Of a stretch of 35,612 nt of DNA, positions 1 to 35,612 are shown piece by piece; position 1 is the stretch's first letter; each line of letters begins with the position of its first letter. Source of the DNA: Candidatus Methylomirabilis tolerans. GTDB lineage: Bacteria; Methylomirabilota; Methylomirabilia; Methylomirabilales; Methylomirabilaceae. The DNA lies in NCBI GenBank assembly GCA_019912425.1, contig JAIOIU010000065.1, forward strand, positions 1 through 35,612, given 5' to 3'. The notes beneath the pieces are model-generated. The model ran no database searches and was not told the origin of the DNA. It worked only from the letters and a program-made list of their open reading frames with translations. The translations under genes were made by a program, and so were the position numbers.

Positions 1-50
1 GCTCCGCAGATCTCAGCTCATAACTTGCCGGCCCTAATCTGCCCGTCACC

Positions 51-91
51 TTTGAAACACAAAGGGCCCCCCGGATCATACCGGGAGGCCC
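51..91 (-). terminator. Rho-independent terminator of the zinc-ribbon gene
   Basis: On the minus strand an 11-bp GC-rich stem (81-91 pairs with 64-74, one G-T wobble) encloses a 6-nt loop and is followed by a T-rich run (63 down to 51). It lies about 35 bp after the stop codon of the gene at 125-301, so it fits as that gene's terminator. Confidence 0.75.
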
Positions 92-124
92 CTATCGTCC
101 TGAGCGGCTACTCGCTGTCGCGCC

Positions 125-301
125 TTATCCCGCCTTCGGAAGGGCTGTTCCGCACTTCTCGCAGACTTTCATCATGCGACCGCGCGGGTTAAAGACCATA
201 CTCCAGATCAGATCGCCGCCGCACGCACACTGACCGGCCGTCTTCCGGACCTGGCCCTTCGAGCGGCTGGCAAGCTTTGCGCCTTGTGGTTTCTCCGCCA
301 T
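125..301 (-). CDS. Small zinc-ribbon protein, function unknown
   Basis: A 58-residue protein, too short for usual ORF cut-offs. The N-terminal 24 residues are basic (Lys/Arg-rich). The C-terminal half carries Cys25-x-Cys27 and, about 20 residues later, Cys47-x2-Cys50, an arrangement expected of a single zinc ribbon. The start is supported by a strong Shine-Dalgarno sequence (AAAGGAGGGAGAA) 6-8 nt upstream of the ATG, and the end by a canonical terminator, so the gene looks genuine and monocistronic. The basic N-terminus plus zinc ribbon would suit nucleic-acid or ribosome binding, but that is inference. I do not recognise a named family. Confidence 0.75.
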   Translation of the reverse strand: MAEKPQGAKLASRSKGQVRKTAGQCACGGDLIWSMVFNPRGRMMKVCEKCGTALPKAG

Positions 302-560
302 GTCGACTTCTCCCTCCTTTCACAACAGTATATAATAATGCCTTCCCTTCGCCGAACCCGTATACGCAAACCGCCAGCGTACCACAATTGCCGGTGCACA
401 CCCATACGTAGCGCGCAATAAATACATCGAACTGGGTGTAATAGCGGTACCGAAGGAAGAGCATAGTGAGCTAGCAGCTTCGGTGGACCATGGCGGTTCG
501 AAGAGAAATTCTACGCATTATCAAGGAGTTGTCAAGAAATATTAGTAGAGTTATTGGCCC
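302..560. other. Intergenic region upstream of the zinc-ribbon gene
   Basis: No convincing gene on either strand. On the minus strand an AT-rich stretch (about 327-337, TATTATATACT) lies just upstream of the ribosome binding site and could hold a -10 element for the zinc-ribbon gene, but no matching -35 hexamer is evident. The rest shows no repeat or structure I can support. Confidence 0.4.
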
Positions 561-728
561 TCATTCCAATGGAGAGAGTCGGAACAGACGGCGGGCGTTC
601 TCGGTGGTGAGACGACCGAGCTCGGGAAGCGACATATTCAGGAGTCTGGCAACCTCTTGGGCCGTGCGCAGGAGATGGGCCGGCTCGTTGCGTTGGCCAC
701 GAAAAGCTTGGGGCGGCAGGTAGGGGTA
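561..728 (-). pseudogene. tatD: 3' fragment of a TatD-family metal-dependent DNase gene
   Basis: In the minus-strand frame ending with the TGA at 561-563, about 55 codons read as the C-terminal end of a TatD-family hydrolase: PYLPPQAFRGQRNEPAHLL, then a helix containing AQEVARLLN, then TTENARRLF. This matches the family pattern (PYLAPxPxRGKRNEPAxV ... TTxNAxxLF). The preceding ~200 residues, including the metal-binding His and Asp residues, are absent. Instead the sequence switches to the AT-rich fadL gene at about 728-740. The fragment overlaps the fadL 3' end in another frame, so that reading frame is extended by tatD-derived sequence. It marks the left boundary of the AT-rich block. Confidence 0.75.
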
Positions 729-2059
729 GCAGGAAATAACGGTGGAGGATTTTCGGAACGCTGAAGACGATACGTTAGACTGAAGCCGATCATATGAATA
801 TCTGTATCATACTTCCCGTTGGCGTTGTTTGAAGGATTAAATGGATCAGTAACCGTATTGTTTTTACTCCTCCCCTCCAGCAATTGATAACCATATGCTA
901 GGTCGATTCTCGTGTTCTTATATTTTATATTTGTTCCAACGGTGAAAAGGTGTGTAGGCGCATCTGGGACAACAGGGTCAAACGTCTTATCAGGTACTGG
1001 ATCTCCTCCATAGAGGTAGCCGGCAAGCAATGCAACCGTGTCATTCAGTTGATATTTTGCCCCAAGATTTGCAGAGTACACATCATGCCAGTTTTTTTTT
1101 GTAATGGACGTGGTACTGCCTAAAACAGGTTTATCTAGGTTTATCCTTAATTCTTTAAATGATGACCAGCCTTCCCATCTCATACCAGTTTCTAGTGTCA
1201 GTCGATTAAAACCTTTGTAGGCGACGCCTGCTTGGACTACTCGTGGAAGCGTAATATGTGAATTACCGGGAGTATTTGGAAATATAGCTCCGAGTGAGGG
1301 GCTGGGAAGGGCAAAGGTGGCATCACCATCAATGCCAACCTTGATTTCGCTTCGGTATGAGGCGCCGAACGAAATATCTTTATTGATGTCATACAGGATT
1401 CCAAAATTATACCCTACACCATTTCCATCACCCTTAAATTTTTGTCTACCGTCAGGAAGGCCAGCAGGAAGGCCAAGGCCAGGGACCGCGCTCGCCAAGC
1501 CCGATAGGTTAAGTCTCTTTTTTAACGTTGTGTCAAGGAGAAGGAAATCCACTCCTGCGGCAAATGTAAAATCAGGTGTTACCTTGTATGACACTACAGG
1601 ATTGAAATTGAAAGTTTTCAATTCTGAGTCGGTTGCTATGTATCTTCCTTCCCAACTATTACCCCAGTCAATCCCTAATCCGAAAGGACTAAAGATGCCC
1701 AAACCTGCGCTGATCTTATCATTGAATTTATACGTAACAAAAATAGTGGGTGGATAAAATACCCGATTTTCTGTTCCAGATGAATTTCCCGTTGCAGCAC
1801 TTTCAAATTCCTGCGAAGGGAAGAGTAAGGTTGTTCCTAGTTCAATTTGTGTTCCTTCGAGTTTATTAATCAATGCGGGATTGAAGAAAATCGCCGAGGG
1901 GTCATCTGCGTGCGCAATTACAGCATCTGCCTGACCTAAAGCCGATGCGCCCTGCGTATAGACTGCAAAGCCAGAGCCATAAACATTTGAGGTAGTACAA
2001 AAGACAAAGAATATAGTTATATAAGCAGCTATTCCTCTCCACAATACTTTTTGATTCAT
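638..2059 (-). CDS. OmpP1/FadL/TodX-family outer-membrane transporter
   Basis: A 473-residue beta-barrel porin of the FadL family, which moves hydrophobic compounds such as long-chain fatty acids or aromatics across the outer membrane. Residues 1-28 form a signal peptide ending VYG. The mature N-terminus (SGFAVYTQGASALGQADAV) is the classic FadL hatch start, followed by a DDPSAIFFNPA motif. The start at 2059 is chosen because it puts the signal peptide at the N-terminus; an upstream ATG at 2173 would add 38 residues inside the neighbouring gene. It lies 16 nt after the PilZ gene stop, so the two are probably cotranscribed. The barrel should end near the IGFSLTYR strand; the last ~40 residues are not FadL-like and read through a junction into a tatD remnant, so the native C-terminus has probably been lost. 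Codon use is AT-rich. Confidence 0.85.
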   Translation of the reverse strand: MNQKVLWRGIAAYITIFFVFCTTSNVYGSGFAVYTQGASALGQADAVIAHADDPSAIFFNPALINKLEGTQIELGTTLLFPSQEFESAATGNSSGTENRVFYPPTIFVTYKFNDKISAGLGIFSPFGLGIDWGNSWEGRYIATDSELKTFNFNPVVSYKVTPDFTFAAGVDFLLLDTTLKKRLNLSGLASAVPGLGLPAGLPDGRQKFKGDGNGVGYNFGILYDINKDISFGASYRSEIKVGIDGDATFALPSPSLGAIFPNTPGNSHITLPRVVQAGVAYKGFNRLTLETGMRWEGWSSFKELRINLDKPVLGSTTSITKKNWHDVYSANLGAKYQLNDTVALLAGYLYGGDPVPDKTFDPVVPDAPTHLFTVGTNIKYKNTRIDLAYGYQLLEGRSKNNTVTDPFNPSNNANGKYDTDIHMIGFSLTYRLQRSENPPPLFPATPTCRPKLFVANATSRPISCARPKRLPDS

Positions 2060-2075
2060 AGTAGAACGCGCTCTC

Positions 2076-4262
2076 TTATCGTCCGTCTTCGTTTTCATGT
2101 TGGGAGTCAATCTCATTCTTAGTGACAATGCGCAACGGCCTCCGATGTCTCTCACGTTGCGTTCTCGCATCATCGTGCATCTCGGGGTAAACTATAAAAT
2201 CTTGAACCTCTTCATTGTGACTATGGTGAAATAAATTATCCATGTATTTGAAGTATTGATCAGTATATTGTGTATTCAAAATCCATAGAGTATATATTTT
2301 TTCATCGGGTACGGACTGGCTTTGCGCATAGCTAATAGGATACAATAGTATAGGGATTTCATCCTGCCGCTCATAATATTTTGATAGCATGGAGAGGCAG
2401 ATATAAATTGTATTAATGGGAAGATCGTTAGCGTCCAGGATAATAACGTGGAAACAATTCGTCAGGTTAGACAGGTTTAAGCCGATATCAGAAACGTTTA
2501 CCACTATAACTGCCTTTAGAGCATCATTTTTTTTCAAAGAAAAAAGAAGCCTTTCCCTTTTGAAACCAAGCCTGTTAAATTCCTTACTGAGATTATCATT
2601 ATCAATCATATCCGGCGTTAAATCCAGGGCTTGAAGCATCAAGCCTCCGGATTCATATTCATAAAAATTTTCCAGTTCTAAAAGGTCTTCGGGCTGGGTT
2701 TTTGTTAATGTCATTGCCTCCGGTAAACTAGTCGGTTGTGTGCCAGTTCTTGCAAAACAGAAATAGACAAAGGAATCAACAGAACAAGCCTTTGGAGTAT
2801 TGATTTCTCGGGCACACCCTCCAAAAACACGCATAGGAAACTTATTATCTGGTCTGAAATAACAACCGATAAAATTCATGTGTGTTGAATAGAGACGGTG
2901 AAAATCGTTTATATAACGTTCAACCTGTCTCAGCACAACAAGTCCGGTATTGCCATGTTCTGCTCTGAGGGAGGCATGGTGGTGAATTAGCCATGTATCT
3001 TCATAAAAACGGATTATAGATATATGCGCTTGAATTATGCCTTTGTCTTGACATACAAAATGCCTGGCTATATGGGGATTTTCGACATAAAGCTTCTCAT
3101 AAGTTTCTTTAAATCTTTCCTTGTCAGCGCACATAAGGGCATATTTTTTAGGATAGATAAAACCTGTCTCGAAAAAGAACCTCCACAGCGCATCCATATC
3201 CACCCTATTGCAAACGTAGGCCTTTTTATTTACCGCCTGATGCAAATAACTCGAAAGTCTTACCTGTTCCTGGATATCCATATCTAAGATGGTCATTCCG
3301 CACTTCGCGAGAGTTTTGTCATCATTGGCTTTATAAACATTTCTATTAACAACCTGGGATTTGCATCTGATTTTAAAATCATGTGCTAATTCTATGTACA
3401 GTTCCGGGATAATCATTCCGGCTAAAAGCACAGCATTGTCCATATCTTCCTCAACAGAAAAACCAGAACCTGTCAGATCTTCAACTTCCATATTGATAAG
3501 TTTCTGAGTAAAAGGATGTGTAAAGCTAATATTTGGTGAGGGGGACAATTTGTGTCGAGAGCTTCGAAATTCTTTTGTCTTAAATCTGCGTATCTGATCG
3601 TTTACAGGTTTTAATACAAAGGCGCTCTTTTTTTGGCCATATGTTTGTCGGATTATCCTGCATTCTCCTGAATAAAGTACATCCTGGTTATTTTTGAATG
3701 TAACATAGACTGTATCTTCAGGATTAACCCAATGAAATGGTTGGGACGGCTCAGTTGATACTTCTATACAGAACGAGACAGCGCTAAAGTTCAAAAGAGA
3801 TCCGTAAAATATTATACCGTTTTGAATGAAATCAACTTTAATACCCTTGCATAAATGCCTTCTTACCTTGCGGTAGCTAAGTTCGTAACAAATTTCAGGA
3901 AGGCTGAAACTAATTCCTTCCTCACTTATTTCCTTTAAGGCAGCTTCAACAAGAATAAGCGCTAGATCATCTGTCAGTAGAAAATTTAGAAATTTGTAAG
4001 CACTCAATTTCTGTTTTAGTCCTGCTGGTTCAACCCACAAACATTCCAGACTATTTTCAAGACATGGCTGTGGCGTGACTTGAAGAGATAGGACGGTATC
4101 ATATTTTAGATGTTTGAAATTTATAAGTATTGTGCCAGTTTGAAAATTAATATGGTTCAGAATGTTTCTTAGGCGTTTTCTGGAGATCTTCTTTCTTTCT
4201 TCCAGTCCGTTATCTAGGCCGGCGTAGTGGGAAAACTTAGCAATTCTTTGGAGTCTATCCAT
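2076..4262 (-). CDS. PilZ-domain protein with acyltransferase-like C-terminal region
   Basis: A 728-residue cytoplasmic protein with no membrane segments. Around residues 226-340 is a PilZ domain, the c-di-GMP receptor fold, with arginines in RRFKTKEFRSSR (about 225-236) and the downstream DLTGSGFSV (262-270) matching the (D/N)xSxxG signature, though Thr replaces Ser. A weaker PilZ-like copy may occupy about 128-225 (RKVRR then LLNFSAVSF). Residues about 375-540 resemble acyltransferase-type (GNAT/FemAB-like) folds, but this is weak. The start follows AGAGGGTGG directly upstream, near the end of a decayed IS3 element. It precedes fadL by 16 nt. AT-rich codon use suggests transfer. A c-di-GMP-responsive regulator or acyltransferase is inferred, not shown. 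Confidence 0.7.
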   Translation of the reverse strand: MDRLQRIAKFSHYAGLDNGLEERKKISRKRLRNILNHINFQTGTILINFKHLKYDTVLSLQVTPQPCLENSLECLWVEPAGLKQKLSAYKFLNFLLTDDLALILVEAALKEISEEGISFSLPEICYELSYRKVRRHLCKGIKVDFIQNGIIFYGSLLNFSAVSFCIEVSTEPSQPFHWVNPEDTVYVTFKNNQDVLYSGECRIIRQTYGQKKSAFVLKPVNDQIRRFKTKEFRSSRHKLSPSPNISFTHPFTQKLINMEVEDLTGSGFSVEEDMDNAVLLAGMIIPELYIELAHDFKIRCKSQVVNRNVYKANDDKTLAKCGMTILDMDIQEQVRLSSYLHQAVNKKAYVCNRVDMDALWRFFFETGFIYPKKYALMCADKERFKETYEKLYVENPHIARHFVCQDKGIIQAHISIIRFYEDTWLIHHHASLRAEHGNTGLVVLRQVERYINDFHRLYSTHMNFIGCYFRPDNKFPMRVFGGCAREINTPKACSVDSFVYFCFARTGTQPTSLPEAMTLTKTQPEDLLELENFYEYESGGLMLQALDLTPDMIDNDNLSKEFNRLGFKRERLLFSLKKNDALKAVIVVNVSDIGLNLSNLTNCFHVIILDANDLPINTIYICLSMLSKYYERQDEIPILLYPISYAQSQSVPDEKIYTLWILNTQYTDQYFKYMDNLFHHSHNEEVQDFIVYPEMHDDARTQRERHRRPLRIVTKNEIDSQHENEDGR

Positions 4263-4304
4263 TGCCCACCCTCTGATCAGAGCCGATTGGTTGTCAACGG
4301 CGAG

Positions 4305-5660
4305 CTAATCAAGAAATGTCCGCTTCCACAACCTTATGTTGACCCTTGGCTGCAGTGTGATACGCTCGCCAAGCAGCAAAGGTCTTGCCTTGATCTTGTC
4401 TCGTTCGGCGAGGATGCCCTCCCGCTCCCCGCTGCGCTCCTGATGGGGCGTGACTATTCCAATCCGCATGTGAAGATGCTAGTGATTGTAGCAGTGAAAG
4501 AACGACTCAAAACACGCCCGCGCCGCTTCGAGGGTGGCGAAGGCCTCGGGCTAGGCGTGGTGGGTCTTGACTGTGGAAAACAGCGACTCGATGTAGGGGT
4601 TGTCGTTCGGCATCCTCGGCCGTGCAAAGAGCCGGGCCACGCTAAGGTCTTGGAAGAAAATCCAGCATCGCCCGCGAGCGCATCTGGGTCAGGGAGCGAG
4701 AACGGCATCTGCGCCGCCGGCAGCCCTTCGGCCGGCAGGGCCGCATCCCAGGCGGTCTTCGCGAATTCCGTGGTGGCCAGAGCGCTCATCGTCCACCCCG
4801 CCGCCTTTCGGCCGTACTGATCTTCGACGGCGACCATGTACCAACACTGATGGGGGATCCCGGTGGGCACCTTGGTGAAGTCCCAGGTCCAGAGTTGGTT
4901 GGGACCGTGCACGAACGAGGTATCCGGGGCTTCTCCCCGGTGCCGCCCCATGAGGCGTCGCTTCCCGCGGTGATCTGCCAAGTCATGGCCCTCTCGTATT
5001 CCCAAATCGCCACGTGCGACACATAGACCTCCTTGGTTTCGAGGATCTTGATGGAGCGCTTTCGGCAATTGAGATCCGCCCACGCGGTGCGGGCCACCGC
5101 CTCTCGAATCGCCTCATGCGCTTCCGGGGTGGGGGCGTTGACGGGCCGGACGGTCGCCGGCTTCGCATGACGGGCATAGTCGCCCTCTTGCGCCAAGGTG
5201 CGCCACCGCTGAAAGCGGCGCTCGTTGAGCTCTATCGCGGCACAGGCGGCTTGGGTGGCCAACCCGGCCGCAATGGCGTCCTCGATCGCCACGATCAGCG
5301 CCTTCCGCCGACCGCCGTGGAGGCGGAGGCTATCGAGGGATCCCGCCAACCCAAGCGCTCGCTTTTTTTGAGCAGCGTGTACTCCACGGTCAACTCAGCC
5401 AACGCATTCTCCTTTTGCGCCAGCTCAGTCACGAGTTCGGCATACTCTCTGTCCTCTTGGGAACCTGCTACAGGCCCGCGGCAGCTTCTCTTGAGCGTCA
5501 TCAGGACGGCCTGTTCCACCAGCATCTCGATCCTCCGGAGATCGTTCAGGTGGAGCCCATACCGCCGCAGGATCTCGCCCATATTGGCGTCCTTCTGGCG
5601 CGTCTCCACGTACACCTCCAGCTTCCGCTTTGCCGTCATTCCCTTCTTTCCTTCATCCAT
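4305..5660 (-). pseudogene. Decayed IS3-family insertion sequence (orfA/orfB transposase)
   Basis: The upstream frame (5660-5295) encodes an OrfA-type protein: a helix-turn-helix start (KRKLEVYVETRQKDANMGEI) and a coiled coil ending LLKKSE. OrfB follows in another frame (5349 to about 4985), including QAACAAIELNERRFQRW and the HVAIWEYERA segment. The integrase core is then shifted to a different frame (PNQLWTWDFTKVPTGIPHQ ... VEDQYGRKAAGW, about 4920-4770). After about 4730 it shifts again (DNPYIESLFSTVKT, then an in-frame TAG), ending at the stop at 4305. OrfA/OrfB frameshifting is normal for IS3, but the two later shifts and the stop mean it is dead. Clear terminal inverted repeats were not found. 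It lies directly upstream of the PilZ gene. Confidence 0.8.
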
Positions 5661-5982
5661 GACTCTTGTCTCTTCTCAATCGAGCGCCCATTCTACCACT
5701 GTTAAGCGGTTTTTCTCAGGATAACATCTGAAAAGCGCTTTTCACGAAATATTAAGACATTAACAATCGTTGTCAACCCAAAAGTTTTTCATTGTTCATA
5801 CTTTAATATCATATAATAATAACAACTATTATATTATATCGACGGTGTCATAACGTTAATCGAATAGATTCAATTGGATGCGGTCATCGAGGCCCTTCGG
5901 AGTTCGTATGCGAAAGGACCTGTAGAATGGGCGTTGTCTCGATTAGGGTTACACTCCTAATCTGTAGAATCGTGTAGAGGGA
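5661..5982. other. AT-rich intergenic region with a 16-bp palindrome
   Basis: No gene is evident. A perfect 16-bp palindrome, TGAAAAGCGCTTTTCA, lies at 5729-5744 and could be an operator, part of an insertion-sequence end, or chance. An AT-rich stretch follows (about 5800-5840), then GC-richer sequence leading into the IS256-type remnant. Confidence 0.4.
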
Positions 5983-6306
5983 ATGAGGCGGGTTCGGGCA
6001 CTTTTTGACAATGGCCAATCAGGATGGCCTCACGGTGCTCACATTCCCCTTCGCGTATCGGGCGAAGATCCTACCATCCATCTACTCGAGCGGCTCTTCG
6101 GCGAAGGGAAGCGCCACACTAAGGTCATTCCGCGCTTCACCTCGGAGTCCAGCGGGCTGACGCTGCTGTTCGCGGTTTTCGTCGATACCTCCGAAGGTTG
6201 GCGAGGGGTGCGCATGCCAGCGTACATCGTCGAGCGTCTCGAGCAGATTACCGAGCATCCAGGCAGCGAGTGGGAGGATCTCGATCTGATGAAGCTGGCT
6301 GCTTGA
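5983..6306 (+). pseudogene. C-terminal remnant of an IS256 (mutator)-family transposase
   Basis: The frame contains LLERLFGEGKRHTKVIPRF followed by a short helix, LLFAVFVDTSEGW, and a Trp-Glu-Asp near the end. This corresponds to the end of IS256-family transposases (TTNxxERLNREIRRRTRVVGxFP ... ). The catalytic N-terminal ~280 residues are missing and no ribosome binding site supports the ATG, so I treat this as a remnant rather than a gene. It is distinct from the intact IS256-family transposase later in the window. The assignment rests on the conserved Glu-Arg segment and could be wrong. Confidence 0.55.
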
Positions 6307-6434
6307 GATCATGAAAAGTGGAGGTTATGTCTCTGAGCGTTTACAGGAAGAAAAGGACCTGACCTTAGAATGCACCCGGGAGGGTACACCCCCTTTCCTC
6401 TATTTGCACACTTTTTGAATATAGCTCCTATAGC

Positions 6435-6447
6435 CCGGACAGTAGTG
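6435..6447. repeat. 13-bp solo inverted-repeat end matching the IS4 element
   Basis: CCGGACAGTAGTG is identical to the right terminus of the intact IS4 element (9737-9749) and complementary to its left terminus (8435-8447). No transposase sequence lies to its left. It is oriented as the right end of an insertion sequence lying to the left, so 6448-8434 is bracketed by two such ends. Confidence 0.7.
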
Positions 6448-6524
6448 ATATAATCACAAAAATATTTCCGGTGTCAATCTAAACAACCTAAGAGAAGAAA
6501 GGAGGAGGGGTTATCGAATACTTA

Positions 6525-7313
6525 ATGGAAAATGAAGAAGAGGCTTTCCGTCTGGATATTAAAACAAATAGTAAGGTTGTTGAACAGCAAGCTCTCTGGG
6601 CTGGTATAAAGCCAGGTATGCGTGTTGCTGACATGTGCTGTGGTTCAGGGAAAGTAACTTCTATATTACATAAATTAGTTCAACCTGGTGGAGCGGTAAT
6701 CGGATTTGATGGTTCAGAAAAGAGGATTGAATATGCTCAAGAACACTATAATGATAAAGCGATAAAATTTAAGTGTAGAGATATACAAACACATCTCGAT
6801 GATGTGGAGATGTTTGACTTTGTCTGGATGCGCTTTGTTTTAGAGTATTACCTTTCTAGCAGTTTTGATATCGTTAAAAATGTAACTAAGATTGTAAAAC
6901 CAGGTGGTGTTTTGTGTCTGGTCGATTTAGACTATAATTGTTTAAGCCATTTTGGCATTTCGCCAAGACTGGAACGAACTATTTTTGCTGCGATGAAGTA
7001 TTTAGAGAAAAACGCAAATTTCGATCCGTATGCAGGGAGAAAACTTTATTCTTTCTTGTATGATCTTGGCTATCAAGATATAAACATAGATGTTACCGCT
7101 CATCACCTGATATTTGGGCAATTAAAAGACGTTGATGCCTTCAACTGGATCAAAAAGTTTGAAGTTATCTCGAAAAAGGTAAATTTCAATTATGAAGAAT
7201 ATGAGGGAGGATACGAAGAGTTTTTAGAGGAATTTAATAGATTTTTTGTCAATCCAAGAAGATTTACTTACACACCAGTAATTTGTTGCAGGGGACGTAA
7301 GCCTGTTGTTTGA
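6525..7313 (+). CDS. Class I SAM-dependent methyltransferase
   Basis: A 262-residue methyltransferase. Motif I is VADMCCGSGKVT (residues 34-45), the acidic residue at the end of strand 2 is in VIGFDGSE, and the motif after VKPGG (VLCLVDLD) completes a Rossmann SAM-binding core. The C-terminal ~100 residues are aromatic and lysine-rich and probably form the substrate cap; the substrate is not identifiable. A purine-rich GGAGGAGGGG at 6501-6510 precedes the ATG with a rather long 14-nt spacer. The gene is AT-rich, converges on the HD-GYP gene with only 22 bp between stops, and sits just after the solo insertion-sequence end at 6435-6447. It is not obviously part of the glycan locus. Confidence 0.8.
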   Translation: MENEEEAFRLDIKTNSKVVEQQALWAGIKPGMRVADMCCGSGKVTSILHKLVQPGGAVIGFDGSEKRIEYAQEHYNDKAIKFKCRDIQTHLDDVEMFDFVWMRFVLEYYLSSSFDIVKNVTKIVKPGGVLCLVDLDYNCLSHFGISPRLERTIFAAMKYLEKNANFDPYAGRKLYSFLYDLGYQDINIDVTAHHLIFGQLKDVDAFNWIKKFEVISKKVNFNYEEYEGGYEEFLEEFNRFFVNPRRFTYTPVICCRGRKPVV

Positions 7314-7335
7314 TTTAACTATGTAAAATATTGGA

Positions 7336-8427
7336 TTAAGTCTTTAATGTTTTATTGTAATATTTCATAAAAGCATCAACAATGTTTTTGTCATAACTTT
7401 TTCCTACCTCCTCATTGAGTAGTTGAAATGCTATATCGAGGGGCATCGGGTTCCTGTAATGACGTTTTGCCGTTATAGCTTCGAAAAAGTCTGCTACGCC
7501 AATTATTCTAGCGCCCAGAGGAATATCTTCTCCCCTCTGTCCTTTTGGATAACCACTTCCATCAATTTTCTCATGGTGTGATCCTGCAATATTAGGAATC
7601 TCCTTATAAATGCCTTCAAAATGTATTCGTTCCAATATGTTCCTGGTTTTATCCGCGTGGCTTTCTATTTCCTTACGTTCTTCGTCATTCAATTTGCCTG
7701 GTTTCATTAAGATAGAATCTTTGATACCTATTTTGCCATAATCATGCAGTAATGACGCTATACGAATTATTTCCTCATATTCCTTTGGCAAATCTAATTC
7801 ATGACATATTCCCAGCGCATACTCTGTGACTTTTTCGGAATGACCTGCTGTAAGCGGGTCTCTTGCATCAATGCTGGCTGCTAAGGTGTGTAATATAGAT
7901 TTAAATTGCCTTTCTTTTGTTTCCAGTAGCATACAGTTATGAATGCTTATCCCAATTTCAGGCGCAACACCCATAAGCAAACTAATATCACTTTGGACCA
8001 ATGGCTTTTTTGTCTTTATATTGTCTACTGCAAGAATTCCCAGTGACTCTCCTTCGTAGATTATTGGACAACAGATAAAGGACAATGCCCCCATTTTTTT
8101 CGCAAAATCCAGGCTGTGAGATGAAAGGTTGGTCTCGATCTCGTGCATATCATTTATTAAAAATGGTTTCTGTTCACGAAAACAGACCACAAACAGCCCT
8201 TTTGACTCAGACATATTTAAATGAAACTGAGTGTGCTTCAAAACGTTTAATTGCTCAGGAGTATAACCAAAACCTGCACGGAATAATAACAGGGAACTGT
8301 CTTGATTTGCTAAAAGAATTACGCCCCGATCATAATAAAGGCGAGTTTCCAATACCTTAATAACATTAGATAAAATGATATCGACATTCATTTGCTTGCT
8401 AAGAGATAGCCCGATTTCACTTATCAT
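7336..8427 (-). CDS. GAF/HD-GYP-domain c-di-GMP phosphodiesterase, probably 5'-truncated
   Basis: The 363-residue product has a GAF sensor domain (about 5-165) and an HD-GYP domain (about 180-355) with the metal-binding His228-Asp229 pair, HHEKIDGSGYP (284-294) and downstream VADFFEAITAKRHYR. All signature residues of this class of c-di-GMP hydrolases are present, so the catalytic domain should be active if expressed. The protein begins in what is normally the first helix of a GAF domain (GLSLSKQMNVDIIL), and the coding sequence starts 7 bp from the left end of the IS4 element, with an in-frame TAG inside the inverted repeat. There is no good ribosome binding site. The element has probably removed an N-terminal sensor region. 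AT-rich. Confidence 0.8.
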   Translation of the reverse strand: MISEIGLSLSKQMNVDIILSNVIKVLETRLYYDRGVILLANQDSSLLLFRAGFGYTPEQLNVLKHTQFHLNMSESKGLFVVCFREQKPFLINDMHEIETNLSSHSLDFAKKMGALSFICCPIIYEGESLGILAVDNIKTKKPLVQSDISLLMGVAPEIGISIHNCMLLETKERQFKSILHTLAASIDARDPLTAGHSEKVTEYALGICHELDLPKEYEEIIRIASLLHDYGKIGIKDSILMKPGKLNDEERKEIESHADKTRNILERIHFEGIYKEIPNIAGSHHEKIDGSGYPKGQRGEDIPLGARIIGVADFFEAITAKRHYRNPMPLDIAFQLLNEEVGKSYDKNIVDAFMKYYNKTLKT

Positions 8428-8434
8428 TCTGGAA

Positions 8435-9749
8435 CACTACTGTCCGGTTGTTGCGTGAACCATCGCCGTAACTGCTGAATCTGTAAGCGATTCATGGGCG
8501 TCATGCGCAAAATCGATTTCAATTGTCGGGTACACTGGGGCCAGTCCTTCACGAAAGGAGTGGCCCATGAACAGTGGTCGTACCGTCTTCGCGCAGGTCA
8601 TGGAGTTCCTGCCGCTGCCGGAGTTCCGCACCTGCGTAGCCCGCTATCAGGGCGAGTACAAGGTCCGTGGCTTCTCATGCCTCGACCAGTTCTTATGTCT
8701 AGCCTTCGCGCAGTTGACCTACCGGGAGAGCCTCCGCGATATCGAGACGTGTCTCCGCGCGATGCAACCCCGGCTCTACCACATGGGCATTCGGGGCCGG
8801 GTGGCGCGCAGTACGCTCGCGGATGCCAACGAGACCCGCGACTGGCGGATCTATGCCGACTTCGCGCAGACGCTTATCGGTCTGGCCAAGTCCCTCTACG
8901 CGACCGAGCCGTTCAGCGTCGATCTCGCGGCAACCGTGTACGCCTTCGACTCAACCACGATCGACCTCTGTTTGGCGCTGTTCCCGTGGGCCAGATTCCG
9001 CCAGCACAAGGGGGCGATCAAGCTCCATACGCTGCTCAACCTCCGCGGGAATATCCCCGAGGTGGTGGCGATCTCCGACGGCAAGTGGCACGATGTCAAG
9101 GCGCTCGACCTGCTCCTCCCCCTCGCGGGGGCCTACTATGTACTCGACCGCGGCTACCTCGACTTCGCCCGTCTCTACCGGTTCCACCAGGCGGCCGCAT
9201 TCTTCGTCACCCGGGCCAAGGCCAACCTGCAGTTCGGCCGACGCTATTCGCATCCGGTCGACAAGACCACTGGGATTCGCTGCGATCAGACCATCGTGCT
9301 CACGGGACCCAAGACCGCTACACTCTACCCGGTCCCACTCAGGCGGATCCGCTACACCGACCCCGACACCGGCAAGCATCTGGTCTTCCTCACCAACGAC
9401 GTGACGCTGCCGGCCCTGACCATCGCCCAGCTCTACAAGTCACGCTGGCAGGTGGAGCTGTTCTTCAAGTGGATCAAGCAGCACCTGCGGATCAAAGCCT
9501 TCTACGGAACCTCCGCGAACGCCGTCAAGACGCAAGTCTGGATTGCCGTCAGCATCTATGTCCTGGTCGCGATCCTCAAGAAGCGGCTTGGGTTACCCCA
9601 GAGTCTCTACACAATTCTACAGGTCCTCAGCGTGACGCTATTTGAACGTATGCCCTTGATTCAGGCACTTACGATCATGCCTGAGTCGACTGCGGAGGAT
9701 GAGGGCTGTAACCAGTTGTTATTGTTCGATCGATAACCGGACAGTAGTG
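8435..9749 (+). mobile_element. Intact IS4-family insertion sequence
   Basis: Terminal inverted repeats CACTACTGTCCGGTT at 8435-8449 and its complement at 9735-9749 bracket one transposase gene. The flanks (CATTCTGGAA on the left, AACCGTAATG on the right) do not match, so no target-site duplication is visible, although IS4 elements normally make one. The element cuts a methyltransferase gene on its right and an HD-GYP gene on its left. Confidence 0.85.
8567..9736 (+). CDS. IS4-family DDE transposase
   Basis: A complete 389-residue transposase. The DDE catalytic residues are visible: Asp128 in AFDSTTID, Asp194 in YVLDRGYLDF, and Glu297 within the IS4 hallmark Y290-x2-R293-x3-E297-x6-K304 (YKSRWQVELFFKWIKQ). 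The N-terminal ~85 residues match the helical region common in this group (FRTCVARYQGEYKVRGFSC ... SLRDIE). It fills the element nearly from end to end, with its stop codon at the right inverted repeat. No frameshift or missing catalytic residue is apparent, so the element may still be mobile. Confidence 0.9.
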   Translation: MNSGRTVFAQVMEFLPLPEFRTCVARYQGEYKVRGFSCLDQFLCLAFAQLTYRESLRDIETCLRAMQPRLYHMGIRGRVARSTLADANETRDWRIYADFAQTLIGLAKSLYATEPFSVDLAATVYAFDSTTIDLCLALFPWARFRQHKGAIKLHTLLNLRGNIPEVVAISDGKWHDVKALDLLLPLAGAYYVLDRGYLDFARLYRFHQAAAFFVTRAKANLQFGRRYSHPVDKTTGIRCDQTIVLTGPKTATLYPVPLRRIRYTDPDTGKHLVFLTNDVTLPALTIAQLYKSRWQVELFFKWIKQHLRIKAFYGTSANAVKTQVWIAVSIYVLVAILKKRLGLPQSLYTILQVLSVTLFERMPLIQALTIMPESTAEDEGCNQLLLFDR

Positions 9750-10464
9750 AACCGTAATGAAAAACATAATTGTCCCAGTCCCGTACCCATTGCGGAAAAA
9801 GAAAACCAAGGCGGAGGACATAAGCGACAAATGTAAACAATTGGCCGAACAGCCCAACCCCGTCAATCTCCTCAACGTAGAAGCCATTACCCTCGAGCAA
9901 TTCACGCATCTCGTCGTCCCTGAAATGTTGATGCCAACGCTTTTCTTTCTCGTTGTACCCAACCAATCCATCCGGGTTGGCCGCATAGCGCTGTCGATAA
10001 GCCTCCGGCGAGCGAGTCAAAGAGTAATACCAACGATGTAAGCCCGGAAAAACATATTTTAGATTTCCCAAATCCATAAAGGAAAAGACATGTCGTCGAG
10101 GAACAGAAACCAGAAGAAGTCCACCGGATTTTAATACGCGAAATACGTCCAAAAGTGCTTTATTCTGGTCATGAATATGCTCAAGCACCTCAAACATTGT
10201 GACGGCATCGAACTGTCCATTATCAAATGGTAGAGGATACACGGACTCTTTGACGACAACTCCGTGGGGTACTTTCTTCATCGCATCCCGATTCTTCTCG
10301 ACGCCGATGTAATCCACATTCCTATGCTGCTTGAGCAGGTATCCGAATCTGCCGTCATCGCATCCGAAGTCGAGCACGTGAGCATGTTCTGGCAACCACG
10401 TATATCCAAAGGCGAAACGGGGGGTGTGAAAGAAAGGATTATCTTTGGAAATCTTGCGACGCAT
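9661..10464 (-). CDS. SAM-dependent methyltransferase, C-terminus replaced by IS4 sequence
   Basis: A class I methyltransferase with motif I VLDFGCDDGRFG (30-41), an acidic loop in YIGVEKN, the motif-II-like FDAVTMFEVLEHIHD and the motif-III-like VLKSGGLLLVSVP. This set is typical of methyltransferases in glycan and lipid-linked pathways. Native coding sequence stops at about codon 238 (near position 9750); the last ~29 codons are read antisense through the IS4 end, so the native C-terminus is gone. The SAM-binding core is intact, so function may or may not remain. It is the last gene of the glycan locus in this window, 76 nt after a GT4 gene. The start at 10464 is the only in-frame ATG after that gene's stop. 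The substrate is unknown. Confidence 0.75.
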   Translation of the reverse strand: MRRKISKDNPFFHTPRFAFGYTWLPEHAHVLDFGCDDGRFGYLLKQHRNVDYIGVEKNRDAMKKVPHGVVVKESVYPLPFDNGQFDAVTMFEVLEHIHDQNKALLDVFRVLKSGGLLLVSVPRRHVFSFMDLGNLKYVFPGLHRWYYSLTRSPEAYRQRYAANPDGLVGYNEKEKRWHQHFRDDEMRELLEGNGFYVEEIDGVGLFGQLFTFVAYVLRLGFLFPQWVRDWDNYVFHYGSLLSGYRSNNNNWLQPSSSAVDSGMIVSA

Positions 10465-10540
10465 TGTCTTGACCCGCTCAACAATAAGATGTGGTCTAGC
10501 TGGAAGTCCCCGGTTTAATGTTGTTTTGCCATGCGATCCT

Positions 10541-11692
10541 TTAATTCATTCTTACCCATGCTGGATGCTCTCCGCCCTCAACCAGCCATTGATAGGTCTG
10601 GTCCATTTTCTTTCCAAGATGGTGCCATGAGAATTCTCGAACCATCCACTCGCGACCCCTAATTCCACGTCGCGCTAGTTCATCCGGTGACTCCGCCATC
10701 GCTTCCTCAAGAGAGGCAACGAGCGGATCAACGCCGATATCGATCCACCAACCCGCGTGGTAGGTCTGCAACCCTTGCCACGGAGCGCCTTTCGTAACGA
10801 TGGCAGGCGTACCAGCCGCTAACGCCTCGGCAACTGTTATGCCGAAATTCTCGGAATGCGTGGGTAAGACGAATAAATCAGCTTCTCGATACGTTGACCA
10901 CTTGGTCTCCCCGTATAAAGGTCCGACAAATTCCAAGCGTTTCAGCTTCAGTTTCGCTGCGAGCGCATTCATTTGTTCGAGGTAGCCGCCTTGTACGCCA
11001 TACCCCGTATCTGTACCCACAACCAATAGCTGCCAATTAGGGAAGCGATCTGTAACGGCTGCCCAAGCGTTTAACAGAACATCGACCCCTTTGACGGGAT
11101 GGATGCGTCCTAAGAAAAGTAAAGTTCTAAAGTCGCGAGCTATTTTTTGAGCGAATTCTGGGACATCTATCCCATTAGGTATAATTGCGACTGGTTGCTT
11201 GAATCTCAACCGCCGGATATCTTCATACTCAGACTCAGCGGTTGCATGAAAACACGCTGCCTGTTCCACTGCAGGACGTTGAATCAACGGCCACATAACT
11301 CTCTTGAACGGTGACCCATGGTTCATTGCCCAAGTCGAAAACGCTCCGCGTGGCGAGACGACCAGCTTTGTCTTGCGGCCCTTTACCGCCCAGCCAGGAT
11401 AGACCGCATTCATTTGCCACATGCCGTGGCTGTGAAGCACACTAACCCTTCCGGCGGTTGTCTCATCCATCAGCCATCGGGACATTCCCGGCGAGCGGCC
11501 GAGGCGTCTAGGCCCAACCCCTATCGGGAATACCTTCATAAACGCCGGCACTGACGGAAGCGGGGACCAATCCATGGCCGCGAGCGTTAAGTCCTCACCA
11601 GCTTCGATCAGAGAGTAACACAGACGCACCACAGAATAAGAAGGTCCGCTCGCCTCTTCCGTAATCGCAGGTACGACGTGGATTACTCGCAT
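10541..11692 (-). CDS. GT4-family glycosyltransferase
   Basis: A GT-B-fold retaining glycosyltransferase, 383 residues from the chosen start. The N-terminal domain begins MRVIHVVPAITEEASGPSY. The C-terminal donor-binding domain has the GT4 segment FLGRIHPVKGVDVLL and the E-x7-E motif in PTHSENFGITVAEALAAGTP. The start at 11692 gives the family-typical N-terminus and overlaps the asnB stop (ATGCGAGTAA), implying translational coupling; a start at 11806 would add 38 non-homologous residues. It probably adds one sugar of the repeat unit at the cytoplasmic face of the membrane; donor and acceptor are unknown. Confidence 0.88.
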   Translation of the reverse strand: MRVIHVVPAITEEASGPSYSVVRLCYSLIEAGEDLTLAAMDWSPLPSVPAFMKVFPIGVGPRRLGRSPGMSRWLMDETTAGRVSVLHSHGMWQMNAVYPGWAVKGRKTKLVVSPRGAFSTWAMNHGSPFKRVMWPLIQRPAVEQAACFHATAESEYEDIRRLRFKQPVAIIPNGIDVPEFAQKIARDFRTLLFLGRIHPVKGVDVLLNAWAAVTDRFPNWQLLVVGTDTGYGVQGGYLEQMNALAAKLKLKRLEFVGPLYGETKWSTYREADLFVLPTHSENFGITVAEALAAGTPAIVTKGAPWQGLQTYHAGWWIDIGVDPLVASLEEAMAESPDELARRGIRGREWMVREFSWHHLGKKMDQTYQWLVEGGEHPAWVRMN

Positions 11693-13500
11693 GCCGTCAT
11701 TCGCTCGACGATGACCCTTGCCCAGCGGCGCGCCCAAGGCGTCCGCCGCGCAGACGCCAGAGGCAGGTCTGCCCCTGCATGCCTCTGGGTTGTATCTGAC
11801 AACCACGCCGCCATTGGCAAAGAGAAGCCCGTCTTGGGGCGATGTACGACTAAATCCGGCAACGCCTTCGTGAGCGACCGCGCCAGCATAGTCTTGCCTA
11901 AGCCGGTAGCAAAACGTGACACGAACGTCCCGAGTGATTGAAGCAACTTCACATCGACCAAAGGTGTCCGCAGTTCCAATGAATGTTCCATGCTGGCCCA
12001 GTCGCTGTCGCGTAGCAGTTGGTTGCGCAGGTAAAATGTGGATTCCAGCAAACCAACGGCGGCGGTACCATCCCTGGCATCGGCCTTGGCCATGCCGGGC
12101 GGCGAGCCGCCAAGGCGCGCCAAGCCCTCCCCCGCCATGTCCGCCCCCATCAGGGCTGGCAGTTCCTCGGGTAGGAAAAGGCTGCGGTTAAGGAAATACA
12201 TGCCTTCCAAGGAAGCCATGAACGCCGGCATACCGGCGAGCTTGGGTTGCGACCGGCTCTTGGCCAGATAGGAACAGGGTATCCCCAGCACGGCGCGAGA
12301 ACCTGGAACGGCTGCAAGCGCCTGCCCCAGCGCAGCCATGCGTGGAATCTGTCGGAAGGAAGAATAGCCGCAAAAGAGTTCATCACCGCCGACGCCCGAT
12401 AGCACCACCTTGTAGCCGCGTTCGGCCGCCGCCTTGCTGGCGAACCACGTGTTGACGCCGTCGATGGAGGGCTGATCCATGGCGTCGAGAATGCGCGGGG
12501 TGTCCTGCTCGAATTCTGTACGGGAAACCATGCGCACATAGTGCGGCAGGCTATAGTGGGCCGCAATGGCGCGCGCCACAGGAACCTCGTCGTCATGGCG
12601 GCCGCCGAACTCCTCAAAGCCGATGGTAATACCCTCCACGTGTGCGCCCAGCTCAGACGCCAGACCGGCGGTGACCCCTGAGTCGAGACCTCCGGACAGA
12701 AACACGCTCACCGGAACATCCGCCACCAGATGGGCGCGCACCGAATCTGTCAGCGCCTGCCGTACCCGTTCCTGCAACTCCGAGGGAGATGGTGTGCAGC
12801 CATTTTCCTGCCAGTGGGTGCGAATGTCATACCAACGGACAGACGCGTCCGCCACGCCGGTGCGCACCCGCAACCAGTGCCCGGCCGGCAGCGCGAATAC
12901 ATCGCGGCACAGCGTCCACGGCTCGGGTACGCTGCCCCAGAGATAAAATCCCGCCAACCCCGCCGGTTCACGTTCTAAAGAAACTAGGCCGGAAGCGAGC
13001 AACGCCTTGACCTGGGATGCGAAGACGAAGCCATCCCTTGTTCGGGCGTAGTAAAGCGGCTTGATGCCATAGGGATCACGCGCGAGAAACAGTTCGCGGG
13101 TCTGGGTATCCCAGATGGCGAAGGCAAACATGCCACGCAGTCGACGCAACATCCGCTCGCCTTCTAAAGCAAAAAGATTGAGGAGGACTTCCGTATCGGA
13201 TGTGGTACGGAAGACTACGCCGTCCGTTTCCAGTTCTCGGCGCAATTCGCGAAAGTTGTAGATTTCGCCGTTGAAAACAATGGCATAGCGTCCGTCTGTG
13301 GATGTCATTGGTTGGTTCGCGCGGGGGTCCAGGTCGAGAATCGCAAGGCGGCGATGGCCCAGTACGACCCCGGCACTTAACCACTGGCCCTCCGCGTCGG
13401 GACCCCGGACGGACATGCGGGCCGTCATCCGCCGAACAGCATCAGGCGCTGATGTTTCTGCCGCCCCCAGTGTTGAGATAACACCTGCTATGCCGCACAT
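11683..13500 (-). CDS. asnB: AsnB-type glutamine-dependent amidotransferase
   Basis: 605 residues, the normal AsnB length. The N-terminal class II glutaminase has the catalytic Cys2 (MCGIAGV), RLAILDL and NGEIYNFRELR. The synthetase domain has the ATP pyrophosphatase loop SGGLDSG (269-275) and GVGGDELFCGY. Together these support asparagine synthase (EC 6.3.5.4) or a related amidotransferase. Copies inside polysaccharide loci, as here between GT4 genes, often amidate a sugar carboxylate or peptide-like substituent instead of making free asparagine. That role is inferred from context; either is possible. The stop overlaps the start of the following GT4 gene. Confidence 0.85.
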   Translation of the reverse strand: MCGIAGVISTLGAAETSAPDAVRRMTARMSVRGPDAEGQWLSAGVVLGHRRLAILDLDPRANQPMTSTDGRYAIVFNGEIYNFRELRRELETDGVVFRTTSDTEVLLNLFALEGERMLRRLRGMFAFAIWDTQTRELFLARDPYGIKPLYYARTRDGFVFASQVKALLASGLVSLEREPAGLAGFYLWGSVPEPWTLCRDVFALPAGHWLRVRTGVADASVRWYDIRTHWQENGCTPSPSELQERVRQALTDSVRAHLVADVPVSVFLSGGLDSGVTAGLASELGAHVEGITIGFEEFGGRHDDEVPVARAIAAHYSLPHYVRMVSRTEFEQDTPRILDAMDQPSIDGVNTWFASKAAAERGYKVVLSGVGGDELFCGYSSFRQIPRMAALGQALAAVPGSRAVLGIPCSYLAKSRSQPKLAGMPAFMASLEGMYFLNRSLFLPEELPALMGADMAGEGLARLGGSPPGMAKADARDGTAAVGLLESTFYLRNQLLRDSDWASMEHSLELRTPLVDVKLLQSLGTFVSRFATGLGKTMLARSLTKALPDLVVHRPKTGFSLPMAAWLSDTTQRHAGADLPLASARRTPWARRWARVIVERMTACE

Positions 13501-13521
13501 ACGTTTCCCGCCTTCAACTCT

Positions 13522-14733
13522 TCATCCCGAGTTCCATTCGCTTTGGCCACTCAGCAGCCTCTCATACTGATCCAGAAAAACCTTACCCGCGGCGGCGAGC
13601 GAAAAGTGTTTCTCGGCAACCCTCCGTCCTTCCCTCCCCATCCGCTCCCGAAGAGCCGGGTCGCGCACTAATTTCTCCATTGCCGCAGCGAGAGCCTGAG
13701 CATCGCCGATGGGTGTCAGCAATCCAGTCTCTCCTTCGCTTACAGCCGTTATCGGCCCGCCACAAGCCGTGCTCACAACCGGCAGTCCACTCGCCATCGC
13801 TTCGAGTATCACTATTCCGAGGCCTTCTTCGTTGGAAGAGAGCACGAAGAAACTCGCGTTGCGATAGAGCGCGGCCAACTCCTCGCCCTGCTTTGGCCCA
13901 TGCAAGTGAACCTTCTTCGCCATTCCCAGAATGTGGAGCTGCAAACGTGACTGTTCAGAAGGAGGATCACCAATCAGATACAGATCGGGAGCTGCCCCTA
14001 CCCTTTTCTCAAGTAGCTCGTATGCATCGAGCAGCAGGCGCACGTTCTTACGTGGATCGGAGAATCGGGCCACGCAGAGAATGTAATGACCTTCCGGCCG
14101 CGCCGCTGGTCGAAAAAGATTTATGTCCACGCCACATGGCGCGAGCACAACTTTTTCCGCTCCCGCAATCGGCTCGATCGCAGCGCGCGTGTACTCGCTG
14201 AGCGCGAAGATTGAGTCTGTCGCTTTCAAGGCACGGCGTTCGTATCGTTCAGCGAGGGGAACCATCAACGACGACCATGCTCGCCGCGATCTTGAGCTAT
14301 TGCGCATCTGGCTCTTGCGATCAGCGCGCGTGGTTGTGGCTGTCCAAAGAAGAGTCGGACGATCGACGCGCTCAGCGATACAAACCCACGGAGGACTGCC
14401 GACAACAAACTGCAGCAGGTCGTAACCTTTCAGCAATTCAGTGAGCTTCCGCCGCGGCCGGTATCTCTGAAATTCTAGTTCGCTACCCCACACACCCGCA
14501 TGCGTGAACGTCAAATCGTGCCAGGGGAGTCGTTCAATCCGCGGTTGTCGCAGCCAGGTTGCCGGCGACCTCAACTGGAAGCTGGCCGTGTCGGAAGCTG
14601 ACGTGGCGAGCGATATGAGTTCGGGCTCATACCGCCCCGACTGAATTAACGTTCGGTACAGAAAGGTAATCATCGTCGCCAGACCACCGACGAGAGACAT
14701 CTCATGAGTTATCATGGCAACGCGCTTTTTCAT
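13522..14733 (-). CDS. GT4-family glycosyltransferase
   Basis: About 403 residues, GT-B fold. N-terminal MKKRVAMITHEMSLVGGLA has the glycine-rich acceptor-side loop. The C-terminal half has the donor-site pattern ILCVARFSDPRKNVRLLLDA and the GT4 motif SSNEEGLGIVILEAMASGLP. The start at 14733 lies 4 nt after the epimerase stop and yields the family N-terminus; an upstream start at 14763 would overlap that gene. The next gene (asnB) begins 21 nt after the stop. It probably transfers a hexose or deoxyhexose during repeat-unit assembly; the substrate is not predictable. Confidence 0.87.
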   Translation of the reverse strand: MKKRVAMITHEMSLVGGLATMITFLYRTLIQSGRYEPELISLATSASDTASFQLRSPATWLRQPRIERLPWHDLTFTHAGVWGSELEFQRYRPRRKLTELLKGYDLLQFVVGSPPWVCIAERVDRPTLLWTATTTRADRKSQMRNSSRSRRAWSSLMVPLAERYERRALKATDSIFALSEYTRAAIEPIAGAEKVVLAPCGVDINLFRPAARPEGHYILCVARFSDPRKNVRLLLDAYELLEKRVGAAPDLYLIGDPPSEQSRLQLHILGMAKKVHLHGPKQGEELAALYRNASFFVLSSNEEGLGIVILEAMASGLPVVSTACGGPITAVSEGETGLLTPIGDAQALAAAMEKLVRDPALRERMGREGRRVAEKHFSLAAAGKVFLDQYERLLSGQSEWNSG

Positions 14734-14737
14734 ATCG

Positions 14738-15763
14738 TTACCGGCGCTCCGCGAAGGAATCACGATTCACCTTCACCCAGGAATGCAGGCGCTCAAAGCC
14801 TTCCTTTACTCCAACCCGCGGCCTCCAGGAAAGCAACTCTGCGGCCCGGCGAATATCCGAAACGTAAACGGGCTGGTCGCCCGGGCGCCAGTCTTCAAAA
14901 CTGTGGACCACAGCCCGCCCTGAATGCTCACCAAGCATTTCGAGCAACTCAAGCAGTGATAACGTGTTTTCTGGACCACCGCCGATGTTGAAGGTCACTC
15001 CCGACACCTGATCGATGCGGTCAATCGCAGCCAGGTAGCCATCGATCAGGTCGTCAATAAAGAGAATGTCTCTAACTTGCTTCCCCGTGCCATAGATCGT
15101 GACCGGCTGTCCTAAGGTGTGCGCGATCGTAAACCACGCCACCCAGCCCTGGTCTTCCACCCCAAACTGCCGGTAGCCATAGATGCACGACTGGCGGAAA
15201 TTCACAGTGCGCAGGCCATAGATGCGCGCGTAGTCATTGACGTATTGGTCGGCGGCGCCCTTTGAGCAGCCATAGGGAGAATGGAAATCGAGTGGCTGCG
15301 TCTCACTGACTCCGTGCGGCAGATCGGGAATGAGGCAGCGCAGCGCGTCCTCGCGCAAATTCAGGTCGGGCAGTTTGCCGTAGACCTTATTTGTCGAGGC
15401 ATTGAGCAGAATCGTCTCGAGGCTGTGTTGGCGAACGGCTTCTAGCACGTTGAGCGTGCCCAGCGCATTGATTTCGAAATCGCGGCGCGGCTCAACGACG
15501 GAGGTAGTGACGGCCACCTGCGCGGCTAAATGAATCACCACATCGAAATGGCCTCGAGCGATCACGCTTGCGAGTGACTCGGCGTCGCACACGTCGCTCT
15601 CAATAAAATCAAAATCGCCTTGCTCGCCCAGCCACTCAAGATTCCGGTCACTTCCGGGACGAGAGAGATTGTCAAGTACGGTGACGAGGTGACCGAGGCG
15701 CAATAAGCGTTGTGTGGCGTTACATCCGATGAAGCCGCAACCGCCGGTGATCAAGACTTTCAT
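14738..15763 (-). CDS. NAD-dependent sugar epimerase, CDP-paratose 2-epimerase (tyvelose) type
   Basis: 341-residue extended short-chain dehydrogenase. The NAD-binding TGGCGFIG is at residues 6-13 and the catalytic Y164-x3-K168 pair at HSPYGCSK. PGSDRNLEWL (36-45) and FRQSCIYGYRQFGVEDQGW are characteristic of CDP-paratose 2-epimerases (RfbE), which make CDP-tyvelose. The other steps of CDP-3,6-dideoxyhexose synthesis (RfbF, RfbG, RfbH, paratose synthase) are not in this window, so the substrate could be CDP-paratose made elsewhere or another NDP-sugar. The stop is 4 nt before the downstream GT4 start. The ~115 bp upstream hold no gene. Confidence 0.83.
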   Translation of the reverse strand: MKVLITGGCGFIGCNATQRLLRLGHLVTVLDNLSRPGSDRNLEWLGEQGDFDFIESDVCDAESLASVIARGHFDVVIHLAAQVAVTTSVVEPRRDFEINALGTLNVLEAVRQHSLETILLNASTNKVYGKLPDLNLREDALRCLIPDLPHGVSETQPLDFHSPYGCSKGAADQYVNDYARIYGLRTVNFRQSCIYGYRQFGVEDQGWVAWFTIAHTLGQPVTIYGTGKQVRDILFIDDLIDGYLAAIDRIDQVSGVTFNIGGGPENTLSLLELLEMLGEHSGRAVVHSFEDWRPGDQPVYVSDIRRAAELLSWRPRVGVKEGFERLHSWVKVNRDSFAERR

Positions 15764-15878
15764 TTCGTTGTGAACGACTCGGGGACCAGATAGGAAGAGG
15801 TGTAAGGTTTCTTCAGTGTCGACATTATTGCCACCTTTCTCGAAGGTCGATTCCCTGTATCGCTTTGACCCACAACCT

Positions 15879-17027
15879 TCACGTCAAATACCCCACGGCA
15901 GCAGCGATACCTGAGGCGCACGCATCCACATCCCAGGCGCGTATTAATTCACGCGCTTTTTTTCCCATCTCCAGACGCAACGCCTCAGACTGGAGCAAGC
16001 TTTCCAAAGCCCCCGCAAGGGCTTCTACGTCACCACAGGGGTACACAAACCCCGTGCCCTGTCCTTGCACCAAATCCGCAGCTGCGCCAACTTCGTCGCT
16101 GACCACTACTGGCAAACCGGCGGCCATTACCTCGTTCAGTACCAAGCCCCAAGACTCCGCATCCGCCGGAAGAACAAAAACATCGCTGGCCGCATAAAGG
16201 GTCGGTAGATTGGACTGGTTCTGAAACCCAATAAAGTGGACACGTTCAATGCCGAACGCAACGACCATCGATCGTAGGATGGGTTCCTCTTCCCCTGATC
16301 CGGCCATAACCAACCACGCATCACGAAAACGTGGCGCGACTAGGGCGAACGCTCTGACAAGATCTGCGGGTCTTTTTTGTAAGATGAGTTTTGATGCATA
16401 CAAGACAACCGTACAATCTTCTGGCAACCCCAATGTCCTGCGACATTTCAGCCTCTGAATCTGTAGCTCTTCCGCCTGAAGTGAAAACATTGCGTTATCC
16501 ACGCAGAAAGGCGCAAAAAAAATGCGCTCCTCAGCAACCCCGAATGCAGCGTAATATGCTCGATTCAAGGAGCCAATCGCCAGTACGCCATCAAACATCT
16601 TGAACAGAAAGTGCTTAAACAACCGCTTCCAAAAAGGTGCAGAAAGATGGTGCCGTTGGAGTCGCGTATCGCCACGAACAAAGACACGAGTACCTATAAG
16701 CTTTGCAACCAGAACAGCGAGCAAATTAGTTAGGCCGTTGTACCCATGAACAATTAGCACATCGAAACGCCTGCGCAGCAGTTCTTTCACAATACCAGGT
16801 TCATAACCGGTTAAAGCCGTTTTGTTCGATAGAAAATGGCTTTCATGGCCGTCCAGCAAGGGAATATCCCACTGCACGGTCTGGGCGAATCCTGGATCGT
16901 AATAGGCATCTACACCCATCCGAGTCCGGTAAAGCACCAACAGGCTGACGTCCGGCCGCTCGGATAGCGCCCGATAGACCGGCACGAAATACTGGATCGG
17001 ATGGCTGACGAGAATCCCCAGCTTCAC
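15879..17027 (-). CDS. GT4-family glycosyltransferase
   Basis: About 382 residues. The family N-terminus KLGILVSHPIQYFVPVYRAL begins at a GTG (17027) with GGAG 9 nt upstream, which I take as the start; a GTG at 17081 is possible but has its ribosome binding site too close and adds 18 unmatched residues. The C-terminal half has the GT4 donor pattern YASKLILQKRPADLVRAF and the E-x7-E motif in PADAESWGLVLNEVMAAGLP. It follows the CgeB-type gene closely. Likely a repeat-unit glycosyltransferase; no substrate can be assigned. Confidence 0.87.
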   Translation of the reverse strand: MKLGILVSHPIQYFVPVYRALSERPDVSLLVLYRTRMGVDAYYDPGFAQTVQWDIPLLDGHESHFLSNKTALTGYEPGIVKELLRRRFDVLIVHGYNGLTNLLAVLVAKLIGTRVFVRGDTRLQRHHLSAPFWKRLFKHFLFKMFDGVLAIGSLNRAYYAAFGVAEERIFFAPFCVDNAMFSLQAEELQIQRLKCRRTLGLPEDCTVVLYASKLILQKRPADLVRAFALVAPRFRDAWLVMAGSGEEEPILRSMVVAFGIERVHFIGFQNQSNLPTLYAASDVFVLPADAESWGLVLNEVMAAGLPVVVSDEVGAAADLVQGQGTGFVYPCGDVEALAGALESLLQSEALRLEMGKKARELIRAWDVDACASGIAAAVGYLT

Positions 17028-17084
17028 CAAGTCTTGCTCCGCTCCGTGCTGGACTTCTGCCGTTTGCCTACGGATCAACACTCC

Positions 17085-18149
17085 TTATTTGTTGCCAGAA
17101 TTATGCTCCAGAAAAACTTCGATAGCTGAAACCACTTCTTCTGCACGCCTATCCAGCGAGTAGGCTGGAACCGCTCGGCGGTGCGCCGCTAAAGCGATAC
17201 GATTACGCTCATCGATACGTGGTAAAAAATAGAGGATCTCTTCCGCTAGTTCCTCTGGCGTATCAAACATAGGCACCTCGGCGCTTTCGTCATACAGGAT
17301 TCGCGCATACCCGGTACGGTGGTGGATGAAAAAGCAATGTGCTGCCGCAAGTTCGTAGGTCCGTGTTGTATCTTCGTCGCCGGGTTGTCGTGTCCCGTTA
17401 ATGACAACCTCACGGGTCACGGGGGCTAAGCAAATACGACCGCCGCGCAGCCACTCAATATAAGCGCGTCCCTGGAGTTCGCCCGCAAATACCCAGTCAG
17501 AGGGAAAATCCTCCCGGTGTGCCATCCAACCATTACCACCGATTCCAACTGAAATGCCACGACCGGCAAGCAACTTCCCCAGGGCTTTCATAAGCCCCCC
17601 ATATTCAGGTCGCCAGGTGGCTACCAAGACAACATCGAAACGCGGCGCAGTTGGCAGATCGCGTACTAAGTGAATAGCAGGGTCATAACCTTGCGGCACA
17701 AAGACACAGGAATTGTTGTAACCATAAACACTTCGCCACAATTCCGGATGAAAACTTTTGGTTGAAATCACGAGGTCATAAGCACCTATAGCCTTTTTGT
17801 GAACGGCCCCGTGGGCATGCGGTGAAAAATCTGGATAGACATTAACCACATGGCAGCCCATCTTCTGAAGTTGGCACACGAAACTAGCTTCAATCGGAAA
17901 ACCTTTGTACATCATTACTACGTCCGGTTTTAAGGCTTCGGCACGAATTAGAATCTGTCGGTAGAGCTCTTGACGGTAAGCCAAATGCAAAATCCGATTT
18001 ACTGCCCGAAGCCAACGAGCTCGCGGCCTAGGCGCAAATGCCTCCTCGGCGACCTCATCAAGCTCCACTTTAGAGTAGCGCACCAACGCCTCCCTGAGAC
18101 TGCGAGCACAGGAGCCGAACCAGGATTCGCCAACGTAAAGGATTTTCAA
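17085..18149 (-). CDS. CgeB-type glycosyltransferase
   Basis: 354 residues, GT-B-like. The N-terminus (MKILYVGESWFGSCARSLREAL) and middle (KPDVVMMYKGF ... YDLVISTKSF ... VFVPQGYDP) match the CgeB/Glyco_trans_1_2 family. The C-terminal part keeps EDTTRTYELAAAHCFFIHHRT and VPMFDTPEELAEEI, where these enzymes bind the donor. It starts 10 nt after the polymerase-like gene and is followed by a GT4 gene, so it is part of the same operon. A second, distinct CgeB-type enzyme lies at 21911-23017 next to the other polymerase-like gene. The substrate is unknown. Confidence 0.82.
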   Translation of the reverse strand: MKILYVGESWFGSCARSLREALVRYSKVELDEVAEEAFAPRPRARWLRAVNRILHLAYRQELYRQILIRAEALKPDVVMMYKGFPIEASFVCQLQKMGCHVVNVYPDFSPHAHGAVHKKAIGAYDLVISTKSFHPELWRSVYGYNNSCVFVPQGYDPAIHLVRDLPTAPRFDVVLVATWRPEYGGLMKALGKLLAGRGISVGIGGNGWMAHREDFPSDWVFAGELQGRAYIEWLRGGRICLAPVTREVVINGTRQPGDEDTTRTYELAAAHCFFIHHRTGYARILYDESAEVPMFDTPEELAEEILYFLPRIDERNRIALAAHRRAVPAYSLDRRAEEVVSAIEVFLEHNSGNK

Positions 18150-18159
18150 AATATTGTAA

Positions 18160-19680
18160 CTATACTCTGACTCGGCGAGTACTTTTCTGAAAAAACGAAA
18201 TGAGCTTTCCCAACAAGATCACCATTAAAAGCAGCGAAATCGATCCAGCAAATTCATAAACAGGCCATCCCTCATCAAGTCGCAATGCCTTATATGCGGC
18301 CCCAGACAGTAAAAGAAGCTGGGCGAACGAACTACCAAAACGAATCACCACGGAAAGAGAAACAGCATATAGCGCCCCTAGCATCATAGAATAAATGAGC
18401 ACACCCCACAGACCAGCGCCCAGATACAAGGCCGAAAAAAACCCCGCAGCGGTCGCAGTATAATCACCCATTCCCCGGCCATAAACCAGATCACTGAAAT
18501 CACTCCCAGGGCGAAATTGTGGTTTCTCAACCCATAGAACACGGGGTATAAAGATCTGGTAAGCATGATCGGGGGAAAACTCCTTAACGTGGCCACGGTG
18601 CTCAACTATTGCGAACGACCATCCGTTCACCTCAAGCAAGTTTTTCCGCGAAAGTGAATTTTCAACGGCAGTCGCCCAAAGGTTATTATCCAATCGAAAT
18701 GCATCCACAGTTATATCAAATACCTGAACCGCAGAGCGACCTTGTCCTTCAATCCAATTAATATCGCGTTGTATACTCACAAATACTGTCATGAAGGCAA
18801 ATACAGCTGCCATCAGCAAACCAACAAAAGTGCGCGTCCACGCCCCTTTAGCTACAACAAAAACCCCAATGGCAACCGGTAACACTGAAAAAATAATGTT
18901 CTCTTTCATCCCCGTTCCGAGAGCACCATAAATTAGGGGAAAACTAAGAAGTAAAGGCAAGAGAACGCAGCGTCGCCAAGTTCGACCCTGAGAAGAACCC
19001 AAAGAGATAAGCAAAATACTGAGCATAGCCATAATAAAAAAGACATATAGAATTGAGCCCAGGAATGCAAGGTCGAATTCAAGTATTCGAATGGAAAAAA
19101 CAACGCTTACACCAATCGCGTAGCCAATTATAAGAATGGAACGATCATATCGCCAGCTTTTAATGATTACGATCGAATGCTCATGTCCGCGCAATGCCAG
19201 CCACGTGCCCACCAATATTAATGCACCAGCAACGAAAGTAAATTCTCCATAAGCAATAAACAGAAGCGGTTCGTCAGCATATATCGGCCATCTTTCAATT
19301 CGATTCCCGAAAAATAGAACATCCAGAAACGACGACACCCTGAAGCACGCTGATGTAAGCAAGAACAATGCTCCAAAAGACAAGAAACGGTAATTTCCCC
19401 AGTCGATCCTGCGCCAGAGCATGAAGAAACAAAGCGCCCCCCACAACGAGAGAAATAACAAAAAAATATCGAGCACAACTTCTTCTCTAAATACCAGGGC
19501 TAATACTGCACCCGCTGAATACAATAATCCGACTTGAAATATAGCAACGATGGCCCCCCCCTGCCTGCGAGAAAGATTATGTGATTTTGCGCTAGCTGCT
19601 ACATCTTCCCCGACTGGGCGCTTGTTGCCGCGAGTCAATCCCAAAGTTAGTTGAACTTCGCGAAGCGGTCTCCCGGTCAT
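18160..19680 (-). CDS. Multi-spanning membrane protein, polymerase-like (Wzy-type)
   Basis: About 506 residues with roughly ten or more hydrophobic segments and a large, more polar loop near residues 310-400. This is the architecture of O-antigen or exopolysaccharide polymerases and ligases. No short motif is diagnostic, so the call rests on topology and location among glycosyltransferases. It is homologous to the truncated gene at 21060-21914 (shared WGNYRFLSFGAL-like and GMKENIIF-like segments). The IS256 element ends at 19645, just before the coding sequence. The nearest ATG (19680) lies inside the element, just past the transposase stop, and gives a hybrid N-terminus; a TTG at 19644 is the alternative. 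The native start appears lost. Confidence 0.6.
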   Translation of the reverse strand: MTGRPLREVQLTLGLTRGNKRPVGEDVAASAKSHNLSRRQGGAIVAIFQVGLLYSAGAVLALVFREEVVLDIFLLFLSLWGALCFFMLWRRIDWGNYRFLSFGALFLLTSACFRVSSFLDVLFFGNRIERWPIYADEPLLFIAYGEFTFVAGALILVGTWLALRGHEHSIVIIKSWRYDRSILIIGYAIGVSVVFSIRILEFDLAFLGSILYVFFIMAMLSILLISLGSSQGRTWRRCVLLPLLLSFPLIYGALGTGMKENIIFSVLPVAIGVFVVAKGAWTRTFVGLLMAAVFAFMTVFVSIQRDINWIEGQGRSAVQVFDITVDAFRLDNNLWATAVENSLSRKNLLEVNGWSFAIVEHRGHVKEFSPDHAYQIFIPRVLWVEKPQFRPGSDFSDLVYGRGMGDYTATAAGFFSALYLGAGLWGVLIYSMMLGALYAVSLSVVIRFGSSFAQLLLLSGAAYKALRLDEGWPVYEFAGSISLLLMVILLGKLISFFQKSTRRVRV

Positions 19681-21048
19681 GAGGTTACGCCACGTGCATC
19701 TCAGCCATTCGCATCGCGCCACCGAGTTCCGCCTGCAGCGCCTGACGCAGCACAGGGAGTGCCCGGAAGCCCTTGATCCGCCGCAAGCGGGGCTCAAGAT
19801 CCAGGAGCGCCGCGGCCAGCCAGCGCTGCTTCTGATCGGAGGTGCGCCACCGATCGACCTTGTCGGTCCGCTGCCCCAGGAGCGCATTGAGCGATTCGAG
19901 ACAGTTGGTGGTCTTCAAGCTGATTCCGAGCGCCCCGAACACGCCGAGGCGGTGCAGGGTCAGCGTCTCCTCGAACCCCTCATCGAGGCTCTTGACGGCC
20001 GATTCATTGACCAGCCGCAGTTCCTGCCGGACCCGGAGGAGCGCAGCCTTCGCCTCGGGGTAGTGTGGCTGCTCATAGGCCGCTTGGAGCTTCCGGCGAA
20101 CGCTCGCCCGCTGACGCTTCGGCAGGTACGCGAGGACATTCTCCCGCTTATGCCATTGACAGCGCTGGACGGCGGCGGCGTCCCCGAAGACCGTCTGGAT
20201 GGCCTTGCGGAGCCCCTTCGCGCCATCGATGACGCAGAGCAGGCCCTGCTCGACTCGCAGTCCCCGCTCGACCAATTCCCGCAGGAAGGCGGCACAGACG
20301 GTCTCGTTCTCGGTCGCGGTCTGGACAAAGCCGAGGAGCACCTTCTCCCCCGTCAGGGTGATCCCCAGGGCAATCACCATACTGTCCTCGGCGAAGGTCT
20401 TCCCATCCAGGATCAGCGCCACGACGTCGTAGCGGTCCAGTCGCCGCTCTTGCAAGGCTTGGAGCTGCTTGGCGCTCGCGCGGATGAAGCGGCGGGAGAT
20501 CGACGAGGGGCTCAACCCGAAGGCCTCCGGGACGGCCTCCGCACACGCTTCGTAGTCCCGACAACTCAGGCCGACGAGCACCTTCCGGAACAGCCCCAGA
20601 TCAGCGGCCCGGGGTTGCTGAAACCGCTGATAGGTGGGCAGGGGGAGCTCCCGGTTGCGGGGCAGATCCCGGACCCGTTGGTAGGTGATGGGGAGCTTCT
20701 GATCCGCCAGGTAGATCGAGCCCCGTTGGTGTCCCCAGCGGACGGCCCCCGGCACACCCCCCGTCCGCTTGTGCTTGGGACCCGCCAGGCGCAGCACCTC
20801 GGCTTGGAGTTCCTCGGCGACGGCCTCCAGCCCCACCGGGATGAGGGCCTGGATGAGCGCGACCCTGGCGTCGAGGCGGTCGGCCTCGGGGACCGTGTCG
20901 AGTTCGCGGAGACCCACGTCTTTCATCTTGCCTTTGCCTTGGATGCGGAATACTCTCTTCATGAAGCGGCTCCTTTTCGTGTGAGGTGTTCGGTTGTCGC
21001 CAACAACGGCCTCACCTTACGGGAGTCGCTTCGCTTTTTCAACTAACT
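19645..21048 (-). mobile_element. Intact IS256-family insertion sequence
   Basis: Terminal inverted repeats AGTTAGTTGAA (19645-19655) and its complement (21038-21048) continue imperfectly inward (GCGAAGCG and CTCCCG are shared). They bracket one transposase gene. IS256-family insertions normally make 8-9 bp target duplications, but the flanks here (CAATCCCAA and ATGGCACAC) differ. The element separates two homologous membrane-protein genes, one cut at its 3' end and the other missing its native start. Confidence 0.85.
19685..20962 (-). CDS. IS256-family (mutator-type) transposase
   Basis: A complete 425-residue transposase. DDE residues are visible: Asp186 in ALILDGKTF, Asp246 in CVIDGAKGLRKAI, and Glu356 in TTNCLESLN. 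The IS256 C-x2-H pair is present (C268-x2-H271, in QRCQWHKREN). The ATG at 20962 lies about 75 bp inside the right-hand inverted repeat and the stop about 30 bp before the left-hand one, as usual for single-gene IS256 elements. No lesion is seen. It is unrelated in detail to the IS256-like remnant at 5983-6306. Confidence 0.9.
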   Translation of the reverse strand: MKRVFRIQGKGKMKDVGLRELDTVPEADRLDARVALIQALIPVGLEAVAEELQAEVLRLAGPKHKRTGGVPGAVRWGHQRGSIYLADQKLPITYQRVRDLPRNRELPLPTYQRFQQPRAADLGLFRKVLVGLSCRDYEACAEAVPEAFGLSPSSISRRFIRASAKQLQALQERRLDRYDVVALILDGKTFAEDSMVIALGITLTGEKVLLGFVQTATENETVCAAFLRELVERGLRVEQGLLCVIDGAKGLRKAIQTVFGDAAAVQRCQWHKRENVLAYLPKRQRASVRRKLQAAYEQPHYPEAKAALLRVRQELRLVNESAVKSLDEGFEETLTLHRLGVFGALGISLKTTNCLESLNALLGQRTDKVDRWRTSDQKQRWLAAALLDLEPRLRRIKGFRALPVLRQALQAELGGAMRMAEMHVA

Positions 21049-21059
21049 ATGGCACACCA

Positions 21060-21914
21060 TCAGCGGATTGGCCGTGCGAAGGACACGTATGCCTGGAGAT
21101 ACGCGGTGAACAGAATTGCCGCGGTCAGGATTGCCAGCTTGGCACCGAGCTTCTTGGAGGCCAGCCAAAGCAGGATGCCAGCGGGTAACAGTGGGATGAT
21201 GATATTTTGTTTCATGCTGCTGCCTATCGCCATAAGGCTAAGCGGCAACCCCAGTCCAGCGGCCCATAGAATCCGGGACTTATTGCCCGGCCTGGTATTC
21301 GCGATTACAAGGGTAGCGGCGACACCACTCAAATAAAATACGCCGATAACCTGATTTGCCGACCCGTATTCGAGGTTAAACCGCTGCTTGGTGATTTCCA
21401 GCGTCATGGCAAGAACGTATAACGCCCACACAATCCAATATGCTTTACCCTGTTGCTTCGACGCGGCCAAGAATGACGTTCGCACCGCATGACGACCAAT
21501 GGACCAGTGCCATGAGAATACGACCAGGATAAGACTCACCTGAGTAAGCGCTTCGCCCCTTATGATGTCCCACCACGCTTCACTGGAGGAAACAGAGGTC
21601 GGCCACTCGTCGAAGCGACTGCCATAGCTTAAGATGTCGACGATGCCTATCAGGCGGTAAAACAGGCCGGCGAGCAGCGCCACCGCGCCAAAACTTTCGA
21701 AGCGAGCCTCACCCCACTGACCGCGGCTCCACAGATAATACAGCGCGGCGGCAGCCGCAAGATGGACTACGATCAACCAGAGGTCTCCCTCGAAATTCGT
21801 GCGACTCACGAAGGCCAGCGCCACACCGAAGGCGTAGATCAGCAGGGGGAAGACCACCGGCAGGTTGGACCAGTTTCGTTTCGTCTCGACCGCGGGGCGA
21901 AATAAATTATTCAT
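21060..21914 (-). pseudogene. Polymerase-like membrane protein gene, 3'-truncated at IS256
   Basis: The 284-residue product has about eight hydrophobic segments and aligns with the N-terminal half of the protein encoded at 18160-19680 (compare WGEARFESFGAVALLAG with WGNYRFLSFGALFLLTS, and GSSMKQNIIIPLLPAGI with GTGMKENIIFSVLPVAI). It ends at a TGA 11 bp before the right end of the IS256 element; the expected C-terminal half is not found beyond the element. The start is set by ATGA overlap with the stop of the upstream CgeB-type gene. Probably non-functional as a polymerase. Confidence 0.7.
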
Positions 21915-23017
21915 GGGCAGCAATTCACATGCTGATAATTGAGAGCCCCTTGGCCAAGGATGATACGCAAAGCTTCCCGTAATCGCTCACTGTTGCTGTA
22001 CCCGGACCGCAGGCAGCGCTCGTAGCCCCGCTGCGCGATCCTGATTCGCGCCTGGTTGTCGCGCAGATAATGCCTGCATTTCTCAAGAAGCTCCTCGCGT
22101 GAAGCAAAGAACTCCGCTTCCTCCCCCTCCTCGAATAGTTCGAGATGCTCGTCAGTCCTCTCCGCGAGCATAAAACCACCGCAGGCAGGGATTTCCACGC
22201 TACGAGTGGTTTGCTGATCACGGTTGATCTTTCGCAGGAACGCCAGATTAATCTTGAATGTAGCGCATGCTTTGGCGAAGTCGTCACCGTACAGGGGCGT
22301 GTTTTCTATGGCGAGATTTGGATGCTGCCACGGCATCTTCCCCCAATTGCTACCCCAGCCACGCACCCGAATACCTTGGGTAGCGAGATAGTACATTAGG
22401 TCCGCCCGTTCGCGCTCGTAAGTTCCGATAAAGCCAACATCACCGCCAAGTCTGATCCGGTCCTCGGACGAGACCGGTAACGGCCGGAAGGTGTCGGGGT
22501 CGAAGCCATTACCGACAAATACCACGTTGGGGCAGCCACGGTTGCCAAGTTCGTGGACATTGTAAGACTTGGTCGTCAAAAAGTAGTCGTAAAGCGGCAG
22601 CGCCTTCAGGAACTGCTGCGATTGGTTATGGCGACCATTCATGTCGTCAGGCGAGAACCCAATGATTCTCGCGACCGGACAGTGCTTGCGGACTCCCACC
22701 AACGTTTGGGGACCGATTGTGAGCGCCTTCTCGAGCCATACGATATCCCAATGTCCTTGTTTCGCTGCAGCGAGCAGTCGGGCATTATCGTTAGCAACGT
22801 CAGGACGCGACACCGGCACACCATAACGAAATAGTCGGCTACAAATCCTGCGTCTCATGTTCCTAAAACCTAAGCAGCAACCTGATGTACTGTCTACAAC
22901 ATGAATCTCACAACCCAGTGATGTGAGTGCCCTGATCCGGTGACGACTCGTATTATGCCCTCCGTATTCGCTGACTGGGCTTAATGCCAGAATGCGTGAT
23001 CCCTTCAGAGAGACCAT
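21911..23017 (-). CDS. CgeB-type glycosyltransferase
   Basis: About 368 residues. The N-terminus (ILALSPVSEYGGHNTSRHRI), the middle (NVVFVGNGFDPDTF, VGFIGTYERERADLM) and the C-terminus (TTRSVEIPACGGFMLAERTDEHLELF) match CgeB/Glyco_trans_1_2 glycosyltransferases. In that last segment the Glu before the Pro-Ala-Cys-Gly-Gly stretch is usually the donor-site acid. I choose ATG 23017 because GAGAAG lies 5 nt upstream; 23032 would add five residues. Its stop overlaps the start of the truncated membrane-protein gene. It follows the GT52-like gene after ~100 bp, suggesting it acts in the same repeat unit. Confidence 0.82.
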   Translation of the reverse strand: MVSLKGSRILALSPVSEYGGHNTSRHRIRALTSLGCEIHVVDSTSGCCLGFRNMRRRICSRLFRYGVPVSRPDVANDNARLLAAAKQGHWDIVWLEKALTIGPQTLVGVRKHCPVARIIGFSPDDMNGRHNQSQQFLKALPLYDYFLTTKSYNVHELGNRGCPNVVFVGNGFDPDTFRPLPVSSEDRIRLGGDVGFIGTYERERADLMYYLATQGIRVRGWGSNWGKMPWQHPNLAIENTPLYGDDFAKACATFKINLAFLRKINRDQQTTRSVEIPACGGFMLAERTDEHLELFEEGEEAEFFASREELLEKCRHYLRDNQARIRIAQRGYERCLRSGYSNSERLREALRIILGQGALNYQHVNCCP

Positions 23018-23120
23018 ACTGTCTTCTCTCATGTGAACGACGCGTCTTTCCGTGGACCATTTCTACAATCAGGGAGCGGTTTCCGATTATGAGATTTTTT
23101 CATAACTATTATTAACTACC

Positions 23121-24047
23121 TCATATGAGCGATAAAATCTTACAACCCATTAGTGTAGCCACTTCGTTATATTCTTTTTGTAACTGCGATGTATTACCAT
23201 ATAAATCAACGACAACTTTCTGAATTCTCTGGCTCCTAACATTCAGCAAAACAGAACTATTGCAAGCATATAGTTCGATGGATTTGAAATTATTGAGCAA
23301 CTGCATTAAATATTCCTCGGCGATAAGATCCGTAGAGGTGTAATTTATCCAAGGCTCAGTTCTCTTTTCCATGGGGTGAGGAAGGTAGATATCCGGATTT
23401 ATGGTTTTTACTGCAGAAAAATATTTCGGTGAAAGATTGAAACCAAGGAATACCCTTATACTCTTGTTGACACCTTCTTCTGGCACCATATTGTAGTGGC
23501 CATTAAATAAATCCATGTTATGCAACCTTGTCGCCTCAACGATATTCGCCATACCCGGATAGATCGTGAAATGCTTGATGATACGTCGCTTAATCCAATC
23601 CTGGTCTTTATGTCTGCGCAGACAAAAGTAAGCAGCGTGCTGCTTCATTTGGAGTGTGGGCTTAACATGATAAATACTCGAAGGAATAATATTCACGGAA
23701 CCGTCATCGAATGTATATAGCGCTGCCGACGGATGTCGATGAATGATGCATTGTGCAAAAACGGTATCAATAGATGCGAGATAGAGTGAGACAATTCTAT
23801 ACTTTTGCCATTTCCTTAGCACTCCACTCACCTTCTTATAATTTCCAACTATTCGCGAGTTCAGGATTAAATAGTCACCTTCGATTGCATTCTCGGCAAG
23901 TTGTGCGAAATAATTTCGCGTCACTTGTTGATCGTGCGGATTAATGTTCATCACGAGATAATCCGTTATCCCTTGCTCCTGAATAACTCTACGTGCTATG
24001 AATGATTGCAAGGGAGTCACGCAAATGAATGCACTCACTTCCTTCAC
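23121..24047 (-). CDS. GT52-like (sialyltransferase-type) glycosyltransferase, candidate pseudaminyltransferase
   Basis: 308 residues from a GTG start overlapping the pseI stop (GTGA) with GGGAGG four nt upstream. The features match the GT52 pattern of the Lst alpha-2,3-sialyltransferases: ICVTPLQSFIA near the start, FDDG (113-116) where the family has its Asp-Asp-Gly, KHFTIYPG, VFLGFNLS and YLPHPMEKR (PHP at 223-225). GT52 enzymes use CMP-nonulosonates, and this gene directly follows pseI, so it probably transfers the CMP-pseudaminic acid made by its neighbours to a glycan acceptor. That specificity is inferred. It is more AT-rich than its neighbours, suggesting separate acquisition. Confidence 0.75.
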   Translation of the reverse strand: MKEVSAFICVTPLQSFIARRVIQEQGITDYLVMNINPHDQQVTRNYFAQLAENAIEGDYLILNSRIVGNYKKVSGVLRKWQKYRIVSLYLASIDTVFAQCIIHRHPSAALYTFDDGSVNIIPSSIYHVKPTLQMKQHAAYFCLRRHKDQDWIKRRIIKHFTIYPGMANIVEATRLHNMDLFNGHYNMVPEEGVNKSIRVFLGFNLSPKYFSAVKTINPDIYLPHPMEKRTEPWINYTSTDLIAEEYLMQLLNNFKSIELYACNSSVLLNVRSQRIQKVVVDLYGNTSQLQKEYNEVATLMGCKILSLI

Positions 24048-25084
24048 AAAACCTCCCAAGCCATCGGCGTTCCCGCCTTCACATCACGACTGGCGTTGCG
24101 TCCTAATATCAGTTCAAGGTACTTCGGCGGTAATCCCAACCCCGGTCTAATTGCACGCACATTTTCCCGTGTCAGCACATCCCCGGCCTTGAGGTCTTGC
24201 ACGACATAAAGCGAGCGACGGAACTGGAGCGACTTTTTATCGGTTTCCGTTGGGCTATAGGTCACTTGGCCTAGCGCCTGCCAGGCGCGTTCGGTCTCGA
24301 CCACCAGTTGTGCCATTTCGGCAGGCTCCATGGAGAACGTACTATCTACACCGTTGTCGGCGCGGGAAAGCGTAAAATGCTTTTCGATAATCTTTGCGCC
24401 GTGTGCGACGGCTGCCACCGCTACCCCCACGCCCATGGTATGGTCTGACAGACCGACTTCGCAACCGAAGAGCTTGCGCATGTGGGGAATAGTCAGAATG
24501 TTGGTATTCTCAGGGGAGGCAGGATAGGTGCTGGTGCACTTCAGCAGCACTAGCTCACGGCAGCCGAACTCGCGGGCAGCGCGCACGGTCTCGTCCAGCT
24601 CCGCCACCGTGGCCATGCCTGTCGAAATAATCATCGGTTTGCCGGTCGCCGCCACTTTGCGAATGAGCGGGAGGTCAGTGTTTTCGAAGGAGGCGATCTT
24701 ATAGCACGGTACGGCGAGAGTCTCCAGGAAATCGACTGCGGTTTCGTCAAACGGGGTGCTGAAGGCCACCATGCCCAACTTGTGAGCGCGGTCTAAAATA
24801 GGCTTATGCCACTCCCAAGGCGTATAGGCCTCTTGATAAAGCTTGTAAAGCGACTTGCCTTGCCAAGGACTGTTGGGATCGGAAATGAAGAATTCACCTT
24901 CCTCGAGGTCTAAGGTCATCGTATCAGCAGTATAGGTCTGAATTTTTAAGGCATGTGCCCCTGACCTGGCGGCGGCGTCCACTATCGCAAGTGCCCGGTC
25001 GAGGGATTGGTTATGGTTGCCAGACATCTCGGCAATGATGAAAGGCGGGGCATTAGGGCCTATGGTTCGACGGGCAATTTCCAT
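24044..25084 (-). CDS. pseI: Pseudaminic acid synthase PseI (NeuB family)
   Basis: 346 residues. The NeuB TIM-barrel domain (about 1-280) opens with PPFIIAEMSGNHNQSLDRA and has KIQTYTADTM, STPFDETAVDFLE, CYKIASFE, IISTGMA, LLKCTSTYP and GLSDHTMG, plus the EKHFTLSRADNGVDSTFSM segment. These are PseI-type rather than NeuB- or LegI-type signatures. A C-terminal SAF domain (about 285-346) closes over the active site. The enzyme condenses 2,4-diacetamido-2,4,6-trideoxy-L-altrose with phosphoenolpyruvate to make pseudaminic acid. It begins 4 nt after the PseG fusion and overlaps the GT52-like gene, so translation is probably coupled. Confidence 0.93.
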   Translation of the reverse strand: MEIARRTIGPNAPPFIIAEMSGNHNQSLDRALAIVDAAARSGAHALKIQTYTADTMTLDLEEGEFFISDPNSPWQGKSLYKLYQEAYTPWEWHKPILDRAHKLGMVAFSTPFDETAVDFLETLAVPCYKIASFENTDLPLIRKVAATGKPMIISTGMATVAELDETVRAAREFGCRELVLLKCTSTYPASPENTNILTIPHMRKLFGCEVGLSDHTMGVGVAVAAVAHGAKIIEKHFTLSRADNGVDSTFSMEPAEMAQLVVETERAWQALGQVTYSPTETDKKSLQFRRSLYVVQDLKAGDVLTRENVRAIRPGLGLPPKYLELILGRNASRDVKAGTPMAWEVL

Positions 25085-25088
25085 GGTC

Positions 25089-27332
25089 TTATCGATGATG
25101 AGGATTTCTTATCAATTTAATTTCGGAATCACCAATGCTATCGTCTGCCCTTTCAATCTTGAGCAGATAGCGGCTACCCTTGTGGTTGAACCATGCAGGG
25201 TAGTGATCGTTATCAACAACACGCAGCAGGTTAAACTGTGTTGCCAATGATTGGGCCACGTTTAACTCGCTATCCTTTGGAAAGCGGCGACGATAGAATG
25301 TCGGATTCCCTTTCTGCGGAACCCTTTTGGCCGCCGACGTTGGAAATTGATCCACAAATTCGCGGCAAAGATGGAACGTAGCCTTCGTCACAGCGGCTCG
25401 CAATTCATCGATCAACTCCGTACCAGTCAACTCGAATCTTACCTGCATGTAAATATCCCCACTATCGACCAAATCGGCCGCCTCCAACAACGTAACAGGG
25501 ATCCGATCCTTGCCCTCCAGCACAAGCCAAGTCATCGGCGACATACCACGTCCGCAAGGCAGGTCGCTGGCGTGTACCACCAAGTTGTGCTGATAACGTA
25601 CGCGGGTGGCACCATCTACAATCTGGCTATAGCTCAAATAAAAGCAGATGTCGCCATCGGGCAATTCTGCGGCAGCATGTACCCATGTGACCTGATGCCC
25701 TGCAGTCAGCCAGTCCAGCAAGAGCCTCGGCACATCGGCATTAATCCAACTACCGGCATCAGAGCACACGGCGATAGATAAGCTCCCCCCCCCAGTCCCC
25801 TGAGTCGCAGCTTTTGATTCAAAGCCAAGGCCATCAAATACATGCCGGGAGGCCCGGTTACCCGCTTTGACTTTGCCGAAGATGATGGCGCCCAATTCGG
25901 TTGAACGCAGTTTCAGCATTGCCGTTTGCAGCAGCGGCTTTGCGAGCCCAGCGCCCCGACAACGGGCATCCAATGAGTAGCTGATCTCCCATGCGTCCTC
26001 GGATCGCTCAAAGCGGACCTGGCCGATTGGGAAGCCGTCAGGGGTTTCCACCACATAGAGACGGCAGTGATCCACATCGCGCAGACGCTTGCGGAACCAT
26101 GTTCTGTGCGTGGCGGCATTGATGACTTCAGTCGAGAACGCGTTTTGTCGGACAAGCGGGTCATTCGCCCATTGCAGAATCAAGGCTTCGTCATCCAACC
26201 GTGCCGGTCGAGCCTGCAAGGGTGTGTTCGGTGAAAGCGTCAGCAGCGAACACACCCGGCTTGTACCCTGACCGTCTACCAGTTGCCGGCAGTTCTGTGA
26301 CCATGCTTCCTGTAGGCCCTCCTTCAGAAGCTCTCCTAACACATGGCCAAGGTTTGACTCATTCACCTCGCCCACGTGCCCGAGCCAGCGGATCATCCCC
26401 TGCCGAGCGAGTTCAGCCGCAATAGGCCGTTGATTGTCCGCAAGCGTGATCACCAGTGACGGCAGTCCCAAGCAGCAGCGCTCCCATGTGGTGGCACCGC
26501 CAGCACCGATGGCGAAATCAGCTCGGACCATCAGCGGCGCAAGGGTAGGTAAGTCGCTGTGGAGATGGATGTTGGCGTGCCCAGCCGTTTGCTGGCGAAT
26601 ACTTTTCGCGTAGGGGCTGCTCACATTCACCACCACATCCAGATCGATATCGGAGCGACCCAGCGCCAGAAACGCTTCGATTGCCATGCCGGTTAAGTTA
26701 CCCACATCAGCTCCGCCAAAGTAGACTAAGATGCGCCGGATCGGTCCGTCGCGAGGAGGAATCCGATCGCGCAATTCGGCGTACTCAGGCTGCAGGAGCG
26801 CATAGTGCGGCCCCAGCATCAGTCCGCAATGCGCGGGCACCTTGCCGGCATAGCGCGTGTCAGCATTGCTGAAGAGATTCTGGTCAAGCAACAGGTCGCA
26901 GTCGTGGGAGCGATCGGCCAGGTCGTCAATAACCATCAGACGCTTAGCGTGCCGACGTAATGCCGCTTCCCAACGGGCATCAAGGGCGTAGTGATCGACG
27001 ATGAGCCAGTCGGTCGTACCGAATACCTGACCGATTGCCTGGCCGGTTTCCTCCGCATCTTGTTTCCATGAGGCACCGAGCCAGTGAGCATGATCCGGCA
27101 GGTCAACGTCATCGGTGGTCTCGTCGGTATGAGGCTCGGAGATTACAGGCATCCGGGTCACAATACATCCCCGCGCGGCAGCTTCATCACATAAATGGCC
27201 GGGATGCTCTCGACTCACAAACAACACCTCCGCGCCTTTGCGCTTTAACGCCTCTGCCAGTGTGAGACACCGCATGACATGGCCGGTGCCGATTTCGACC
27301 GAGGCGTCTGCCCGCACCGCGACGCGCATCAT
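25089..27332 (-). CDS. pseG: PseG-PseH-formyltransferase-like three-domain fusion
   Basis: 747 residues, about twice a usual PseG. Residues 1-365 are PseG, the UDP-sugar hydrolase that releases 2,4-diacetamido-2,4,6-trideoxy-L-altrose, with IGTGHVMRC (14-22), the VDHYALD loop (112-118) and GAGGATTWERCCLGLP (276-291). Residues about 371-520 are a GNAT domain of the PseH type, with ARCRGAGLA (456-464) and HVFDGLGFE. Residues about 521-735 resemble methionyl-tRNA formyltransferase: HNLVVHASDLPCGRG (582-596) and EAADLVDSGDIY (617-628). His587 and Asp623 match the catalytic His and Asp, but the usual Asn two before the His is Val585 with Asn583 nearby, so a 10-formyl-THF activity needs testing. 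An ATGATG start overlaps the methylase stop. Confidence 0.88.
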   Translation of the reverse strand: MMRVAVRADASVEIGTGHVMRCLTLAEALKRKGAEVLFVSREHPGHLCDEAAARGCIVTRMPVISEPHTDETTDDVDLPDHAHWLGASWKQDAEETGQAIGQVFGTTDWLIVDHYALDARWEAALRRHAKRLMVIDDLADRSHDCDLLLDQNLFSNADTRYAGKVPAHCGLMLGPHYALLQPEYAELRDRIPPRDGPIRRILVYFGGADVGNLTGMAIEAFLALGRSDIDLDVVVNVSSPYAKSIRQQTAGHANIHLHSDLPTLAPLMVRADFAIGAGGATTWERCCLGLPSLVITLADNQRPIAAELARQGMIRWLGHVGEVNESNLGHVLGELLKEGLQEAWSQNCRQLVDGQGTSRVCSLLTLSPNTPLQARPARLDDEALILQWANDPLVRQNAFSTEVINAATHRTWFRKRLRDVDHCRLYVVETPDGFPIGQVRFERSEDAWEISYSLDARCRGAGLAKPLLQTAMLKLRSTELGAIIFGKVKAGNRASRHVFDGLGFESKAATQGTGGGSLSIAVCSDAGSWINADVPRLLLDWLTAGHQVTWVHAAAELPDGDICFYLSYSQIVDGATRVRYQHNLVVHASDLPCGRGMSPMTWLVLEGKDRIPVTLLEAADLVDSGDIYMQVRFELTGTELIDELRAAVTKATFHLCREFVDQFPTSAAKRVPQKGNPTFYRRRFPKDSELNVAQSLATQFNLLRVVDNDHYPAWFNHKGSRYLLKIERADDSIGDSEIKLIRNPHHR

Positions 27333-27955
27333 TGTGCAGCCTTTTCCAGAAGGAACCAGTTGCCATCGTCTTGCGGGAAATTTGGATCACGATGGTAGGC
27401 GAATCCGTAATCAACCAGACGCAGATCCACGAAACGGTCGAGCATTTCACCCGCAAAATCGCGCTTGAATAAGCGGTCACGATTGCCGCGGTAGGGCACT
27501 TCAACCGGGGTTGGATTGTAGTACTCGACTATGCAAATGTAACGGCGAGCCGATTGGCGGAGTCGGTCGTATACTTCAGACAGGCGCTCGGGATTGATGT
27601 GGATCAGTACACCCTTGATCAGTACCAGGTCGTATTGCGCCTGGGGTTGGAAGTCGAGCATCGACTGTGCGTGAATAACGATACCGCCCAGCTTTTCCAG
27701 CGCCCCCACTGCCTTGGCATTGATTTCTACGGCAAAAAGCGCAATACCGGGCACGAGCAAGCGCAGAGCTTCAAGATTGAGACCGATGTTGGCGCCGAAC
27801 TCGATGGCGGAGCGTACTGATTGAGTACGTTGGAGGATCTTGCCGAATAGCGCAAGATTGCCAGCAATTATCGTTCTATCCCGGTTCCGGTCGATGTACT
27901 GATCGCCGAACTCCCCGGCCCAGAATCTTTCCTGCTCCGTCTGATATTTCGACAT
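27329..27955 (-). CDS. Pseudaminic acid biosynthesis-associated methylase
   Basis: 208 residues. EQERFWAGEFGDQYIDRN (7-24) and the SAM-binding motif I AIEFGANIGLN (50-60) are the signature of the small methyltransferase family repeatedly found in pseudaminic acid loci (TIGR03587-type). A GVLIHINPE segment replaces the usual motif IV region and the C-terminus is DDGNWFLLEK. Its substrate is not established in general; it probably methylates pseudaminic acid, a precursor, or the finished glycan. It lies 12 nt after pseF and its stop overlaps the start of the PseG fusion, inside the pathway genes. Confidence 0.88.
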   Translation of the reverse strand: MSKYQTEQERFWAGEFGDQYIDRNRDRTIIAGNLALFGKILQRTQSVRSAIEFGANIGLNLEALRLLVPGIALFAVEINAKAVGALEKLGGIVIHAQSMLDFQPQAQYDLVLIKGVLIHINPERLSEVYDRLRQSARRYICIVEYYNPTPVEVPYRGNRDRLFKRDFAGEMLDRFVDLRLVDYGFAYHRDPNFPQDDGNWFLLEKAAQ

Positions 27956-27967
27956 CCTCGTTTTCCC

Positions 27968-28705
27968 TTATTCTCCCAGCCTCTTTTGGCGCACGTGGGC
28001 ATTGATCTCGACCCACTCCGGATGGTGTTCGAGCAACGCCAGGATATCCCGCGTGTCGAACCCCGGCTTTACCGGATACAGTGCTTCGAGGATTCTCCGA
28101 ACCAACTCGAAATCTTCTGAGGTATCCACTGTCCATCGGTGGTAGCTGTGGTTTTCCGCATGAACCACATGGCCAATACGATAGCGGGCCGGCCGCGTGT
28201 AGATGAAGGGGGTAACATGTTCTCGCTCGAATTGCGCCTTGGCTTTCCGATGCGCCTCGTCCAACACACTGAACGGGAATACTTCGACCGCCATGCCATA
28301 GGGATAGCTCTGGGTCAGGGCGTTAGATACGTAATCGTACTCGGCCCGGTGGTCGAAATAAAACCGGATAGCCTCGTCGATCACGGCGGGATCGATGAGC
28401 GGGCAGTCTGAGGTCACGCGGACGACCACGCTGGCATGGTGGGATACGGCTGCCTGATAGTATCGCGCCAACACGTCGTACTCGGAGCCCCGCGTGACCG
28501 GAATGCCCAGACGCGCGCACAGGTTTACGATAGGGAGATCGGTATCGTTGGTCGTTGTCGCAATAACGATGCCGTCGGCCCACTTCACCCGCCGCAAGCG
28601 TTCGACCTGATATTCCAGCAGCGACTTGCCCATTACCTCCTTCAGCACCTTACCCGGCAGCCGGGTAGAGGTCATTCTGGCCTGGACGGTGATGACCGTG
28701 TTCAT
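27968..28705 (-). CDS. pseF: Pseudaminic acid cytidylyltransferase (PseF/SpsF type)
   Basis: 245 residues. The nucleotidyltransferase P-loop region VQARMTSTRLPGKVL (7-21) and the following RVTSDCPLIDPAVID place it in the SpsF/CMP-KDO-type cytidylyltransferase superfamily. In this position it should activate pseudaminic acid with CTP to give CMP-pseudaminic acid, the glycosyl donor; SpsF-like proteins in spore-coat loci do related work, so the substrate follows from context. The ATGA overlap with the pseC stop implies coupling. Confidence 0.88.
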   Translation of the reverse strand: MNTVITVQARMTSTRLPGKVLKEVMGKSLLEYQVERLRRVKWADGIVIATTTNDTDLPIVNLCARLGIPVTRGSEYDVLARYYQAAVSHHASVVVRVTSDCPLIDPAVIDEAIRFYFDHRAEYDYVSNALTQSYPYGMAVEVFPFSVLDEAHRKAKAQFEREHVTPFIYTRPARYRIGHVVHAENHSYHRWTVDTSEDFELVRRILEALYPVKPGFDTRDILALLEHHPEWVEINAHVRQKRLGE

Positions 28706-29862
28706 GCGGCGAATAGCTCTCGCAACGTATCTACCACGCGATCCTGCTGCGTGTCGGTCAAGGTCGGGTAAAGCGGCAGGGTGATGGTCTCTTCACCGTG
28801 AGCCTCGGCTTCCGGGAACTGCCCGGGTTTGAAACCCAGATCGCGGTAATAGGGCTGCAGGTGCACGGGCATGTAGTGCACGTTTACGCCAATGCCTGCA
28901 GCGCGCAGGTTTTCAAAGATCTCTCGACGGGTCTTTTTGGGGACTTCAGGCTTTATGCGCACCGCGTAAAGGTGGAAGGCGGAATAGTTTTCCGGCCTTA
29001 CTGTCGGTAGGCGCAATGGCAACCCTTGGAGCCTCTCGTCGTAACGAGAAGCCAGGCCGTTGCGGCGCTTCACCCATTCTTCCAGGCGCGCCAGTTGACT
29101 TACACCTAGCGCTGCCTGGATATCGGTCATGCGGTAATTGAAGCCCAACGCCTGCTGCTCATAGGCCCAAGGTCCGGCGGGCGGCCGGGTCATGCGTTCA
29201 GGTTCACGGGTGATTCCGTGGGTCCGCAGCATCCCCATGCGCCAGGCGAGCTCTTCATCGTTGGTAAGCGCCATGCCGCCCTCGCCGGTGGTGATGATCT
29301 TGACCGGATGGAAACTGAATACGGTAATATGCGACCAGCGGCAACTGCCTACCGGCTCGCCGCGGCGTGAGGCACCGATAGCGTGAGAGGCATCCTCGAT
29401 AACCTTGAAGCCGAATTCCTTCGCCAGTTCCCAAATGGCTTCCTGTTCGGTGGGTTGGCCGGCGAAGTGTACGGGCACGACTACCTTTGGCAGGCGTCCG
29501 CCTTGTTTGGCCTGAAACAGCTTCTCCTGCAGTCGGGGTAGACTCAGGTTCCACGTGGCTGGATCAATGTCGACAAAATCCACCCCGGCGCCGCAATAAC
29601 GCCCGCAGTTAGCCGATGCCACGAAGGTGTTCGGTACCGTCCAGAGCCGGTCGCCTGGTCCCAGGTCCAGCGCCAGGCAGGCAATGTGCAGAGCCGAGGT
29701 GGCGGAATTCATCGCAACGGCGTACGTTGCCCCCACCTTTGCGGCGACCGCCTGCTCGAAACGCGGTACCATGGGGCCTTGGGTGAGAAAATCCGAGCGC
29801 AGCACATCGACGACTGCATCGATGTCGGCTTGGCTGATCTCTTGGCGGCCGTAGGGGATCAT
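28702..29862 (-). CDS. pseC: UDP-4-keto-sugar aminotransferase PseC
   Basis: 386 residues, a DegT/DnrJ/EryC1-type PLP aminotransferase. The N-terminus IPYGRQEISQADIDAV is typical. Lys188 in SFHPVKIITTGEGG is the Schiff-base lysine, and Asp157 in VIEDASHAIG contacts the PLP ring nitrogen. PseC transaminates UDP-2-acetamido-2,6-dideoxy-beta-L-arabino-hexos-4-ulose, made by PseB, to the 4-amino L-altro sugar using glutamate. It starts 3 nt after the pseB stop and its own stop overlaps pseF. Confidence 0.93.
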   Translation of the reverse strand: MIPYGRQEISQADIDAVVDVLRSDFLTQGPMVPRFEQAVAAKVGATYAVAMNSATSALHIACLALDLGPGDRLWTVPNTFVASANCGRYCGAGVDFVDIDPATWNLSLPRLQEKLFQAKQGGRLPKVVVPVHFAGQPTEQEAIWELAKEFGFKVIEDASHAIGASRRGEPVGSCRWSHITVFSFHPVKIITTGEGGMALTNDEELAWRMGMLRTHGITREPERMTRPPAGPWAYEQQALGFNYRMTDIQAALGVSQLARLEEWVKRRNGLASRYDERLQGLPLRLPTVRPENYSAFHLYAVRIKPEVPKKTRREIFENLRAAGIGVNVHYMPVHLQPYYRDLGFKPGQFPEAEAHGEETITLPLYPTLTDTQQDRVVDTLRELFAA

Positions 29863-29865
29863 TTG

Positions 29866-30864
29866 TCAAATGTACCCGATCTTATCCCGGTAGCGGTCAA
29901 TCCAGTCCCGCAGGGTCTCAACGCTCATCCACTCCGGGTTGTTGTCGGAACGATAACTGAAATCCCGATCAACCTTCACGCCTCCATTGCTACGAGCCGG
30001 ATCCTGGCTCCAGTTGTGTATCGCGGGCAGAATTTTGAAGTGATCGGGATACGCATAGGTGTATGGCGCATCCTCAATGCCGATCATCTGCTCGTGGACC
30101 TTCTCACCCGGGCGAATGCCAACGATCTCAAAGCGCGCATCCGGGGCAACGGCATATGCGATATCGGTCAGCTTCATCGAAGGGATTTTCTTAACGTAGA
30201 TCTCGCCGCCCACCATGTCCTCAAAGGCATGCCATACCAGCTCCACACCTTCTTCGAGGGTAATCATAAAGCGGGTCATTCGTTCGTCGGTGATCGGCAA
30301 TACACCCGTATGGGCGATGCTCATGAAAAACGGGATGGCCGAACCCCGCGATCCCATGACATTGCCGTATCGCACGACGGCGAATCGGGTCGTGTGGGCA
30401 CCGGAATAGGAGTTACCGGCGATAAACAGCTTGTCGGAGGCGAGCTTCGTCGCCCCATACAGATTCACCGGGTTGCTGGCCTTGTCAGTAGACAGTGCGA
30501 CGACCCGCTTCACGCCTCGGTCGATACAGGCATCGATGAGGTTCATCGCCCCCATGACGTTGGTCTTCACGCACTCGAACGGATTGTATTCGGCCGTTGG
30601 CACGATCTTGGTGGCAGCGGCGTGTACGACATAGTCAATGCCATCGAGGGCGCGGTTCAGCCGCTCCTTATCGCGCACATCGCCGATGAAGAAGCGCACC
30701 CGGGGGTCCTCGCCATAGATCTTTGCCATCTCCCACTGTTTCATCTCGTCGCGCGAAAAAATGACCAGGCGCTGCGGGTTGTATTTTGCAAGGGTCATGG
30801 GCACAAAGGTGTGGCCGAAGGAACCCGTGCCGCCGGTAATGAGGATGGAGGAGTTTGTTAACAT
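29866..30864 (-). CDS. pseB: UDP-GlcNAc 4,6-dehydratase (inverting) PseB
   Basis: 332 residues. The NADP-binding GGTGSFG is at 11-17. The active-site set Asp127-Lys128 (STDKASNP) and Tyr136-x3-Lys140 (LYGATK) is that of PseB/FlaA1, which removes the 4,6-water of UDP-GlcNAc with C5 inversion. RYGNVMGSRGSAIPFF, RMTRFMITLEEGVELV and PGEKVHE are also FlaA1-like. It is the first committed step of the pathway. It starts 93 bp after the ABC transporter stop with no terminator visible in the gap, so one transcript is likely. Confidence 0.93.
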   Translation of the reverse strand: MLTNSSILITGGTGSFGHTFVPMTLAKYNPQRLVIFSRDEMKQWEMAKIYGEDPRVRFFIGDVRDKERLNRALDGIDYVVHAAATKIVPTAEYNPFECVKTNVMGAMNLIDACIDRGVKRVVALSTDKASNPVNLYGATKLASDKLFIAGNSYSGAHTTRFAVVRYGNVMGSRGSAIPFFMSIAHTGVLPITDERMTRFMITLEEGVELVWHAFEDMVGGEIYVKKIPSMKLTDIAYAVAPDARFEIVGIRPGEKVHEQMIGIEDAPYTYAYPDHFKILPAIHNWSQDPARSNGGVKVDRDFSYRSDNNPEWMSVETLRDWIDRYRDKIGYI

Positions 30865-30957
30865 AGCGATTGCGCTTTACATAATGTTTGTAAGCCAGAA
30901 CAATAATTCACGGCAAACGACTACATTCAGGGATCGCAAATGATCTGATCGGAGATT

Positions 30958-32745
30958 TTATCGTGCCGCCATCGCCCGGAAGGTTTCATTACCCTCTATC
31001 AGTTCGTCGTAGGTGCCCTGCGCAGTAATGCGGCCACGGCGCAAAAGATATATCCGGTCGCACTCGCGTACAGTCGTGAGGCGGTGGGCGATGAGGATGA
31101 TGGTAATCTCGTGTCCCAGATTGTGCACTGCCTCCATCACTGCCTTTTCGGTTAGATTGTCCAGCGCGCTCGTGGCCTCGTCCAGTATGAGCACCTGCGG
31201 GTTGTGATACAGGGCGCGGGCGATGCCGATTCGCTGCCGCTGCCCGCCGGAGAGGCGCACGCCGCGCTCCCCCACGGTGGTGGCGTAGCCTTGCGGCAGT
31301 TCGTAGATTACGAAATCGTGGAGGTTGGCAATGCGGGCGGCGCGTTCCACTGCAGCTTGGTCGATTTGCTTGGGTTCCAGGCCGAAGGCGATGTTCGCGG
31401 CCACGGTGTCATCGGCCAGATAGATCTGTTGTGGTACATATCCAATGGCGCGCTGCCACCGGCGACGGTTACTGGCGTCGATGGGGACACCGTCCACCTC
31501 AAGGGAGCCGGCGTCAGGTTCGAGCAGGCCAAGGATCAGATCCACGGTGGTGGTCTTGCCGCTGCCGGTGACACCAACCAGCCCGACGGAACTGCGTGCT
31601 GGGATTCTGAGGTTGAGATCCTTGAGCGCTGGCTGCAAAGCTTTAGGGTAGGCGAAGGTGATGCCGTTGAGGGTGATGGCGCGAGCGAGCACCAAGGGTG
31701 CGGTCTCGCGATCGGCGTGCACGCTGGGTACGAACCCGACCAGGTCGGCGTGCAGGACGTTGAGCGACGGACCCACATAGCGAAGCTTCGTAAAACTTCC
31801 ATAGATCTGTTGCAGGGCAGGCATCAAGCGGTAACCCGCGAACGCATAAAGGCCGATGATGGGTAGGGCCGTCGCCAACCCGCCGCTGCCGGCCATCAGG
31901 TATAGTACCACCAGCAGCATGCCTCCGAAGGCTACAGCCTCGAGGGCAAAGCGCGGCAGTTGCCCGATCACCGAAGCCGAGGCTTGATGCCTGGCGTAGA
32001 TCTCAGCCGGATGGGCGAAACGCTGAACATAAGCGTTTTCAAGGCCGGCCACCTTGACCTCCTTGATGCCGCCGAAGGCCTCGCTCACCACTGTAAAGCG
32101 TCCCTCGTTGGCTGCCAGACGCTCGCTGCCGATGCGCGACAGAAAGCCGCTTATTAGGCGATAAATGAGCCCATAGGCCATCCCCAGTACACCGCCAACG
32201 ATCAAAGCCAGCTTCGGATCGACTGCGAGTAGCAGGCCGAGCAACGCCAGGGCGACCGCACCCTGCGCTACCAGAATCATCATCGGCATCATCGCGCCAT
32301 CGATGACCTGATTGACCTCCAATAATACCGTCTTACCCAGGTCCGCGCTATGTCGGTTGAGGAACCATGCATAGGGTTGATGGAGGTAACCCGCAATCAG
32401 CCGCGTGCCGAGGCTGTATTCGCGCATCAAGGTAAAACGCAACTGAGCGTAGGTAGTGATCGCCTTGAAGGCCAGCGAGACCACCAGGGCCACAAATGCC
32501 ATCACACCGAGGGAGAACAAGAAGGCCTGCGCATCACTGAAACCGAGCGCGGCGTAGATTCGCGCGAGAATGGCATTGGTTTCGATCAAGTGCGGATTCG
32601 CCAATACCGCCATGAAGGGCATGATTGAGGCAACCCCAATGACATCCAGGAGCGCCATAACCAGAACCATGACGAGCAACAACGCCGCACGGCGACGTTC
32701 GTTCGGCGTGAGGAGATCAAGTATTTTTTTTAGAGTGATGAGCAT
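30958..32745 (-). CDS. PglK/MsbA-type ABC exporter, probable lipid-linked oligosaccharide flippase
   Basis: 595 residues with fused membrane and ATPase domains. The N-terminal ~320 residues have six hydrophobic segments. The ATPase domain has Walker A GVTGSGKTT (391-399), the Q-loop near 439, signature LSGGQ (498-502) and Walker B LILDEATSAL (519-528), with a downstream AHRLTTV switch. The family includes PglK and MsbA. In this setting it is the best candidate for flipping the completed repeat unit across the inner membrane; no Wzx-type flippase gene is present in the window. It starts immediately after the stop of the fcl remnant (TAAATG). Confidence 0.9.
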   Translation of the reverse strand: MLITLKKILDLLTPNERRRAALLLVMVLVMALLDVIGVASIMPFMAVLANPHLIETNAILARIYAALGFSDAQAFLFSLGVMAFVALVVSLAFKAITTYAQLRFTLMREYSLGTRLIAGYLHQPYAWFLNRHSADLGKTVLLEVNQVIDGAMMPMMILVAQGAVALALLGLLLAVDPKLALIVGGVLGMAYGLIYRLISGFLSRIGSERLAANEGRFTVVSEAFGGIKEVKVAGLENAYVQRFAHPAEIYARHQASASVIGQLPRFALEAVAFGGMLLVVLYLMAGSGGLATALPIIGLYAFAGYRLMPALQQIYGSFTKLRYVGPSLNVLHADLVGFVPSVHADRETAPLVLARAITLNGITFAYPKALQPALKDLNLRIPARSSVGLVGVTGSGKTTTVDLILGLLEPDAGSLEVDGVPIDASNRRRWQRAIGYVPQQIYLADDTVAANIAFGLEPKQIDQAAVERAARIANLHDFVIYELPQGYATTVGERGVRLSGGQRQRIGIARALYHNPQVLILDEATSALDNLTEKAVMEAVHNLGHEITIILIAHRLTTVRECDRIYLLRRGRITAQGTYDELIEGNETFRAMAAR

Positions 32746-33325
32746 TTACGGCTGACGTCTGGCGTTCTGGTACCAGGCGATGGTGCGACGGAGGCCCTCC
32801 CGGAACTCAGTTTTGGCTTTGAAGCCAAACTCTTGTTCGGCTCGGCTGGTGTCCGCACATCGGCGGGACTGGCCATCGGGCCGGGTGGGATCACAGACGA
32901 TCTTTCCCTGAAACCCAGAGAGGGTGGCGATCATCTCAGCCAATTCGGTTATCGTGATCTCAAACCAAATGCCGAGGTTCCACACAACTTGTACCCCGCC
33001 GAACGTTGTTGCCGGTGTATTCGGGCATCTCGAAGCTGACCTTGACATGGGATTGCGCGCCCAGGTGGTAGATCTCGTCCGGCCGGATGTTGTAAATCAG
33101 GTGGGTAAGCTGTTCCATGCTGGAGAGGTCCCCGTAGTGAAGGAACAGCCGGGCATTCGGGTCATGGAGATCCTGATAGAGATGGTCGATGCGGCCGGTA
33201 TTGAACGTGCTGGCCCGGCGGATGAGGCCGTGGACCTCATAGCCCTTGGCGAGCAACAACTCGGCGAGGTACGAGCCGTCCTGGCCGGTGATGCCGGTGA
33301 TCAAGGCGCGGTTGTTATGCGTCAT
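32746..33325 (-). pseudogene. GDP-mannose 4,6-dehydratase / GDP-fucose synthase deletion fusion
   Basis: The 5' part (33325 to about 33018) encodes the first ~105 residues of Gmd: [58 protein letters not shown]. At about 32995-33018, within MPEYTGNN, it changes to the C-terminal ~80 residues of GDP-L-fucose synthase ([21 protein letters not shown] ... DPTRPDG ... [14 protein letters not shown]) in another frame. The Gmd catalytic tetrad and the first two-thirds of Fcl are missing, so a deletion of roughly 1.7 kb is implied by normal gene lengths. No active enzyme is expected. The Gmd start codon lies inside a GCGT-word array. Confidence 0.85.
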
Positions 33326-33490
33326 TGCGTCATTGCGTCGTCGCGTTGATAGCGTCTATGGCGTTGATTGCGTTGGTTGCGTCTGTAGCGTTCGTTGCGT
33401 GCGGCGTGGGTTGCGTCAGCGCGTCTATAGCGTTGATTGCGTGCGGCGTGGGTTGCGTTGGTTGCGTCGTCGAGCCTATTGCGTGGGGTT
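33319..33490. repeat. GCGT-word array 1 (degenerate 7-9 bp tandem repeat)
   Basis: Nearly continuous short words begin GCGT followed by 3-5 variable bases (TGATT, CTATA, TGGTT, CGTC, CAGC, GCG, GGGTT). The 20-mer GCGTGCGGCGTGGGTTGCGT occurs at 33397-33416 and 33439-33458. Word lengths vary (9, 8, 7), so no reading frame survives and it is probably non-coding. It contains the start codon of the gmd remnant and overlaps the 3' end of the DUF5615 gene. Confidence 0.8.
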
Positions 33491-33864
33491 TTCTTCTGCA
33501 CCGATGGGTAGCCGCCGTACTCGCAAACGCGACTCCTCGATCACTACCACAGCCCCACGTCTTAGTGATTCGGCCACTTCTTTCAAGTTGGAGAGCAGGA
33601 AAGGTACTTGGGCTTCCGGTCTTCGGGGACCATCCGCCGGAAGAGGATCACGGATGGTTTGTTCTCTTGGCGGAGGGCCAGCAGAGTTCCGAAATCGGTA
33701 TCGGCCGAGACGATCACGCGATCCTCACGGGCCGCACGATCAAAAATGACTTCGTCGTCCGATTCTTGCAATCCATAGTCACGTACGTGAAGCGCGTCAT
33801 GCCCCGCCTTTCGGAGACCTTCAGTTACGACTGGCGACAGGGCATTGTCTACCAGAAACCTCAT
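33476..33864 (-). pseudogene. DUF5615 PIN-like toxin gene with a frameshift
   Basis: The frame from 33864 encodes [35 protein letters not shown] and VILFRR, the PIN-like core of DUF5615 toxins, then stops early at 33583 after 93 residues. A second minus-strand frame picks up the family C-terminus directly: [36 protein letters not shown], ending with the TAG at 33476. A one-base deletion near 33624-33635 explains the switch. Its start overlaps the DUF433 stop (ATGA). The native 3' end lies inside the edge of array 1. Confidence 0.8.
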
Positions 33865-34091
33865 GCCGGGATTGTCAGCGGCAGTTCACGCTCGCGGACG
33901 GCCTCTGCGGCGTACTGCAAGGCTTCTCGGATGTCCTCCTGATGGAGATCGGGATAGGTCTTCAGTATCTCTTCTGTGGTCATGCCGTCCGCCACCATCG
34001 CCACCACTGTGGCGACCGGAATGCGTAACCCACGAATGCATGGGACCCCACCCATCCGTTGAGGATTCACGGTAATTCGCCTAAATTTCAT
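33861..34091 (-). CDS. DUF433-family antitoxin
   Basis: 76 residues, full length for the family. It shows the DUF433 pattern: [22 protein letters not shown] (Arg-Ile then GGxPxIxGTRIPV-like), a helix [12 protein letters not shown], and [18 protein letters not shown] at the end. Such proteins are helix-turn-helix antitoxins, typically encoded just before DUF5615 PIN-like toxins, and they autoregulate the pair. Its stop overlaps the toxin start, as expected. The toxin partner is frameshifted here, so this antitoxin may now act alone. Confidence 0.88.
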
Positions 34092-34261
34092 GGCTGCTCG
34101 CCTTCCGCTTTGTTCACAGCTCCCACGTTATTCCGCTGAAGGTCTTGAAAGCCCCTGGATCAGATTGAAGTCAGTAACCACACTTTCCAGGATTAACAAG
34201 CTGTCTTTTCCTTCACTCTAAGCTAAATGAGAGAGCGTGTCCAGACGTTCGAGTCATGTCT

Positions 34262-34512
34262 GCGTCTATAGCGTTGGTTGCGTCGATGGCGTCATCGCGT
34301 CTATGGCGTTCATTGCGTGCGGCGTGGGTTGCGTTGTTGCGTCAGCGCGTTCATTGCGTTTATAGCGTGGGTTGCGTCTATAGCGTCATTGCGTCGATTG
34401 CGTCCGTTGCGTGCGGCGTGGGTTGCGTTGATTGCGTCAGCGCGTCCATTGCGTTTATAGCGTCAGCGCGTCTATAGCGTCAGCGCGTTGATTGCGTGTC
34501 GCGTTGGTTGGG
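34262..34512. repeat. GCGT-word array 2 (degenerate 7-9 bp tandem repeat)
   Basis: About 28 GCGT-words (CTATA, TGGTT, CGATG, CATC, CTATG, TCATT, GCG, GGGTT, TGTT, CAGC, TTATA, CATT, CGATT, CCGTT and others). The 20-mer of array 1 recurs at 34315-34334 and 34409-34428. Mixed word lengths break every frame. It ends inside the 3' part of the HicA-like gene and lies downstream of it, about 170 bp upstream of the DUF433 gene. Confidence 0.85.
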
Positions 34513-34756
34513 TTGGTTGCGGGTTTGGGGGTTTGGGGTCACTCTGCCAGCATTCTTCGCGGGAGACGCCTGACTGTCGCAGGAGCCGAGCCAACAGATC
34601 TACGCTAATCTCCCCCTGATGCGGGTTGGGTAAAATCAATCGGCGGTCTCCACGGAGCATAAACTGATGTCGACCACCCATGTAAGGACCTTCAAACCCC
34701 AACCTATTTAAACGTTCAATCAGTTCGCGTCGTGAAACAGGCGGGAGACGAGACAT
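34472..34756 (-). CDS. hicA: HicA-family mRNA interferase toxin with an array-derived tail
   Basis: 94 residues. The first ~65 are HicA-like: SRRELIERLNRLGFE, then HQFMLRG with the catalytic His, and ILPNPHQGEISVDLLARLLRQSG. HicA toxins are small double-stranded-RNA-binding-like RNases and usually end soon after this helix. Here the last ~25 residues (proline and threonine rich) are read through array 2, so the original stop codon has been lost or replaced. The gene starts directly after the HicB stop (TAAATG), the antitoxin-first order. Activity depends on whether the tail is tolerated. Confidence 0.82.
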   Translation of the reverse strand: MSRLPPVSRRELIERLNRLGFEGPYMGGRHQFMLRGDRRLILPNPHQGEISVDLLARLLRQSGVSREECWQSDPKPPNPQPTQPTRHAINALTL

Positions 34757-35005
34757 TTAAGCCGGCGTCTTCTCCGGCAGGTGGATGGCTACCTCCCCCA
34801 AGGCCGGAATTGGTAAGCCTTTCGCAATGCTAAACAGCACCCAGTCCTCAATTGCCTCGGCTAGCTTGCGACGACATTCTTCCAAGGTCTTACCCGTCGC
34901 CCAGACCCCGGCGAGCGGTGGCACCTCGCCGTAGAACGGTTCTTCATCTTTGATGATTTCATAATGTGCGCATTCGAGCGCGGTCTCAATGTACTGCAAC
35001 AACAT
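34757..35005 (-). CDS. hicB: HicB-like antitoxin
   Basis: 82 residues. The N-terminal EIIKDEEPFYGEVPPLAGVWATGKTLEECRRKLAEAIEDWV is the HicB/UPF0150 RNase-H-like fold, whose members neutralise HicA. The protein lacks an obvious C-terminal DNA-binding domain, so autoregulation may be weak or absent; short HicB proteins of this kind are common. Its stop is adjacent to the hicA start, so the two are coupled. About 65 bp upstream lies array 3. Confidence 0.85.
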   Translation of the reverse strand: MLLQYIETALECAHYEIIKDEEPFYGEVPPLAGVWATGKTLEECRRKLAEAIEDWVLFSIAKGLPIPALGEVAIHLPEKTPA

Positions 35006-35070
35006 GTCGCCCCCTCCTCAGTTCACCTTCTCGCACATTATAACACCTTTTCAGGCTAACCTACCCGGTT

Positions 35071-35245
35071 GCGTCGATGGCGTCAGCGCGTCCATAGCGT
35101 TTATAGCGTCAGCGCGTCCATAGCGTTGATTGCGTCTATAGCGTTCATTGCGTCGATGGCGTCAGCGCGTTGATTGCGTCTATAGCGTCCATAGCGTTTA
35201 TAGCGTCAGCGCGTCCATAGCGTGGGTTGCGTTCGTTGCGTGCGG
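35071..35245. repeat. GCGT-word array 3 (degenerate 7-9 bp tandem repeat)
   Basis: About 19 words of GCGT plus 3-5 bases; GCGTCAGC, GCGTCCATA, GCGTTTATA, GCGTCTATA and GCGTTGATT recur several times. Word choice overlaps arrays 1 and 2 but the order is different. It begins shortly upstream of hicB and ends about 30 bp past the premature stop of the DUF5615 gene at 35278. Confidence 0.85.
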
Positions 35246-35277
35246 CAAGACATGCGAGATGAGGGGGAGGGTTACCT

Positions 35278-35472
35278 TCACATGGTGTGGACATCCCGTG
35301 TCACCAGGAGCCGACCCTCGGTGGCCGCCCACGCGAGGATCTCTCGATCCGGCCGACCCGCCAAGCCGATGTCGCTGACGCTGCATACATCGATTCTGGG
35401 AGCCACCCGGCGGATGCCGCGGAGAATGCGCTGATCGGCATCCTCGTCAAAGAGCAGTCGTACCGCCGTCAC
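35278..35472 (-). pseudogene. DUF5615 PIN-like toxin gene truncated before array 3
   Basis: 64 residues from a GTG start that overlaps the DUF433 stop. RLLFDEDADQRILRGIRR, VSDIGLAGRPDREILAWAA and GRLLVTRDVHTM are the N-terminal half of a DUF5615 PIN-like toxin; members normally continue ~45 more residues after this point. Here TGA follows immediately and the next ~35 bp lead into array 3, with no recognisable toxin C-terminus in any frame. The conserved acidic residues of the N-terminal half are present but the fold is incomplete, so I infer loss of function. Confidence 0.75.
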
Positions 35473-35612
35473 GGACGCGCAGGCTGTGCGGCGATCAACG
35501 GGGATCGGAGGTCGGCATTTCGCATCCGCGCAGCCTCACGCAAACGCGTCACCTCCGTATCGTACGTGGCGATCTCGGCGTCGACCTCTGGACGGTGAGC
35601 CAGGTAATAGGC
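35469..35612 (-). CDS. DUF433-family antitoxin, C-terminal part (runs off the window)
   Basis: The last 47 codons before the TGA at 35469 read AYYLAHRPEVDAEIATYDTE and then EVTRLREAARMRNADLRSPL. The YYLxHRxEVDA pattern is typical of the C-terminal end of DUF433 antitoxins with a longer tail. The gene enters from beyond the right end, and its stop overlaps the GTG start of the truncated DUF5615 toxin (GTGA), the usual order of this pair. Confidence 0.7.
   Translation of the reverse strand, partial: AYYLAHRPEVDAEIATYDTEVTRLREAARMRNADLRSPLIAAQPARP

What the first reader, a model, noticed from the sequence alone, without database searches (positions are those of the whole stretch)
25089..27332. 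PseG, PseH and a formyltransferase-like domain in one 747-residue protein
Three activities are fused: UDP-sugar hydrolysis (PseG, 1-365), N-acetylation (GNAT/PseH-like, 371-520) and a methionyl-tRNA-formyltransferase-like domain (521-735). The usual order of action is acetylation first, then hydrolysis. A formyl transferase could compete with PseH for the same 4-amino group and produce N-formyl pseudaminic acid. The formyl domain keeps His587 and Asp623 but has Val585 where the classical catalytic Asn sits, with Asn583 two residues earlier, so either the chemistry has shifted or the domain is a relaxed variant. Having both acyl donors in one protein could let a cell switch between N-acetyl and N-formyl forms. 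Stand-alone formyltransferases in pseudaminic acid pathways are, to my knowledge, known; this three-domain form I do not recognise.
Basis: partly seen in the sequence, partly recalled or inferred. Interest (0 to 1): 0.78.

Follow-up and report, generated by a model that had tools for sequence, protein, structure and literature searches.

The report
Three-domain pseudaminic acid enzyme with formyltransferase
One gene of a probable methane-oxidising bacterium joins three enzymes for making the bacterial surface sugar pseudaminic acid, and its last domain most likely puts a formyl group where most bacteria put an acetyl group; the same fusion turns up in unrelated bacteria and archaea.

Summary
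In detail: 25089-27332 (minus strand) is one intact 747-aa frame with PseG (1-366), GNAT (372-508) and formyltransferase (FT, 515-732) domains, in a tight pseB-pseC-cytidylyltransferase-methylase-fusion-pseI operon. Val585 is not a sign of decay. It marks a widespread FT subfamily of nonulosonate clusters (80 of 81 sequences; 27 of 28 not pre-selected by the search pattern), with His587 and Asp623 invariant. The AlphaFold2 model matches 1zgh, ArnA and other formyltransferases.

The fusion is not unique: at least 11 other single-gene PseG-GNAT-FT proteins exist in bacteria and archaea; I found no published description. FT clusters usually lack a GNAT, and three fused relatives have a wrecked GNAT beside an intact FT.

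Best clue: the one congener with this operon has a stand-alone PseG followed by an orthologue of PseJ, a formyltransferase named for this pathway, and no GNAT. Similarity to the window gene stops abruptly near codon 323, so the gene is a mosaic. Most likely the FT domain 4-N-formylates the PseC product before PseG cleaves it, giving 7-N-formyl-pseudaminic acid, a known sugar. The GNAT's role and any acetyl/formyl switch are unproven.

The parts
25089..27332 (-). Fused gene PseG-GNAT-FT, 747 aa, ATG start; overlaps the upstream methylase gene by 4 bases and ends 4 bases before pseI
26235..27332 (-). PseG domain, residues 1-366 (UDP-sugar hydrolase); His18 in the GTGH motif aligns with His17 of C. 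jejuni PseG
   Evidence: TIGR03590 296.7 bits; alignment to 3hbm; fold match 3hbn TM 0.82 normalised by target
25809..26219 (-). GNAT (PseH-like) domain, residues 372-508; acetyl-CoA loop RCRGAG intact at 457-462
   Evidence: Pfam Acetyltransf_3 51.9 bits; alignment; residue numbers
25137..25790 (-). Formyltransferase domain, residues 515-732, of the N-L-V-V-H-x-S-D-L-P subfamily ('FTb' in this report)
   Evidence: Pfam PF00551; profile match to 1zgh and ArnA; AF2 pLDDT 93.8; fold search
25572..25586 (-). Active-site strand: Asn583, Val585 (where classical enzymes have Asn), His587
   Evidence: His 81/81, Val 80/81, Asn583 77/81 in relatives
25464..25466 (-). Asp623, catalytic Asp equivalent
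   Evidence: Asp 82/82 in relatives
26360..26370 (-). Apparent recombination breakpoint in the PseG part, about codon 323: DNA similarity to the congener's stand-alone pseG stops here
24044..25084 (-). PseI, pseudaminic acid synthase
   Evidence: TIGR03586 504 bits over cut-off 340
27329..27955 (-). Pseudaminic-acid-biosynthesis-associated methylase
   Evidence: TIGR03587 291 bits over cut-off 112
27968..28705 (-). Cytidylyltransferase (PseF role), CTP_transf_3 family; below the PseF equivalog cut-off
   Evidence: 62% identical to the gene in the same place of the Synechococcus pse cluster
28702..29862 (-). PseC aminotransferase
   Evidence: TIGR03588 554 bits over cut-off 423
29866..30864 (-). 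PseB dehydratase/epimerase
   Evidence: TIGR03589 529 bits over cut-off 408
23121..24059 (-). Glycosyltransferase family 52 protein overlapping pseI; candidate transferase for the finished sugar
   Evidence: Pfam PF07922 69.8 bits; role inferred from position

Best explanation
The gene encodes a fused enzyme of the CMP-pseudaminic acid pathway. PseB and PseC make UDP-4-amino-4,6-dideoxy-N-acetyl-L-altrosamine. The C-terminal domain transfers a formyl group from N10-formyl-tetrahydrofolate to the free 4-amino group, and the N-terminal PseG domain then removes UDP, so PseI and the cytidylyltransferase yield CMP-5-N-acetyl-7-N-formyl-pseudaminic acid. The formyltransferase does the job that PseH does elsewhere. 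The GNAT domain is a retained PseH-like module, probably from an older PseG-GNAT fusion; its fold and acetyl-CoA loop are intact, so it may still acetylate some of the sugar, but relatives dispense with it. Shown by sequence: three domains, conserved His/Asp, the operon, equivalence of position with PseJ in a congener, and the mosaic structure. Inferred: substrate, donor, product and order of reactions.
For: Formyltransferase fold and profile matches. His587 and Asp623 invariant in 81-82 relatives. Complete pse operon. In the same-genus genome G006 the syntenic operon (PseB 89%, PseC 83%, PseI 75% identical) has a stand-alone PseG followed by an orthologue of PseJ (phmmer E=1e-63 to 6ci2) and no detectable GNAT in the stretch read. 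Of 39 pse clusters drawn from Pseudomonadota, GNAT is in 26 of 35 without this FT and in 0 of 4 with it (Fisher p=0.009). Of 32 FT clusters (with PseG and PseI) lacking a PseG-GNAT fusion, 28 have no GNAT nearby. Of 24 FT-bearing genomes, 22 lack a PseH over the curated cut-off. GNAT is eroded in the fused relatives L033, L037 and L040 while the FT motif stays intact. PseG-FT fusions with no GNAT exist. The product, a 5-acetamido-7-formamido nonulosonic acid, is known from Pseudoalteromonas distincta (cited in PMC3210612 and PMC7281560).
Against: No enzyme of this FT subfamily was found to have been assayed. The catalytic Asn of classical formyltransferases is absent, so donor chemistry is assumed. 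The window's GNAT is not eroded, which fits two working acyltransferases at least as well as a relic. The counts treat related loci as independent, 'no GNAT' refers only to DNA within 8-9 kb, and the 80 FT loci were found with motifs, which favours intact sites.
Confidence: 0.7

Rival explanations
1. Both acyltransferase domains are active on the same 4-amino group, and the cell makes a mixture of N-acetyl and N-formyl pseudaminic acid set by acetyl-CoA and formyl-folate levels.
For: Both domains have intact motifs in the window protein; the intact three-domain form occurs in several phyla, so it has been kept by selection or spread by transfer.
Against: FT and GNAT are mostly alternatives in other clusters; GNAT is eroded in three fused relatives.
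Confidence: 0.2
2. The GNAT acetylates the 4-amino group (normal PseH role) and the FT formylates the other nitrogen, after a deacetylase removes the 2-N-acetyl group, giving a 5-N-formyl, 7-N-acetyl sugar.
For: Some fused relatives (L038, L039, L044) have a PIG-L/LmbE deacetylase gene near the fusion and no second formyltransferase.
Against: No such deacetylase was seen in the window; the genome's only PIG-L protein is on another contig and 28% identical to the cluster type. Across clusters the deacetylase pairs with a different formyltransferase subfamily (all 24 clusters with that subfamily have LmbE). The fused relatives L030, L031, L033, L035 and L042 lack it in the DNA held.
Confidence: 0.08
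3. The FT domain has lost catalysis (no Asn) and serves only as a structural or sugar-binding domain, with the GNAT doing the acylation.
For: Val replaces the classical catalytic Asn.
Against: Val is the rule in a large subfamily with invariant His, Asp, Ser and Gly-rich loop, including stand-alone enzymes in clusters that have no GNAT. Solved 1zgh also has Val at the aligned place.
Confidence: 0.05

Closest known systems
PseJ, formyltransferase named for the pseudaminic acid pathway (PDB 6ci2, 6ci4, 6ci5, 6edk)
   Same: Formyltransferase family; its orthologue occupies the same operon position in the same-genus genome G006
   Different: Different subfamily (single-sequence E about 0.03); PseJ keeps Asn at the active-site strand (NLHISYLP), and the congener's copy is a stand-alone gene
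1zgh, Clostridium thermocellum 'methionyl-tRNA formyltransferase' (solved structure; the name is the depositors', function unproven)
   Same: Best profile and fold match of the FT domain; also Val instead of Asn; same HxxDLPxGRGxSP loop
   Different: Belongs by motif to the sister type ('FTa', HMTDLPxGRGGSP) that sits beside an LmbE deacetylase in other genomes; not fused
ArnA N-terminal domain (UDP-4-amino-4-deoxy-L-arabinose formyltransferase)
   Same: 4-N-formyltransferase acting on a UDP-sugar, part of a fused enzyme; profile match
   Different: Keeps the catalytic Asn (from memory); different partner domain and pathway; far below its model cut-off
PseG-GNAT (PseG-PseH-like) two-domain fusions
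   Same: Same first two domains; about a quarter of PseG genes in a Pseudomonadota sample by frame length and HMM
   Different: No formyltransferase domain
PseG-GNAT-FT fusions in L030, L031, L035, L038, L039, L042, L044, L046 and L173
   Same: Same three domains in the same order, usually next to PseI
   Different: None in architecture; 49-60% identity in the FT domain for the nearest ones

Membership tests
PseG (TIGR03590) | Score over curated cut-off | tested here: met
   296.7 bits against 153.55
PseG (TIGR03590) | Catalytic His of the GxGH motif (His17 in C. jejuni, from memory) | tested here: met
   His18 aligned with it in the 3hbm alignment
PseH (TIGR03585) | Score over curated cut-off | tested here: not met
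   27.4 bits against 93.1
GNAT acetyltransferases | Pfam GNAT domain over cut-off and acetyl-CoA loop R/Q-x-x-G-x-G/A | tested here: met
   51.9 bits against 25.4; RCRGAG at 457-462
Formyltransferase fold family (PF00551) | Pfam score over cut-off and fold match to solved formyltransferases | tested here: met
   27.5 against 26.1; 1zgh E 7e-15, ArnA, HypX
Formyltransferase fold family (PF00551) | Complete catalytic Asn-His-Asp triad | tested here: not met
   His587 and Asp623 present; Asn replaced by Val585, as in the whole subfamily
Methionyl-tRNA formyltransferase (TIGR00460) | Score over curated cut-off | tested here: not met
   43.4 bits against 201.5
ArnA (NF005998) | Score over curated cut-off | tested here: not met
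   55.8 bits against 777
PseJ | Orthology to the solved PseJ | tested here: not met
   E about 0.03 by single sequence, while the congener's protein gives 1e-63
UDP-sugar 4-N-formyltransferase (function) | Formylation of the PseC product with N10-formyl-THF | not testable with these tools
   needs an enzyme assay

The most novel reading that the evidence does not exclude
Nonulosonate clusters use two formyltransferase subfamilies that both lack the textbook catalytic Asn: one (the type here) serving the 4-amino/7-N position in place of PseH, the other paired with a PIG-L deacetylase and serving the 5-N position. Together with GNAT they would form a readable two-position N-acyl code, and the fusion here would pass the sugar from formyltransferase to hydrolase inside one protein while keeping a second acyl donor in reserve.
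Probability: 0.3. Interest if true: 0.58.

Novelty: new variant of a known kind. Interest (0 to 1): 0.42.

Why it matters
N-formyl pseudaminic acid is known chemically, and PseJ is the only formyltransferase named for this pathway that the searches here turned up among solved structures. The subfamily described here is spread over many phyla of bacteria and archaea and one phage contig, is annotated at best as 'methionyl-tRNA formyltransferase', and changes which N-acyl form should be predicted for genomes now assumed to make the di-N-acetyl sugar. The missing Asn makes it a simple test of how much of the formyltransferase triad is needed. The congener comparison shows how such cassettes are swapped by recombination inside pseG.

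Tried and rejected
Viral contig scans with the single sequence found nothing, and with a widened pattern one phage contig. Plasmid and phage protein searches gave mainly ArnA-like and other distant formyltransferases plus one informative Synechococcus plasmid cluster. Idea that the fusion is a lineage trait of the genus: rejected, only this genome and G006 have a PseG over the cut-off, and the same-species genome G060 has none. Idea that the fusion arose once and spread unchanged: the tree needs at least 6 changes for the three-domain state, with splits and losses mixed in, so gain and loss are not resolved. Idea that the FT acts with the genome's own PIG-L deacetylase: unlikely, it is distant. 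The rows used to widen the motif search (second row of A2, third row of A3) hold a consensus written from memory; they only set search patterns and enter no count. No paper on a PseG-GNAT-FT fusion was found in the open-access library.

Full report
What is there. The minus-strand frame 27332-25089 is open for 747 codons. It lies in an operon of overlapping or nearly touching genes: PseB, PseC, a cytidylyltransferase, the pseudaminic-acid-associated methylase, the fusion, PseI and a GT52-family glycosyltransferase. Upstream is an ABC exporter and downstream are glycosyltransferases, so the cluster looks like a surface-polysaccharide locus. The genome carries a PmoA/AmoA-family protein, and its finished congener G006 is a single contig of 2,752,854 bp. 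From memory that is the size of Candidatus Methylomirabilis oxyfera (NC10 phylum), so the window probably comes from a nitrite-dependent methane oxidiser; this identification was not verified.

Domains. PseG scores 297 bits on its equivalog model, the GNAT domain is over its Pfam cut-off but far below the PseH equivalog, and the last domain just passes the formyltransferase Pfam cut-off. AlphaFold2 on 32 sequences gives mean pLDDT 90.9 with a disordered linker at 509-514. The FT domain alone gives 93.8 and matches 1zgh, ArnA, HypX, FMT and sugar N-formyltransferases. The whole model matches C. jejuni PseG with TM 0.82 normalised by that target. A profile of the FT family finds 1zgh, ArnA and, more weakly, PseJ.

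The Val/Asn question. A genome scan with the motif region returned 80 loci. In the aligned domains His587 is present in 81 of 81, Asp623 in 82 of 82, Val585 in 80 of 81 (the other is Ile) and Asn583 in 77 of 81. One search pattern itself demanded part of this motif, so I checked the loci that do not fit that pattern: all 28 with a readable motif have Val (27) or Ile (1) at this place. Val is therefore a subfamily trait. A second formyltransferase type in many of the same clusters (motif HMTDLPxGRGGSP, as in 1zgh) has Val, Ile, Leu or Cys there. The congener's PseJ keeps Asn (NLHISYLP).

How common the fusion is. Single-gene PseG-GNAT-FT proteins occur in L030 (Betaproteobacteria), L031, L035 and L173 (archaea or a sample drawn from an archaeal phylum), L033 (Gemmatimonadetes), L037 and L042 (Burkholderiales/Burkholderiaceae), L038 (cyanobacterium), L039 and L044 (Desulfobulbaceae, Desulfococcaceae) and L046 (Proteobacteria). 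PseG-GNAT with the FT as the next gene occurs in L032, L034, L045, L049 and L095, and PseG-FT without a GNAT in L041, L043, L052, L054, L057 and L083. In 398 genomes of the phylum of L030, 51 have PseG over cut-off, and the only three-domain case is the genome that was the centre of the sample. In 393 genomes of the phylum of L031, 2 of 12 over cut-off are three-domain, one of them the centre. The architecture is uncommon but recurrent.

What the FT replaces. In the Pseudomonadota sample, 39 clusters have PseG, PseI and PseC in view. GNAT is found in 26 of 35 without this FT and in none of 4 with it (Fisher p=0.009). Among FT clusters with PseG and PseI but no PseG-GNAT fusion, 28 of 32 have no GNAT nearby. 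Of 24 FT-bearing genomes only 2 have a PseH over the curated cut-off anywhere. Three fused relatives (L033, L037, L040) have a GNAT segment that has lost the R-x-x-G-x-G/A loop, while their FT motifs are intact. The FT is thus the usual substitute for PseH, and the GNAT is the dispensable partner. These loci are related by descent to varying degrees, so the p-value overstates independence.

The congener. Only one other genome of the genus has a PseG over cut-off; the same-species genome has none. In G006 the operon is syntenic: PseB 89%, PseC 83%, PseG 76%, PseI 75% identical. Between PseG and PseI lies a 213-aa PseJ orthologue, E=1e-63 to the solved enzyme, and no GNAT was detected in the stretch read. 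DNA identity of the window gene to that pseG is 75-95% in 100-base steps up to about base 968 and then ceases; protein identity falls from 85% (residues 241-318) to 29% (319-366), below the 35-42% seen there with the far more distant fused proteins. The window gene is therefore a mosaic: a genus-type PseG front joined to a foreign PseG-end/GNAT/FT tail, or the reverse event in the congener. The cytidylyltransferase and methylase part of the operon also differs between the two. That a formyltransferase named for this pathway holds the same slot in the sister operon is the strongest argument for what the FT does.

Mechanism. Shown by sequence: domain content, conserved His and Asp, operon, slot equivalence with PseJ, mosaic structure. 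Inferred: formyl transfer from N10-formyl-THF to the 4-amino group of the PseC product, then UDP removal by the PseG domain, then PseI and the cytidylyltransferase, giving a 7-N-formyl, 5-N-acetyl pseudaminic acid. Such a sugar is known in Pseudoalteromonas distincta (reference cited in PMC3210612 and PMC7281560), and N-formylated legionaminic acid in Halorubrum with a candidate formyltransferase gene (PMC6137143). Asn583, two residues before Val585 on the same strand, may take the polar role of the missing Asn; this is a guess that needs coordinates and mutants.

Verdict. The chemistry is likely formylation rather than a relaxed site. The acetyl/formyl switch is possible but not favoured. The fusion is recurrent in public genomes though apparently undescribed: a new variant of a known kind, of moderate interest.

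Noticed in passing
L028, L043, L049, L073, L076, L082, L098, L104, L109 and other pse clusters: A second formyltransferase subfamily (HMTDLPxGRGGSP, like 1zgh) is always accompanied by an LmbE/PIG-L deacetylase in PseI clusters (24 of 24 with it; 12 of 74 without it have LmbE). This suggests N-acetyl removal followed by formylation at the other nitrogen.
   Followed up: partly
L029:4953-5585: A stand-alone relative of the formyltransferase domain (39% identity) sits among tail-type genes of an IMG/VR phage contig.
   Followed up: partly
L169:7164-12926 and 17855-18307: In the finished congener the pse operon with a PseJ orthologue lies about 5 kb from a FliW-like gene (read by eye), hinting at flagellin glycosylation there, unlike the polysaccharide setting in the window.
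   Followed up: no
window 23121-24059: A GT52-family glycosyltransferase (a family that includes LPS sialyltransferases, from memory) overlaps pseI and could be the pseudaminic acid transferase.
   Followed up: no
window 18160-21923: A transposase-like frame (19685-20962, by eye) lies between two similar multi-membrane proteins of polysaccharide-polymerase character (18160-19887 and 21060-21923); the second looks cut short.
   Followed up: no
window 8567-9736: Transposase with DUF4372 and DDE_Tnp_1 domains next to a GAF/HD-domain protein at 7336-8427.
   Followed up: no
L152:2962-6423: A 1154-residue frame joins cytidylyltransferase, PseG and GNAT segments, another fusion in the same pathway.
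   Followed up: no
L186-L191: In an archaeal-phylum sample several PseG-like proteins of about 560-590 aa carry an unidentified N-terminal part of some 230 residues or more and are followed by a PseI-like gene.
   Followed up: no
window 33246-33942: Low-complexity frames with repeated valine/glycine/cysteine-rich peptides on the plus strand.
   Followed up: no

What the first reader, a model, noticed from the sequence alone, without database searches (positions are those of the whole stretch)
33319..35245. Three GCGT-word arrays punctuate a row of toxin-antitoxin modules
Arrays 1, 2 and 3 (33319-33490, 34262-34512, 35071-35245) are built from one vocabulary of GCGT plus 3-5 bases, in different orders, sharing a 20-mer four times. 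They alternate with DUF433/DUF5615, HicB/HicA and DUF433/DUF5615 pairs, all on the same strand, and each array sits at the 3' end of a toxin gene. That resembles a cassette row with a repeat as boundary, like the attC-bounded cassettes of integrons, but with unit and architecture that match neither attC sites nor CRISPR repeats. The words may be replication slippage products, or a recombination or protein-binding substrate that collects addiction modules.
Basis: partly seen in the sequence, partly recalled or inferred. Interest (0 to 1): 0.8.

Follow-up and report, generated by a model that had tools for sequence, protein, structure and literature searches.

The report
Strand-oriented GCGT word arrays between genes
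In a methane-oxidising bacterium, short shuffled DNA words starting with GCGT fill gaps between genes, including the gaps in a row of toxin-antitoxin modules; they look like a new dialect of a known kind of gap-filling repeat rather than a new integron.

Summary
In detail: three GCGT-word arrays (33319-33489, 34262-34509, 35071-35246) separate DUF433/DUF5615, HicB/HicA and a second DUF433/DUF5615 pair. Similar rows occur in congeners; in one, 9 of 11 gaps hold arrays. The same arrays also lie between ordinary genes. Of 68 arrays examined, 65 were intergenic, with a strand rule: ACGC words run up to start codons, GCGT words follow stop codons. The same rule is published for GGGNATC heptamers in Xanthomonas and Nostoc. 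In one rtcB-rmuC gap, two genomes of one species carry arrays with different core words. TA genes usually lack arrays (DUF433: 29 of 30 loci fetched). attC-like candidates in the rows are about as frequent as in shuffles, although integron parts occur elsewhere in the genus. Modules do move: HicB and HicA segments 99% and 98% identical to the window's sit beside different arrays in the same-species genome. Most likely these are intergenic short-word repeats, grown by multi-word duplication and oriented by constraint on the transcript; in TA islands they are bystanders or passive homology for module exchange. New variant of a known kind.

The parts
33319..33489 (+). Array 1, 19 GCGT words (ACGC in the sense of the flanking genes); apparently supplies the start codon of the dehydratase remnant
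33583..33864 (-). DUF5615 (PIN-like) putative toxin
   Evidence: Pfam PF18480 E 6.3e-23
33861..34091 (-). DUF433 putative antitoxin
   Evidence: Pfam PF04255 E 4.1e-25
34262..34509 (+). Array 2, 29 GCGT words; the HicA frame ends inside it at 34472
34472..34756 (-). HicA toxin, C-terminus shifted in frame and running into the array
   Evidence: Pfam PF07927 E 3.8e-8; comparison with G080 C5
34757..35005 (-). HicB antitoxin (UPF0150)
   Evidence: Pfam PF21748 E 8.3e-31
34505..35032 (-). HicBA module; its two outer parts are found beside other arrays on two contig ends of the same-species genome G080 (the middle 34702-34867 lies on neither)
   Evidence: 99.4% over 163 bases and 97.9% over 193 bases, sharp outer ends
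35071..35246 (+). Array 3, 20 GCGT words
35278..35472 (-). Second DUF5615, matching the N-terminal half of the family
   Evidence: Pfam E 9.3e-11; 93% DNA identity to G013 C17
35469..35612 (-). C-terminal 47 residues of the second DUF433, cut by the contig end
32746..33325 (-). GDP-mannose dehydratase remnant (profile 1-106 and, weakly, 294-332), starting inside array 1

Best explanation
The arrays are intergenic short-word tandem repeats, one dialect (consensus GCGT-Y-N-R-T-N) of a family of 7-9 base words in this genus. They enlarge by duplication of multi-word blocks and can be replaced as whole blocks. They persist where a gap is free: between TA modules, or between stop and start of neighbouring genes. 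Their strand orientation probably reflects constraint on the transcript. The A/C-rich, weakly folded ACGC strand is tolerated or useful just before start codons; the GCGT strand follows stop codons, and where both arms occur they can form a hairpin. In TA islands the arrays are bystanders or passive homology for module exchange, not dedicated attachment sites. Shown: location, orientation, block repetition, allelic dialect replacement at one site, module relocation. Inferred: the selective reason and any role in recombination.
For: Genome-wide in G000: 62 pattern places versus 0 for the reversed control. 65 of 68 arrays intergenic; in co-directional gaps 36 ACGC-sense arrays (24 nearer the start) versus 11 GCGT-sense (10 nearer the stop) (binomial 0.0003, Fisher 0.0012). 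One rtcB-rmuC gap in 11 genomes: ACGC arrays in 3, GACC in 2, vestiges in 3, none in 3, by eye; G000 and G080, same species with ~99% identical flanks, differ in core word there. Word order in the window repeats at lags of 5 and 11 words (P 0.005 and <0.001, 11 lags tested) with no excess of identical neighbours. On the sense strand 7 of 19 tested sequences, all with two arms, fold with z of -4 or lower, while the three one-armed window arrays fold less than shuffles (z +2.6 to +2.9). The same orientation rule and inverted pairs are published for GGGNATC repeats (PMC4692102); repeats abutting start codons for TAACTGA (PMC4679880).
Against: TA islands are richer in arrays than the rest: 5 of 51 DUF433 genes in five genomes lie within 1 kb of an array versus 0.42 expected, from 3 islands, which bystanding alone does not explain. 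The word grammar is very regular for neutral decay (T at position 8 in 82 of 82 nine-base words of the G000 loci, 0.94 in G013). Shine-Dalgarno depletion at array-proximal starts is not significant (4 of 19 versus 96 of 275, P 0.32), so a translation role is unproven. Of the 16 non-window sequences folded, 3 had positive z on the sense strand. Four other array sites carry the same words in G000 and G080, so replacement was seen at one site only.
Confidence: 0.6

Rival explanations
1. The arrays are recombination substrates that gather TA modules: repeated words give homology (or a recombinase site) at which modules insert, leave or swap, making a cassette row.
For: Row with arrays in 9 of 11 gaps in G013; modules shared between genomes in different neighbourhoods; outer parts of the window's HicBA are 98-99% identical in G080 with ends at or near arrays; the window's last pair is 93% identical to a G013 pair while five ordinary gene stretches of the rmuC region are 77-86% identical between the two genomes (L185 versus L204); TA enrichment near arrays.
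Against: Breakpoints must fall in gaps, and the gaps hold arrays, so coincidence is expected. One search masked arrays, so block ends there partly reflect masking. Most DUF433 modules lack arrays (29 of 30 loci). Arrays also sit between ordinary genes. No 3-word strings are shared between window arrays. No hybrid arrays or empty sites were found.
Confidence: 0.22
2. The words are binding sites for an RNA- or DNA-binding protein (such as ribosomal protein S1 on the A/C-rich leader, or a nucleoid protein on RTNGCGTY), with the array as a regulatory platform.
For: Strongly constrained word consensus; many arrays within a few bases of start codons; a similar proposal is in print for TAACTGA (PMC4679880, abstract and one section).
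Against: The core word differs at one site between same-species genomes and arrays are missing there in 3 of 11 genomes; SD depletion not significant; no candidate protein was sought.
Confidence: 0.14
3. The rows are integron cassette arrays.
For: The genus has integron integrases (2 of 15 genomes over the TIGR02249 cut-off) and a cassette-like row with attC-like sites holding a DUF433 gene in G007.
Against: attC-like candidates versus mean of 8 shuffles: window 2 vs 1.8, G013 row 6 vs 4.9, G009 10 vs 7.4, G005 7 vs 5.6, G080 3 vs 3.1; G007 control 12 vs 4.4, its 7 best being the sites found by eye. A second control, L314, was weak overall (6 vs 4.4, its top 3 being the eye-found sites). Two strong single hairpins did occur in row contigs: L231 1608 (outside the TA gaps) and L206 5339 (inside a GCGT array). 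No GCGT arrays around the integrase matches in L314-L316, one of four words in L317. No tyrosine recombinase on the window contig.
Confidence: 0.02

Closest known systems
GGGNATC / GGGGA(C/T)T heptamer repeats of Xanthomonas and Nostoc (Rehm et al. 2015, PMC4692102; abstract and three sections read)
   Same: Intergenic; between co-directional genes; on the non-coding strand close upstream of starts or on the coding strand close after stops; inverted pairs occur; length and sequence vary between close relatives.
   Different: Words of 7-9 bases without G-tracts, so no G-quadruplex expected; word vocabulary shuffled; core word differs between same-species genomes at one site; arrays reach 29 words; dense in some TA islands, whereas the paper reports stable contexts.
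TAACTGA direct repeats of Beggiatoaceae, Cyanobacteria, Bacteroidetes (MacGregor 2015, PMC4679880; abstract and one section read)
   Same: Intergenic short-word arrays within a few bases of start codons; patchy spread over phyla; few canonical ribosome-binding sites there.
   Different: There one fixed heptamer; here a degenerate nine-base consensus with dialects; SD depletion not significant here.
Integron cassette arrays with attC sites
   Same: Rows of small modules including TA pairs.
   Different: attC-like candidates in the rows near shuffled counts and no tyrosine recombinase on the window contig; integron parts lie elsewhere in the genus.
STRR heptamers of filamentous cyanobacteria (recalled; only a search listing seen)
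   Same: Degenerate intergenic tandem short words.
   Different: Unit length and word grammar differ; not compared here.

Membership tests
Strand-oriented intergenic short-word repeats (Rehm type) | Over-represented outside coding sequence | tested here: met
   65 of 68 arrays with at least 3 different words intergenic; loci mostly fetched because they hold arrays
Strand-oriented intergenic short-word repeats (Rehm type) | Non-coding strand near starts, coding strand near stops | tested here: met
   tests
Strand-oriented intergenic short-word repeats (Rehm type) | Seven-base unit with G-tracts able to form G-quadruplexes | tested here: not met
   GCGT words, mostly of 9 bases
TAACTGA-type start-codon repeats | Ends within a few bases of the start codon | tested here: met
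   Many, not all, ACGC arrays lie 0-15 bases from the start
TAACTGA-type start-codon repeats | Shine-Dalgarno rare downstream of repeats | tested here: inconclusive
   4 of 19 versus 96 of 275, P 0.32
TAACTGA-type start-codon repeats | One fixed heptamer | tested here: not met
   45 distinct words in 130
Integron cassette array | attC hairpin sites at each junction | tested here: not met
   Counts near shuffles in five rows; positive control G007 exceeds, second control weak
Integron cassette array | Integron integrase at the head of the row | tested here: inconclusive
   No tyrosine recombinase on the window contig, but the contig ends inside the row
CRISPR | Near-identical repeats with unique spacers | tested here: not met
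   Words adjoin without spacers and vary

The most novel reading that the evidence does not exclude
A GCGT-Y-N-R-T-N word system, written in the same grammar in several phyla, is actively built and exchanged at gene boundaries by an unknown process that can replace one dialect with another at the same gap within a species; in some genomes it serves as the shared homology from which TA islands are assembled.
Probability: 0.13. Interest if true: 0.8.

Novelty: new variant of a known kind. Interest (0 to 1): 0.5.

Why it matters
A strand rule published for GGGNATC now holds for an unrelated word, and by eye for GACC/GGTC, which suggests a shared cause at the transcript or repair level that can be tested. 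Two same-species genomes with different dialects in one rtcB-rmuC gap give a natural allelic pair. The TA islands offer a case to test whether simple repeats help addiction modules gather without an integrase.

Tried and rejected
Integron cassettes: tested with an attC-like hairpin scan against shuffles and with TIGR02249; rejected for the rows. A first attC scan with strict boxes found nothing even around real integrases and was replaced by a looser one. CRISPR: rejected, no spacers. Coding repeats: rejected for the window, mixed 7/8/9-base words in gaps, although 3 of 68 arrays lay inside predicted genes. Known RNA: no Rfam match at gathering scores in L200, L210 (the window 31000-35612), L191, L206. 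Single-word slippage: no excess of identical neighbours (1 seen, 3.46 expected, P(<=1) 0.12). Array-to-array copying: word pairs shared between window arrays no more than shuffled (4 vs 3.5). General TA-array link: rejected as a rule, kept as island enrichment. Label corrected: my notebook calls the rtcB-rmuC site 'nuo'; NCBIfam shows RtcB-like, RmuC-like (below its cut-off) and ThiC proteins. Papers: listings for Methylomirabilis with tandem repeat, toxin-antitoxin or integron showed no paper about these arrays (listings only); TA with intergenic repeat, tandem repeats and genomic islands gave none; two searches were broader listings.

Full report
What is there. The window is a whole contig (G000:C65) of a 2.65 Mb genome. 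The genus is inferred to be Candidatus Methylomirabilis: the same-species genome G080 has a 7,202-base contig identical to NSJM01000113.1, labelled with that genus, and G006 is one contig of 2,752,854 bases, which I recall as the size of M. oxyfera. At its right end three + strand arrays of GCGT words lie between TA genes on the - strand. Chance is excluded: 14 pattern matches versus 0 in 100 shuffles.

Words. Words are mostly 7, 8 or 9 bases; nine-base words follow GCGT-Y-N-R-T-N, with T at position 8 in 82 of 82 nine-base words of the G000 loci, 78 of 78 of the G009 loci, and a fraction of 0.94 in G013. Word order in the window repeats at lags of 5 and 11 words (11 lags tested), with no excess of identical neighbours, so growth was probably by multi-word duplication. 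The four copies of the 20-mer come from one word pair used twice in array 1 and twice in array 2.

Elsewhere in the genome and genus. G000 has 62 places of a three-word pattern, the reversed control none. Of 80 genomes searched with a stricter pattern, G000 included, 9 matched: G000, 7 of its 13 congeners, and one genome of another family of the class with a single match. Arrays lie in short gaps between ordinary genes, such as a CzcB/CzcA-type metal-efflux pair on C60. In 42 loci, fetched mostly because they hold arrays, 65 of 68 arrays with at least three different words were intergenic; arrays with fewer different words were dropped before this count. In co-directional gaps 36 read ACGC in the gene sense (24 nearer the start) and 11 read GCGT (10 nearer the stop); 9 lay in divergent gaps, 8 in convergent gaps and one at a locus edge (tests). 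Gene calls are from my own simple finder and starts are approximate.

Inverted arms. Several gaps run stop, GCGT arm, ACGC arm, start. On the sense strand 7 of 19 tested sequences fold with z of -4 or lower. Of the 16 not from the window, 3 have positive z. The three window arrays, which have one arm only, fold worse than shuffles on the sense strand (z +2.6 to +2.9).

One site in eleven genomes. The RmuC-like protein on G000:C25, downstream of an RtcB-like gene (my notes call this site 'nuo', wrongly), has orthologues in 11 of 15 genomes. Read by eye, the gap before it holds ACGC arrays in G000, G013 and G008, GACC/GGTC arrays in G080 and G009, vestigial words in G003, G004 and G012, and none in G005, G006 and G010. 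G000 and G080 are the same species with ~99% identical flanking genes, yet hold different core words there. Four other array sites carry the same words in both genomes. So replacement is real but was seen at one site.

TA rows. In G013:C17 (L200), 17 proteins between 3,389 and 12,743 were scanned (four ORFs under 55 aa left out); 16 matched TA-type families at E up to 0.01, some below Pfam's curated cut-off; the other matched DUF7387 weakly and lies beside HicA. Of 11 gaps printed there, the two flanking ones included, 9 hold arrays. G009:C11, G005:C76 and C1, G013:C17 (right part) and C19, and G080:C89 show smaller or mixed rows, with several genes matching no family. By eye, an array is usually followed by an array-free stretch before the next module's start.

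Is the TA link general? No. Of 91 DUF433 matches in 15 genomes, 30 loci were fetched and one, the window, has a GCGT array in the flanks held (up to 1.5 kb); glycosyltransferase controls gave 0 of 30. By coordinates in five genomes, 5 of 51 DUF433 genes lie within 1 kb of an array versus 0.42 expected, from three islands (the array list for G013, G009 and G005 used the stricter pattern). In Nitrospirae MAG loci, 10 small genes beside arrays gave no TA family, 3 of them no match at all.

Do modules move? Yes. Outer parts of the window's HicBA (34868-35030 and 34510-34701) are 99.4% and 97.9% identical to two contig ends of G080, while homology stops at or near the arrays on the outer sides. The middle 166 bases lie on neither contig, so that the two ends form one module in G080 is inferred. 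G000:C126 begins inside what may be a second HicA copy (96% over 53 bases). The window's last pair is 93% identical to one in G013, while five gene stretches of the rmuC region are 77-86% identical between these genomes. Because arrays were masked and gaps contain arrays anyway, this does not show that arrays cause the movement. Window 28000-33318 has only one weak match in G080 (E 4.3e-9), so this locus differs between the two.

Integron test. The genus has integron integrases: full length in G013:C37 (469.5 bits), a broken one in G009:C13, pieces in G007 and G008, and short C-terminal pieces in short frames in 13 of 15 genomes by my reading of a cut list (all 14 control genomes also match this model, below its cut-off). 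G007:C27 has a cassette-like row with attC-like sites that includes a DUF433 gene. My hairpin scan recovers the G007 sites (12 candidates versus a mean of 4.4 in 8 shuffles); a second control, L314, was weak overall (6 vs 4.4) although its top three hits are the eye-found sites. In five TA rows counts stay near shuffles (2 vs 1.8, 6 vs 4.9, 10 vs 7.4, 7 vs 5.6, 3 vs 3.1), with two strong single hairpins, one outside the TA gaps and one inside a GCGT array.

Other phyla. Labelled sources include Nitrospirae MAGs (S009_28, L.E.N.5_1, B7D1T1), a Stahlbacteria MAG, Syntrophaceae UBA4054, a Deltaproteobacteria MAG and an Elusimicrobia MAG. The pattern itself selects for this grammar, so the agreement between phyla is partly by construction.

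Known kind. Rehm et al. 2015 (PMC4692102, abstract and sections 13, 14, 16 read) report the same placement rule, inverted pairs and length variation for G-rich heptamers. MacGregor 2015 (PMC4679880, abstract and section 13 read) reports TAACTGA arrays abutting starts with few Shine-Dalgarno sites; here that depletion is not significant (4 of 19 versus 96 of 275, P 0.32). I file the arrays as a new variant of this kind.

Verdict. Observation confirmed; cassette reading partly supported; arrays most likely oriented intergenic word repeats that also fill some TA islands.

Noticed in passing
L314 5079-6155 (G013:C37); L316 1-8000 (G007:C27:52000-59999): Integron parts in the genus: a full-length integron integrase in G013 with attC-like sites nearby and, in G007, an integrase in two frames beside a row of small genes with attC-like hairpins, one of them a DUF433 gene.
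   Followed up: partly
G000:C45:674-775, C133:1038-1142, C162:101361-101471; similar in other congeners: Short C-terminal pieces best matched by the integron integrase model, in 13 of 15 genomes by my reading of a cut list; some lie within 2 kb of DUF433 genes (G013:C1, C48; G080:C29; G005:C112).
   Followed up: no
L303 (G009:C24) gaps before and after the rmuC-like gene; L298 (G080): A second word dialect (GACCAAACA, GACCAGATA with inverted GGTC arms) in the same gaps; G010 (L301) has GACTCAATA-like words in the next gap.
   Followed up: partly
L200 about 4200-4250, 11775-11838, 13231-13294: Three array gaps in the G013 TA island share a stretch of roughly 60 bases just before the array (92% identity for one pair) that reads like the C-terminal end of a NusG-like protein (by eye).
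   Followed up: no
window 34472-34520: A one-base difference between G000 and G080 makes the window's HicA read on into the array words, giving a different C-terminus.
   Followed up: yes
window 32746-33325: GDP-mannose dehydratase remnant with its middle missing, in two frames, starting within array 1.
   Followed up: partly
L182 8401, L203 2125, L198 2908 and 5259: Seven-base ACCCTAC/ACCCTAA arrays (telomere-like) also occur in this genus.
   Followed up: no
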